A stretch of 64,000 bases of DNA from the NCBI GenBank assembly GCA_022495995.1, contig JAFEMH010002089.1, forward strand, positions 1 through 64,000, written 5' to 3'. A model generated the notes under the pieces. It saw nothing but the letters and a program-made list of their open reading frames with translations, searched no databases and was not told where the DNA came from. Of this stretch, positions 1 through 64,000 are shown in pieces. Positions within the stretch are counted from its first letter, which is position 1. Every line of letters begins with the position of its first letter. This DNA is from Adenophora triphylla var. japonica. Its lineage: Eukaryota > Streptophyta > Magnoliopsida > Asterales > Campanulaceae. Both the position numbers and the translations under genes were made by a program.

Positions 1-1014
1 TAGCGCTTTCATTTCCTTGTCTTTCAGTGCTCCATGAACCGGGCCGAGATGAGGGTCTTGTGGCGGAACCATGGCATTCAAGCTAGTGGCTGCGAGCTAG
101 AGAGAAGGAGCTACCCTTTGGGAGCGGGCGCGGCGGAGAGGAACGGCCGATCCGGGGGCGTAGGTGGCTTGTCTGGTCTGGTGGAGTTCACCACAGGGAG
201 CATGGTAGGAGCTTGGGCGAAGGATAGAACCTTGCGGCTTCTTTGTTGATTTTCAGCTGGCAAAGTAGGTGGAGCAGCCCCGATGTAGCCGGATAACTTG
301 GATTTCAGTGGGGCCCGTAAGTAGGCTTGAGTGCGAGCTGTCCGGATTGTTGAATTGCATGGCTGCTGTGGTGAAGGTGTGTAACCGGGGGAATGCTGCG
401 GTCACTGGTGATTCGGATGACACCGGATGGAGGCTTGGTAACCCATAGAAGTCCCGAGTGAGGAATGGATTTGTGTGAGGAGCGGTGAACTAATGCATTA
501 CGAGGAGGGCTCCCGCGTGGCCCGAGAACCAAGTTGTGGCGGCATTCGAGCTGTAGGTATTCTTTGTGAAAGGTCCGGATTGATCGGTTCAGGCGAGGCG
601 GGATCCCGATTAGGCTGTGGCATTCGAGATAGCCCCAACCATGAGAAGACATTAGTGCTTGATTTTGCCCCAGCGATTTGTGCCGTCGAGCTGCGCATGG
701 ATCCGGTGGTACATGGTTGGGGAGGCTGGGTGACCCAAAAATCGAGAGCATGGGTTACGGTAGTGGCACCATAGGAGGTGGGTGGCGGCATCCTGGTGTA
801 GTCGGGCGGCGAGAGTGGGGTTGGCATCCTCGTCTTCTTCCACGGTGAAGGTGCCATGCTGGATTGAGGTGGCGGCCGGACCGTGACTCTTAATAGCCTC
901 CATAAGGCATTTGTTTAGTTGTGCTTCTGTCGTAACCTCATACGTTACGCTAAGCGATTCCCTTTGTTGCTCTGTACGAGGGTCCGGGAGGCGGAGTGAC
1001 GTTATCCCCATCAT
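1..1014 (-). pseudogene. gag 5' end of Tat A (partial, degraded)
   Basis: A minus-strand reading frame begins MMGITSLRLPDPRTEQQRES at 1014. Further on it has an EEDEDANPT segment that lines up with the IEDEDIPAP segment of the other Tat gag (start at 20473). Both follow a leader of about 1 kb after the PBS. The frame breaks near 650 and I could not follow one continuous frame to the window edge. Gag would form the virus-like particle of the retrotransposon. The match is weak at sequence level and rests mainly on position and the acidic motif. Confidence 0.5.
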
Positions 1015-2066
1015 TAGTGGGCCCCCGTCACTACGTCATAAGCCCTCGTATTCCACAGTATTTCGACCTCCCGGGGTGGGCGGCCCGGGCGAGGTCCTAT
1101 AGGGCAAGCGGGTCCCAGAGAAAAACGATCCTAAAAGTCGGCGGGTAATCGAGTCTTAACGAGCATTCGATGTAAATTAGGCATGGAATAATCATTAATC
1201 CTTGATGACTCGGTGTCAATCTTGGGAGTCGGTGTATAATTTGTGCCGGTCGAGCCGAAGTCAAGGCGCCGGTCAATATCTTGGTCAAAGTCTGCGGCGG
1301 AAAACCGGCAGAACTTCGACTGATTAGGGTCCCCGAAAGACATTGAGTCGGTATGCCGACAAAGGCTTGAAAGGAAAGGTCTATACACAGACAGGGCATG
1401 ACACAGACCAGACTAAAAACCAACCGGTTCTCGAACAAAGTGTGTCACGGACAAGTGCATGGTCGACACGAGGCTCCATGGGATGTTTGGGTAGTCCTGT
1501 GCTCATCCGAGAGGCGTAATAAGACCAAACGGACCGCGACAAGAATTTCCCCGGGTTAGGGACGTAGTGTGCAGTGTACGGTCACGTGCGCGTAGTGTGC
1601 AAGCAGTCTATATTCTTTTTCTGAGTAAAATAGAAATTTTTTTTATGTGTCTTAAAAATATGATGCATGATTTTTTTTTGAAAAATTTCTTTTTTTTTTT
1701 GAAAATCCTTTTTTTTTTGAATTTTTTTTTTTTGAAATTTAATGAACACATAAGCACGTAAGCACGAAAATTCCGATAGCTAGGGACATTATTCCGACAG
1801 TCAAAATTTTGACTTTCTCCGAGGCGGCCAAAACAACACGAAAATTGTGCAAAAATCAACACACACACAAAAATGATTTTCAAAGCCGGGACGGAAGCTT
1901 GACCCTCAAAAGCCTTTTTTTTTTGAAAACGGTGATACCGGTACGTGGGATTGTTAGACCACAATTTATCCCCGACTCGTGTTAGGAGGCGGTAACGGGA
2001 AGTTTAATGGTTTCCACCAATATACCAAATACCATTTTTTTTTTTAAAAAAAAAAAAAGCTCCTAT

Positions 2067-2084
2067 TCCCCAGCGGAGTCGCCA
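2067..2084 (-). other. Primer-binding site, tRNA-Arg type
   Basis: On the minus strand the sequence is TGGCGACTCCGCTGGGGA, one base away from the LTR end. This fits the tRNA-Arg-type primer site described for Tat/Ogre retrotransposons. It fixes the LTR boundary and the orientation of the element. Confidence 0.8.
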
Positions 2085-2085
2085 C

Positions 2086-3844
2086 TGTGATGATGTGTCG
2101 CCATTTCGCGGGAAAAAAATTCGATTTTTCGCGTTTCTTTGAAAAAAACCAAATAAAACCCGGGAAAAAGAACGGAGTCGCCACACCATTTTTGTTTTAA
2201 GGGCCAAAACTTTGAAAAATGCCCGAGATTAGGGATTTGGGTTCGGAGGTCATGTTACACGCCGGGAAGGACGTTAGTGTGCACCCGGAATGCCTCGTAA
2301 AACGAGTCTTCCAAGCTGAAAATCATTTGTGTGTGTGTGTGTGTATGTTTTGGCCAAAATAATTTGAAACTCAGAAAAGTAAAAATTGGGATATCTTTTT
2401 AAGACTTTAAACTGATCCCATGATTTTTTGGAAGATTTTTGGATTGAGATTTGGTACTCAAAAGACCTTTTGAAGTTGAGAGCCATTTCTGCCAGAATGA
2501 AAAAGGCAGTGGACCTTTGATTTTGAAATGGATTCAAAGGTCTTAAAACCTCATAATCTGGATAAACTCAGAGAATGAAAGTTGTTCCAGACACCTTAAA
2601 TAAGACTTGTACGAAGGAATTTTCCATTTTGGAGAAGATTTGAGGGGTCAAAACCTTCTGGAAATCTCAGATATGAGATCTAGATTTCCAGAAGCTGATG
2701 AACTAGCCTCTGAAAGAAAATTTGAAAAGAGGAGTTTTACTCACCCAAAAAATAAAGTAAAAATATTTCTGGAAATCTCTGGATGTTGGATACAAAAAGT
2801 GTTTTGTAGTCAACACCAAATTCCAAGTTCATCTGTGTCCAAAAATTAAGACAATGGACTGGGATCTTGGAAAATTGCTACTGGACAGCAACTTCTCAAG
2901 AAAGAAAATATGATTTTAAGGGGGGTTTTGCATCCATGCTTGTCCCCATTTCCCTAGGTTTTGGTTAGTGATCACTTGACATTTTAGTGGTGAATCAACT
3001 ATACCAAACCATCCTTGGGGTACATTAGGACTAAGCACTTCATTTGCTTGGGAAGGGGAATTTTATCCTTTGAAAATGAGATTTGATGCTTGAAAATGGT
3101 TTTTAGGGTTTTGAAAATGCTTTTGCAAGAAAACAAGAACACATTAAAGAAAATGTTGATCCTTGTAGAAGATCATCCATGGAGATGGACTTCCATGGTG
3201 ATCTTCTTGGATCTTAAGACAAAAAGAAGAATGAACTACATTTTGTAGTTTGAAGATGCATGCATGGATGAGAGATTTAGGGTAAGAAGAGGGAGGTTAT
3301 ACCTATCTTCCTTGAGTTTGTGTTTGAATGGGTTCAAGGCTTGAATGTGTTTAGGGTTTGAATTTGAGAGTGAGTGTGAGTTTGGAAAGATTCAAGAGAA
3401 AATGGTGACAATTCAAGTGAATTCTCACTGTTTTCTCTCTATATTTCGCCAGAGGTTCAGTGCAAATTGTGTTGTTGCTCCTTTATTTTTGTGACTGGAG
3501 GGCTCAATTTATAGCCCTCTGGAAATGACAGAGATGTCCGCGCGGATGGGATTGGTGGCGTGCACTGTTTATTAAATCTTTGCTTCGAGGCTTTGGACAA
3601 GAGGAATATTTCTTTTGAAAATTCAAATTAACAGCCAGTTTATGTTTCCAGCCATTTCTATTTTTGGTTTTCTTCCTTTGTTTTGCTTTTTAAGATTCTT
3701 TTTGAGGTTTAACCTTAAATAACAATGCCCATTTTACCCTCACTTTGTTAGAAAAGTTAGGAATGTTAGGAATTGTTAGAAATGTTATAACTTTCGTTAA
3801 TTTTCTAACGAAAATTCTAACAAGCTCAAATTGGAGCACTTACA
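2086..3844 (-). repeat. 5' LTR of Tat A
   Basis: Read on the plus strand this 1759-bp block starts TGTGATGATG and ends GCACTTACA, so it carries the TG...CA termini of an LTR. It has the same internal order as the LTRs of the second Tat element: a GAGTCGCCAC block, a GTTCGGAGGTC block, a GT microsatellite, then a TATA box near an AGCCCTCT stretch. Sequence identity to those LTRs is low outside these blocks. The partner LTR is not in the window, so divergence cannot be estimated. Confidence 0.75.
3506..3514 (-). promoter_or_regulatory. TATA box of Tat A LTR
   Basis: Minus-strand CTATAAATT inside the LTR, just before an AGCCCTC-type block that also follows the TATA box of the other Tat element. 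A single TCCGCGCGGA palindrome lies about 25 bp upstream (3537-3546). Confidence 0.55.
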
Positions 3845-3989
3845 ACACGGAACACCACATTGTATGGTGTGTCTGAGAGGAGGAATTGAAACTTGTAGGA
3901 CATGGTTCATTTGATGATGTGTCAAGTTGACTTTCCTATTACCTTTTGAGGATATGCATTAGAAATAATGCGATTATACTGAATTGTGT

Positions 3990-6310
3990 CCCTACTAAAT
4001 CGGTTCCTTAGTCCCCACATGAGATGTGGCATGGAAGAAAATTTAGTTTGTCTTTCATGAAGATTTGGGGTTGCAAAACTTATAAGAAGAGACTTGTCTC
4101 TGATAAGTTAGCACCAAATCTGACAAAGGTTATTTTCAGAAATTAATCTTACAACCGCAAAGAGAACTAAATGTTTGTTGCTCTGTACGATTCGTTTCTT
4201 GAGAAATAGTTTCTCAATAAAGAATCTAGTGGGAGTAAAATTAATCTTGGAGAAGTTCAAGAAATCGAAAATAATATGGAACCAAGAGTAGAGACGGAAC
4301 CAAGTTCACAAGGAGTTATGGAACCGGTTCAAGATGCACAAGTCCATCGTAGATCGGATAGGTTACAATCCGAATCCGAGAAATATTGATTCCTCGTATC
4401 GGAAAGTAATAAAGTGGAAGTCATTGAGAATGACGATCCTACTTCCGATCTTGAGGCGATGTCCATTCCTAATTTGGATAAATGGTTAAGAACCATGGAA
4501 TCCGAATTACAATCCATGTTTAATGATCAAGTTTGAAACTTGATTGAGCTACCTGAAAGTGTAAAAACTAAAGCATGCAAGTAGGTCTTCAAGACCGACA
4601 TGGATGGGAAGGTGTATACTTTCATGACTAAGGATTGTAGCAAAGGGATTTAGGCAAATTCATAGTATTGACTATGTTAAAACCTTTTTCGCCAGTTACA
4701 ATGCCAAAGTCTATTAGAATTTCAATTGCCATAATCGCATATTGTGACTGTGTGATGTGACAAATGGATGTCAAACGACTTTCTTTAAGTGGAAAGGTTA
4801 GTAAGGATGTGTATACTATACAACCCGAAGTTCTGTCGATCCGAGAAATTCTAATAAAGTATGCATGTTGCAAAGATCCATGAGATGGGTTGAAGCAAGC
4901 TTCAAGGAATTGGAATCTTCATTTTGATGAATCGATGTATACTTTCATGACTAAGGATTGTAGCAAAGGGATTTAGGCAAATTCATAGTATTGACTATGT
5001 TAAAACCTTTTTCGCCAGTTACAATGCCAAAGTCTATTAGAATTTCAATTGCCATAATCGCATATTGTGACTGTGTGATGTGACAAATGGATGTCAAATG
5101 AATTTCTTTAAGTGGAAAGGTTAGTAAGGATGTGTATAGTACACAACCCGAAGTTCTGTCGATTCGAGAAATTCTAATAAAGTATGCATGTTGCAAAGAT
5201 CCATGAGATGCGTTGAAGCAAGCTTTGAGAAATTGGAATCTTCATTTTGATGAATCGATCAAAGAGTTTGATTTCATCAAGTATGAAGATGAACCTTGTG
5301 TATGCATGAAATTCAGTGGGAGCATAGTATCATTTCTATTGTCTTATTACAATGATATCTTACTCATTGGAAAAACCGAAGTTCCGACACTTAAGACTGT
5401 CAAGTCTTAGTCAAGGAAAGGTTTCTCAATGAAAGATATGGGTGAAGCCGCTTACATCCTTGGCATCAAGATCTATAGAGATAGATCTAAAAGGGATAAA
5501 TTGGTTTGAGTCAAAATACTCACATTGACAAGGTTCTTAGAAGAGTCTAAGAAAGATAACTTGTCAATAGGCCATGGTATTTCTCTTAGCGATAATCATT
5601 GTCTTATGACAACTGATGAGCAAGAGGGAATGAATGAAGTTCCATATACTCCAGCATTTGGATCTGTCATGTATGCCATGACTTAATCTAGACCCGACGT
5701 CTCGTATGCTCTAAGCATGACGAATCGATACCAATCTGATCCTGTTGAGAACCATTGGATGGCAGTCAAGATGATCCTTAAGTACTTAAGAAGAACTAAC
5801 GATACGTTCTTCGTATTTGAAAGGTTGGAAGATAATCTTGTTGTAAGGGTTACATAGATATTAGCTTCCAAACTGACAAAGTTAATTTAAAATCGCAATT
5901 AGGATTTGTGTTTATGCTTATTGGAGGTGCGGTTTTGTTAGAAGAGTTCTAAGTAGAAAATCGTAGCCGATTCTACTACTAAGGCCGAACTTTAGCAACA
6001 TATGATGTGGCTAAAAGAGGCAGTTTGGATCAAAAGTTCATTAGTATTTTGGAAATGTTCCAAGTATCACTAATCGGTGAAACTTTTGTCGTGACAATTG
6101 TGGTGCCATTTGTGCAAAACAATGGAACCAAGGTCACAACGGTGATCCAAACACATACTTAGACGTTTTTCGAGGAATTCATAAAGAATGAGAACATGCA
6201 AATATCAACCGATGATGACATTAGGGATTCACTTACAAAGACTCTCGCACAGGCAGAAGCATGGTGGTCATGTTGGATCCATGAGTATTCGATACATAAA
6301 TGGAGCCTAG
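3990..6310 (+). pseudogene. copia pol remnant (integrase end, RT, RNase H)
   Basis: Conceptual translation in broken frames shows copia landmarks in the right order. These are an integrase C-terminal segment (MWHGRKFSLSFMKIWGC near 4026), the RT start (LIELPESVKT near 4540), MKDMGEAAYILGIKIYRDRS near 5430, RPDVSYALSM near 5690 with a KYLRRT helix about 80 bases later, and the [14 protein letters not shown] RNase H segment near 5930. Stops and frameshifts are frequent throughout, so it cannot be translated. A 323-bp internal tandem duplication (4613-5258) adds a further frame break. An intact element would encode a polyprotein copying its RNA into DNA. Confidence 0.85.
4613..5258 (+). repeat. 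323-bp tandem duplication inside copia RT
   Basis: 4613-4935 and 4936-5258 are two adjacent copies, both starting TGTATACTTTCATGAC and ending TTTTGATGAATCGA. By eye they differ at about ten positions. The length is not a multiple of three. Confidence 0.92.
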
Positions 6311-6324
6311 TGCAAGTGGGAGAC

Positions 6325-6666
6325 TGTTGGTGTAATGCCCTAGACTTTAGTTATGTTTAACTTAAAAAATCGTTATGTACCATCTTTATCATTTAAGTTT
6401 ATTATTTGATTATTATATATTTTGCATATTTATTGCAATAATCTCCGTCCCTAATTATTAAGAGAATAATTAGTATAATTGTCAATGGATAATCATATGA
6501 TGATTATATACATAGAGATGCACATTGAAATTATGGGTACTTGTTAGTGAACAAGTGACTGGACTTGACCCGTATGAGATTTATGTCATGGTCAAATGTC
6601 ATATTAAATCTCATATGGTCACTTCATCTAGTCCCTAGACCTGAGATTATCATGACCTTACATATG
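6325..6666 (+). repeat. 3' LTR of old copia, left part
   Basis: Starts TGTTGGTGTAATGCCC directly after a purine tract. It is cut at 6666 by insertion of Tat B; bases 6662-6666 (ATATG) are the target site copy. Confidence 0.8.
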
Positions 6667-7670
6667 TGAAATTACCCGGGATCCGGCTCGCGCGCGGATG
6701 GTGCCCCCGTGCATCTCGCGTTCCGTTCGCTGTTCGGGAATGTTCGCCCGGATCCGAGAGGCAGCACAATCGCGCCCCGGCATCTGGCTTATTCCGTCTT
6801 AGCGTTTTGCGAGGTTGGAGGTGTCTCGCTGTGTTTTGCTTTGTAGAGTCGCCACGCCGTTTTTATTAAGCCCAAAACATTGAAAAAGGGCATCAGTTTA
6901 AAGATAAATTTTAAACTGTTTTTGTGTGATGAGATTTTGAGTTCGGAGGTCAGATGACTCCCCGGGAAGAGAATATTAGAATATTAGAGCTCACCCGAGT
7001 AGCCTCAGTAAAAACGAGCCCTTTCTGGATACCCCTAATATCCTTTAAAAAGTTGTGTGTGTGTGTGTGTGCTTTTAAAAATGCATCTTTGTATCGGATG
7101 TCTACATTGTATTGAAATGTATTGAAATAGAATAGGAAGGAAGCCTTACCAATGTTGGTTCGTGTCCGTCTTCTCCGCAGGGAATAGTGTTTGAGGTCGG
7201 AGTAGCTGTTCAGGATTGCTTCGGGGATGCCGGTTGTCCGCGGACGGAGTTTCGGCGTGAGTGGAGGTTGTAGCCGGCTGCGTTTGGGCGAAGGTTCGGC
7301 GTGCGTGGGGATCGTCGGGACCACTCGGGCAGAGGTTCGGCGTGCGTTGTGGTGGCGAGAGTCACTCGGGCGGAGTTTCGGCGTGGTTTGGGATCGTCGG
7401 TTTGACTCGGAAAGAGCGGGACACCGGAAAGACCGAGCGAGGCCTCGGAGTACCACGAGGGCCTCAGAGTACCTCGAGAGTGCCTCGGGGCAGCGCGGGA
7501 GCGTCTCGGGAGCGCTCGGAGAGGCTTCGGAGCACCTCTAGGGGGCTCGGAAGGCCTCGGAAGGATCCGAAGGGGCCGGGAATGCCTCGAAAGGGCTTAG
7601 AAGGGGAGCCAGAAGGCTTAGGGAGGAAGAGAGAAGAGGGAGGTGTGAAAAAATGAGGAGGGGGAGCCCT

Positions 7671-7680
7671 CTATTTATAG
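7671..7680 (-). promoter_or_regulatory. TATA box, Tat B 3' LTR
   Basis: CTATAAATAG on the minus strand, 20 to 280 bp downstream (in element sense) of the palindrome cluster at 7701-7952. The identical box in the other LTR is at 22677-22686. Confidence 0.65.
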
Positions 7681-7700
7681 TCTCGAATTTGGTGCAAAGA

Positions 7701-7952
7701 GGTCCGTACGGACCTCCTTGGGTTATCCAGATTTTGGTTTTCCTCGATTTGAGGGAATATGCAATGATGGTGAATATTACGGAAATGATGATGTTCCACT
7801 TGCAAAGAGGTCCGTACGGACCATCTTGCATGCAAAGAGGTCCGTACGGACCAAGTCTGCATGGAAACCATCATTTCTCCCGGGATTTGAGGGAATATTG
7901 TGGACTTTAAGGGGATTCAGTAATTATGGAAACAAAGAGGTCCGTACGGACC
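7701..7952. promoter_or_regulatory. Palindrome cluster GGTCCGTACGGACC x4 (3' LTR)
   Basis: Perfect 14-bp palindromes at 7701-7714, 7809-7822, 7839-7852 and 7939-7952. Each is preceded by CAAAGA. They occupy the part of U3 just upstream of the TATA box and look like binding sites for a dimeric protein. No function is proven. Confidence 0.8.
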
Positions 7953-8424
7953 TATATTGCTTTCGGTTTCTGAAAAATTCCCGAAAGGTCCTTTGTCCTT
8001 TTATCCCGAGGAAGGCTCCTCCCTTGGTTTGGTTGGGGGTTTAAGAGGGTTTTGAGAGGGTTTTGAGTGAGAGGGGTCCCTGAGACTGCGTGGATGAGTC
8101 TGCGGTGTTTCCCGTGTGTTTGAAAGGGAGTGATCCGAGTTGGGGTACTTACAGAAGCCCCTCGGCAGCGTCACTTATGAAGGAAGTGGGGTCGCCAGAT
8201 AAGATAAGGGTCCTAATGCGGATCGCGTCTTTGGGAGAGGAAGTGGCCAGTGAGGGTCGAAGTGAGGACGTGGTGGCGTCCTTTTGGGTGACCGTTTAGG
8301 TCGATAATTTGGACCACTGTGATAGGATTCCTACGTATCCCTGGCGGGAATCAAGCACAGTCGTAGTTCGGGTGTGGGGTGAGTGTTTTGTGAATGCGGG
8401 CGTGGTGGTGCCCTGGAGTGTTGT

Positions 8425-9640
8425 GTGACCGCCGAGGTCGGTGGTGATAAGGACGTGGAGCGTCTGGGTGACCGTATAGGTCGGTGATAAGGACGTGGTG
8501 GCGTCTGGGTGGCCGTATAGGTCGGTGATAAGGACGTGGTGGCGTCTGGTGGCCGCATAGGTCGGGGATAAGAGCGTGGTGGCGTCAGGTGGCCGCATCG
8601 TCGGGGATAAGGACGTGGTGGCGTCAGGGGTAGCCGTATAGGTCGGTGATAAGGACGTGGTGGCGTCAGGGTGGCCGTATAGGTCGGTGATAGAAGGGCG
8701 TGGTGGCGTCAGGGGTAGCCGTATAGGTCGGTGATAGGCGTGGTGGCGTCAGGGTGGCCGTATAGGTCGGTGATAAGGAGCGTGGTGGCGTCTGGGTGGC
8801 CGTATAGGTCGGTGATAAGGACGTGGTGGCGTCACGGGGTGACCCGTATAGGTCGGTGATAAGGACGTGGTGGCGTCAGGGTGGCCGTATAGGTCGGTGA
8901 TAAGGAGCGTGGTGGCGTCTGCAGGTGGCCGTATAGGTCGGTGATAAGGAGCGTGGTGGCGTCGGGGTGACCGCATAGGTCGGTGATAAGGCGTGGTGGC
9001 GTCAGGTGGCCGTATAGGTCGGTGATAGAACGTGGTGGCGTCACGGGGTGGCCGTATAGGTCGGTGATAGAGGCGTGGTGGCGTCGGGGTGGCCGTATAG
9101 GTCGGTGATAAGAACGTGGTGGCGTCAGGGAGTGACCGTATAGGTCGGTGATAAGGACGTGGTGGCGTCGGGGTGACCCGTATAGGTCGGTGATAAGAGA
9201 CGTGGTGGCGTCTGGTGGCCGTATAGGTCGGTGATAAGGACGTGGTGGCGTCAGGGGTGGCCGCATGGAGTCGGTGATAAGGACGTGGTGGCGTCAGGGG
9301 TGGCCGTATAGGTCGGTGATAAGGGCGTGGTGGCGTCGGGGTGGCCGTATAGGTCGGTGATAAGGACGTGGTGGCGTCCGGGGTGGCCGTATAGGTCGGT
9401 GATAAGGACGTGGTGGCGTCAGGGGTGGCCCGTATAGGTCGGTGATAAGGAACGTGGTGGCGTCAGGGGGTGGCCAAGTATAGGTCGGTGATAAGGAACG
9501 TGGTGGCGTCGGGGTGGACCGTATAGGTCGGTGATAAGGACGTGGTGGCGTCGGGGTGGCCGTATAGGTCGGTGATAGAGCGTGGTGGCGTCGGGGTGGA
9601 CCGCATAGGTCGGTGTGAGGAGCGTGGTGGCGTCACTGGG
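8425..9640. repeat. Tandem array 1, about 41-bp unit, about 29 copies
   Basis: Units share the core GTATAGGTCGGTGATAAGG followed by CGTGGTGGCGTC. Unit length drifts by 1-5 bases, nearly always at two places (after GTC and before CGTGG). It sits 270 bp inside the 3' LTR of Tat B. Open frames through it are by-products of the repetition. Confidence 0.93.
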
Positions 9641-10264
9641 ATGGAAATTTTACGATTTTCCTAATCGGGTGGTTTAAGGCCTTAGGGCGAAGATAGTTGT
9701 GAGGACTCGAATCGTCTTACGATCGTCTTCTAGCCGCAGTGTGGAGCGTGGGCGCCTTGTGATTCGAGGCGTAGATGCCATTTGTGTTTTTGCATGTTGA
9801 TGTAGAAAGGTCGGACTTACGATGACTGCTTAGGTGCTTGAGGCTGGGTTAAGTAGAGCGAGATGATGGCCGATGATTGCTTCATCATTTGGCGTTTTGG
9901 GAGCGCCGTGCCTTGGGACTTGTACTCGGAGGTGTTGGCTCCTTCGCGTGCTTGTTTTGCCGTTGAGTGGGCAAGGATGATGGTCGGTCTTTGAGGATAT
10001 GCGATCTTGCATGACTTCCCTTTGACTTGTTGAGGGGAGGAGCTCGGGCTTACTTTGATGGCCGGTGCTTGCGTTGCCGTTGAGGTGGCGAAGATTCGGG
10101 CTTACATCGGCTGAGGTGCTTGAATGCAGGGATGCATGACCTTCAGTAGGGAGCCACTTTTACCATTGGGAAGAATGACTTGGACCTTCGGTGGTTGAGT
10201 TTTCGTTGAGCGTTTGGAAGGCATCTTGCGCCTTGATATTCGTCTTTGAAAAAGGTGTTGGCTC
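9641..10264. other. Spacer between the two arrays
   Basis: Contains degraded GCCGTTGAGTGGGC-type pieces of array 2 and no recognisable gene. Confidence 0.5.
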
Positions 10265-11240
10265 CTTCTTGAATTGCCGTTGAGCCGGGCGGTGGTTGGA
10301 TTGCCGTTGGAGTGGCGAGGACCGGTCTTACGTTGATGGCCGGTGGTTGAATTTACCCGTTGAAGTGACCACGAGGACCTGTCTTACGGCGACGGCCGGT
10401 GATTGAATTGCCGTTGAAGTGGCGAGACCGGTGCTACGTTGATGGCCGTGGTTGAATTGCCGTTGAAGTGGCGAGGACAGTCTTATGCGCGGCCGGGGGA
10501 TTGGTGCCGTTTGAAGTGGCGAGGTCCGGTCTTACGTTTGACGGCCGGTGGTTGATTCTGCGTTGAAGTAGGCGAGATTCGGGCTTCATGACCGCCAGGG
10601 GATTGAATTGCCGTTTGAAGTGGCGAGAGTCCGGTCTTACGTTTGGCCAAGGGGATTGAATTGCCGTTTGAAGTGGCGAGAGTCCGGTCTTACGTTTGAC
10701 GGCCGGTGGTTGAGTTGCCGTTGAAGTGGCGAGACCGGTCTTGCTTGACGGCCGTGCTTGAATTGCCGTTGAAGTGGCGAGGCCGGTCTTACGTTGATGG
10801 CCGTGGTTGAATTGCGTTGAAGTGGCGAGACCGGTCTTACGACGGCCGAGATTGAATTGCCGTTGAAGTGGCGAGACCGGTCTTACGTTGATGGCGAGGA
10901 TTGAGTTGCCGTTGAAGTGGCGAGGAGACCGGTCTTACGTTGATGGCCGGTGGTTGATTTGCCGTTGAAGTGGGCGGAAAGGTCCGGTCTTACGGCCCGG
11001 CACGGCCGATGCTTGAATTACCGGGTGAAGTGGCGAGACCGGTCTTACGTTGATGGCCGGTGCTTGAATTGCCCGTTGAAGTGGCGGGGCCGTGCTACGG
11101 CCCGGCGGCAGGGGGATTGAGATTTGCCGTTGAAGTGGCGAGACCGGTCTTACATTGACGGCCGGTGGTTGAATTGCCGTTGGAGTGGGCGAGGACCGGT
11201 CTTACATTGACGGCCGGTGGTTGAATTGCCGTTGGACCGG
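10265..11240. repeat. Tandem array 2, about 51-bp unit, 18-20 copies
   Basis: Units share TTGCCGTTGAAGTGGCGAG, then ACCGGTCTTACGTTGATGG. It is unrelated in sequence to array 1 and separated from it by about 600 bp (9640-10265), where degenerate pieces of the same unit already appear from about 9950. Confidence 0.9.
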
Positions 11241-11449
11241 TTTAGCCGAGGTGTTGCCAGTTCTTTGGCCTATTTTGACTTTGCTCTGGAGGTATGAGTT
11301 TATTGCTATTTTTTTGATTTAGCAATGTCATCATTTCTCCATTGTCTTTTACTGTGAGCCTTTTCGCTTTTGTCACGAGGTGTGGTTCTACGAGATCTTC
11401 CGGTGCTTCCCGTGGGATAGAGATCAGAGTACATTGCATTGCGTACCTG

Positions 11450-12619
11450 CTATGCTAGGGTTTGGGCTCGTACGGCGAGGAAGAGGAGGACCACGGGGGA
11501 AGCTCACCATCGCTTACGGGGATGTGCGGGAAGCGTCTGGAGAGAAGATAGCCGTGAGGGTTTCGTCTTGTTCCATGGGCTCGGTATGAGGGTGATGAGT
11601 TTGAGGAGCTCAGAGGTGACGGCGCGGCGGAAGATCTTTGCGGGGCTTGACTTGCGACGCCATGTATGCAGGGAAGCGAGTCTTGGCAGCATAGCCCGGG
11701 TGTGCTTCCCGTAGCTCAGAGGATCCTCCGTTTGGGATGTTTGACTCCAGGGATATGGATGTGCTGGATTTTGAGAGGTACCTTGGCGGTGTGGGTGCCG
11801 AGGAGTTTATTTTGTTTGGTGAGGAGTACGAGACCTTTGTTAGGAGGAAGTTGAGGACGCCGCGGGTAGTGGCGAGGGAGAGAGGCTGGTCCATGAGCTC
11901 CCCAGAGGTTCCGATGCGGGGCCGGATTTCACTTATGTCCGCGGGGACGGATCGCGGAGGAGGGTGTATGCATGCCGTTCACAGCGAGCTCTGCTTTGCG
12001 TCACCAGTGGATCTGATAGATCGGTGAGTGTCTTGACTCTTTTCCGTTTTGGCATCTTTTACGCATTTTTCTCTTTTTGTTGTTGAGTATACTACATTGA
12101 TGAGCGTTTCTTTGGTACATTTTGCTTGTGCGGAGTCACTGGGAGAGCCTATGATGCGCCTGACTCGCCGTTATGTGGCGATGAGATCCTTTGCTAAGAA
12201 GATGGCGTCGAAGATGTCTTGCCGGTCTTCGCGTCGTATGCCAGCGTATGAGCCGATGCCTTCGAGGCATTCAGTGGATGTTCCTCCACCGGGAGCCGAG
12301 CCAGGGCCGCAGCAGGAGGGACCTTCGAGAGGGCGGCATAGCATGGATGCGGGAGCGTCTTACGGAGGCTGCAGTGGCCTTCGAGGGCGGCCACTTTTAT
12401 CGATTCGTACCTCGCATGCCGCTCGCTCGAGTGAGGATTCTCGAGCCTTCCTTCTTTGATCCTTTCGCCGGATTTGATCCTTCTGAGTACTTTTCGTGGG
12501 AGCCTCAGGCGGGTGCTCGGTATTCTGACGACGAGGATGTGACGGGCGAGTTCGCTGGGATGCCCGACTTTTCTTTGGAGGACCTCGGCGAGGATGATGA
12601 TGCTGAGGATTCTGATTAG
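11450..12619 (+). pseudogene. Second opposite-strand ORF of Tat B, acidic C-terminus
   Basis: A plus-strand coding-like stretch upstream of the PMD-like gene. The first part (11737-12023) carries FERYLGGVGAEEFILFGEEY and stops being open at a CG|GTGAGTG donor-like site (12024), which suggests an intron. The last part (12191-12619) ends in an acidic tail (DLGEDDDAEDSD) and a TAG stop at 12617. An AATAAA polyadenylation-like signal follows at 12693-12698. I do not recognise the protein. It could be the 3' half of a second captured gene, or the displaced end of the neighbouring PMD-like gene. Coding status is inferred from the stop, acidic tail and poly(A) signal only. Confidence 0.4.
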
Positions 12620-12692
12620 TATTCATTTGCTTTCCCTCTTTTCATATCCCTCTTTTTTTTTTTTTGTTTAGCAACAGACATTTTGTACCTGT

Positions 12693-12698
12693 AATAAA
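12693..12698 (+). terminator. Poly(A) signal AATAAA
   Basis: AATAAA 74 bases after the stop at 12619 and before the palindrome pair at 12955. It separates the two opposite-strand genes. Confidence 0.4.
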
Positions 12699-12954
12699 AC
12701 ACTAGCAATTGCATGGCAACAGTATTTTATTTTAAGATGTAATGTCATATTTTGTGATTCCCGGGAATTGTCCTAGAAATTGTTGCTATTATTATTTTTT
12801 ATTTTTGTGCATGCCACGTGAGCTGAGGGTGCGTTTGTGGGTAGCGTATGCTTGCCGGGAATGGTTTTGGCCAGTGTTTGGGTATTTGGAGCAAGGTTTC
12901 TTGAGGACGGTGGTTTTATCTTGTTTTTGGGGAAATGGGTTACGATTGCAAAGA

Positions 12955-12999
12955 GGTCCGTACGGACAGACCTACATTGCAAAGAGGTCCGTACGGACC
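12955..12999. promoter_or_regulatory. Two LTR-type palindromes before the opposite-strand gene
   Basis: GGTCCGTACGGACA at 12955-12968 (last base changed) and a perfect GGTCCGTACGGACC at 12986-12999, 31 bp apart. Both have the same AAAGA lead-in as the LTR copies, and TTGCTTTCGG follows as in the fourth LTR copy. They lie about 120 bp upstream of a plus-strand ATG at 13117. Confidence 0.8.
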
Positions 13000-13116
13000 A
13001 ACTTTGCTTTCGGAAGGACTTAAATGTTTTCCGGTGTCTGGACTTTCTCCCATTCCCCATTTGCGGCCATTTTCGAGCTTTCTTCCCCATTTTCTCTAGG
13101 AACCTCCATTTTTGCC

Positions 13117-14660
13117 ATGGATTCTTCGTATGTCCCTAGAATTTTGCCGAGGCTTTCGCAGAGAGGCAAGCACACTTCCTAGGCGGTTGAAAACGTGGAT
13201 GCGGCGCCGTATGAGGCATCGAGAGACGGGCTTTCGAGGTAAGGTTTCGTCTTTGCTCGGTTTGGTCTTTTAAGGAGTTGGTTCTGATTGGGATTTGTTG
13301 CGGGCTGCCGCGAAGTTACAGGATGTTAGGAGGCACGTGCACAAGCTTCTCCTACAATGAAATGGTGCCCACTTTTGAAGATTTTCGGGCTTTGATTGGA
13401 GGACCGGAGGTGGAGGCCATCTCGCTTCCTTTGGTTAGTGGTCTTTGCCGTGAGCGTGAAGCTTGCGGACTTTCTTCGTACTTCGTTGGAAGAAGTGCGA
13501 GGGCATGATCCTTGATTCGGGTCATATTGACATTTGCTGCCTGTAGGAGCGGTTCATGGTTGATGATGAGTGACGTCTCTTAGGATGTATTTGCCTTGTG
13601 TATGATAGCGACGCTCTTCTGGTCGGCTCCCTTGGCATTTGTGATGGCGCTTTGCTAGATGTGGTAGGGCACCGCAGAGCCGGAGAGGATATTGTCCCGT
13701 TGGTCTTTGGGGAGACTCTTCATGGTATCGACCGTCCGGCGCCCGGGGATCGTTTTATGAGAGGAAGCCCCGCTTTGCTCACCTTGTGGCTGCGAGAGAG
13801 ACTTCGAGCCATGCCGAGGCTCCGACGTCGTTTAGCCCGTGGTCATTTGCTCAGCGACCTCTGGTGTTGGATATGGATCGATCACGCTGGGAGAGATGGA
13901 TGGCACGGCTTGGTACGCATCGAGATCCGGTGGGTTCCTTGTGGAGGATTGAGACCGGGAGGATCTTGCAGAAGGGTCCTACGTCGTCGGTGGTTCCGAG
14001 GTTTGTCTTGGTCACTCCTTCTATATTCCGTCGCTTGTTTCCGGCGGTTTGGGATGAAGCGAGCCTTTGTTGGGTGGGATGACCTTGCTGCTGCGGAGGT
14101 AGTTCCTCTTTGTATGGCGGCTCAGTGCCTTCTTGTATTGTACGAGGGTATGGAAGTATTCCGCTTTCCCTCTGTGGTACTCCTTAGACGTCGGGAGAGT
14201 GTCGTGTTGACGACTCGGTATACGGCTTTAGTATGAGCGGCATGTTGGGCGATCCCAGTGGTCTTGGAGAGCGGCGTGCAGCGGATTACAGGACCCGGTT
14301 GCCGTAGCGGCTATTGCCTTAGGAGTGCGAAGCACAGTCGACCACTTTGGATGTGACGGGAGACACTTTGTTTGACTACGAGACTAGAAGTTGGCCGGCG
14401 ACGAGGAGAGGTCCTCTTTTACGGACTCGCGGGGAGGAGATCCGAGCCGAAGCACGGGCGAATGAAGCCACGAGAGCTACTTGGATTATTTGACTCTGAG
14501 AGGACCCCGGATCTCGGGCGAGAGACGCGAAGTTGGTTCACGTGGAGCGAAAGAAGACTCGCCGGGGACGAGGAAGAAAGGAAAGAATGGCGAGGGGACA
14601 AGCGCGAGATGGCGCGGAATGACCTCCTAGGTATCCATTCATTGCATTGCAAACACATTA
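13117..14660 (+). pseudogene. Opposite-strand PMD/DUF7745-like gene of Tat B
   Basis: Plus-strand gene inside the minus-strand element. A start is likely at 13117 (MDSSYVPRILPRLSQ). A GAG|GTAAGG splice-donor-like site follows at 13239 with a TTTAAG|GAG acceptor-like site near 13275. Next come WDLLRAAAK, then SFSYNEMVPTFEDFRALIGG (13353-13412), the hallmark N-terminal motif of plant mobile-like domains. VPLVFGETLHGIDR, FMRGSPALLTLWLRERL and, in another frame, LDMDRSRWERWMARL, PRFVLVTPSIFRRLFP and GMKRAFVGWDDL continue the same domain. A basic, possibly coiled-coil tail ends near 14660. Small indels break the frame several times. Its function in the element is unknown. Opposite-strand genes are known in Tat relatives such as Grande. 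Confidence 0.65.
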
Positions 14661-15399
14661 TTAGTTAAATGTATTAAGGCTGTCTTTTAGCATGTTGTGA
14701 ACTTGAGAGTAGACCGTGCTTGAACTCATCAAGAAATGTTGTAACCGTTAGTGATTTGTGATTTACTTTTAAAGCTTTGTCGAGACGCAAGATCTCTTGT
14801 TTGCCTTGGCTTTTGTTGTGCACTTTGTCGGCGTCCATCTTTGGACTTTTCTGTTGCATCCGCGGGTGGCGATCGAGCCATGACGGCAATCCCCTTTTCT
14901 TTGAGGCTTTGTATTTGGCCGAGAGGTTGAATGCTCCCTTGACAAGTCGTTCTGACGGTCTTTTTCGTAGCTTCCTTGCCGCTTGTTGGCGTCGGGCTCT
15001 TGACCTCAATTTCGCGGCTTACGTTTGAGCTTCTTTTTTTTTTTTTTTTTGTTGTGTGAGCCCTTGCTCGAGCTCTCTTTTTTTTTTTTTGAAGCGCGTG
15101 AGGGCGAAGGCAAGCCCTGGCAGAAGTGGACATGAGTCGGTCGTTTGATCTTTGAGTGACCCTCGGATGTCTTTGGATGTTGCCGCCGTCGTTTGACTTG
15201 GTCAAGGTGGCTTTAGGCGTGTTCTTGAAAAGTGCGTAGCTTGATGGAGGTCTTGATTGACATTCAAACTTTTGACCCTTTTTGTGTATTTTTAGACCGG
15301 ACCAATTAAGGTTGCCTACGTTCCCCGGACTAGAGGGCTCGGAGTGCACGTAGTTCGACACTACATGGAGTGCCAAGAGATGCACAGTTGTTCTTCTTC
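14661..15399. other. Linker between integrase and opposite-strand gene
   Basis: T-rich runs (15035-15090) and lysine/arginine-rich open stretches on the minus strand that look compositional. I see no recognisable domain. Confidence 0.4.
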
Positions 15400-16600
15400 G
15401 AGGCGAAGTATCTGCGAAGTTTGCTTCCGTTATTTGGATTCATGAAGGGTTGCCGTCTAGGTCTGTTAGCTTCATGGCACCTCAGGAGAAGATCTTTTGA
15501 ACCACGAAAGGGCCGATCCATGTGGGTTCCCATTTTCCCAGTGGGTTGGTTCGAGTGGGAGGCTTTTCTTTGAGTACAAGGTCACCTTCCCGATGTCTCG
15601 GGATTTGACTTTCTTGTCGAAAGCTCTAGCCATCCTGCTTTGATAGGCTCGGACGTGTTCCATGGCCTTTAGTCGTCGCTCGTCTAGCGAGCCAATTCGT
15701 CATGTCGGCTTCGGAGCCATTCGACTTCGTTGATGTCATTTTCAGCGGCGCTCGGAGTGAGGGAATTTCTAGCTCGATGGGAAGGACTGCTTCCATCCCG
15801 TATGTCGGGGCAAATGGGGTTTCTCCCGTGGGCATTCGGCCCGATGTGCGGTAGCCCCAAAGTGCAAGGTGCGGCTTCTCGGGCCAATCTCGTCCTCGGG
15901 TGGTCATTTTTCGGATGATCCGTTCGAGGGTTTTGTTTCTTTGCTTCCACGGCGCCGTTTGTTTGTGGCCGGTAGGGAGAAGATTTGTGGCGTGTGATCT
16001 TGAATTCAGCCGGCGATGCATCAAATTCTCCTTCGAAGTGTGAGCCGTTGTCTGATATGACCTCATTTGGGATGCCGTATCGGCATATGATGTTTTCCTT
16101 GAGGAAATGTGCGACCTTCTTGGAGGTGAGTACCTTGTAGGACTTGGCCTCGACCCATTTGGTGAAGTAGTCGATGGCTACTAAGATGAACTCGTGACCG
16201 TTCTTGCTGGCGGAGCGATTTTCCCTATGACGTCAATTCCCAGTGGCGAAAGGGCGAGGTGTAGTCATGCGGTAGAGATCGTGGGGCGGCGAGATGATTG
16301 AGGTTGGAGAACCGTTGGCACTTGTCGCGGCTTCGGACAAAGTGGATGCAATCTTGCCTCCATGGAGATCCGATAGTAGCCCATCCCGAGAATGATTTGC
16401 ATCGGGGCTCTGGCGTTCATGTGGGGACCGCAAGCCCCATTGTGGACTTCGTTCATGAACTTGTCTTGCTTCTTCTGGGCGACGCGGCGTAGGAGTGGCC
16501 CGTAGTAGCGTTTTTTGTATAACATGTCCCCGAGGATGACGAAGTGAGAGGCGAGGCGTTTTAGGGCCATGATGCTCTTGGTTTTGACCCCTCACGTGTG
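15400..16600 (-). pseudogene. Integrase of Tat B (frameshifted)
   Basis: The zinc-binding part is seen around 16570-16330 (LYKKRYYGPLLRRV, then EVHNGACGPHMNARAPMQII and MGYYRISMEA). The catalytic core follows in other frames: YFTKWVEAK near 16170, IPNEVISDNGSHFEGEF near 16060, then PQTNGAVEA and PFAPTYGMEAVLPIELEIPS near 15800. The C-terminal GPFVVQKIFSGGAMKLTDLDG segment is near 15500. This is the standard Tat order (H2C2, DDE core, C-terminal domain). It would insert the cDNA copy into the genome. Several frame changes show it is dead as read. Confidence 0.85.
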
Positions 16601-17811
16601 TTGACCTTCCTTGTTCATGAAGGCGGTTTCCCGTTCTTGAGGTATTGGAAGATCGGCTTGTCTTTGGAAATGGCGTCGGACTTGCGTCTCTTTGGCTCTT
16701 CGGCAATCTTGCAAATCGTTGTGATTAAAACCTTCTCGGCGGCTTGGGCCCGGTTTTCTCTCGTTTGACAACATGCTTAAATGTTTGCTTGATGCATTTA
16801 TTTAATTAATGTGTTTGCCTTTTGTATAGATGAGTTTAAGCTTGTTTTGATTAGTTAATGTCATCATTTGTTAAAGATGCAATGAGATGGTTTTAGGAAG
16901 GTCGGACCTTTTATTGAAAGCGTGAAGGCATGCATTGTTGATCAAAGATTCACAATCGTCGGGCGTAAAGCCGTCAAAGACACAAAAGATGTGAATACAA
17001 TGCGACAACAAGACTCGAAGCTAGACTATAGGCGACGAGGGATTGGACCGAGCTTCATTACTCCCGGATAGGCGTAGCTCTAGAGGGAGTGGTCTTTGGT
17101 TCGGGTGGCCAATCTTCCCTTGGCGTGAGTCCGGAAAAGTAGCTTGCATGCGGTTCAATTTCAAACCGGATCGCGGAGGTTTTTGGCTGCTCCACGATGA
17201 TGTCCCTCCATTAGTGTTGCCACCGGTCCTTGGGGGTTTTTGATGATAGAAGTCGGCGAGGGCTACTTCTAGGAGGGCGAAGCATTCGGCCCGGTCGGAG
17301 TGGATTCTTCTTGCGATGTTGATCACTTTCATAGAATCCGCCTCTTTATGCGGGATCTTTGCTTGGACGACATTTACAATGTCCGATTCGAGCGGGCATG
17401 CTATATCTCCTTCCCCGATTAAGCCTTGGAGGAGGTTGCGCCATTGTTCGTCCGGAGTCGGACACCGGAATGTTGAATTGAACTAAGCTGTGATGGCCGT
17501 CCCCGTAAGATCCGAGTGTCGGCTAGAGGGTTGTCTTGTACGGGGATCGGTGATAAGCCGGTTGCAAGAGGGTTTTCGGCGAAGTAAGGGTCTACTCCTC
17601 GATCAATCTCCATTAGGGCATCCGTCTCTTGATCCTCTCTCAAGCATTCTTCACGATCGCATATATCGAGTTGTCATCCTGGCCCATGAGTTCTTCAATT
17701 TCCGGCTCGTCGCGGCTTAGAGCGTGGATGTAAGGATCCACCTCGTAGCGGGATAGGGTAGGAGAATCATGCGGGGAAGAGTATTCGATCATGTCGGGAC
17801 CTTCTTACAGG
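16600..17811 (-). other. Gap where RT/RNase H should be
   Basis: Between protease and integrase there are only about 1.2 kb. I find no YxDD-like RT catalytic motif and no RNase H block on the minus strand. Open pieces such as 17643-17419 and 17332-17021 match nothing I recognise. A full RT-RNase H region would need roughly 2 kb. Confidence 0.5.
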
Positions 17812-18508
17812 TCATAGCTTGGCGGCCAAGCACTTGCCATTACTGCGCTTCCGCGGATCACTTCGATTGCTCCGTTGGCATTGATGAATTTCACGCATTG
17901 GTGAAGAGTAGATGATCTTTGCTTTCATCGATGTATCGAGCCGTCCCAACAAAGCAGAGAAGGTTGGTTTGACTTCCACGACTTGGAACTCTACCGACTC
18001 CAGTTGTACGTCGAATTGGATCCTCAAGTTGATGATTCCTACGATTGGTCGTGCAGTAGAGTCGTAGGCTCGGATTACCCGAGGTGAAGGCCTTATCGAA
18101 GAAGCGGTCGATGTGGAGTCGTTTCGGTGTGCTTAAAGCGATGATGTTGACTGCGGAGCCGTTATCAATCAAGACGTTCGGGAGGAAGAACCTCTCTATC
18201 TTTATGAGGATGAGGAGAGCTTCGTTGTGCCGATTCTCACATATTGGCAAGTCATCGTCTGTGAAGGCTAAACCGCTTCCCGTGCTACCGTTGGACTCAG
18301 TCTCGTGCAGGGAACGTTCGATCCAACCATTTGTATGCCTTGGGCTGGGCAAAGATCGTAGGGAGACGGTGGCCCTTGGGCGTTCTTGTCGGAATTCCCG
18401 GTCACGAGACCTTTTGACTCTTGTTTCACGTTCCCGATCATAGCGAGACAAAGCATGCGACGGTCTCGGAAATTGCGGGGAGTACGCTCTCGCTTGGGAT
18501 TTCGTCAA
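17812..18508 (-). pseudogene. Aspartic protease region of Tat B
   Basis: The minus-strand frame contains FTDDDLPICENRHNEALLI followed by VLIDNGSAVNIIALSTPKRL. The D-N-G-S block is the active-site form usual in Tat proteases. A shifted frame continues with VEFQVVEVKPTFSALLGR, the second conserved half where LLGR is expected. The protease would cut the gag-pol polyprotein. The frame change between the two halves near 18030 means it is not functional as read. Confidence 0.8.
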
Positions 18509-18599
18509 TGGCTGTGGAGTTTACCACTGTCGTTACGGGAATGGATTTCCAATGGTATTGGGACCACGGGGGCGTTCCAATTTTCCCTCCTCAATGAGC

Positions 18600-20473
18600 C
18601 CCCGAATCACCTGCTTGAGTACGAAGCAATTGTCGGTGGTGTGGCGGGGTAGTTATGGAAGGCGCGGTGCTTGCTCATATCCATGTTGGGTTTGAGGGTC
18701 TTCGGTTGGAAATTCTCGAGTGGTTTGAGAAGATTTCGCTTCACCAAAGCTTCAAATACTTGACCCAAGGGCATTTCCGAGGTTATCAAAATCTTTGGGC
18801 TGGGAAGCGAGGGGTTGTTATTCTTTGGGGCCGCTGATCGCGGTTTACTTGAGCTCCGTTACGAATGTAGTGCTTGTTCATTGCTTCCTTTCCTTTGGTT
18901 GGGCGGGAGTTGAAGTTGCCGGGTTTGTTCGATAGCGGTAAGACGATGCGGGGGTTCTTTGTTGCCTTTTGAAGACTCGTAGTCTTTTCAAACTTTGTCC
19001 GGCGTTGACCATGGCACGGAGATCCGGATAGAAATGGTGGGTGATCAAAGTCCTCAAAGAAGGTTTGAGGCGAGGAATGGAAGATGTCCATCTGCTCTTC
19101 TTTGGAAAGTGGATCCATTATCTCGCTTAGCTTCCGGTTCCATCTTTTGTAGAATTCGCCCCTTTGGTTCGTCATCCTTTTTGTTCGGTGGCTTGCGGGT
19201 CATGGCGGTTTGTTTCCCATTCAAGATTGGCACGGTACTTCTCCGGGAAGATTTCACTAATCCGATCCCACGTGGAGCGGTTTTACGCCTTCACATTGAG
19301 GAACCACCTTAGTGCTTTGTGGATTTGAGGGAATGCGAAAATGATACGCCATCTGTTGAGGGTTGCCCCTTTGGCTCTCATACCCGGGACGTAGGTGTCG
19401 ATGTGGGTTTTGGGCATTCTGTTCGTCAAACTTTTCCATTTCCGGCATCCTGAACTTTGGAGGGAGAGGGACCACTTTGTTCGGATCGGTAGGCAGGAGG
19501 GAGTCCTTTCGAGAACTAGCTAGATTGCCTTGCATGTCTTTCATTTGTTCAATCAGCCAGCCATGTGGGGATCGGTGTTTGAGGTGGGTTACCATTTTCG
19601 GGGACGGACACCGAAGATGGAGGTGGATTGGGCGATGGGATCGCCATTCGGGAATCTTGGGGAGGTAGTTGAGTGTATACCAACCCATACCCCAGGGTGT
19701 TGAAGTTGAGGGCGTGATTGCCGGAGTCCGCTAAGGGTTGTGTTTGGGAACTGGGGAAACGATTCGTTAGCCCCAATTGGCAGACTTGCAGGTGGCAAAC
19801 TTGAGATGTCGGGATATCCGCTCGGGATGCCTGTCCCTGGTAAGAATGGGGACTTTTGATTGTGATTGCGAGGCTCGTATAGAGGCAAAGGATTGAATCC
19901 TGGGGGATACCGAGATGCATTGGGATGCAGCGGAGCGAGCACGTATGTGTCTTTGTTGGTGCTGAGCTTGATGTGCGAGCCGGGAAGCGGACGATCTGAG
20001 GCGGGCATGTCGGAGCGCTGACCGACGCCTGAGGGGAGCTTTGAGCGAGAGCGCTGCGTAGCTGGGATCTCGTAGCTTGGCGGAGGCGGGACCTGCTGAT
20101 AGCTTTGAGAAACCGGGGGAGCCGGTATATCTTCGTCCTCTATGAGAACAAAGGTTCCGTCGGGTTGGGGAACTGCAACTGTTCCTCGAAGGCGCAAGGT
20201 GTCGACGATCCAGGCTTGCTGTTCTTCTTGGCGCTTCTTGATGGCTTCGAAGGCTCGCAGCACCTCCTCCATTGTCTGGAGATTCCTTAGTGGCGGGGTT
20301 CCGTTTCCCTCACTGTTATCTGGATCCGTCGTCAGAGGGAGTATTGGACGGTGCGGGCCGTTGAAGCTGGAAGGGCTATCGGACCTTGTGACCTCGATGC
20401 GAAAAGGCGGCTTCCGGGGGATTCTCAACCACTCTCGGTTATTTGGAGGGGGTGATGGGCAAGGTTTAGACAC
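18600..20473 (-). pseudogene. gag of Tat B (frameshifted)
   Basis: Starts at 20473 with MSKPCPSPPPNNREWLRI, a proline-rich N-terminus typical of plant Tat gag. It has an IEDEDIPAPP acidic stretch near residue 110. After a frameshift near 19650 come the KFRMPEMEKFD and NPHRHLR segments of the retrotransposon gag core. Further frames give YKRWNRKLSEIMDPLSKEEQ (about 19150) and MDMSKHRAFHNYPATPPTIA (about 18660), the usual end of the Tat gag where a CCHC-like segment would follow. The product would package element RNA. At least three frame changes are needed to follow it, so it is not intact as read. Confidence 0.8.
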
Positions 20474-21667
20474 AGGAATGGCCTAACGGGATAGAAGGGG
20501 GAAAGCTCACGTGGCATGCGGTTTCCGTTTCTTTTATTTTCGATTTTTGATTTTTTTGTTGTTTTAATTTACTTAAAAAACAGTATTTTCTCGAGAATCT
20601 AGGTAGGTTGGAAAAGATTGCTCTTCTTTTTCGCAACTATGCTAGATCCTGGGTCGATGGAGACCATACGTGCGGCTATAAGCCCCTCGTTTTTTTGTAT
20701 TTCGACATCCCGGGGTGGACGGCCCGGGCGAGGGTCCTATAGTGCAAGCGGTTTCCACCGGCCTAAAAGAAAAATCGAACCTAAGGACCGAGCTGTCATG
20801 TTCGTTTTGATGCATTAGCCATGCTGAATAGTGAACCGAGCCGGCCACCGAGTCAAGATCAGGTCAAGAGTTCGGCATGACCTCTCTTTACCTTGCTTGC
20901 GCAAGGGATCTGTGACGTTAGGCGTTAGGTGGGTCATATCGTCATGGGCTGGCGTATCAAAGGCGTGATGACATGGTGTCATGCGGCATGGATGTATATC
21001 GGGACGGAACATCGTGCAGGTGTAGCCGGAAATCAAGATCGGGTCAAGATTTTAGCATGACCTTTCATCGCTTTGCTTGCGCAAGGGATCTTGAGTTCCG
21101 AGCCTTGACTCGAAAATGGCCGGCATGGTATATGTATCCAGCCGTATGACACCTGACCGGTAAAAACCAACCGAGTCTGGACGAGTGTGACTCAAGACTC
21201 AAACGTGCGGGGTTGACGCTTGGCTAGGATGGGATGTTTGGAATGATCCCGTGCGCGCCCAAGAGGCCTAGGAAGACCAAACGGACTGCAACCGAGACCA
21301 CTCCGGGTTAAGGGTTGTAATGTGCAACAGTATCCGAGGCAAGGCGGCATAGTGTGCGGTGCTTAACCGAGGCAAAGAAAGCTGAGTAGAGCTGCTGTAA
21401 CCAGGCAAGAGCCAAGGCGGTGCGCGTAGTGTGCGGTTTCTAAAATTCTTTTACGAGTAAAATAGAAGTTTTTGAAGAATTTTAAATGTATGCACGAGAT
21501 GTATATTGATGCATTTTTTTGTATTTTTATTTTTTTTTTTTTTTGTAAAATAAAAACGAAGCACGTGCACACACACACAACGATTAAAGGAAGGGGTAAA
21601 ATGAAAGTTTGACCCTCATCATCGTTTTAAAAATCTTTTGTTTTGTTTAAAAGTTTTTAAAACAAAA
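20474..21667 (-). other. Untranslated leader of Tat B
   Basis: Between PBS and gag start. It holds a block around 20690-20790 shared with the Tat A leader and otherwise no convincing gene. Confidence 0.5.
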
Positions 21668-21685
21668 TGTCCCAACGAGTCGCCA
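21668..21685 (-). other. Primer-binding site of Tat B
   Basis: Minus strand reads TGGCGACTCGTTGGGACA, two bases after the LTR. The first nine bases equal those of the Tat A site, so the same tRNA-Arg-type primer is likely. The rest is altered, with an apparent missing base. Confidence 0.7.
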
Positions 21686-22676
21686 ACCGAAATTACCAGG
21701 ATCTCGGCTCGCGGCGATGGTGCCCCGTGCATCTCGCGTTCCGTTCATTTGTTCGGGAATGTTCGCCGGATCCGAGAGGCGGCACAATCGCGCCCCGGCA
21801 TCGGCTTATTCCGTCTTAGCGTTTTGCGAGGTTGGAGGTGTCTCGCCGTGTTTTGCTTTGTAGAGTCGCCACGCCGTTTTATTAAGCCCAAAACATTGAA
21901 AAAGGGCATCGGTTTAAAGATAAATTTTAAAGCTGTTTTTGTGTGATGAGATTTTGAGTTCGGAGGTCGATGACTCCCGGGAAGAGAATATTAGAATATT
22001 AGAGCTCACTCCGAGTAGCCTCGTAAAACGAGTCTTTCGGATACCCCTAATATCCTTTAAAAAGTTGTGTGTGTGTGTGTGTGCTTTTAAAAATGCATCT
22101 TTGTATCGGATGTCTACATTGTATTGAAATGTATTGAAATAGAATAGGAAGGAAGCCTTACCAATGTTGGTTCGTGTCCTGTCTTACCGCAGGGAATAGT
22201 GTTTGAGGTCGGAGTAGCGTTCCTGGATTGCTTCAGGATGCCGGTTGTCCGCGGACGCAGTTTCGGCGTGAGTGGAGGTTGTAGGCTGCGTTTGGGCGAG
22301 AGGTTCGGCGTGCGTGGGGATCGTCGGGATCACTCGGGCAGGTTCGGCGTGCGTTGTGGTGGCGGGAGTCACTCGGGCAGAGTTTCGGCGTGGTTTGGGA
22401 TCGTCGGTTTGACTCGGAAAGAGCGGGACACCGGGAAAGACCGTGCAAGGCCTCGGAGTACCACGAGGGGCCTCGTAGTACCTCGAGAGTGCCTCGGGCG
22501 GCGCGGGAGCGTCTCGGGAGCGCTCGGAGAGGCTTCGGAGCACCTCTAGGGGGCTCGGAAGGCCTCGGAAGGATCCGAAGGGCCGGGAATGCCTCGAAAG
22601 GGCTTAGAAGGGGAGCCGAAGGCTTAGGGAGGAAGAGAGAAGAGGGAGGTGTGAAAAAATGAGGAGGGGGAGCCCT

Positions 22677-22686
22677 CTATTTATAG
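22677..22686 (-). promoter_or_regulatory. TATA box, Tat B 5' LTR
   Basis: CTATAAATAG on the minus strand. This copy would drive the genomic transcript of the element. Confidence 0.65.
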
Positions 22687-22707
22687 TCTCGAGATTTGGT
22701 GCAAAGA

Positions 22708-22958
22708 GGTCCGTACGGACCTCCTTGGTTATCCAGGATTTTGGTTTTCCTCGATTTGAGGGAATATGCAATGATGGTGAATATTCTGGAAATGATGATG
22801 TTCCCTTGCAAAGAGGTCCGTACGGACCATCTTGCATGCAAAGAGGTCCGTACGGACCAAGTCTGCATGGAAACCATCATTTCTCCCGGGATTTGAGGGA
22901 ATATTGTGGACTTTAAGGGGATTCAGTAATTATGGAAACAAAGAGGTCCGTACGGACC
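22708..22958. promoter_or_regulatory. Palindrome cluster GGTCCGTACGGACC x4 (5' LTR)
   Basis: Copies at 22708-22721, 22815-22828, 22845-22858 and 22945-22958, at the same spacings as in the other LTR (107-108, 30 and 100 bp). None has changed, although flanking sequence differs between the LTRs. Confidence 0.8.
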
Positions 22959-23168
22959 TATATTGCTTTTCCAGTTTCCTGAAAATTCCCGAAAGGTCCT
23001 TTTGTCCCTTTTTATCCCAGGAAGGCTCCTCCCTTGGTTTGGTTGGGGGTTTAAGAGGGTTTTGAGAGGGTTTTGAGTGAGAGGGGTCCCTGAGACTGCG
23101 TGGATGAGTCTGCGGTGTTTCCCGTGTGTTTGAAAGGGAGTGATCCAGATTGGGGTACTTACAATATG

Positions 23169-24233
23169 ATGAAAGTTATGTTTGATTTTAGTCAAACGGT
23201 ATCTTAACACGATATCTATAAATGCTATCTTTGGCATGATCGGATTCATGATGGGAAGGATGATAAGTCAAGATGGAATTTATCCCTAGAAAGAGAGATG
23301 TTCTGCTTGGGCCCCTCGATGAGTGATAATGATGAAAGTGTATGGACATACCCCAATGCGATTGGATTATCATTATACTCAATATCGAGAAAGCATTGAA
23401 CAAATATAAGTTGACGTGGACCATGACTTGTGTTCAATATAACATCGTGAGACAAAGGGAGAAATGGAAGTGTACCATTGGAAATGTGAACTCTTACGTT
23501 ATATTAATTGGGTAGACATAATGGCTTGCTAGAGTTCGCTTATGTCTTATGAGGGTCGACATGATCGGACTCATTGCCAACATAATATAATCATATTGGG
23601 TCACACACAATTAGAATGAATTGGTTAAACCAAAGGAAGAATATTGAGAGTTCCTCATCAGGCATAAGTTGTAGCGCGACAACATAAGTCGTACCGCGAC
23701 ATAACTTGTCCAGAGGACTTGTATGGTCGTGCGACACTTATTGTCCAGAAGACTCGTCTGGTCGTGCGACACTTCATGCCTGAGGCGGTTTGACAGACAG
23801 TTTCCTAATTTGATTAGGAAACAAATACCTATACAAATGTAGTATAAATATTAAGTCTGTAAACCCTAATTTGCTAGCCGAATTTTCTCAAGAAAAATCA
23901 CAACAAAGGTTTCTCAATATTTCTTCCATAGGTTTAAGAATCTAGCAATTCTCAAGAACCGTTCTTGGTTCATTCTTACGTGTGGATACTACTAGAGGGT
24001 CTTCGCTCGTACGACGATCAAGGCCTAGAGTTCAAGCAATCTGAAGAACGAAGTTTGTGATTCAAAATCACATTGTTAAATCGTTCGATAGCTCAAGAAC
24101 GGAAAGCGTTCAAGGTTGGTTATTTATATCTCATAGGAATTCAAATTAATTGCATAGAACGGATCCTAGGCTATTGGGTTTTGTGTTAATTAGATGCTTA
24201 ATTCCGCTGCGCATGGACCCATAAAACCCAACA
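23169..24233 (+). repeat. 3' LTR of old copia, right part
   Basis: Resumes after the duplicated ATATG (23164-23168) and ends CCCAACA, complementary to the TGTTGG start at 6325. The whole LTR is about 1.4 kb. A TATAAATA box lies at 23843-23850. Two GTCGTGCGAC motifs (23726-23735, 23761-23770) and related CGCGAC motifs sit upstream of it. Confidence 0.8.
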
Positions 24234-24489
24234 CCGGATGCCATCTCTCAATCAACGCCTCAAATAATGCCAAGTCATATTGCACTCTCCCGATGAAATG
24301 AACTCCTAACCACCCAGCCACTGCTAATCTCTCCTGGATAACGAGAGCTATAACATCTGGCACGGTTGCACCACGACGAAATGATAAACTCGAAACGTCA
24401 CGATTTGCCCAAATATATCGGGCTCGATGGGAGTGCTGTAAAGTCAACACGGAAGGATCAAAGGGCGCAGGATCAACAAAAGGATCCAT
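24234..24489 (-). pseudogene. Plant mobile domain gene, first-exon fragment
   Basis: Minus-strand start at 24489 gives MDPFVDPAPFDPSVLTLQHS, then RYIWANRD, GWLGVHFIGRVQYDLALFEA and LIERWHP. This is the N-terminus of plant mobile domain (MAIN/MAIL-like, phosphatase 7 long-form-like) proteins. The next expected residues after ERWHP are missing because the copia LTR begins exactly there (24233), so the gene was broken by the insertion. The remaining 85 residues cannot form the domain. Some PMD genes are themselves carried by transposons, so the parent copy may not have been a stable host gene. Confidence 0.85.
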
Positions 24490-25822
<1,333 letters not shown>

Positions 25823-27094
25823 TATATGTTAAAAACAATCAATGCCCACATCAACAAGGCTAATTAATCAACTTAAAACCATAACATAATACATAAACCA
25901 CAGAAAAAATCAATCAAAAACATCCAAAATTCGTTCAATTTAAACCTAAAATGATCAAATTCAAACTCAAACCTAAATTCTAAATTCACAAACACAACTC
26001 ATTCTAACCTTCAAAAAATATAAATATGGGGAAGAGAATGAAAACTTACTTAACAATTTTGAAGAATCACTAAATAGAGAGGTTTTGAATTTGGATGTCT
26101 TGAAAAATCGTTCTTCCTTCTCTCTTCTTCTTCCTTGGTTTTTTTTTTCTTTCTTCTTCTTCTGTCTGTGACTGTAAAGTCGCTAATTGGGGATCTGAAT
26201 ATTCAAAGTAAACTCGCCAATTGAATTGGTGATTTTCAATTACGTTTAAACTCGTCAAATGAAATGGCGAGTTTAATTTTTATGGAATTTGTTTTTTAAT
26301 ATTTGGAATTTGTTTTTTAATATTACAGAAAATAATTAATGGAAATAAAAAATAAATAAATTCGCTAAATGGCTTGGCGAGCTTGAAATTAAAAATGTCA
26401 GAATCGCTACACGGTATAGCGATTTACAAAAATTAGGACATTCTGGGCAAAATTTTGAACAGTAAGTCATAAATGTAAATAAAAATTTAAAAAAGAATTA
26501 AATGAGAAAAAATTCTGGGAAATGATTAGTTTATTTTTATGTAATTTAAGTTTATGTATTTTATGAGTTTTTTTCATGTAATTTAAGTTTATGTATAGTA
26601 TTTTCACTTCATGTAATATAAGTTTGTGTTATTTTTATCATTGTAATTTAAGTTTATGTTACTGTAATTTATTTTAGTTTATTTGACATTTACAAAAATA
26701 TACCACAATTATCCGGTTCACAATGGCTAGATAGGTTTTAAAACGTAGCTTGTGAACTGTCCCGTCAATGCTTTAATAATTAACGTGGACAGTTATAATT
26801 CAACAGAACAACTTGTTGATTTCATTATTGTCCAACACTGATGGCATCTACCCAAAAAAAGTAAATGACATAATTTTTTTTAGATTGTAGTATTGAATTG
26901 TCAAATCAACACTTTAATAATGACAAGAGTACTCGAATATCAAGCTAACACAAATTCAAATATGTCTTCACTCATCCTAAAATTCAAATTCTAATTGTGA
27001 TTTTTCCTAATTTATATACACCTCTAGACCTTGAATGCCAAAATGCAACTTCAGTAGAACTTTTATTCGGGCCGAACTAATGCGCCCTTTCTTA
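25823..27094. other. Intergenic, AT-rich, with a run of short hairpins
   Basis: No gene seen. Four short inverted repeats with CGC/GCG arms occur at 26178-26426. Confidence 0.5.
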
Positions 27095-27477
27095 GACCAT
27101 CCACTATGGTGACTCTCCCAGTGAGAGTCACCCCCCAAAAGAAAAAAAAAAATGAAAAAGCAAAGGAAAGTCACGACCGAGCATGACTCCGGGCAATCAG
27201 CCAACCGGCGGTTGACCCCGGTTGGGCATTTTCTTTTTTTTTTTTTTTTTTTTTTTTTGATTAAATTATTTTGATTTTGTATTTATATAAATATATTTTT
27301 AAAAATAATATATTTTATATATTAATTTTATTTTTAAAAGGTTGGGTTGGGTTGGGTTGGGTCGAGGTCACTGATGGGAGTATAAATTATATAAGGTTGG
27401 GTTGGGTTGGGTTGGGTGAGATAAATTAATATTTTATTTGAGGTTGGGTTGGGTCAGGGTCACTGATGGGGATGGTC
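27095..27477. mobile_element. Harbinger-like MITE with GGGTT tracts
   Basis: 383 bp with inverted ends GACCATCCACTATGGTGAC and the matching GTCACTGATGGGGATGGTC. It is flanked by TTA on both sides (27092-27094, 27478-27480), the 3-bp target type of PIF/Harbinger. It contains several (GGGTT)n runs on the plus strand and a long T run. It ends 151 bp before a start codon. Confidence 0.75.
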
Positions 27478-27617
27478 TTAGTGTTGCGTACAACCTGACA
27501 TAAAATCTAACATTAAAAATCCAAAATTTCCCTTCTCTCTCCATTCATTCTTCTTTCATACTATGACTTGACCAGATTGATCGGACCCAAAATCACCCCA
27601 CACCGTCATCAGGTTTA

Positions 27618-27650
27618 ATGTCTCCGATATGTCACCGGCGGTGTTCCTAG
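27618..27650 (+). promoter_or_regulatory. Upstream ORF overlapping the main start
   Basis: ATG at 27618 opens a 10-codon frame ([10 protein letters not shown]) ending at 27650. It overlaps the main ATG at 27629 in another frame. If present in the mRNA it would lower initiation at the main start. Confidence 0.45.
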
Positions 27651-30600
27651 ACTCCAATTCACATTCCCATCATCACCCCAACGGTCAGTTGTCTCCCCCT
27701 TTTAATTTCTCCGTCTTATACTCCAACAACAATCTTAAAAATCAATCCAATAACATCATGACTTCATCCAACAATTCAAACCATTTTACTTCCTCTGACT
27801 CCAACTTTGGGTTCAATTCACCGCCTTTGGCTTCTGGGAAACCGGCTGGGGCTCCGCCGCCCTCTTCCCGGCCACGCCTTCTGAAGGTGAGAAAGCAATC
27901 GGCTTCTCATCATCCTAGGTCGTCCAACACATTTACCTTTGGTGGTTCGGGTACGGGTACCCGTGTGGCTGATCTGGGGTCCAACCCATTTCAACCTTCA
28001 TCGTATGCGGCTACTTCTACTTCGATTCTTGGTAATACGAATGCGACTAATGTTGGTAGCAGTAGGACATTTTTATTTGGTGTAAATTCGAATTCGGCTT
28101 CTCAGATGGGTAGTTCTACTGGGGTTGTGGATGAGTTGAGAAAATTGAATATCGGAAGTGGTGATGTGAACAGTGCTGCATTGTTTAATTCAAAAGGGCT
28201 TCGAGGTGGTGGCAATCGAAATGGTGTTGAGATGGATGAGAGTGTGGTTGCTGAACTTCCTAATGAGATTAAGAAATTGAATATTGATGGTAAGACGGAA
28301 AATGTGAGTAGTTCGTTTGGTGCTTCAGGTGTGGATCCTAATGCAGCTAACCGTTTTAACCATGCATCTAGGAGCAGTGAAATTGCGATGGAACTGCCAA
28401 ATGAGATGAAGAAAATGAATCTCGATGATGCTAGGGATGTTAATAGAGAAACCAATGTTCGTAATGCTGATAATTCAAAGAGTTTTGTATTTGGAAGCAG
28501 TAGTAACTTTAATGATTCTTTATCTGGAAACTTGGAGATAGCACTTCCTATCAAGATGATGAATTTGAACATGAAAGATTCTTCAAGTAAAATTGAGAAG
28601 AGCAGCTTCGCTTCTGGGAGTAGTAGAAGCACAGCTGTTAATGTAGGTGGGAAAGCCGAAAATTTGATATCAGATGAGTTGCGGAAGTTGAAAGTTGGAA
28701 TTGGAGCTGGAGATGCATCTGATCAATTGCAGATGGGTCAGCCTTCTAATGAGACGCCTTTCCATAATTTTAGTAAAACAAAACACAGTGACCCGCAACA
28801 GGCTGGAGCACAGGATAAGAACTTGAGTGGTCTTCATATTCCTCCAGACTGTGAATATGGTGAGACCAAACTGCATGACACCACATCATCCTCAATGTCT
28901 GCTTCATTTTCGTCTAACAATTATCAGCCAGTTTGGAATGATTTTTATGCATCATCCATGAATAGACCTGAAAAGGTGGAATTTGCTTTCACCAGCAGAT
29001 TGGATAGTATGGGAACCCCACATGTGGAGTTTAAAACGCCAAACATGAAAGGCAATTTATTTTCTGGCGCAAGTAGTAAATTGGAAGCAAAAAAGGGATA
29101 TGCTAAATACTCTAAGTTGAAGAAAAAGAAAGGGAAGTTGCGAAAGCCCACTGCAGATCCGATGAAGCTCGGACAAGAGTTCGTCTCGAGAGAAAGTTCA
29201 CAGGAAAACCCTGAATCATTTGAAGCATACTCACCTATGGATGCTTCACCATATCAGGAGACACTGGCTGACAACACTTACTCTAGAGAAACTTCTGTGG
29301 CATCAGATGATGCATCTCATATTGGTGATAACTATCTCTCCAGTGAATCACGTCCTGCAGTTACAATCGATGAAGACCTGATTACTGCTACACATTGCTT
29401 GGATATCAATGAAGGTCATGTAATGTACTCGGAAAAACGAGAAGAGGTTTCTGAGAATAATTTTAACAAAGGAATTGGTACTGAAGGCTTCTCTGAAGAT
29501 TCTGTTTCAGGGGCTGAAACTGAGAGCTTTAAGTCTGCCACTGAACATTTAGATTATAGCAGTGATACTTTTGTTACTGCCGTCGATGCTGAATTGAGCT
29601 CCACAGCATCCACTGAGAGAAAAGATAGTGATGTCACATCACACTTTACAGTTTCCTCAAATGCTGAAGATATTGGCAGGGGAAACTTCGCATTTGCTGC
29701 ATCCTCTGCTCAGGGTCAATCATCAACAGAAACACGGCATCATAAAAAGAAACATCGACCAAAAATTGGACATGATTCATTCAGTCCCACTCCAAATACT
29801 AAGATCTCATATGCATCACCGTCTGTGGAATTTTTTCCACTTTCCGGAAGCTCTACATTTCCGTCTCCTAGGCAGGGTAAGAAAGGTGATGTGTCTTCTT
29901 CCTTAAGCAGAAACGGGGATAAGTCAGAACCAGTTAAAGAACAGGGCAAGGAAAAAATTATCCCAAATTCTACAGGAAGCACTACAGCTCAGGAAGCTTG
30001 CGAGAAGTGGAGATTAAGGTGTGTAATTTCATCTGATAAGTGATACCATCTTGAAATGTATTTAACTGAAATCCAAATTTGTAACTGATTTATGATTGTA
30101 CTACTACACAGTTTTCACCACTTTTTTTTTTACAATTTATCGTCTTTGTATCTTATTTCGATAATTTAAATGTTTGGTTTGAATTGGTGGTGTTGAACTA
30201 TTCAGGGGAAACCAAGCCTATGACACTGGGGATCTTTCTAAAGCAGAGGATTATTACACACAGGGGTTGAACTCTGTCTCTCAAAGTGAGACATCTAGAA
30301 GTTGCCTCAGGGCTTTGATGCTGTGCTATAGCAACCGTGCAGCAACTCGTATGTCTCTTGGAAGAATGAGGGAAGCATTGAAAGACTGTTTGATGGCAGC
30401 TGGATTAGATCCCAACTTTCTCAAGGTGCAAGTTAGAGCTGCCAAGTAAGCATCATCATCTGCTTATCTCTTAGGATTCATGATTCTATTGTTGCTTACT
30501 TTCTTTAAACTCCCTCCCTCCATCCCAAATTAAACGTCCCATATTGTTTCATCATACGGATTAAATAAATTCTTCGCTTCCAAAATTACCCTTGTATTCA

Positions 30601-30679
30601 ATGAAGAGGGACATGAAAAGTTGTATCTGGAGGGAGATGAAGACCTTAGAGTTTAATTGGAAAAGCATGATACAAATAG

Positions 30680-30710
<31 letters not shown>

Positions 30711-30975
30711 TGTATATGTATATATGTGTATCAGGGGCGGACACAGGCACACCCAAAGGGGTGGCTGTGAACCCCCCAAAATTAATGTTGACATGTAAAA
30801 AAAAAAAAAAAACTACTAAGTGCACCCCCCACTTACCAGCTTAGGCCACCCCCCTTGTCAAAAAAGGAAGAATCGATGTAGGAAGTAATGTAACAAACAA
30901 TTATTTTTTTGTAGTTTTTGGGTAATATAATTTGTGAACCTCCTCCATTTTGACACTGGGTCCGCCCCTGATGTG

Positions 30976-31049
<74 letters not shown>

Positions 31050-33016
31050 GAAATATGACATTTACTCGGGGGGCAACCCAGTAAGGAAATTAGGACATTT
31101 AATTTGAGAGGTAGGGACTATGTATTTATGACGTCAATATGTATGGGTAGAAAACCGTCTGTCTTTGTTCTTGCGTATAGAGAAAAGAGGTTAGATCCAT
31201 AATCCATTTAATCAAAGTCGTATGGTGGTAGCCTGGTCTAGTGTAGGTGAAAGTCCGATGTCTGCTGTGTGACACAAGGAGAGTGAGACCACAGGCACCT
31301 TTCCGTCGCGCATTCCCCATGACTTTGAGAGAATAAAATGGAGATTCAATCGACCTCCCTGAGTGGGAATCACATTGATAACTTTCTATGCTATGTTTGC
31401 TTTCTACTCCTAGTGACGAAAAGTGACTTTCCAGAATATTTTTTTCAGAAGCTGTGATTAAAATGAGCATTTTCGGTCTCCACCCATAGCCGAAAAATGT
31501 CTCTCCATTTTCCATTCATAGACCGAGATTGAAATCACTTCGGCATTAGGTGTTCGGTATTCTGCAGGAACTGTTAGTGTTTCCTGTATCTGGTAATGGG
31601 CTTGTTCTTTACTATCAAAAAAAAGAAAAAGATAGTGGGCTTCTTCTTACACCTGTTTGTGGTATCGGAGGAGACAAGGACGAGAAATATCTGTGGTAGT
31701 GCAGTGATTTTGGAATCTCTAGTTTTTATTGATGGTGATGAATTTGAGGATTTCAGGGATATGTAAATTACATTCTGAGATTAGAGTGCAGTGCTTCAGT
31801 AATTTTGCCTACTTGTTCCACCAATTTTTAAGGGGAGCCTTGGCGCAACGGTTGGAGTTGCTGCAATGTGACCGCGAAAGCAGCCTCGTGCATTTATATG
31901 CTAGGGAAGGCTGTCTATAAAAGCGCATGCGGGGGTCTGTCTGACCCTTCTCTGGACCCACACGTAGTGTGAGCTCTTGTAGAACCAGGTTGCCTTTTTG
32001 TTCTTGCTTTTGATTTTTCCCTCTGGGTAGTCTCATTGTTTTCTCTTTCATGTAAATTCTTTTACCTCTTATACAGCCTCTTCTTTGTAAAAACCTTATC
32101 AATCCAATTTACTCCTTCCGTTCCGGAGAACTTACACACTTTGCCATTTAGGCCATCCCATTGGTAAGTCACACTTTCTAAAAAGGAAATTTTATGATAC
32201 TTATTTATTAATGGGACCTACTTGTCATACTCACAACAACAATCCACTTGATATTCCGTACCCCACTTTCTCTCTCCTACCCACTCACAACACCTACTTT
32301 TATAACATTATTCCTTAATTCCAGTGCTGAACAGTAAATGGGTAAGGTTCTCCGGGACGGAGGGAGTATTCTTTATCAAATAAACATGTTTAAAGCAGAG
32401 TGGATTATGTGAAGGCTACTTTTGTCCTAGACTTGCCTTATGTCAAGCGGAGAAAAGTCAAATGTAGCTTCAGTATTGAAAATTTGAAGTGTGTGCTTTG
32501 GGAATTGATGATTAACTTTAACAGTACTCTTAAAAGGCATTTTGTGGTACTTTCGACTATTCCTCCTGTAGAGTTAAAAATGTATAATTTGTAATTTGAA
32601 ATAGATTCTCTTGATCAATTCACAAAATGTAATAAGTCAAACCAAGTTCAAGGACATTTTTTTTTTCAGGTTGATGTAGTTTATAATGTAATAAGTCAAA
32701 CCAAGTTAAAGAAACTATAAATTCAAAATTTGCCCTAAAACATGTTGAACACTGTAAAAGTCTAGTACAAATATGTGAAATGCGCACTTAATCTGTAATT
32801 AGTACTAGGGTCGCTATGAACTTCCAGAGGATTTTACTGCTTTCCTCGGCAACAAGCCATGGTTTCATAGATAGAAACTAAAGGAAAACATGGTGATGAC
32901 TCAGCTCTTTAATATCTTTGCAGGTGTCTTATAATTGGATATTTCTAATCTAGCGGATTAGTTAGAGAGTGTATCTCATAACTAATTTTTTTAAAGGATG
33001 AATGAAATTATACGAT

Positions 33017-33057
<41 letters not shown>

Positions 33058-36000
33058 CCCTTGGTGCCAAATATATTCCCATTCTATCGAAAGTATTATA
33101 TAGGCAGTTCTTGACGAAGCCATCTTATGTACCTATGAGATTTACTTTACCTAACTAGTTGTCTTACTCATGCCAGTTTCTTATCGCAATTTAATCATAG
33201 AATTTGAGAACACGATGGCAGAAAGTGGTTTACAAGTGTGATTGTCCACTCGGGCATTATAGTTCTAAGCAGATCTGAAGGCTTGACACACTCAAATATT
33301 TACGAAACATATCTCGTTAGAAGAAAAATAATTCAATCATACACAGGTTTTTATATGAGACATTAATCTGCATATGGTATTACATCCATTCCATTCAACT
33401 TCATTTAATATTAAGTGGCAGCGTAGTGTCCATTTATAGTTGTTGCTTATTGTCTTCACTGAATATTGAAAAAAACGTTCCTAACTTGTGAATTATATTG
33501 TATATCCAGTTGCTACCTTGCCCTTGGGGAAGTCGAAGATGCTTTGCTGCATTACATGAAGTGCTTGCAGTCAGGAAGTGATGTTTGTGCGGACAGAAAA
33601 GTTTTAGTAGAAGCCTCTGAGGGTCTAGAGAAGGCACAGGTAAATTAGTCTATCCCTCAAATGTGAATACATATTTACTTTCATTCTTTTCCCTTCTTTT
33701 ATTTTAATTCATAATTTCATATGCTATTTGGTTAATAAAAGCCTCTTGCACTTGATATCTTAGTTAGCACCATTTGTAACACTAGGTTTATGTATGATAA
33801 GTTGATGAGATGCTGATGGACAAACTTTATATCTTAAGTATCGATTCGATTTCAATGGTTCCTTCACTAAGGAAAGATTGGGATGTCTTGGGTCAATGAT
33901 TTGCAATCTAGTATCTCTAATTATTACACTCCGTTTGGTCTATTCCATGTAACAATCAAATATCTATTGAGAAGCTTAAGAATTCTTGAACCAACCTCTC
34001 GCCTTAGCACGGCAATGAATTCACTTAGACCTAACTATTCAATTGGAGCAAATATATGCAATTATAACTTTGGTTGTTGCTTAAATCATATCTCAAACAT
34101 TGAATTAACAGTTTGGATGCATCAAAAATAAATTGTAACAAAAAATTTATGCGCAATTGAATAATACTAGAACTGTGTATTGATTGGAAGAATTTAAACA
34201 AGAACATGGAATTCCATTAGTAGTTACCTCCGCTCCCTTAAACTTGTCTCCAAAATAATTGTATAAGTTGCTTTCTGTTTTATTATCCCTCTATTCCATA
34301 AAGATAGTCCCACTTTTTTTAGATAACTTTGATTGAACTTTGACCAATAATTATATGTTCATTTATTTATTTATTCTAATGAAAATCTAAAATCGTTTTT
34401 GGTACTACTTTTGATGTTACAAGTTTTAGAATTTCATTTGGATTATTAAAAACAACATAAAATTATCTGTCAAAGTTCAATCAAAATTATCTAAAAAAAA
34501 TGGGACGATCTTTATGGGAAGGAGGGAGTAATACAATTGACCTAATCTAATATTTATGGTATTCGACTAAAACCTACAAAGAGTTGTAAAAGAAAAATGA
34601 AACTAGTAATTAATTCCTAAACTAAAAAGAAAGCAATTCCCTTAATTTCTTCCAACTATTGCCCATGCATGTAGCATCATAATGGGCCAGCCATAATCTT
34701 ACAGTAATTGAAACTTCGGCCCCTCCTTGTCCAACTTTTGCTTTATGTTTCCAGATTTTGCAATCAATCCCATGGTATCTTCAAGTTGACTCCCTTGAAC
34801 AACTTTGTTTAGGATAGAATTGCATGGCAAAAATAGACATGTATGCCCGTTACCAAGAATTCCCCTTGTTGAGCTGATCTTTAATTGTTTCCTTCTACAT
34901 ACTATTAAATCTGGCTCTCACTCTAAAATAACTGTGGTGGGAGAGATGATGTTAAGAAATCTCTGAACATGGTAAACCTGTGTATATTACCACTATATTT
35001 CATGTTGATTAATTTCTTACGTAATCAGAGGTACCCCACCCATTTGATAATAAGACAAACTGAAAACTAAAGTAGCAGCTTATAAAGACAAACATGTCCC
35101 TGACATAACTGTAGATCGACCCTCAAAATGCATCAGCTCATGACTCATCTTTCTTAAACCGTCAAGATAAATGGCTATAGTTAAAAGGTGGCTGGTCACG
35201 GAATTTCTAATACTACATTTTTCTTTGGGAAATGTTGGCATTATATAAAATCCTTGTGGCGTGATGAATGGAATTTTGTTTTTTTCCTGTCATTCAGAAA
35301 GTGTCAGACAACATACTTCAGTCTACTGAGCTTTTGCGGAGAAAAACACCAGAAGATATAGAATTGGCTTTGAAGTTTATTGATGAAGCTTTGGGGATAA
35401 GCTCTTCTTCAGAGCAACTGCTTGAAATGAAGGCAGATGCACTTCTCATGGTTCGTGTACACAATCAAAATATTCTAGTTTATGATAATCTACCAAGTTT
35501 ACTACTCCCTCCGTCCCGAAACGATCTTCCTACTTTTTTTGTTTTCACTACGAAGGTACTTTGAGCAATCAATTTAGTTTTTTTTTTTTTAATTTAAAAC
35601 TAGTTATTGGTACACCATTATAAATACCATCAATAACAATTTTTAGATGTTCATTAAGATAATTAACTTAACTTAAAATTATTCCTCAAAGTACCTTCGT
35701 ATTGACAACAAAAAAAGGTAGGAAGATCATTTCGGGACGGAGGGAGTATGAGTTATTATACTTCATTGCGGCTTTGATAAAAAATTGTTTCCGCATGCAG
35801 CTACGAAAATATGAGCAAGTAATACATCTGTGTGAGCAGACTCTTGCTTCTGCTGAGATGAACTCTCCTACGTATGAGGGTGAAAATAATTCATCATCGG
35901 GGGATGGTTCAACCCTACCTAGAAGTTCTTTCTCCAAGCTCTGGAGGTTGAGCCTGATTGTCAAATCATACTTCTATTTGGGAAGGCTCGAGGAAGCTCT

Positions 36001-39000
36001 TGATTTCGTAAAGAAACAAGAGGATTCAGATCCTCTCATGGGAAGGTATTTGCTTTTTTCTTTCTTCTTTTCTTCTTTTCTTCTTCCTTTCTTTCTGACC
36101 ATTTACCTTGTAAATCTTGATTAAGCAAGCTTTTTGAATTTTATTTTCTGGTGCTATAGTGCCAGGAGAGGAAGCATGAGAGAGGAGTCAGTAATACCTT
36201 TGGCTGACACGGTACGAGAGCTTTTATCTCGTAAGGTATGTCAATTCCATACTCCTATCGTTTGAACTTAATCAGTACATATATCACGGATTTCCCGAGA
36301 ATTTTGACATTTTCATCCCAAAACAAGACCTTTCAATAAATTTACTTCAAATTTTGAAAGTCCTACAAGAATCTCATGTTTGGGGTTGGAGACTCTTGTC
36401 AAAAATTAAATCAAGATTCTTGTTGAACCTTAGGAAGAAAACAAATTTGAATATAAGCCATTTAATCAATAAGCAGATTGACTTATTCGGGTGAAATGGA
36501 AATTTCATGTTAAGAGCGTTCTGCGTTCTTAATTTTGAAAAGGATCCCTACCAGAAGCTTTTTCACTTGGACTCTTCACTTACCCGAAGTACCAGCGTTG
36601 ACACATCACCATCTGGACATGGGTATGGCAGCAGAACATCTATATGTCGTGTAAAATCCTACATTTATGGTCACTATGGCACTCACATCCTTACTTGACT
36701 CTGGTACACAAACCCTTGTCTCGCCTATACGAGAAGTTTAGATTTCATAATGATCGTATGTGATGTAAGCAATCTTGTTAAACTACTTGGTGACAAATAT
36801 TTAACTTCTACCATCAAAGGAGAATTAGGATCTTTTTTTTGTTGTATCTTAATGGTGGCTTATTTTTAACTTCTAGGGTACACTGACATGAGATTCTACT
36901 TACAACTTCATTTTAAAGCTATCATATATAAAGCTAACCTGCAAAAACATTTTATTCAAATACTAAACCAGATCTACGCCTTTAAATTTTGTGATAAATG
37001 AATTTTGTTTTGAAATTAGCCATGTGCAGGTCGATTCATGTTAGCCGACCCCAAATCATTATGTGACAAAGGCTTTGTTGTTGTTGTTGTATTACGCCCT
37101 GTGCAGGCTGCAGGAAATGAAGCATTTCAGTCAGGGAAGCATGCAGAAGCGGTTGAACATTATACTGCTGCTCTGTCGTGCAATGTTGAGTCCCGTCCAT
37201 TTACAGCAATTTGTTTTTGCAACCGTGCTGCAGCATACCGAGCTTTGGGTCAAATCACTGATGCCATTGCAGATTGCAGCCTAGCTATTGCCCTTGATGG
37301 AAATTATCTGAAGGTTTGTCTAAATTCAAAGAGTCCTAACTCCTGGTTGTAGCACTGCTGATATAAGTGTTGAGTTTAGTTGCCTACTTCAGCTCATATA
37401 TGGAAAGAAAATGTTGATTCTATCATGCGCTCTGGCATCATTGTAAATGCTAAGAATCTTTGTGCAGGATGGGTACTAAGTTTCTAGTTATTATTTTTAA
37501 CGAGTTTGTATAAAATTATAAATCGAGTAGCAAAAGTCCAAAACAGAAGCACTTCCAATGTAAAGCTTTAAGGGAATTATCTGAAACAGAATAAATCCTT
37601 TGGGATAAAAAACAGTAATCACTGTGGGATATGTAAAAAAAAAAAAAATTACTGAAAAGAGTTATCAACTTAAAAATCATGCACTACATAGTTTTTGTTG
37701 CGAGCCAGAGCCTACAGGATGGTTTTTCTTGCTCTCTGGTTATCTGAATAAAATGGATCTTAGAGATACTGATAGGTCTTTCTAAGTATCTCCTGCACTA
37801 CGAGAGTTCTTTGTTGAACTGTCCTGTTCGTGGTGTGAAATGGTTTCGTTTGCTCATGCAGGCAATTTCTAGACGTGCCGGCTTGTTTGAGATGATTAGA
37901 GATTATGGACAAGCAGCTACAGACTATCAAAGACTAGTGACTCTTCTCACAAAGCAAGTGGAGGAGAAGGTCAATCGGTCTGGAGCATCTGATAAGTTGA
38001 GCTATCTGAATGAGCTAAGGCAAAATCAACAACGGCTATCTATTGTGGAGGAAGAAGACAGAAAGGAAATCCCATTGAATATGTACCTCATCATGTAAGT
38101 TATTCTCTCATTTGTGATTACAAAGTGCACTTATTGAATCATTGCTTTCTTTCATCCGGTAGTTTAAAATGTTATAAAAGTAGGTGTTGTAAGTGGGTAG
38201 GAGAGAGAAAGTGTGGTAGGGAATAGTAAGTAGATAATTTTTGTGAGTATGACAAGTGGGTCTCATTTATAAATAAATATTATAAAGTTTATTTTTTTAG
38301 GAAAGTGGGACTTTACAATGGGACACCCAAAATGGCAAATGGGTAAGTTGTTATGAGATGGAGGGAATATTCAAGTCCAAGCCTTTCAATTTCACTTCTC
38401 GACATTGTACATAAGTTTTTGTCCCACACAAGTAAACTGACCATAGCTTTTGCACCATTGAATTTGCAAGCATCTTATACTACAAATTCGTAACTCACTT
38501 CTATACAAATATAGTTTATGTTTTACTCTAACACGCCTTCCTTTAAAATCCCATTTGACTAGTCAATCTTTTTTAAGAATATAGCTTTACTTTACTTGCT
38601 TATGCCGTCTTGAAATTTCACTAAACTATATTTTTTTTAATGATTTTTTTGTGATACCAAAATGCAAAAAGGGACCTTTTTTATGCGAGGAAGGGAGGGA
38701 GGGAGTACTAGCCAAGGAAAAAGATAGAAAAACCAAGGTGCATGATATATGCCTATAGCTAAGTCATTATTATCCCCAATTTTTTCTTTATGCACGAGGA
38801 GGGGAATAGGTTCCTATGTGGTATTTGATTTTCGAATTATGAGAAATTTAATGAAGAGAAAACCACAAGTAGAATCGAGAATCACTGGTGGAAGCTTCAA
38901 GGGGAGAGCTAACAAATATTTTTGGCTAAGATGGCCACTACAAGTGTTTGGTCCGATAAGATGGATATGGATATCTATTTGACTTTGACTAAAATGGAAT

Positions 39001-42000
39001 ATACCGTAAAGGAAATAAAAAAAAAGTCCTAGGTTTGATACCCTGATCAATGGCGATCAAGAGCAAGATATTGAAGATTTAACCATACCTTCGAGTATGG
39101 TCAGTCGAGAATTGTAGAGAATTCAAAATGGTGAAGTGAAACTTGCAATGAAAATGATGGGATTAAAGAAAGAAGTCTGGCATGAAGGCTTACCTATTTA
39201 GGTTTGAAAATGTTTTGGGGAGTGAGGAATAGAACACGATGACGTACTTATTGAGGTTTGGAGATGTTTTGGGGAAAGAAACAGAATGGTTAAAAACTCT
39301 TGTAAACAAGATATGGAGAAGTAACAAGATGTCATTTGAGGGAAGGAAGTACTCTGATTCTTTTGTATAAAAGCAAAAGTGATGTCCAAGATTGTGTCAA
39401 CTATCGGAAGATCACAAATGAGTCATACTATGAAACTTTGGAAATTGAACAAAGTCTTAAGGAGGATGAAGATCTCAGAGAACCAATTTGAATATATACC
39501 CGAGATATTGAATATGGAGGCAATCTATCTCATGAGACATATAATGGAGTATTATCCGGATAAAAATAAGGATTTGCATATGATCTATTTGGAAAATGCG
39601 TATGGTACGAGAGGTAATTTGGTGTGTATTAGCAAAGGAAGGCATTTTCAAAGAAATATATTGACATCATCAAGGACATGTATGATATTAGTACAAGTGT
39701 ATAGACAAGTGTTGGAAAGATAGAAGAGTTCCCTATTATGATTGGAGTGTATTAAGGTTCTGCACTTAGTACTTTTCTCTTTGTTATAATCATGGACGAA
39801 TTGAAAAGGCCAATTCAAGATGATGTATGATATTCGCAGAATGATGAGACAAGAGATGGTGTTGAAAGTAAGTTGGAATTGTGGAGACAAACTTTAGAAT
39901 CTCGAGGTTTTAGGTTAAGAAGAAGCAAGACTGAATATTTGGATTGTTAGTTTAGCATAGTTAGAAAGTTAGAAGCAGAGAGGCTCAAAGAACACATTAG
40001 ATGGAAAGATTGTCCAAGGTTTCGACTTTTTCCACTATCTTCGATCTATTATCCAAAAAGATGGAGAATTTGATGGAGATTTAGCTGATCAAACCAAGTT
40101 GGTTGACGTGGAAAAAGTGTCACATTGTTTCTTTATGATCCTGACATGCCACGTAGATTAGTAGGAAAATTCTAGCCCACGACAATTAGGCATGCATTGC
40201 ACTGCTATATGACACGAAAACAGTGTTACGTTCGTAAGATGAATGTGGCGTAGATGTCTATGCTATGATGGGCGTTTGGCCATATAAGAAAAGATCAGTT
40301 GATGAATGAGGTGATTAGAGGAAAGTAGGAGTTGCACCCATTGAAAATAAGATAAGAGAGAATCGGCTCAAGTGGTTTGGTCATGTGAGACGGAGATCAA
40401 GTGATGAACCGGTTAGGACTTAGGAAGCCCGAATAGTGGAGAAGTGATAAAATTGTGTGGGTAGGGGAAGAAGACCTAAGAAATGGAAAAGGGTGATTGA
40501 ATCAGTTTTACTTGGATTACATGAATATATCGAAGAGAGGTGAGGGGAGGTCGAAAATTTCAGTGGATGATGAATGGGGTTTGACTCTCTCTCTCTCTCT
40601 CTCCTTTCCTTTCAAAAAATTTCTTCCTCGCCTTTTCTTCTTTTAAACTACGTAGATTTTTTTCCTCACTTCTTTTCATTGACGATTACATACGACGATT
40701 CATGTTAGCCGATCCCAAATCATTTTTGGACTAAGGCTTTGTTGTTGTACGAGCAGTGGCAAATTTAGAAGTTTTCAGTGATGGCGATAAAATTTAGACA
40801 TCCGTTTCACAAAATGATATTTTAGTAAACTCAAGGAATCAGGAATGTTTTCTAAGACAACTAAAAAAATATGCTTGTGTGAATCTCTGGCACTGAAAGG
40901 GGGCTACTTTATGGACAAAGTACACTAAAAAGTGTCATTCATATTAGGGATGCCGGTAGTATGATTTTTTTTCCAGACAAACTTAATAGGGGGATAAAAT
41001 TAGTAAATAGGGGGACTATGTAATTGGACAGTTGGATTGATGTGTCCGAGGATGGAATACCCTAAAATTACAAAGATCTAATCTTTTATTTTTTGCCATT
41101 TTCTACTCTTAAAATTCAGTTTTCTCAAAAGTCCCCCTCCCCCCACCCCGCATTTTGCCACACTGGACTCACAACTGGCCATTATTGTCTAAGAAGTGAG
41201 ATATTTGACACTTTATCAGAGGGATAATTAACAAAGAGCATAGAATGTTAAAGCTGATCCTAAAACTATTTAGGGACTTTGAATGATTTAACAGTCAACA
41301 CTGTTCAATAGATATATAATTTGCTTGTGGTCATAAACTTGTGTATGACATCTACACTAATCCATTTAGGATGCAAGTAAGAATTCTTTTTAACAAGTGG
41401 CCTTTTTTGCTTCTCAATTTTCAGGGGAGTTGAACCGTCTGCTGCTGCCTCCGAAATCAAGAAGGCATACCGGAAGGCTGCACTCAAGCATCATCCAGAC
41501 AAGGTTGTCAGATTCTCAAGTCTGCTGCATTATTAAGTATTTTTTATTTTATTTTTTCCATTCCTAAAAATTGTTTTATGATGTAGGCTGGCCAATCATT
41601 GGCTAGAAGTGAGAATGGAGATGATGGGATATGGAGGGAAATAGCCGAAGAAGTCCACAAAGATACTGATAGACTTTTCAAAATGATTGCGGAAGCATAT
41701 GCAGTTCTTTCAAACCCCACCAAGGTCTAATTTAATCTTCTCTCTGTGTCTATCTACTAATTTATCTATACATGCTGGTCAACGAGCTTTGCCTATTTGT
41801 GACTTTTAGTTAAAATTGATTCCTATATGCAACAAACTTGTGCTTCTGTAGGAAGTGCAGCTGTTTTCTTATGCAAGGGATTCTTGTTTCCCTTTGACCA
41901 AACACACTAGCACTATGCTAAATTGAAGTTTCACTTGTGTTGTTGTGAACCAAGGGTCCATTTGATAGAATAATAGTAGAAACTGTTGAAATGGAAATCA

Positions 42001-45000
42001 TTCCAATCCCACTTTAACGAAATTAAAATATATTGTTGAGGCAAACTTATTGAATTCATTTTGAATATTAAATGCAGTAATTTAACGATTACTTGAAAAA
42101 GAGGTTTGTTAAAAAAAAATTAACAGAAAAAGGGGCTGGCATAAAGGCCTTCCTCAAAGTTCTCGAGGTTGGACCTGGTTCCGGTAAAATAAAACCATGT
42201 TCTAGGGTCAGTTAGCAAGGAACATATGAGACATATCCCCATGGTGGTGGTATTACCATATTTGGTTCAATGTGCCTGTTGCAATGGTTTCTCGTTTGTT
42301 TTATGCCACTGAATGTTGGGCCGTGAAACAGTGTCACGTTCAAAAGATGAATGCAACGGAGATGCGTATGCTACGATGTATGTGTGAGCATACAAGGAAT
42401 GAGCGATTGATTAATGAGGTGATCAGGGATAAAGTAGGAGTTGCGCATATTGAGGATAAAATGAGGGAGAATCGTCTAAGATGGTTTGGTCATGTGAGAC
42501 GGAGATCGAGTGATGCACCTGTTAGGAGCCGTCAAGAGTGGAGAAGTCATAAAATGGTGAGGGGTAGGGGAAGCAAACTTGGATTAGGGTGATTGAAAAC
42601 GATATGAGTTTACTTAGATTTGATGAAAATATGGTGTTGAAAAGGCCGGAATGGAGGGCAAAAATTCATGTTGGTGATAGGGGTTGACGTTTTTTTTTTT
42701 TTATTATTATTATTACTACTATTTTCATTTTCCATATCTATATATTTATTTTTTTATTATCACTATTTTTAATTTTTTTTCTTCTTCTCTTCTTTCAAAT
42801 TCTAAATTCCCCCCCCCCCCATTTCTTTTTTTTAACTTACTTTTTTTCTTACATTTTTTTACGATGACATATGAGGATTCATTTAGCCGTTTGGGACTAA
42901 GGTTTTGTTGTTTGGTACCCACTTGTCATACTCATATCATATATCCACTTACTATTCACTATCCCACTTTCTCTCTCCTACCTAACTTTTCATACTTACT
43001 CCACTTTTTTAATTTTTGTGCAAAACCCATTTTTTGACTTTTGTAATTGGACATAATATGAGTATATATGAATGAGTAATGGTTCGAGTCAAACATTAGT
43101 CACAAAGAATTGGTCATAAAATCCTAGTTGGAAATAGCTAATTGACCACTCAAGTCCCTAAGCTGTCATTTAGTGATATACCAAATTCTCACTTTTTTAG
43201 TCGTAAATTTGATTGAACTTTGACGTTATCCAAAGAAAATTCTAAAATTGTTATTGATGTACCATTTGATAATACTACCTGATATAGGACAAAACAAGGG
43301 AAAAGTTAAGTTCGTTATTGTACGAACGGACGAAAGATTGATATCGTTCAATCAGACGAAGAGGGTAACTTAACTCAAATAAAACACACAGCTATGAAGA
43401 AGAACAGTTAGTATTTTATTGAATTTCTGAATGTCTCAACACTTGATAAACACCCCTTTATATAGGCTGTAAAATGGGGCCGAGTACATGAACTTATAGA
43501 TTAGGAGGAATAGGGAAAGATTAGATAAGACATACAATTAATGGATCTACATTAGATGAATGAACTACTGATTGAACCTACTACTACTATATACTGACTG
43601 CTGGATATGACTTTTGAACAAATTTGTGCTTATTTGTTGGAACATGATGGAACATTCTGGATCTTTCTCCATTATTCCCTTCCACTTGCATGACAATCCG
43701 ACTCGGATTTGTCGTCTTGATAGTATGGGCAGAGGTCAGAAACGTTGAACGTCTTAAAAATCCTCATGTGATCAGGCAAATAAAGGACGTACGCATTGTC
43801 GTTAATCTTTTTGATTATTTTGAATGGACCAATCTTTCGAGAATCAAGTTTATGATGTCCTCCTCCTCGCTCTTTGCTCAAATATACCATCACCAACCTC
43901 AAAAACTTTTGCACGACGATGTTTGTTAGCTGCAACCTTGTAATTAGCAGTTGTTTCCTCTTACTTCTTCTTCACCTCCGCAATTGTATCCACATGATTT
44001 TGAGCAAGTAAATCAGCATATTCGCTCTTCATGAAACCAGTAGGGAGCTTGATAAGGTCAACAGTGGTTGTTGGAACTTTCCTGTAAACAACAGAGAACG
44101 GTGACATTCCTGTAGCTCGGTGTTGTGCGCTGTTGTAGGCAAATTCAGCTTGTGCCAATACAATATCCCATTGCTTCTTTTTCTCCACACACAAACAACC
44201 CAAGGTGCGATTGACGACCTCTGTGCCTACCCATCGGTCCGGGGGTGAACCGAACTGCTGAACTTTAATTCGATCCCAAAACGTTTCCACAAAGTCGACC
44301 AAAATACAGCAAGAAACTTTGGATCACGGTCAGAAGTAATTGTGCGAGGGATTCCATGAAGCCGAACAATCTCATGAAAAAATAGTTTTGCAACATGAGG
44401 TGCATCAGTAGTCTGCTTGCATGGAATAAAATGCGTCATCTTAGAAAAGCGGTCTACCACGACAAATATAGAACCAGACCCTTTTTTAGTACGGGGTAAT
44501 CCCAAAACAAAGTCCATAGATAAATCCTCTCAAGGCTGCTCCGGAATAGTCAATGGCATATAAAGTCCAGTGTTTTGGCTTTGTCCTATTTGTGTTTGAC
44601 AAATAGAACACTTCTGCACAATCCTCCCGGTATCCCTCTTCAATTGCGGCCAGAAATATCTCTCCTCAAGTCGCCCAATGATTTTGTCCCGTCCCAAATG
44701 TGCCCTAAGTACTCCAGCATGAAGCTCACGAATAAGCTTCTCCCGTAATGAGGTTTGCGAAATGCAAAGGCGGTTGCCTTTGAATAAATACCTATCTTGA
44801 ACCAAGAAGTCTCCCATAGGTTGTTTAGCTTGGTACTTGGACCAAATAGCACCAAAATCTTGATCATCAACATAAAGTTCTGGGAGAGTACATGAACTTA
44901 TAGATAAGGATGAATAGGGAAATTCTAGATAAGATATACAATTAATGGATCTACATTCAGATGAATGAACTACTGATTGAACCTGACTACTAATATACTG

Positions 45001-46271
45001 ATTGCTGAATATGACTTTTGAACAAATCTGTCCTTATTTGCGGGAACATGCTGGATCTCTCTCCATTACTACCAATAAAAATTTCTAGATTTTCATTAGG
45101 ATAAATTACCATAAATTATTAGTCAAAGTTCAAACAAATTTACTTTTAAAAGAGTGGGACTATCACGGGCCGGAGGGAGTATTATATTGCATTCTCACAT
45201 TGAACGAACTTCAACTCCTTTGACTCTCCACTGAATGAGTCCATATTAATGCATTTTTGGGTAAAATATGAAACTACTTTGAGATCATTGTAATAAGATT
45301 ACAACAACAACGCCATAGTGTCAAAATGATTTTGGGCAGAGTAGCATGAGTCATCATATGGAATCATCAATTGATGTTTTTTAGAAGAAATAGGTGGGAA
45401 GCTAAAAAAAAAACTGAAAAAGAAAAGAGAAAAAAATGGAAAAATATATATTAAAAAGATTAAACCCCATTTTCACATGGATTTTTGCCCTCCACTTCAT
45501 TCTCTTCAATCCCAAGTAAATTCATATGACATTCAATCACCCTTATCTATGTTATGTTGGCTTAGTCATTCCTTTACCCCTCACCATTTTTATCACTTCT
45601 CCACTTTTCAAGTCTCCTAACCGATACATCACATGGTCTGGGTCTTACATGACCAAACCACCTTAGTTGATTCTCCCTCATCTTATTTTCAATGGTGCAA
45701 ATCCTACTTTCCCTAATCATCTCATTAATCAACCGATCCTTTTGTGTATGCCCACACATCCTCCGTAGCATACACATCTTCGCACATTTATCTTATGAAC
45801 GTAACACTATTTGTTTCACGGCACAACACTTAATATTATATAATTAGGCACAACACTTAATATTATATAATTATGCAGGCCTAATTGTTGTAAGGTAGGC
45901 TAATTACTTTATATAATATGAGGCGTAAAGTTGGAACACCAACAATCACTTGTGGAAGATGCTAAAATGGAAGAAGGTAACATTTGAGTGGAATGGAGAG
46001 CGAAAACATGCTCTTTTGAAATAACTGAAATGAACTTTGATATTAACTTTCCCAACTATGGCTATTTTTGCAGCGATCACAGTATGATCAAGAAGAGGAG
46101 ATGAGAAAAGAAGCCACTAGATTCGCTCGAAGTGGTGCGTCAAGAATGTATGGGGATGCCCAGAATTATCCATTTGAACGAAGTGGCAATAGGAGACAAT
46201 GGCAGGAGGTTTGGAGACAATATAGTAACTCTCAGTCTAGAGGTCCAGAAAGGACCCGAACGAGCAGGTAA
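27629..46271 (+). CDS. TPR and J-domain co-chaperone, 1362 aa, 11 exons
   Basis: Exons: 27629-30018, 30206-30445, 33510-33639, 35298-35450, 35801-36045, 36160-36235, 37107-37313, 37862-38094, 41425-41503, 41587-41724, 46074-46271. All introns are GT-AG and phases agree, giving 1362 codons plus TAA. Residues 1-780 are low-complexity and Ser/Asn-rich, with FTFGG, FLFG and FVFG motifs and five [14 protein letters not shown] repeats. TPR units lie at about 795-920 ([35 protein letters not shown]) and about 1080-1150 ([28 protein letters not shown]). The J domain is at about 1219-1310 with its HPD at 1248-1250, followed by an insertion before the last helix. This is the architecture of plant DnaJ/TPR proteins related to animal DNAJC7. 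TPRs would bind Hsp70/Hsp90 tails and the HPD would stimulate Hsp70 ATPase. The open frame looks functional; introns hold many transposons. Confidence 0.95.
30732..30970. mobile_element. hAT-type MITE in intron 2
   Basis: 239 bp with ends CAGGGGCGGACACAGG and GGGTCCGCCCCTG, and a perfect 8-bp target duplication ATGTGTAT (30724-30731, 30971-30978). The 8-bp duplication and CAGGGGCGG ends indicate a non-autonomous hAT element. It landed in a TA/TG microsatellite. Confidence 0.92.
30979..31048. repeat. (TG)n(TA)n microsatellite
   Basis: TG run from about 30986 to 31034 with TA flanks. The matching CA-type run lies on the other side of the hAT MITE (30687-30730). Confidence 0.9.
31832..31995 (+). 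mobile_element. Au-type SINE, box B deleted
   Basis: Starts GGGAGCCTTGGCGCAACGG, the tRNA-related box A start of the Au SINE family. GTTGCTGCAATGTGACC follows, then the AGCCTC and GGAAGGCTG body segments, CCCTTCTCTGGACCCACACG, and a 3' end before a T-rich stretch. The segment between TGTGACC and CAGCCTC, where box B normally lies, is largely missing. Confidence 0.8.
32112..32366. mobile_element. Stowaway MITE 2 (intron 2)
   Basis: 255 bp, ends CTCCTTCCGTTCCGGAGAA and TTCTCCGGGACGGAGGGAG, flanked by TA (32110-32111, 32367-32368). Confidence 0.9.
33019..33053. repeat. (TA)n microsatellite, intron 2
   Basis: Uninterrupted TA run of about 17 units. Confidence 0.9.
34286..34528. mobile_element. 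Stowaway MITE 3 (intron 3)
   Basis: 243 bp, ends TCCCTCTATTCCATAAAGA and TCTTTATGGGAAGGAGGGAG, flanked by TA (34284-34285, 34529-34530). Inner arms pair as well (GATTGAACTTTGACC with GTCAAAGTTCAATC). Confidence 0.88.
35505..35746. mobile_element. Stowaway MITE 4 (intron 4)
   Basis: 242 bp, ends CTCCCTCCGTCCCGAAACGA and TTTCGGGACGGAGGGAG, flanked by TA (35503-35504, 35747-35748). It begins 54 bp after the exon 4 donor and ends 54 bp before exon 5, so it makes up most of the intron. Confidence 0.93.
37028..37092 (+). mobile_element. RTE-like LINE 3' tail next to exon 7
   Basis: TCGATTCATGTTAGCCGACC followed by CCCAAATCATT, GGCTTTG and a (TTG)n tail. The same tail ends the longer LINE copy at about 40697-40749. 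It stops 14 bases before exon 7 (37107). Confidence 0.75.
38160..38370. mobile_element. Decayed Stowaway MITE (intron 8)
   Basis: Same family as the copy at 32112-32366 in inverse orientation (shared GGAGAGAGAAAGTG and GTGAGTATGACAAGTGGGT blocks). The right end is GAGATGGAGGGAAT and the left end is degraded. Confidence 0.65.
39020..40749 (+). pseudogene. RTE-like LINE reverse transcriptase remnant (intron 8)
   Basis: Broken frames carry plant non-LTR RT landmarks in order. They are [11 protein letters not shown] (about 39130), VWKCLG-like then [12 protein letters not shown] (about 39300), [20 protein letters not shown] (about 39420), [20 protein letters not shown] (about 39515), a FADD-equivalent zone near 39830, [20 protein letters not shown] (about 39870) and [15 protein letters not shown] (about 40370). 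It ends with a GTTAGCCGATCCCAAATCAT block and (TTG)n tail. It is spliced out with the intron. I assign it to the RTE clade from the tail and RT type, with moderate confidence. Confidence 0.8.
42240..42916 (+). pseudogene. LINE 3' fragment, plus strand (intron 10)
   Basis: The open stretch 42272-42592 encodes the end of the same [57 protein letters not shown]. The tail TTTAGCCGTTTGGGACTAAG plus TTGTTG is near 42880-42916. It is 5'-truncated, as usual for LINE insertions. Confidence 0.8.
42917..43060. mobile_element. Stowaway-family fragment (intron 10)
   Basis: ACCCACTTGTCATACTCAT, CCCACTTTCTCTCTCC and AAACCCATTTTTTGACTT match, inverted, the element at 53267-53543. Both ends are incomplete. 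Confidence 0.55.
43280..45068 (-). mobile_element. Truncated Ty3/gypsy element in intron 10
   Basis: Flanked by a CTACC target duplication (43275-43279, 45069-45073). The left LTR is complete (43280-43674, 395 bp, TGATATAGGAC to CTCCATTA). The right LTR keeps only its outer 183 bp (44886-45068). The interior retains only integrase on the minus strand. So 5' LTR inner sequence, PBS, gag, protease and RT have been deleted after insertion. Confidence 0.88.
43672..44873 (-). pseudogene. gypsy integrase remnant
   Basis: Minus-strand frames give the zinc-binding part ([20 protein letters not shown], then [10 protein letters not shown]), the catalytic core ([55 protein letters not shown]), VVNRTLGCL and a C-terminal [17 protein letters not shown]. 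No chromodomain follows. A stop just before [10 protein letters not shown] (about 44525) fits a TGG to TGA change. The frame is broken again near 44227 and 43960. Confidence 0.88.
45300..45840 (-). pseudogene. LINE 3' fragment, minus strand (intron 10)
   Basis: A third copy of the LINE 3' end, inverted. The (CAA)n complement of the tail is at 45301-45312. Minus-strand reading of 45777-45574 gives [20 protein letters not shown] preceded by [20 protein letters not shown]. Confidence 0.78.
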
Positions 46272-47039
46272 CCCTGATAACTATCATTAGATGTGCTACA
46301 TGAATCAGGAGCTCTCGAGTAAAATAATTCAAAAGTGATGGTAGTATGGGTAGAGCCGAAAGACTTTGTTATGTGCTCAAAATCATGTTATGATGAAAAA
46401 ACCAATGGTGCATGGGCGGCAGATGACGGGGTTCAAGTTGATAATTCAATGACTTGCATGGATATTTATGGATGAAAGTTATAAGGAAAGATGGGTGTGG
46501 ACGGACATATTTACTGGAATGAAGAATGTGATACTCAACCAGCAAGATGTACAAGTGCAATGTCTGTGTTGGTGCAACTGAGAAATACTGACCCCCGACA
46601 CAGATTCATGGGACATGAAAACATCGGTTGGGTTTTCGCAAGGAAGTCGGGATGGAAGAAAGAGAATGAACATTGTGATATATTCAATTTGTTGTTTGGT
46701 AGATTTTTCATTTTTGTATTTGTGATGTACAGACATTTTTCATTGTATTTTCTTTACAAGACGATACAAAGTTTGTTGGTCACCCTCCACTCCATCCTCA
46801 CCCACATAAACTCTTTCAAAAAAAAAAAATCACATTATCCATGCAATCTAATGACAGTTTGACACAACTTTGTTTACTTTTAATATATCAGTTTTAATGA
46901 TTGAGTTCAAAATAAGAATGGCTAAAATAATTTTCTCCTTTTTTGGTGTTTGATAAGAGCACCGTACTTGAGGAAAATGTATTCCCCACTTTTCTAAGTA
47001 AAATGACTTTGCTGATTTCTCCTCCGCGTTTCATTTTTC
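46272..47039. other. 3' UTR and intergenic region
   Basis: Follows the stop of the TPR-J gene. It presumably begins with its 3' UTR; no poly(A) signal is clear enough to place the end. No other gene seen. Confidence 0.45.
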
Positions 47040-47526
47040 GGAAAATGTTAACATCATTCACTCACACAACCAACTCCCTATACACCCCCACGCTACCCAT
47101 CCTACATCCATCACCCGCCCCCTACCCCCACCCCATCTCCTAATTTTTTTTTAACAACTCTCCCACCCCGTCCCTACCCCACCCTCCTATTTTTTTAACA
47201 ACTTCCCGCCATCACCCCAGTCAATTTTTTTTTAACAACTCTCCCACCTCACCCCCTACCCCACCCCACCCTCCTATTTTTTAACAACTTCCCGCTAGCC
47301 CCTAGTCAATTTTTTTTAACAACTCTCCCACCCCGCCCCGCCCACCCCTCTACATAAAACAGACTACCTAGCTTGGCTTTCCCCCGCCCCTTTCAATTTT
47401 TTTTATTTTTTACTCTCACAAAAATATTTTTTAATTAAGTCTCCCCCTACCTCCACCCCATGTCAAAAATTCTTTTACTCATGTTAATTTTTTTAACAGC
47501 TCCGCCAATACTCCCGACCCCGGTTT

Positions 47527-47573
<47 letters not shown>

Positions 47574-47880
47574 ATGTTAAAAGGTATTTTTGACAACTCC
47601 CCATCGCCCTACCCCAACCATGCACCACCCCACCCCATCCCGGCCAAAAAAAAAAAAAAAAAAAAATATTGTTATTACTGATATTAAAATTATTTTTAAC
47701 ATTTCCCCACCATCCCTACCCCATCCCCATCCCCATCCTACCCTACCTTATACCCCCCACACATCCACACCACGACCCTACCCCTACCCCCACCCATCCC
47801 CACCTCCATCACCCCACCCTTACCCCCACCCCTATCCTTTCCACCCTACCCTAGATTCCTTCCCACCCTATAACATTTTA
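47040..47880. repeat. C-rich low-complexity region with poly(A) runs
   Basis: Repeated modules of ACAACTCTCCCACCCC plus a T run (47150-47350). Poly(A) runs occur at about 47527-47570 and 47646-47666, and CCCCATCCCCA-type stretches at 47700-47860. Open frames here are compositional. Confidence 0.8.
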
Positions 47881-48721
47881 CCTAGATTTATCAAACACAT
47901 GAACAAGTTTCTGTGAAAATATTTTTCTAAGATTTACCAAATGTAGCACAAACAATATTAAAATTGTTATTTTTCGGAAAATATTTTCATTTTTTCTGTA
48001 AATCATTACTTCCGAAAATCGTGTTTTACGTGAAACAAAAAGGAGAAGTAAGACATTTTTTTCATTTCCATTTCAAAGTCCTAGGTTGGGATTACAGTTC
48101 GCAATTAATCTATGATTATGCATAAGCAATTGCCTTGACAGTGGTGAAATTTGCACAAATTGATATTTGGTTCTAAAATAAAATTTAAAAAAAAATAGCA
48201 ATAAAAGGCCATCCCTAAATTACATAATTTTTTAATATTTAATTATTAATTTAATTTATTACAAGAGTAACATATAAAGAGTGAAATTTATTACAATGAG
48301 GACTTTCTCTTTCCTACAAGAATGTGAAGAAGTTAAAACTTTTTTGATGTTTTGTAAGGTTAAGTACCAGATTTCTCAATCAAGATTCAGGGTTCTATGA
48401 TTTCAGCAAATCGGCAACGGCAAATCAATGAGAGTTTTCTCCGTTCGTTCCCTGAAAAACAAGACTGGTTCCATAACGCCCTACTATATATACACCCAGA
48501 GGATTCAACATGCAATAAACACAATTTTACCTCTACTCTCACGAAGCCATGATAACCTTTTAAACATAAATACCTAACCCAACCTCTTTCGGATTTGTTT
48601 CCCCCATCCACGGAGCCCTATTTAAACCAAGGCTTGAACAGCTTTTAGTTCTAGATCAAAGTAAAACGCAAAGGGGGAGAAGGAAGTGTCATCACCGAGG
48701 GGAATAACATTACTTGTTCAT
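47881..48721. other. Intergenic, nothing recognised
   Basis: AT-rich DNA downstream of both convergent genes; includes the presumed 3' UTR of the minus-strand gene near 48600-48721. Confidence 0.45.
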
Positions 48722-51700
48722 TCACAAGAAATTTATAGTTCCTTGTGCAGCACGGTTCAAGGAAGGAACTGTCCCGTGCCTCGATTGCAATCCCTTCAGG
48801 CTATATAAACTTTAATGTCAATCAAGTTTTAAGTTCTCAAGGCATTAATGCCATAAGCTTATTATTTTATTTTATTTTTGTAATAACCATATATATCTTT
48901 GTTTCCAACATACCTCCTCTTCCTGGAAAACCACACCCCGGGTTGTATGCATCCCTCAAGAATTGCAAGTGCAAATGCAGCTGTCGACATTCCTACTGAC
49001 CTGAAAGATGTGAAACAAAACATAAATTCACGTGTCCATAATATCTCCGTTTTATGTTTTTACGTCTTTGGGATTTACTATAGGAAACTGTGAGGATATT
49101 TTGTGTTCTAACACAATTCTAAGTAATAAGAACTCATACACAGAAAGACTTTTGTGACTGAATACGCCAATTGTATGACGCCCATCTGAGGACTCCAGAT
49201 CAACCTGCACAGGAGAAATGAAATAAAATATTATGAATCTCCATCCAAACATTAACGTAACAAAAGAACGGCAAAAAAGTGGGTGAAAATCATTGTAGTT
49301 TAAAGTAGGCACTGCTGCATATCTTACTCTCATGGATACACGCTCTCCAGCAATTCCATCAACAGCTCGGACTATTGGATCAAACCATTGAACTAGCTGT
49401 TGGACTTTGCTTCTGTCTCTTAAATATTCCTAGATGATTAGGAAGGAACACAAATAAGTTAACTGAAAGGGGATAAATTAATGTCGATGAGCTCATAGTT
49501 AGCTATAGTTGTTCTTTTAGAGAAGCAACCTGGTGTTACAAGAGATCCTACTGTGTGTGAGGTTCAGGGAAAGGTCAGTCCCACATGGGTGTTTAAATAT
49601 GAGTTTTTCAAATATTGCATAGAAATTTGTGGAAACTTGTTAGGGCATAGGTGGATTTAACCGGAGGTTACTTTTAATCATAAAGTATGATTTCTCCAAA
49701 ACCACTAACGTTCATGGCTACTCTTACCATTTGAGAATGAGACCAACCTCAAACACATGTTTAGTAAAAGTAGAATCCTGTGAAACTTTCATTATGGAGA
49801 ACTTACTGGAGGAAGAAGATTTGTCATAATTTCCATTCCCCAATTCCAGAAAAATGGTGAGGTTCCAAATCGAGCACTGACAGTTGGCACTCCTAAGATC
49901 TTGTGGGCAGTAGTCACTTCTGGCAAATTCCTGAAGTAGAAGTGATGGTTCCTCAGTTAAATAAGAGCATTTGGATAGAATTGTGAGTTGCTGCTAACAA
50001 GATTGGCTAAATCAGTGGCTTTAAATACCAAAAGTAGATACTCCCTCTGTATCCAAATGAGCTTTCCATTTTCAGGGTTTCAAGGAAATTAAGTTGATTC
50101 TCTGATAAGAGAGTATGTATGAAGTCAAAAGAACTTACAAGAGATAAACATCTTTTTTCCGGATCCCTTTGCCAAAGTCGATGCTTAGCCTCCCACTGTA
50201 AGGCTTTAGTTTCACTTTTTCCCCTATTAAAATGGTCAATGGATAAACAATATGAGGAAACACATTGAAGGAAAAGAAACTTTACAACTGAATCTAAAAC
50301 AGACCCTTGTTGTAAGCAATTACTTCCTCTCCAAGAAGTAAGAAGCTAGTGGCTAATATTGTCGGGCCAGCACCACCAGAGCCTGCTGTGTAGTAGTAGA
50401 ATCTGAAACGAGGATATCAGGAAGTAAGTTATAACCTGTAAACATACATCATTTATCCCTCCACAGAAGAAAAACTCCAAAACTACATATAACTATTGAT
50501 TGTGGAGAAAGAAATTACCTGAGTCTCTCAGGGTCACCCTTGCCTTCACTTCTCACTGTACGAACTAGTTCTGCTGCCATCACTGGCATGATAAGAATAG
50601 AAAGGGTCAAATTTTGGACCAAGAAATGCAAAGTTGCTGGACATTTTTATCAACTCAGCTATTCACTGAACTCGTACAGGATAATTCAGTTTACATGTTT
50701 GACATACTTGATATCCAGTTAGGGCACTGTACTCCTTGCCCCAGTAATTGACCGGAGAAGCTAATTACTTTTGTTGAGTTCTTAGTTTTGGTATATAAAG
50801 TCTAATTTCATATGTACCGTTGTTCTTGCCATTTTTATGAAGGGATTACATGTGTGTGAGAGTAAAACAAGGATGAATAGAGTCGGCACCATTGCTCACT
50901 CCTGGATAGACTCCTCCTGTTGTTATAGCCGGAATATTTGCAGCAACTGCTTTATCCGTGAAGGATTTTGCACGCCAAGCATAGTAAGTATCGTCACACA
51001 CGTCGAGATATGCAGTCTGTTAGAAAAGAAATTAGTTTGTAAGCTAAGTTCATATTCTTTAAATCAGATAAGTTAACAAATGTGTATTAGTTAGCTTAGC
51101 AGATGTTACTGATCCTGAAAGCTTTGAGATCAAACCATGCTGTTTACCTTGTCCTCACCTTGGCCCGTATAGCTGCTTCCCAGCACCGTGCAATTCTCTG
51201 TTTGTTGGAATGGTCCTGCAGCATGCACTACAAGATCCGTATCTGCATAGGAACTAGTGAAATCTGAATTTTCAAATCTTCATAGTACTTGGAGAATCCA
51301 GTTAAAGATAGCTCAGAACTGTTAGATTTTACCAATAGCAGTAAACTATATCTTCACGATGCAAAAGGTTCCTAATTCACTATTATAGTATTATGTTTGG
51401 GCAGTAATATCCAAGTCAAGTCAAGTACTAACAAAATAGGTCATATTAACCATGAAATTGTATAAAAAATAGCCGCTTTTTAGGAGAAGGAGAAAGATAA
51501 CATATGACAAGAATAAAGTTTAATAGCTCTGAAGATGGCTACTATTTACAATTCTATATTCAATACTCAAATACTGCAAAGTAAATCTAGATGTATGGTG
51601 CACGAAGAAGAAATCAACATGCTTGAATGATCAAATCCTTTAATTTCCCACAACTATGGATGCAGAACCAAGATCCATGATTTTCTAAGCCGTTTGAATA

Positions 51701-52896
51701 TTAATTGAACGACCAACTCACCAGCCAAAGCAGAGTCTAATGATTTGACATCAGTAATATCGACTTCAGCAAATTCTGAGTTCTCCCCAAGCGTAGCCAC
51801 CATGGAAGCACCCTTTTCCCTATCAAGGAAACGGAGAAAAGTCAACCTAAGAAATAAGAAATTTTAGACTAACATAACACATCAACGGAATTGAAACCTC
51901 AGTACACATTAACCAGAATGGAGAGTAATTATGGATGTGAAAAGTTGATTGGCATCAACTAGTGCCTCTCACTCGTGAAAAACTTTATATTTCCTTATCT
52001 TTTTCCCTTTCATGAAAAAAGAGAGGGGTCTAATATAAGGCCATCTCCACCAAAACTAGGAATAACAACAATGCTCAATCAGCATTCTTATAACCTTAGG
52101 TTATCTCTACCAAATCTATGGATGATAGCATTACTCATCATTCACAAGACTTCAAAAATCCCTCATCAGATTGTTCTTATTTCTCTAATATGGGTGGTGC
52201 TGATATGAAAAAATGTGTGATGAAGCCCCAAATCCACATATCGTAAGGCATTACAGCTTCAACGAGATCACCAAACCCACGAGAATTCTCCTTTAATTCT
52301 ACTGAGTAGTACAAAAGAAACGCCTTTCCAAACTCTGGGAGATTTTCAATAACGAATTCAAGCTTCCCCAGTTTCTTCTTTTAACCAATCAATCCCATCT
52401 TTCGCGGCGGCGGGCAAGATCTTCAGTTGGTTGAAAAAGAATCATCCCCAATAACTTGAAATACTAGTCTACATGATTTTGACCTCCTAAATCGAAATTC
52501 TTCGAGAAAATATTCCTCACACCCAATTTAGTGCACAATAAAATGCATACTACTAGACTCTCATACCCAGATGAGTTCTGGATACTAGTAGAAAATTACA
52601 AAATCGAAAGTAAATTAAGACCCTCGTAATTTTAAATTGGGGTAAACAATATTTCATCGGGAGAAAAGGAAAGTGAAATTGGACCTGTTCCGGCCGGCAA
52701 CAATGATTTGAAGGTGAGGAGAGAGCTTGGAGAGAGCAATGGCGGTGGAGCCACCAACTCGTCCTGTTCCTCCAAGTACCAAAACCCTTGAATTTCTTCC
52801 AATCCCATTTCTAATTTCACTGTCTTTGGTGGCGCAAGCGGCTATGCAGCTTCCCCCTTGCATTTGCATACACACTCGCGCCATTCTCTCTCGCAA
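48722..52896 (-). CDS. Saccharopine dehydrogenase-like protein, 12 exons, frameshifted as read
   Basis: Exons (minus): 52896-52685, 51819-51722, 51242-51159, 51016-50890, 50582-50519, 50402-50305, 50223-50139, 49930-49807, 49429-49328, 49204-49140, 49000-48914, 48800-48722. Exon 1 encodes the NAD(P)-binding RVLVLGGTGRVGGSTAIALS. Later exons give VVHAAGPFQQTENCTVL, AYLDVCDDTYYAWRAKSFTD, MAAELVRTVRSEGKGDPERL, YYYTAGSGGAGPTILATSFL, FGKGIRKKDVYLLNLPEV and GTSPFFWNWGMEIMT. This is the plant family of uncharacterised saccharopine dehydrogenase-like oxidoreductases with a Rossmann domain; the substrate is unknown. Every intron is GT-AG and phases agree, except exon 3. There one extra G (CTGGGAAG near 51180) shifts the frame before EAAIRAK. 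The end of exon 11 and exon 12 also read in alternating frames. It may be a decaying gene or carry assembly errors. Confidence 0.85.
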
Positions 52897-53266
52897 AAAT
52901 CCTATCCTCTCTCACCCTCCGGTGTCCGTTAATTATATGGTTTTATTGCTGTTTCAACCCCTCAAGTTTCCAACAAATTGCCGAAAACTATTTACATAGG
53001 TTTAATACCTTAAAGCCCCTTCAGCCCAAACTAAAACTTATAAATCCCACATAATTTACTAAACCTCACATACACCCAAGACTCAAATCAAAATTTCTTA
53101 TAAATCCAACATTCCTTTGACCAACTCTTATAACTAAGGTATAGGAGCGGACTGGTTAATATTTAAAAAAATCCAATCTTTTTTATATTTTTTTTAATTT
53201 GTTTTTTTCTATTCTTTTACCTTACTTATATGAGAGGATTATTTAATAAAATATGAGATTTTATTA
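52897..53266. other. Promoter-side intergenic region
   Basis: Upstream of the minus-strand gene; no clear TATA box or repeat recognised. Confidence 0.4.
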
Positions 53267-53543
53267 CTCCCTTCGTCCCATGATAAATGTCCAAAAATGG
53301 GTTTGACATGAGAATGGAGTATATAATGTAAAAAGTGTATAGTGAAATAAATGTTATGAGTATGAAAGTGATGTAGGAAAGAGAAAGTGAGATAGAAAAT
53401 AGTTAGTGGATATTTATTGTGAGTATGACAAGTGGGTCCCACAAATAAAAAAGTAATAAAAAAATTTCCTTTTTTGGGTTGAGACATTTTAAATGGGACG
53501 CCCAAAAAGAAAAATTGAGACATTTGGACCGGGACGGAGGGAG
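53267..53543. mobile_element. Stowaway MITE 5
   Basis: 277 bp, ends CTCCCTTCGTCCCATGATAA and GGACCGGGACGGAGGGAG, flanked by TA (53265-53266, 53544-53545). It shares inner blocks with the copies at 32112 and 38160. Confidence 0.9.
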
Positions 53544-53646
53544 TATTATTTTTTAAGAAAATGTGAAAATTGTAAAAAAAAATTACTCTTATACCAAGGT
53601 TTAAGAGTAATTTTAATTTTATACCTTAATTATATGAGCAGACTAA

Positions 53647-55958
53647 GAGTTGGTCTTATAAAAAACTAGTTTTTTCTTAAGATAAGGAAAAACGTGTTTT
53701 CCAAAGCACTGTTCAAAATAAACGGTGGAAAATTTTGTAATTACTAGCAACCATGTTCAAAATAAACGGTGGCATTTTTGTAATTACTGGCAACCATGAT
53801 AAATGCCTGTGTTAATATTACAAATGACCAGTGATTTCATGCGGCATTTTATAAACATGAAACCGGCACTTTTACACGGCACTTTTAAATACATTTAATG
53901 GCACTCTTCACACCGGCACTCACTGTATTAACACCGGCACTTTGTTACACTAATATTTTTGCCGGCACTCAAAAATACAAGACCCGCATTCAAAAATACA
54001 TGGATCGGCATTTGAAAATACATTACTGCGCACTGTAATGATATACGCACTCAAAAACATCGATAATTATTTTTGCCGATATTCAAAAAACATGAATCGC
54101 ATTCAAAACACGATCGGCATTCAAAATTACAAGACCGGCATTCGTGTAAAATACATCGACACCGATTAACACTTACGCATTCTATTATAAACAATCGGCA
54201 CTCAAAATATATGGACGACACTTCAAAAACACATACATCGACTGGCTCATTCACCACCAATCAGTCTCACCGCAATCGCACTTAACATGCACTGGCTCGA
54301 AACATACGACGACATTCAAAATCAATTAAACTAGGCATTAACAAACAATCCTTTCAAAATCTCCAATTTATCAATCCTCTCGCTTCTACTTCAATGAAGT
54401 TTCATGTAGCATTGAGGAGCCAGCTTTCGGAACTGGCAGCTCTCCGTCATAATCAACGCGACGCCGAGCTAGTTTATTTGGCAATACCAAATTACTCAGA
54501 TCTCCAAACAATCAAGTTGATTTGACTGAGGCTTTAGCCGAAGTGAGAATCGGATTCAGAGAGTACGAGGACGAAGCCTGCACGATCGGTCTGCACGCAG
54601 GGTTCGGGCGCTCGGGGAACGACAATGGCTTCCCCGCGTATAAGAGAGAGAGGAGAGAGAGAAAGTAATTCCTGATAGAGAGAAAGAGAGAGCGACTGAC
54701 CAGCTTTTAAGTAATTTTAAAACACGTTTTTTGTTAAGTTAACAAAAAACGCGTTTTTTATAAGTTTTTGGCATAAATTTATGCCATTATTAGTCTGCGC
54801 CAAAAACTTATAAAAAACGCATTTTTTGTTAACTTAACAAAAAATGTGTTTTAAAATTACTTAAAAACCCGTTAAAAACCCTTCGCTCTCTCTCTATCCG
54901 GAATTACTTTCTCTCTCTCCTCTCTCTCTCTATACGCAGGAAGCCATTGTCGTTCCCAACGCTTCCAGCTGCTCGAACCCGCTGGTAGCAGGACCGATTG
55001 TGCAAATGAGCATCGTCCTCCTCGTACTCCCCGAATCCATTCTCCTTCGCCCGCCCGTCACCGAATCAACTTCAACCGAGCCGGAATCCTCGCGATAATT
55101 TGGTATTGCCAAATAAACTAGCTCCAGCCGTATTGCGTTGATTATGACCGGAGACTGCTCCGTTTCCGAAGCTGAAGCAACTATTGTGAACTTCCTCAAC
55201 CTTCCGCAGAGCTCATTCATCAAGAGAGAATGCAGAGGATTGATAAATTGGAATTTTGAGGATTGTTTGATTTTGAATGCCCAGCTTTAATTGATTTTGA
55301 ATGTCACTATGTTTTTTCGAGTGCCAACATGTTAATTTGAGTACCACAGAATTTGATGATCAAAGGATCGGGTAATTAGATGTCAGCCGTATGTGTTTTG
55401 GAGCGCCACCATGTATTTTGGAGCGCCAGCTTAGTTTATAATAGAGTGTCAAGAAGCGTAACCGAGTGTCAATGTATTTTTTGAATGCCAGCTCTTGTAA
55501 TTTTGAATGTCACCATGTTTTTTTGAATGTCAGCTTCATGTTTTTTGAATATCAAAGAAAATAATTATCGTTGTTTTTTGTGCCGATATGCATTTTTGAA
55601 GTGCAGAAATGTATTTTCAAATGCCATGTTTTGTATTTTTGAGAGCCAAGAAAATATTAGTGTAACAAAGTGCCATAAGAAGGTAACAGAGTGCCAATGA
55701 AGAGTGCGCTCATGTATTTAAAAGTGCCCGTGTAAAAAGTGTCGCCTATGTTTATAAAATGCCGCATGAAATCACTGGTCATTTGTAATATTAACACTGG
55801 CATTTATCATGGTTGCCAGTAATTACAAAAATGCCACCGTTTATTTTGAACATGGTTGCCAGTAATTACAAAATTGCCACCGTTTATTTTGAACAGTGCT
55901 TTGGAAAACACGTTTTTTCTTATCTTAAGAAAAAACTAATTTTTTATAAGACTAACTC
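53647..55958. mobile_element. 2.3-kb foldback element
   Basis: Outer ends GAGTTGGTCTTATAAAAAAC and TTTTTTATAAGACTAACTC are inverted and flanked by TAA (53644-53646, 55959-55961). The two arms pair over most of their length. The outer 250 bp are nearly identical (for example CACTGTTCAAAATAAACGG). The inner parts pair around GTTAACAAAAAACGCG and meet near 54790-54800. The middle arms (54400-54700 and 54900-55250) are more divergent, GC-richer and read as related peptides (LVYLAIPNY on both arms). The 3-bp TAA duplication suggests a Harbinger-like origin. No transposase is present. Confidence 0.82.
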
Positions 55959-55961
55959 TAA

Positions 55962-56390
55962 ATTTATATGAAATTTTCAATAATTTTTTACGAGTTTTTG
56001 ATCTATAAGAGGGGTCGTAGGGTGCGAAATCCATTAACATATCACTCCAAGTTCCAAGTAAGTGCAGTAATAATTTTATAATAGCTACATGAACAAGTAT
56101 AAAATCCTCCCCTCATCTCAATTTAAAGTAAAAAAAAATGGGTTCAATAATTAAGAAAGTGTATTTTTTTAATTAGAAAATACTACTCCCTCGATTAAGG
56201 ATTAAGAGTTCTATGGAGTATTTGCAAGCTTATTAATAAGAAAATATTAAAAATGAGTAAACAATGGAAAGTGAGTTGAGAATAGAATTGTCCAAAAACA
56301 CTATTAATCATCCAAGTAAATAAAAAGTAGACTACTATGTATTGGTTTTGTTTGTAATTCTATAAAAAGAAGAGGGTATAAATATGCAAA
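55962..56390. other. Intergenic, nothing recognised
   Basis: AT-rich spacer between the foldback element and copia C. Confidence 0.45.
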
Positions 56391-56395
56391 ATATT

Positions 56396-57272
56396 TGTTG
56401 GGATTTTTTGGATAGGCTTCTTAAGGAAATAACAAAGAAGGATGAGAAAGATAACAGAAATTATAACGGAAATTGAAAAGCAAACCACAAATAGTCGAGT
56501 CTTGTGTTTAACACAATTTCCGTAAGAAGTATTTGTCCCGCACAGGTGCTTACGATTGATGACAAACTTCTCGTGAGATGAAACGACTTCTAATTGTTAA
56601 TAGGAGCACACCAAATTAACAATTCTAACGAACAATAGAAAGTTTGGAACTTTGGACTTGAAGGAATTTGATACAACAAGATGATATGATTTGGCTATGT
56701 TAATCTATCTCAAATGTGGGTAGAGAGGCTCAAATGACTGAATGTATGAATTGAAATTCAGAGGGGAAGTATATAAGGAGAGTTAAGAGGTTTGTGTCTT
56801 TTCCCTTGAAAAGACACAACTTTTCTTTTGAATTGGCACCTGTTCAGGAACTGCTCGGCCGAGTCAAGGGACTCGCACGGCCGTGTCAAGGAACTCGCAC
56901 GGCCGTGTCAATCTCACTGCTCGGCCGAGCAAGGCATATGCCTCGGCCGAGCAAGCTTGTTCAGAGACTTGGCCAATTTGCTATGCTCTGCTCGGCCGAG
57001 TCAAGGACTCTGCTCGGCCGAGCACATCAAACCACATCAAAAAACCCTTTAAATAACTCTCGTTAAGTTACAAATCTTTGTCATTAATTTCTCATTCACC
57101 CGGAAATGGTTTTGAGACAATAAATGAGATTCATAATCTACACTAAATGTAGAATACATTTTGTAACTTACTTCGTTAACAAATAACGAATTCTGTTGGA
57201 AGTTAACGAACTTTCGTTAGAAAGTTAGATCAACGACAAGTCAAACTTAATTTTCGTTACCCATTTTCAACA
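56396..57272 (-). repeat. 3' LTR of copia C
   Basis: 877 bp, plus-strand start TGTTGGGATT and end TTTTCAACA. It carries seven CGGCCG-centred palindromes at 56854-57022 and a minus-strand TATA-like ATATAC near 56775. Confidence 0.94.
56854..57022. promoter_or_regulatory. Phased palindrome array, copia C 3' LTR
   Basis: CTCGGCCGAG at 56854, 56920, 56942, 56991 and 57013, and CACGGCCGTG at 56876 and 56898. The first five are exactly 22 bp apart, and the last two are also 22 bp apart. The array lies in U3, upstream of the TATA-like box in element sense. Confidence 0.85.
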
Positions 57273-57282
57273 ATCCCCCACA

Positions 57283-57815
57283 TGAATGACAATTAATGCA
57301 TGTATGCAATTTCGTCCAAAAGTTCCGGCGAACCATTATTACATCGGGATAAATAGCTTATGGCTTTGAATCTCCCCTAGTGAAATATTATCGGATATAC
57401 TAGCCATTTGGTAGCGAGTCGCTTTGAACCAGTGACTGTATAATGTATACCAAGACAACAATACTCACATAATAATAGCTCTAACAGTTATTGTTCTCAC
57501 GTTTTGTCCATTTCGGCCCTGGACCGTATCTCATTTCATAAGTGTTCACATTAGAAGCGGCCATGTTACTTCTCACTTATATAGGTGATTCATACTATAA
57601 GGAGTATCCTGCACTACTCCACCCGTAGGTATAGGAATCATTAAAAGTTTTCTCAACTTATCCTCACCACTGCTGCAGGTGCTTATACTTGGATGTTCTG
57701 GGAATGAGTATTCAACATCTCTAGGTCATTCAACCGAGTTGTTGTTTCCAAGTGATTCTACTAGAACTTATTGCTTGGTTGTCTCATTGAACCAAGGGCA
57801 TGGGATCTCCAATTC
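57283..57815 (-). other. 3' untranslated part of copia C
   Basis: Between the pol stop and the polypurine tract. No further reading frame recognised. Confidence 0.5.
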
Positions 57816-60800
57816 TCAAGGTTGAGTGTCCACTATGAGTTCTTTTGTTGTGGGTTTTAAGCCCATTCCCCTTAACAGTTTATACAGTTGATCTCTATTT
57901 ATACCTTTTGTAAATGGATCCGCTATGTTATCATTTGACTTCACATAGTCAATTGTGATAACCCCATTCTTGATCAACTGTCTAATGGTATTATGTCTAC
58001 GACGGATATGTCTAGACTTACCATTGTACATACTGCTCTGTGCCCTTTCTATTGCTGATTGACTATCACAATGTATCATAACAGCAGGCACAGGTTTACT
58101 CCAACAAGGAATATCCTCCAAGAAGTTTTTAAGCCATTCTGCTTCTTCTCCAGCTTTATCTAAAGCTATAAACTCAAATTCCATCGTGGATCTGGCTATA
58201 CACGTTTGTTTGGAGGATTTCCATGACACTTCTCCTCCACCAATTGTGAATACATATCCACTTGTGGATTTAGAGTCTTTTGTGTCTGATATCCAATTAG
58301 CATCACAGTATCCTTCTAATACTGCTGGATATCTCTTATAAAGTATCCCATGATTCATAGTATACTTTAAATATCTCAATACCCTTATTAGTGCTTTCCA
58401 ATTATCTGTACTGGGATTACTCGTGAACCTGCTTAGTTTGCTTACTGAATATGCAATGTCTGGACGTGTACAATTCGTTAAGTACATCAGACTACCGATT
58501 ATTCTTGCATACTCTAATTGAGAAACTTGTTCCCCTCTGTTTTTTGCTAAGTGTAGAGTTAAGTTTACCGGTGTCTTAGCCGGAGGGCTGTTAATGACAT
58601 CGAATTTTCGAAGTACATTTTTCAGATAATGGGACTGTGATAGAACTATTCCTTCTGATGTTCTAGAAATCTTTATTCCTAATATGACATCAGCCAATCC
58701 CATGTCCTTCATGTCAAAAAGTGTTTCTTTAACAAGCCTTTGGTATTCATGATCAATTCATGAGTACTTCCCATTATCAACATGTCGTCTACGTAAAGAC
58801 AGACAATAACAAATGATTCAGATGTTCCTTTAATGTAGACACATTTGTCACATTCATTAATCTTGAATCCATTTGATAACATAGTTCGATCAAACTTCTC
58901 ATGCCATTGTTTAGGTGCTTGTTTGAGTCCATATAACGACTTTACAAGTTTACACACCTTTCGTTCTTTACCAGGAACCACAAACCCTTCGGGTTGTTCC
59001 ATGTAAATTTCTTCATCTAGCTCTCCATTTAGGAAGGCTGTCTTCACTTCCATTTGGTGTATCTCAAGATTATGCACTGTTGCAATAGCTATGAGAACAC
59101 GTATAGATGTGATCCTTGTGACAGGGGAGTATGTATCGAAGAAATCATATCCCTCTTTCTGTCTAAACCCTTTGGCTACCAGCCGGGCTTTTACTTATCG
59201 ATAGATCCATCTGCCCTATACTTCCTTTTAAGGATCCATTTGCAGCCCAACGGTTTGCATCCTGGAGGGAGATCAACCAATTCCCAAGTATTATTTAGTA
59301 TTATGGATTCTATCTCACTGTTAATAGCCTCTTTCCAGAACGTATTGTCCGGTCCAGATAAAGCTTCTTTAACAGTAGCTGGTTCGTTTTCCAACATAAA
59401 TGATGAAAAATCATGACCAAAAGACTTTTCCACTCTTGCCCTTTTACTACGTCTAGGTCCTTCATCTACTACTTGAGATGGACCGTTTGTAGATTCATAT
59501 GTTCTCTTTTGAGAATTTCCTTCTTTCCTATCCTTGGCAGGAAAGATATTTTCAAAGAATACTGCATTCCTTGATTCTATTGTCATTCCTGCATTCATAT
59601 CAGGAATTTCTGACTTGTGCACTACGAATCGATAGGCACTACTGTTATTGGCATATCCAATAAAGATGCAGTCAATCGTTTTGGGATCGATCTTTACTTG
59701 CTTTGTCTTAGGTACTTCAACCTTAACTAGACACCCCCACACTTTAAGGTATTTATAACACGGCCTACGATTATGCCATAATTCATAGGGTGTTTTATCA
59801 ATACCTTTCTTGGGTATCTTATTAAGAATGTAATTAGAAGTGAGTATAGCTTCCCCACAAGTTGTCGGGTAAGCTTGAACTTATCAAAAATACGTTCATC
59901 ATTTCTTTGAGAGTACGATTTTTGCGTTCAGCAACTCCGTTAGATTGAGGGGTATATGGAGCCGTCGTTTGATGAATTATGCCGGATTCCCAACATAGTC
60001 CTTAAAATGGAGCTTCATATTCTCCTCCTCTATCACTTCTAATTTTCTTAATCTTTAAGTTAAGTTGATTCTCAACTTCTTTCTTATAAGTCTCGAAAGC
60101 CCCTAAGGCTTCATCTTTACTTCTTAAGAAATAAACATAACAATACTTAGTGCAATCGTCTATGAATGTAATGAAGTACTTTTTACCTTCTCGAGTTTGC
60201 ACAAGTATTAAATCACATATTTCGGTGTGAATTAACTCGAGAGGAGTTGTGTTTCTTTGTATGGCATTAAATGGCGACTTCGTCATTTTTGCCTCAACGC
60301 AAACTTCGCACTTATTAGTTGAATCAGATTTAGTCATTTGGATTAAATCTTGTTTCACAAATTTCTTAATAGTGTCGAAGTTTACATGACCTAATCTATC
60401 ATGCCATAAACTAGGACTTTCCGACAAGTAAACATAAGAAACAATATTTTTATTCTTCGCACCTTGGCGGATAAAATTCATTACATTCATCTTGAAAAGT
60501 CCCTTCTCGAGGTAACCCTTTCCAAGGAATAAACCATTCTTGGTTAATACAAACTTGTCGGATTCAAAAACTAATCTAAAATCGGCTTTACTCAACAAAG
60601 CACCTGAAACTAGATTCTTGCGGATGTCCGGAACATGCAGCACATCAAGCAAGGTCACTTTTTTCCCCGAGGTCATCTTCAATACAACATTTCCAATGCC
60701 TTGAACATCGGAAGTTGCAGAATTTCCCATGTACAATTTCCTTCCGGAAATGGGAGTATAAGAAGAGAAACTCTCCTTATTAACACAAAAATGGCGGGTA

Positions 60801-61780
60801 GCCCCGGTATCTATCCACCATTCCTTTGGATTGTCATCCAAATTTGCCACGTTTGCCTCGAAGATCACCGCAGCAAAATCAAGATCCATGTCATCTACAT
60901 TGTTCGCCTCCTTCTTTGGGTGGCGACAATCCTTTGCTATATGGCCCGAGTTGCCACAATTATAGCATGCTCCTTTGAACTTCTTGGTTTTGGAGCCTTT
61001 GTTCTTCCCTCTCTTAGCATTCCCGGAATGCTTCCTTTTGGTGCTGCTAGTGCTTGCCTCGGCGAGATTGACCTTTGCCTCCATCTTGCCTTTGGTAGCC
61101 TTGGCTTCATTGTCTCAATTATTTTCTTCAATTTGAAGACGAACAACCAAGTCCTCCAAAGTCATCTCTTTGCGCTTATGCTTGAGATAATTTTTGAAGT
61201 CCTTCCATGAAGGCGGCAACTTCTCTATGATTGATGCCACTTTGAACGGATCATTCATTATCATTCCTTCGGCATCAAGACCATGCAATATAAGTTGGAA
61301 CTCATCAACTTGAGTTGTCACCAACTTTGAATCCACCATTTTGAAGTCAAGATATTTGCCGACGACAAACTTCTTTGACCCGGCATCTTCAATCTTGTAT
61401 TTCCTTTCCAAGGTACTCCATAAAGCCTTGGCTAACTCGACGGTACTATACACATTATATAGTGCATCATCGAGTCCATTCAAAATGTAATTTTTACACA
61501 AAAAATTACCATGGTCCCAAGCCTCTTTGGCCATAAGCCTTTGAGGGTAGGGATCATCCTTTGCAACAATCGGATCCTCTTTCAAGAATCGATGCAAACT
61601 TAGAGTGGTCAAGTAGAATAACATTTTCTGTTGCCATCTCTTGAAATCCACCCCGGTAAACTTTGGGGGTTTCTCACCATGAACCGAGTGAGAAGATGGA
61701 GGTGCAATATTCTTGAGCGTTGCATCCCCTTGAGGAGGAGTAAGCCCGGATGATTCAGAGGTGTCTTTCTCACTTGCCAT
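57816..61780 (-). pseudogene. gag-pol of copia C (nearly intact, frameshifted)
   Basis: Starts at 61780 (MASEKDTSESSGLTPPQGD). Gag core KFTGVDFKRWQQKMLFYL is followed by a zinc knuckle CYNCGNSGHIAKDC (about 60960). The protease segment WWIDTGATRHFC is near 60820. Integrase has WHDRLGHVNFDTIKKF and the core ITFIDDCTKYCYVYFL through SDRGGEYEAPF (60005). RT has KTAFLNGELDEEIYMEQPEG and the catalytic YVDD near 58780. RNase H ends with [20 protein letters not shown] and IADPFTKGI, stop at 57816. Breaks as read are a TGA at 61115-61117, a TAA at 60002-60004, a shift near 59858 (after LPDNLWG), one near 59190 and one near 58715. It encodes everything needed for transposition but in five pieces. Confidence 0.93.
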
Positions 61781-61820
61781 TGAAAGAAAACCTTAAGAAA
61801 CGTCAAATACTTCTTACGAT
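61781..61820 (-). other. Short leader of copia C with non-tRNA primer site
   Basis: Only 40 bases between 5' LTR and gag ATG. Its CGTAAGAAGTATTT (61818 to 61805), two bases after the LTR, is the exact complement of a 14-base stretch in the same LTR (61946-61959). I see no match to the TGGTATCAGAGC primer site usual for plant copia. Confidence 0.7.
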
Positions 61821-62717
61821 TGTTGGGATTTTCTGGATAGGCTTCTTAAGGAAATAACAACGAAGGATGAGAAAGATAACAGAAATTATAACGGAAATTG
61901 AAAAGCAAACCACAAATAGTTGAGTCTTATGTTTAACACAATTTCCGTAAGAAGTATTTATCCCGCAAAGGTGCTTACGGTTGATGACAAACTTCTCTTG
62001 AGATGAAACGACTTCTAATTGTTAATAGGAGCACACCAAATTAACAATTCTAACGAACAATAGAAAGTTTGGAACTTTGGACTTGAAGGAATTTGATGCA
62101 ACAAGATGATATGATTTGGCTATGTTAATCTATCTCAAATGTGGGTAGAGAGGCTCAAATGACTGAATGTATGAATTGAAATTCGGAGGGGAAGTATATA
62201 AGGAGAGTTAAGAGGTTTGTGTCTTTTCCCTTGAAAAGGCACAACTTTTCTTTTGAATTGGCACCTGTTCAGGAACTGCTCGGCCGAGTCAAGGGACTCG
62301 CTCGGCCGAGCACCAAGCTGCACGGCCGAGTCAAGGAACTCGCACGGCCGTGTCAATCTCACTGCTCGGCCGAGCAAGGCATATGCCTCGGCCGAGCAAG
62401 CTTGTTCAGAGACTTGGCCAATTTGCTATGCTCTGCTCGGCCGAGTCAAGGACTCTGCTCGGCCGAGCACATCAAACCACATCAAAAAACCCTTTAAACA
62501 ACTCTCGTTAAGTTATAAATCTTTGTCATTAATTTCTCATTCACCCGAAAATGATTTTGAGACAATAAATGAGATTCATAATCTACACTAAATGTAGAAT
62601 ACATTTTGTAACTTACTTCGTTAACAAATAACGAATTCCGTTGGAAGTTAACGAACTTTCGTTAGAAAGTTAGGTCAACGACAAGTCAAACTTAACTTTC
62701 GTTACCCATTTCCAGCA
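61821..62717 (-). repeat. 5' LTR of copia C
   Basis: 897 bp. It differs from the left copy mainly by about 20 extra bases in the palindrome cluster and scattered substitutions. It ends CCAGCA instead of TCAACA. The TATA-like box is near 62194-62200 on the minus strand. Confidence 0.94.
62279..62467. promoter_or_regulatory. Phased palindrome array, copia C 5' LTR
   Basis: CTCGGCCGAG at 62279, 62301, 62365, 62387, 62436 and 62458, CACGGCCGAG at 62321 and CACGGCCGTG at 62343. Spacings are mostly 22 bp. Confidence 0.85.
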
Positions 62718-62722
62718 ATATT

Positions 62723-63375
62723 ATTCATTAATTGCCATTTTAGAAATAAAACAAAGTACGACTCATAGTTTGAGGCGTATCAAAAAGAAAATATGGTCGT
62801 TATTCTAATACAGAGGGAGTACTTCCTCCAATTAAAATTAGATGTTGTTTTGGAAATTTTAGCATATTTATGAAATTCAGTTACTACAACTTTATAAAGT
62901 AATTATCAAAAGGGTAAATTCTATATACAAGGCAGCTTACATACAAGGCACCAATAATGCCCAAACTACCCTTCGCGTGTCGTGTGCGAAAGGACGACAG
63001 GAAGCCTTTATGTCGTGTACTTTTACACGACATAAACTAATTGTGTAAAATATTAGGTCGTATGAAATTATACGAAATTTAAATTTACTCTGTCATTAAT
63101 GTCGTACACAACAACACGATATGATGTCCTAATATCGTGTATATCCATACGACATATCAAAATGAAGGTGTTCTTCGATGATTTGCAACACGATGTTAAT
63201 GATACGCATATGCTATGTTATATTATTGAATTGTGTTGTTAATTGAGCAAAATTTATACACTTATACATGACAAGGAACAAACGTCATATTGGATCATAC
63301 AATATCATATAACCTATCACATTTAAGTGATACCACTTTATTTATAATCACCTAACAAATGATTATAAATAAAGT
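62723..63375. other. Intergenic with GTCGTGT hairpins
   Basis: A fragment of a Stowaway-type end (CAGAGGGAGTACTTCC near 62810). A perfect 12-bp hairpin with a 4-base loop lies at 63008-63035 (TTATGTCGTGTA arm). Several looser TCGT/ACGA inverted pairs follow to about 63160. No gene seen. Confidence 0.5.
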
Positions 63376-64000
63376 CATAGAGATGAAAAACACTTTAAAT
63401 GCCATTTAGAATGGAGAAAAAAATAAATGAGGTAGCCGTATACCATTTTTCACAAGATCGCGACACATAAAACCCTAAAAACCCTAAATAATGGCACATA
63501 TTTGTAACTCAATTTCCATTTGAAATTGGAGGAAACTCATAGAGATGAAAAACACTTTAAATGTCATTTAGAATGTAGAAAAAAATTTAGAAAAAATAAA
63601 CGAGGTAGCCGTATACCATTTTTCACAAGATCGGGACACATAAAACCCTAAAAAACCCTAAATAATGGCACATATTTGTAACTCAATTTTCATTTGGATT
63701 TGGAGGAAACTCATGTAGATGAAAAACACTTTAAATGTCATCTAGAATCTAAAAAAAAATAAACGAGGTAGCCGTATACCATTTTTCACAAGATCGGGAC
63801 ACATAAAACCCTAAAAACCCTAAAGAATGGCACATATTTGTAACTCAATTTCCATTTGGATTTGGAGGAAACTCATGTCGATGAAAAACACTTTAAATGT
63901 CATCTAGAATGTAGAAAAAAATTAAAAAAAAATAAACGAGGTTGCCGTATACCATTTTTCACAAGATCGGGACACATAAAACCCTAAAAACCCTAAATAA
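63376..64000. repeat. Satellite array start, 162-174-bp unit with telobox
   Basis: Unit starts at 63376, 63538, 63712 and 63874; the fourth runs off the window. Each unit has GATGAAAAACACTTTAAATG, GAGGTAGCCGTATACC, TTTTTCACAAGATCG and AAAACCCTAAAAACCCTAAA, i.e. two degenerate CCCTAAA motifs. Copies differ by point changes and short A-run indels. Confidence 0.92.

What the first reader, a model, noticed from the sequence alone, without database searches (positions are those of the whole stretch)
6667..23163. Shared palindrome links Tat B LTR promoters to its own opposite-strand gene
The 14-bp palindrome GGTCCGTACGGACC occurs four times in each LTR just upstream of the TATA box. It occurs twice more (12955, 12986) directly before the plus-strand PMD-like gene inside the same element. 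The extended context (CAAAGA before, TTGCTTTCGG after) is shared, and a 30-31 bp pair spacing recurs at both places. I found no copies elsewhere in the window by eye. The sites are unchanged between LTRs that differ elsewhere. A simple reading is that one dimeric factor controls both the genomic promoter and the opposite-strand gene. That factor could be the element-encoded protein, giving a self-regulating or anti-silencing circuit like the VANC proteins of VANDAL transposons, which act through element-specific motifs. The sites are seen in the sequence; the circuit is inference.
Basis: partly seen in the sequence, partly recalled or inferred. Interest (0 to 1): 0.78.

Follow-up and report, generated by a model that had tools for sequence, protein, structure and literature searches.

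The report
Shared palindromic box in retrotransposon promoters
A plant retrotransposon carries the same 14-letter palindrome beside the promoter in its long terminal repeats and ahead of a broken opposite-strand reading frame; a related element carries a variant at the same distance from its TATA box, so this looks like a real promoter switch, more likely read by a host protein than by the element's own.

Summary
The sites are real: GGTCCGTACGGACC occurs four times in each LTR of a 16.5-kb minus-strand element (6667-23163, TSD ATATG), once at 12986, and with one mismatch at 12955; all ten window matches (<=3 mismatches) lie in it. Two results change the reading. First, a second Tat-like LTR in the window (about 2086-3844) has TCCGCGCGGA with TATAAA starting 23 nt past it; the nearest TCCGTACGGA of the finding's element has offsets 23 and 24, though the spacers are not alike. 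The palindrome thus looks like one form of a TATA-proximal box, TCCG-N2-CGGA, multiplied here. Second, a Copia element in the window has an array of another palindrome upstream of its TATA and no separate opposite-strand reading frame, so arrays need no element-encoded partner. Each of the ten palindromes carries the published SBP/SPL site CCGTAC(A/G) on both strands; the Tat A box does not. The opposite-strand gene was not confirmed as PMD. A shared cis-element is supported; a VANC-like circuit is possible but unsupported. The genome-wide test could not be run.

The parts
6667..8153 (-). 3' LTR of the finding's element (Tat B)
   Evidence: TG..CA ends and TSD ATATG at 6662-6666
21688..23163 (-). 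5' LTR of Tat B (its inner end base differs from the 3' LTR); TSD ATATG follows at 23164-23168
7701..7714 (.). palindrome, 3' LTR site 1; TATAAA begins 23 nt past the TCCGTACGGA core
7809..7822 (.). palindrome, 3' LTR site 2
7839..7852 (.). palindrome, 3' LTR site 3
7939..7952 (.). palindrome, 3' LTR site 4
22708..22721 (.). palindrome, 5' LTR site 1; TATAAA begins 24 nt past the core
22815..22828 (.). palindrome, 5' LTR site 2
22845..22858 (.). palindrome, 5' LTR site 3
22945..22958 (.). palindrome, 5' LTR site 4
7673..7679 (-). TATA box (TATAAAT) of the 3' LTR
22679..22685 (-). TATA box (TATAAAT) of the 5' LTR
12955..12968 (.). internal palindrome 1 (one mismatch, inner 12 bp intact)
12986..12999 (.). 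internal palindrome 2 (exact)
13020..13025 (+). TTAAAT, weak TATA-like box 22 nt past the internal palindrome core
   Evidence: best 5 of 8 bases of TATAAATA; P about 0.14 by local simulation, so weak
   Evidence: stop-free pieces; no Pfam family
3537..3546 (.). variant box TCCGCGCGGA in a second Tat-like LTR (Tat A); TATAAA begins 23 nt past it
3507..3513 (-). TATA box (TATAAAT) of the Tat A LTR
2086..3844 (-). Tat A 5' LTR, limits read by eye from TG..CA ends and the adjacent primer-site motif; the rest of the element runs off the window at position 1

Best explanation
The palindrome is a transcription-factor site of inverted-repeat form, TCCG-N2-CGGA, that belongs to the core promoter of Tat-like LTRs, with TATAAA starting 23-24 nt past it. 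In this element the form with centre TA was multiplied to four copies per LTR. A two-copy piece also lies ahead of the opposite-strand reading frame, so the genomic promoter and that promoter would answer the same factor. Shown: sites, arrangement, the same box-to-TATA distance in two Tat-like elements, homology of the internal pair to LTR sites 2+3. Inferred: that a protein binds them, that it is a host protein (an SBP/SPL factor is the best named candidate for this element only), that the internal pair drives a transcript, and that the box was copied from the LTR inward.
For: Ten sites, all in this element. TCCG-N2-CGGA occurs 11 times in 64 kb against 0.37 simulated (largest 2 in 100 runs); the one copy outside Tat B has the same offset to the TATA of the other Tat-like LTR. 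Box-spacer-TATA: 3 matches, 0 in 100 shuffles; in the whole IMG/VR scan only 5 records with 3 distinct sequences. The spacer is not alike (7 of 22, P 0.32), so box and TATA are kept while the rest drifted. The internal pair aligns to LTR sites 2+3. A palindrome array also stands upstream of the TATA in a Copia element without an opposite-strand frame of its own. CCGTAC(A/G), the published SBP cis-element, is on both strands of all 10 palindromes: 20 of 23 window hits, 5.25 expected in the window.
Against: The Tat A form TCCGCGCGGA lacks the GTAC core, so SBP factors cannot read the whole box class; for one SBP factor, SPL7, the reported motif is GTACTRC, not this one (PMC9516184, passages). 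The box class and the box-TATA pattern were written after seeing the sites. The internal AT-box is weak (P 0.14). Conservation of the sites between the LTRs is not significant. No expression, binding or methylation data. No other copy of either family could be examined.
Confidence: 0.5

Rival explanations
1. Element-encoded factor: the opposite-strand protein (or another element protein) binds the palindrome at both promoters and activates or unsilences the element, as VANC proteins do for VANDAL transposons.
For: Family-specific centre (TA in Tat B, CG in Tat A) and tandem multiplication resemble VANC targets (PMC5735166, passages). Antisense ORFs of Retand elements usually encode TRP28, predicted to bind DNA (PMC11963269, parts 1-3 of 5).
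Against: No domain or homologue found for the gene. Copia control without such a gene. The frame is broken in this copy. A fixed TATA distance is what an ordinary promoter box would also show.
Confidence: 0.17
2. Passive copy: the internal pair is a piece of LTR U3 sequence copied inward (for example by template switching) and has no promoter role.
For: 62-69 bp at 84-87% identity to LTR sites 2+3; one site is already imperfect; the AT-box is weak; the reading frame is broken.
Against: The pair lies 117 nt before the ATG with an AT-box at nearly the LTR distance; in 12600-13140 only the stretch around the pair aligned to the LTRs.
Confidence: 0.18
3. The CG-containing palindrome arrays are mainly targets of silencing (CG methylation, RNA-directed methylation) or of recombination, and their promoter position is secondary.
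For: Each core has two CG dinucleotides; the only indel between the Copia LTRs is a 20-bp change inside its palindrome array, so such arrays turn over.
Against: Does not explain the shared box-to-TATA distance.
Confidence: 0.08

Closest known systems
VANC proteins and VANDAL21/VANDAL6 motifs (Arabidopsis), PMC5735166 and PMC10398659, passages read
   Same: Short family-specific motifs multiplied in non-coding parts of an element, including upstream regions.
   Different: The VANDAL21 motif YAGTATTAY is not palindromic and lies in dense arrays in one orientation, with a binding protein shown by ChIP and gel shift; here there are 4+2+4 palindromes in an LTR element and no known protein.
Antisense ORFs of Retand/Tat elements (Grande gene23, TRP28), PMC11963269 (parts 1-3 of 5 read) and PMC7264820 (passages)
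   Same: Opposite-strand reading frame between pol and 3' LTR, tandem arrays there; Grande gene23 is transcribed from its own upstream promoter.
   Different: No TRP28 or other domain was found here; the text read does not mention a box shared with the LTR.
SBP/SPL transcription-factor sites: TNCGTACAA, core GTAC (PMC10796333, PMC8874652, passages); CCGTAC(A/G) (PMC6508781, passages)
   Same: Tat B core TCCGTACGGA contains CCGTACG on both strands.
   Different: The AA of TNCGTACAA is absent; the Tat A box has no GTAC.
Host-factor site arrays in plant LTRs (ONSEN heat-shock elements, Tnt1/Tto1 boxes; recalled, no call)
   Same: Repeated factor sites in U3 upstream of the TATA.
   Different: Known cases are not, as far as I recall, reused before an opposite-strand gene.

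Membership tests
Tat-like Ty3/gypsy LTR retrotransposon | LTRs with TG..CA ends and 5-bp TSD | tested here: met
   TSD ATATG (one inner end base of the 5' LTR differs)
Tat-like Ty3/gypsy LTR retrotransposon | RT phylogeny within Tat/Ogre/Retand | tested here: inconclusive
   no RT or RNase H family in the pieces given, which did not cover every frame in full; only a weak integrase-core hit below its cut-off (PF00665, 7.8e-06)
Tat-like Ty3/gypsy LTR retrotransposon | arginine-tRNA-type primer-binding site (reported for Ogre, PMC9289625, passage) | tested here: inconclusive
   TGGCGACTC follows both the Tat A and Tat B 5' LTRs; its match to tRNA-Arg is recalled, not aligned
Tat-like Ty3/gypsy LTR retrotransposon | antisense ORF and tandem arrays between pol and 3' LTR | tested here: inconclusive
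   arrays at 8443-9635 and 10286-11234; the reading frame has no domain hit
PMD-encoding retroelement | PF10536 hit in the opposite-strand gene | tested here: not met
   no family reported at E<=10; frameshifts and the program's filters limit the test
TRP28 antisense ORF (Retand) | PF04195 hit in the opposite-strand gene | tested here: not met
   no family reported at E<=10; same limits
VANC-like anti-silencing system | element-encoded protein that binds the motif | not testable with these tools
   needs binding data
VANC-like anti-silencing system | motif enriched in family copies, rare elsewhere in the genome | not tested
   The genome search gave no answer in 13 tries; in the window, 10 of 10 matches are in the element
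SBP/SPL-regulated promoter | CCGTAC(A/G) sites at the promoter | tested here: met
   20 of 23 window hits are in the 10 Tat B palindromes; not met by the Tat A box
SBP/SPL-regulated promoter | binding of an SBP protein to these sites | not testable with these tools
   needs binding data

The most novel reading that the evidence does not exclude
Tat-like elements use a family-specific operator, TCCG-N2-CGGA, whose central two bases differ between families, read by a protein from the element's own opposite-strand gene, which controls both its own promoter and the LTR: a retrotransposon parallel to VANC/VANDAL that links antisense genes of the lineage to LTR activation.
Probability: 0.14. Interest if true: 0.78.

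Novelty: new variant of a known kind. Interest (0 to 1): 0.45.

Why it matters
What the antisense genes of Tat/Retand elements do is called unknown in the two papers seen on them (PMC11963269, PMC7264820; parts and passages). A promoter box shared between LTR and antisense gene, with a fixed TATA distance and a family-specific centre, gives a concrete motif to search for in plant genomes and a short DNA probe for binding assays. If the factor is a host protein, it ties the activity of a giant retroelement to a host programme; if it is the element's own, it would be a new self-regulating retrotransposon.

Tried and rejected
Relatives: exact 20-mer CAAAGAGGTCCGTACGGACC in viral contigs and genome contigs, 0 hits each. 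Integrase, opposite-strand and gag pieces in viral contigs: 5, 0 and 6 stretches matched a pattern, none confirmed as a relative. Two protein searches with single-frame readings, scoring residues 205-345 and 55-130 only: 95 and 78 candidates, none at E<=0.1 and E<=1. The box-TATA pattern in viral-contig hit 5 records; three share one sequence. ORFs were listed for two of them (L004, L005) and look by eye like phage structural genes. No TGGCGACT motif follows any of the 5 matches in the DNA held, up to 3.5 kb but only about 0.3 kb for L003 and 1.8 kb for L002. Taken as chance. Solved structures: nothing for one piece, two chance-level hits (E 0.65, 0.71) for the other. Rfam: none.

Codon-pattern test for the coding strand (RNY): discarded, because the measure is the same on both strands. 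Site conservation between the LTRs: too weak to lean on. 'Decayed element' as an argument against the gene: set aside, because the LTR differences look partly like assembly error (inference). Prior print: 10 searches of open-licence PMC; judged from the listings (titles, starts of abstracts) and the passages read, none concerns a box shared between LTR and antisense promoter. Subscription papers and preprints were not searched.
Full report
OBSERVATION. GGTCCGTACGGACC was searched on both strands with up to 3 mismatches: 10 matches, mean 0.95 in shuffles, none of 100 shuffles with 10. Four exact sites lie in each LTR, one exact site at 12986, and one with a single mismatch at 12955. The element is in minus orientation, 6667-23163, with 5-bp TSD ATATG and LTRs about 95% identical. 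CAAAGA precedes 10 of 10 sites; TTGCTTTCGG follows only two (7939, 12986); the close pair is 30 apart in the LTRs and 31 inside. The internal pair aligns to LTR sites 2+3 at 84-87% over 62-69 bp, so it is homologous to them and not a chance match.

A SECOND TAT-LIKE LTR. The left part of the window matches the leader and LTR of the finding's element at the DNA level in collinear order (1058-1117, 1398-1573, 1586-1641, 2175-2219, 2292-2351). Its 5' LTR, about 2086-3844, has TG..CA ends by eye and is followed by TGGCGACTC, as is the 5' LTR of the finding's element. The exact palindrome is absent there. But in the 64 kb the looser form TCCG-N2-CGGA occurs 11 times: 10 in Tat B and once at 3537 as TCCGCGCGGA (0.37 expected per 64 kb by simulation, largest 2 in 100 runs). 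There TATAAA begins 23 nt past it; in Tat B the distance is 23 (3' LTR) and 24 (5' LTR). The combined pattern box + 20-22 nt + CTATAAAT matches 3 times in the window and in none of 100 shuffles. The 22-nt spacers are no more alike than chance (7 of 22, P 0.32). The pattern was written after the sites had been seen, so these figures are not a blind test, but the single outside hit falling at the same distance is hard to get by accident. I read it as a conserved TATA-proximal box of which Tat B carries one form, multiplied.

A COPIA CONTROL. A second LTR pair, 56395-57294 and 61820-62719, belongs to a Copia element (Retrotran_gag_2 and Pol_BBD above cut-off, RVT_2 just below it). Upstream of its TATA (placed by eye) stands an array of another GC-rich palindrome, CTCGGCCGAG, 11 exact copies over the two LTRs, with CACGGCCGTG three times. 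Between the LTRs its opposite strand holds only two stop-to-stop frames of 100 aa or more, both overlapping gag-pol frames. The only indel between its LTRs is a 20-bp change inside the array. Over the whole window, pairs of identical GC-rich 10-bp palindromes less than 300 bp apart number 23, tandem arrays included, against none in 60 simulations. Palindrome arrays at LTR promoters therefore occur here without an opposite-strand partner gene. One Copia element is a small control.

THE OPPOSITE-STRAND GENE. An ATG stands at 13117, 117 nt past the second internal palindrome. TTAAAT begins 22 nt past the palindrome core, a position like that of the LTR TATA but a weak match (5 of 8; P 0.14). The reading frame is broken into pieces in all three frames. 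Seven of its 24 stop-free pieces of 25 aa or more and three whole single-frame readings gave no Pfam family at E<=10, with the caveat that the filters drop most matches above about 0.1. Two homologue searches gave none.

MECHANISM. The best-supported account is an ordinary promoter element in an unusual arrangement: a box bound by a protein that recognises an inverted repeat, near the TATA of the LTR, multiplied in one family and also placed before the opposite-strand gene, so that both promoters answer one signal. For Tat B the best named host candidate is an SBP/SPL factor. CCGTAC(A/G), published as the SBP cis-element (PMC6508781, passages), lies on both strands of every palindrome, 20 of 23 window hits with 5.25 expected; core GTAC and TNCGTACAA are from PMC10796333 and PMC8874652 (passages). 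Against it, the Tat A box has no GTAC, the AA of the longer consensus is absent, and for SPL7 a different motif, GTACTRC, is reported (PMC9516184, passages). An element-encoded reader remains possible: the centre differs by family and the sites multiply in tandem, as reported for VANC targets (PMC5735166 and PMC10398659, passages), and Retand antisense ORFs usually encode a domain predicted to bind DNA (PMC11963269, parts 1-3 of 5). Nothing here shows it.

WHAT COULD NOT BE DONE. With one Tat B copy and one partial Tat A copy, the link between the internal pair and the gene rests on position alone.

VERDICT. Observation confirmed with small corrections; shared cis-element supported and strengthened by the second Tat-like LTR; self-regulating circuit unsupported but not excluded.

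Noticed in passing
window 56395-57294 and 61820-62719: Copia element whose LTRs carry an array of CTCGGCCGAG/CACGGCCGTG palindromes upstream of the TATA; the two LTRs differ by one 20-bp stretch inside the array.
   Followed up: partly
window 6667-8153 against 21688-23163: LTR differences in Tat B include 25 indels of 1-3 bp and swaps such as CG against CAG/CTG, against 1 indel in the Copia LTR pair. They look like uncorrected long-read errors (inference), so age and 'decay' of this element may be overstated.
   Followed up: partly
window 16400-18600: No reverse transcriptase or RNase H family in the pieces scanned between the protease-like and integrase regions (not every frame in full); the element may be non-autonomous.
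   Followed up: partly
window 10286-11234: 53-bp tandem array holding another palindrome, AGACCGGTCT, six exact copies; a 42-bp array of about 29 copies lies at 8443-9635.
   Followed up: no
window 1-3844: Second Tat-like element (Tat A), collinear with Tat B in leader and LTR, running off the left edge; LTR about 2086-3844.
   Followed up: partly
window 4613-5259: 323-bp unit duplicated in tandem at 97%, next to Copia-like coding remnants by eye.
   Followed up: no
window 44533-45033: Minus-strand fragment that looks by eye like the zinc-finger part of a Ty3/gypsy integrase.
   Followed up: no
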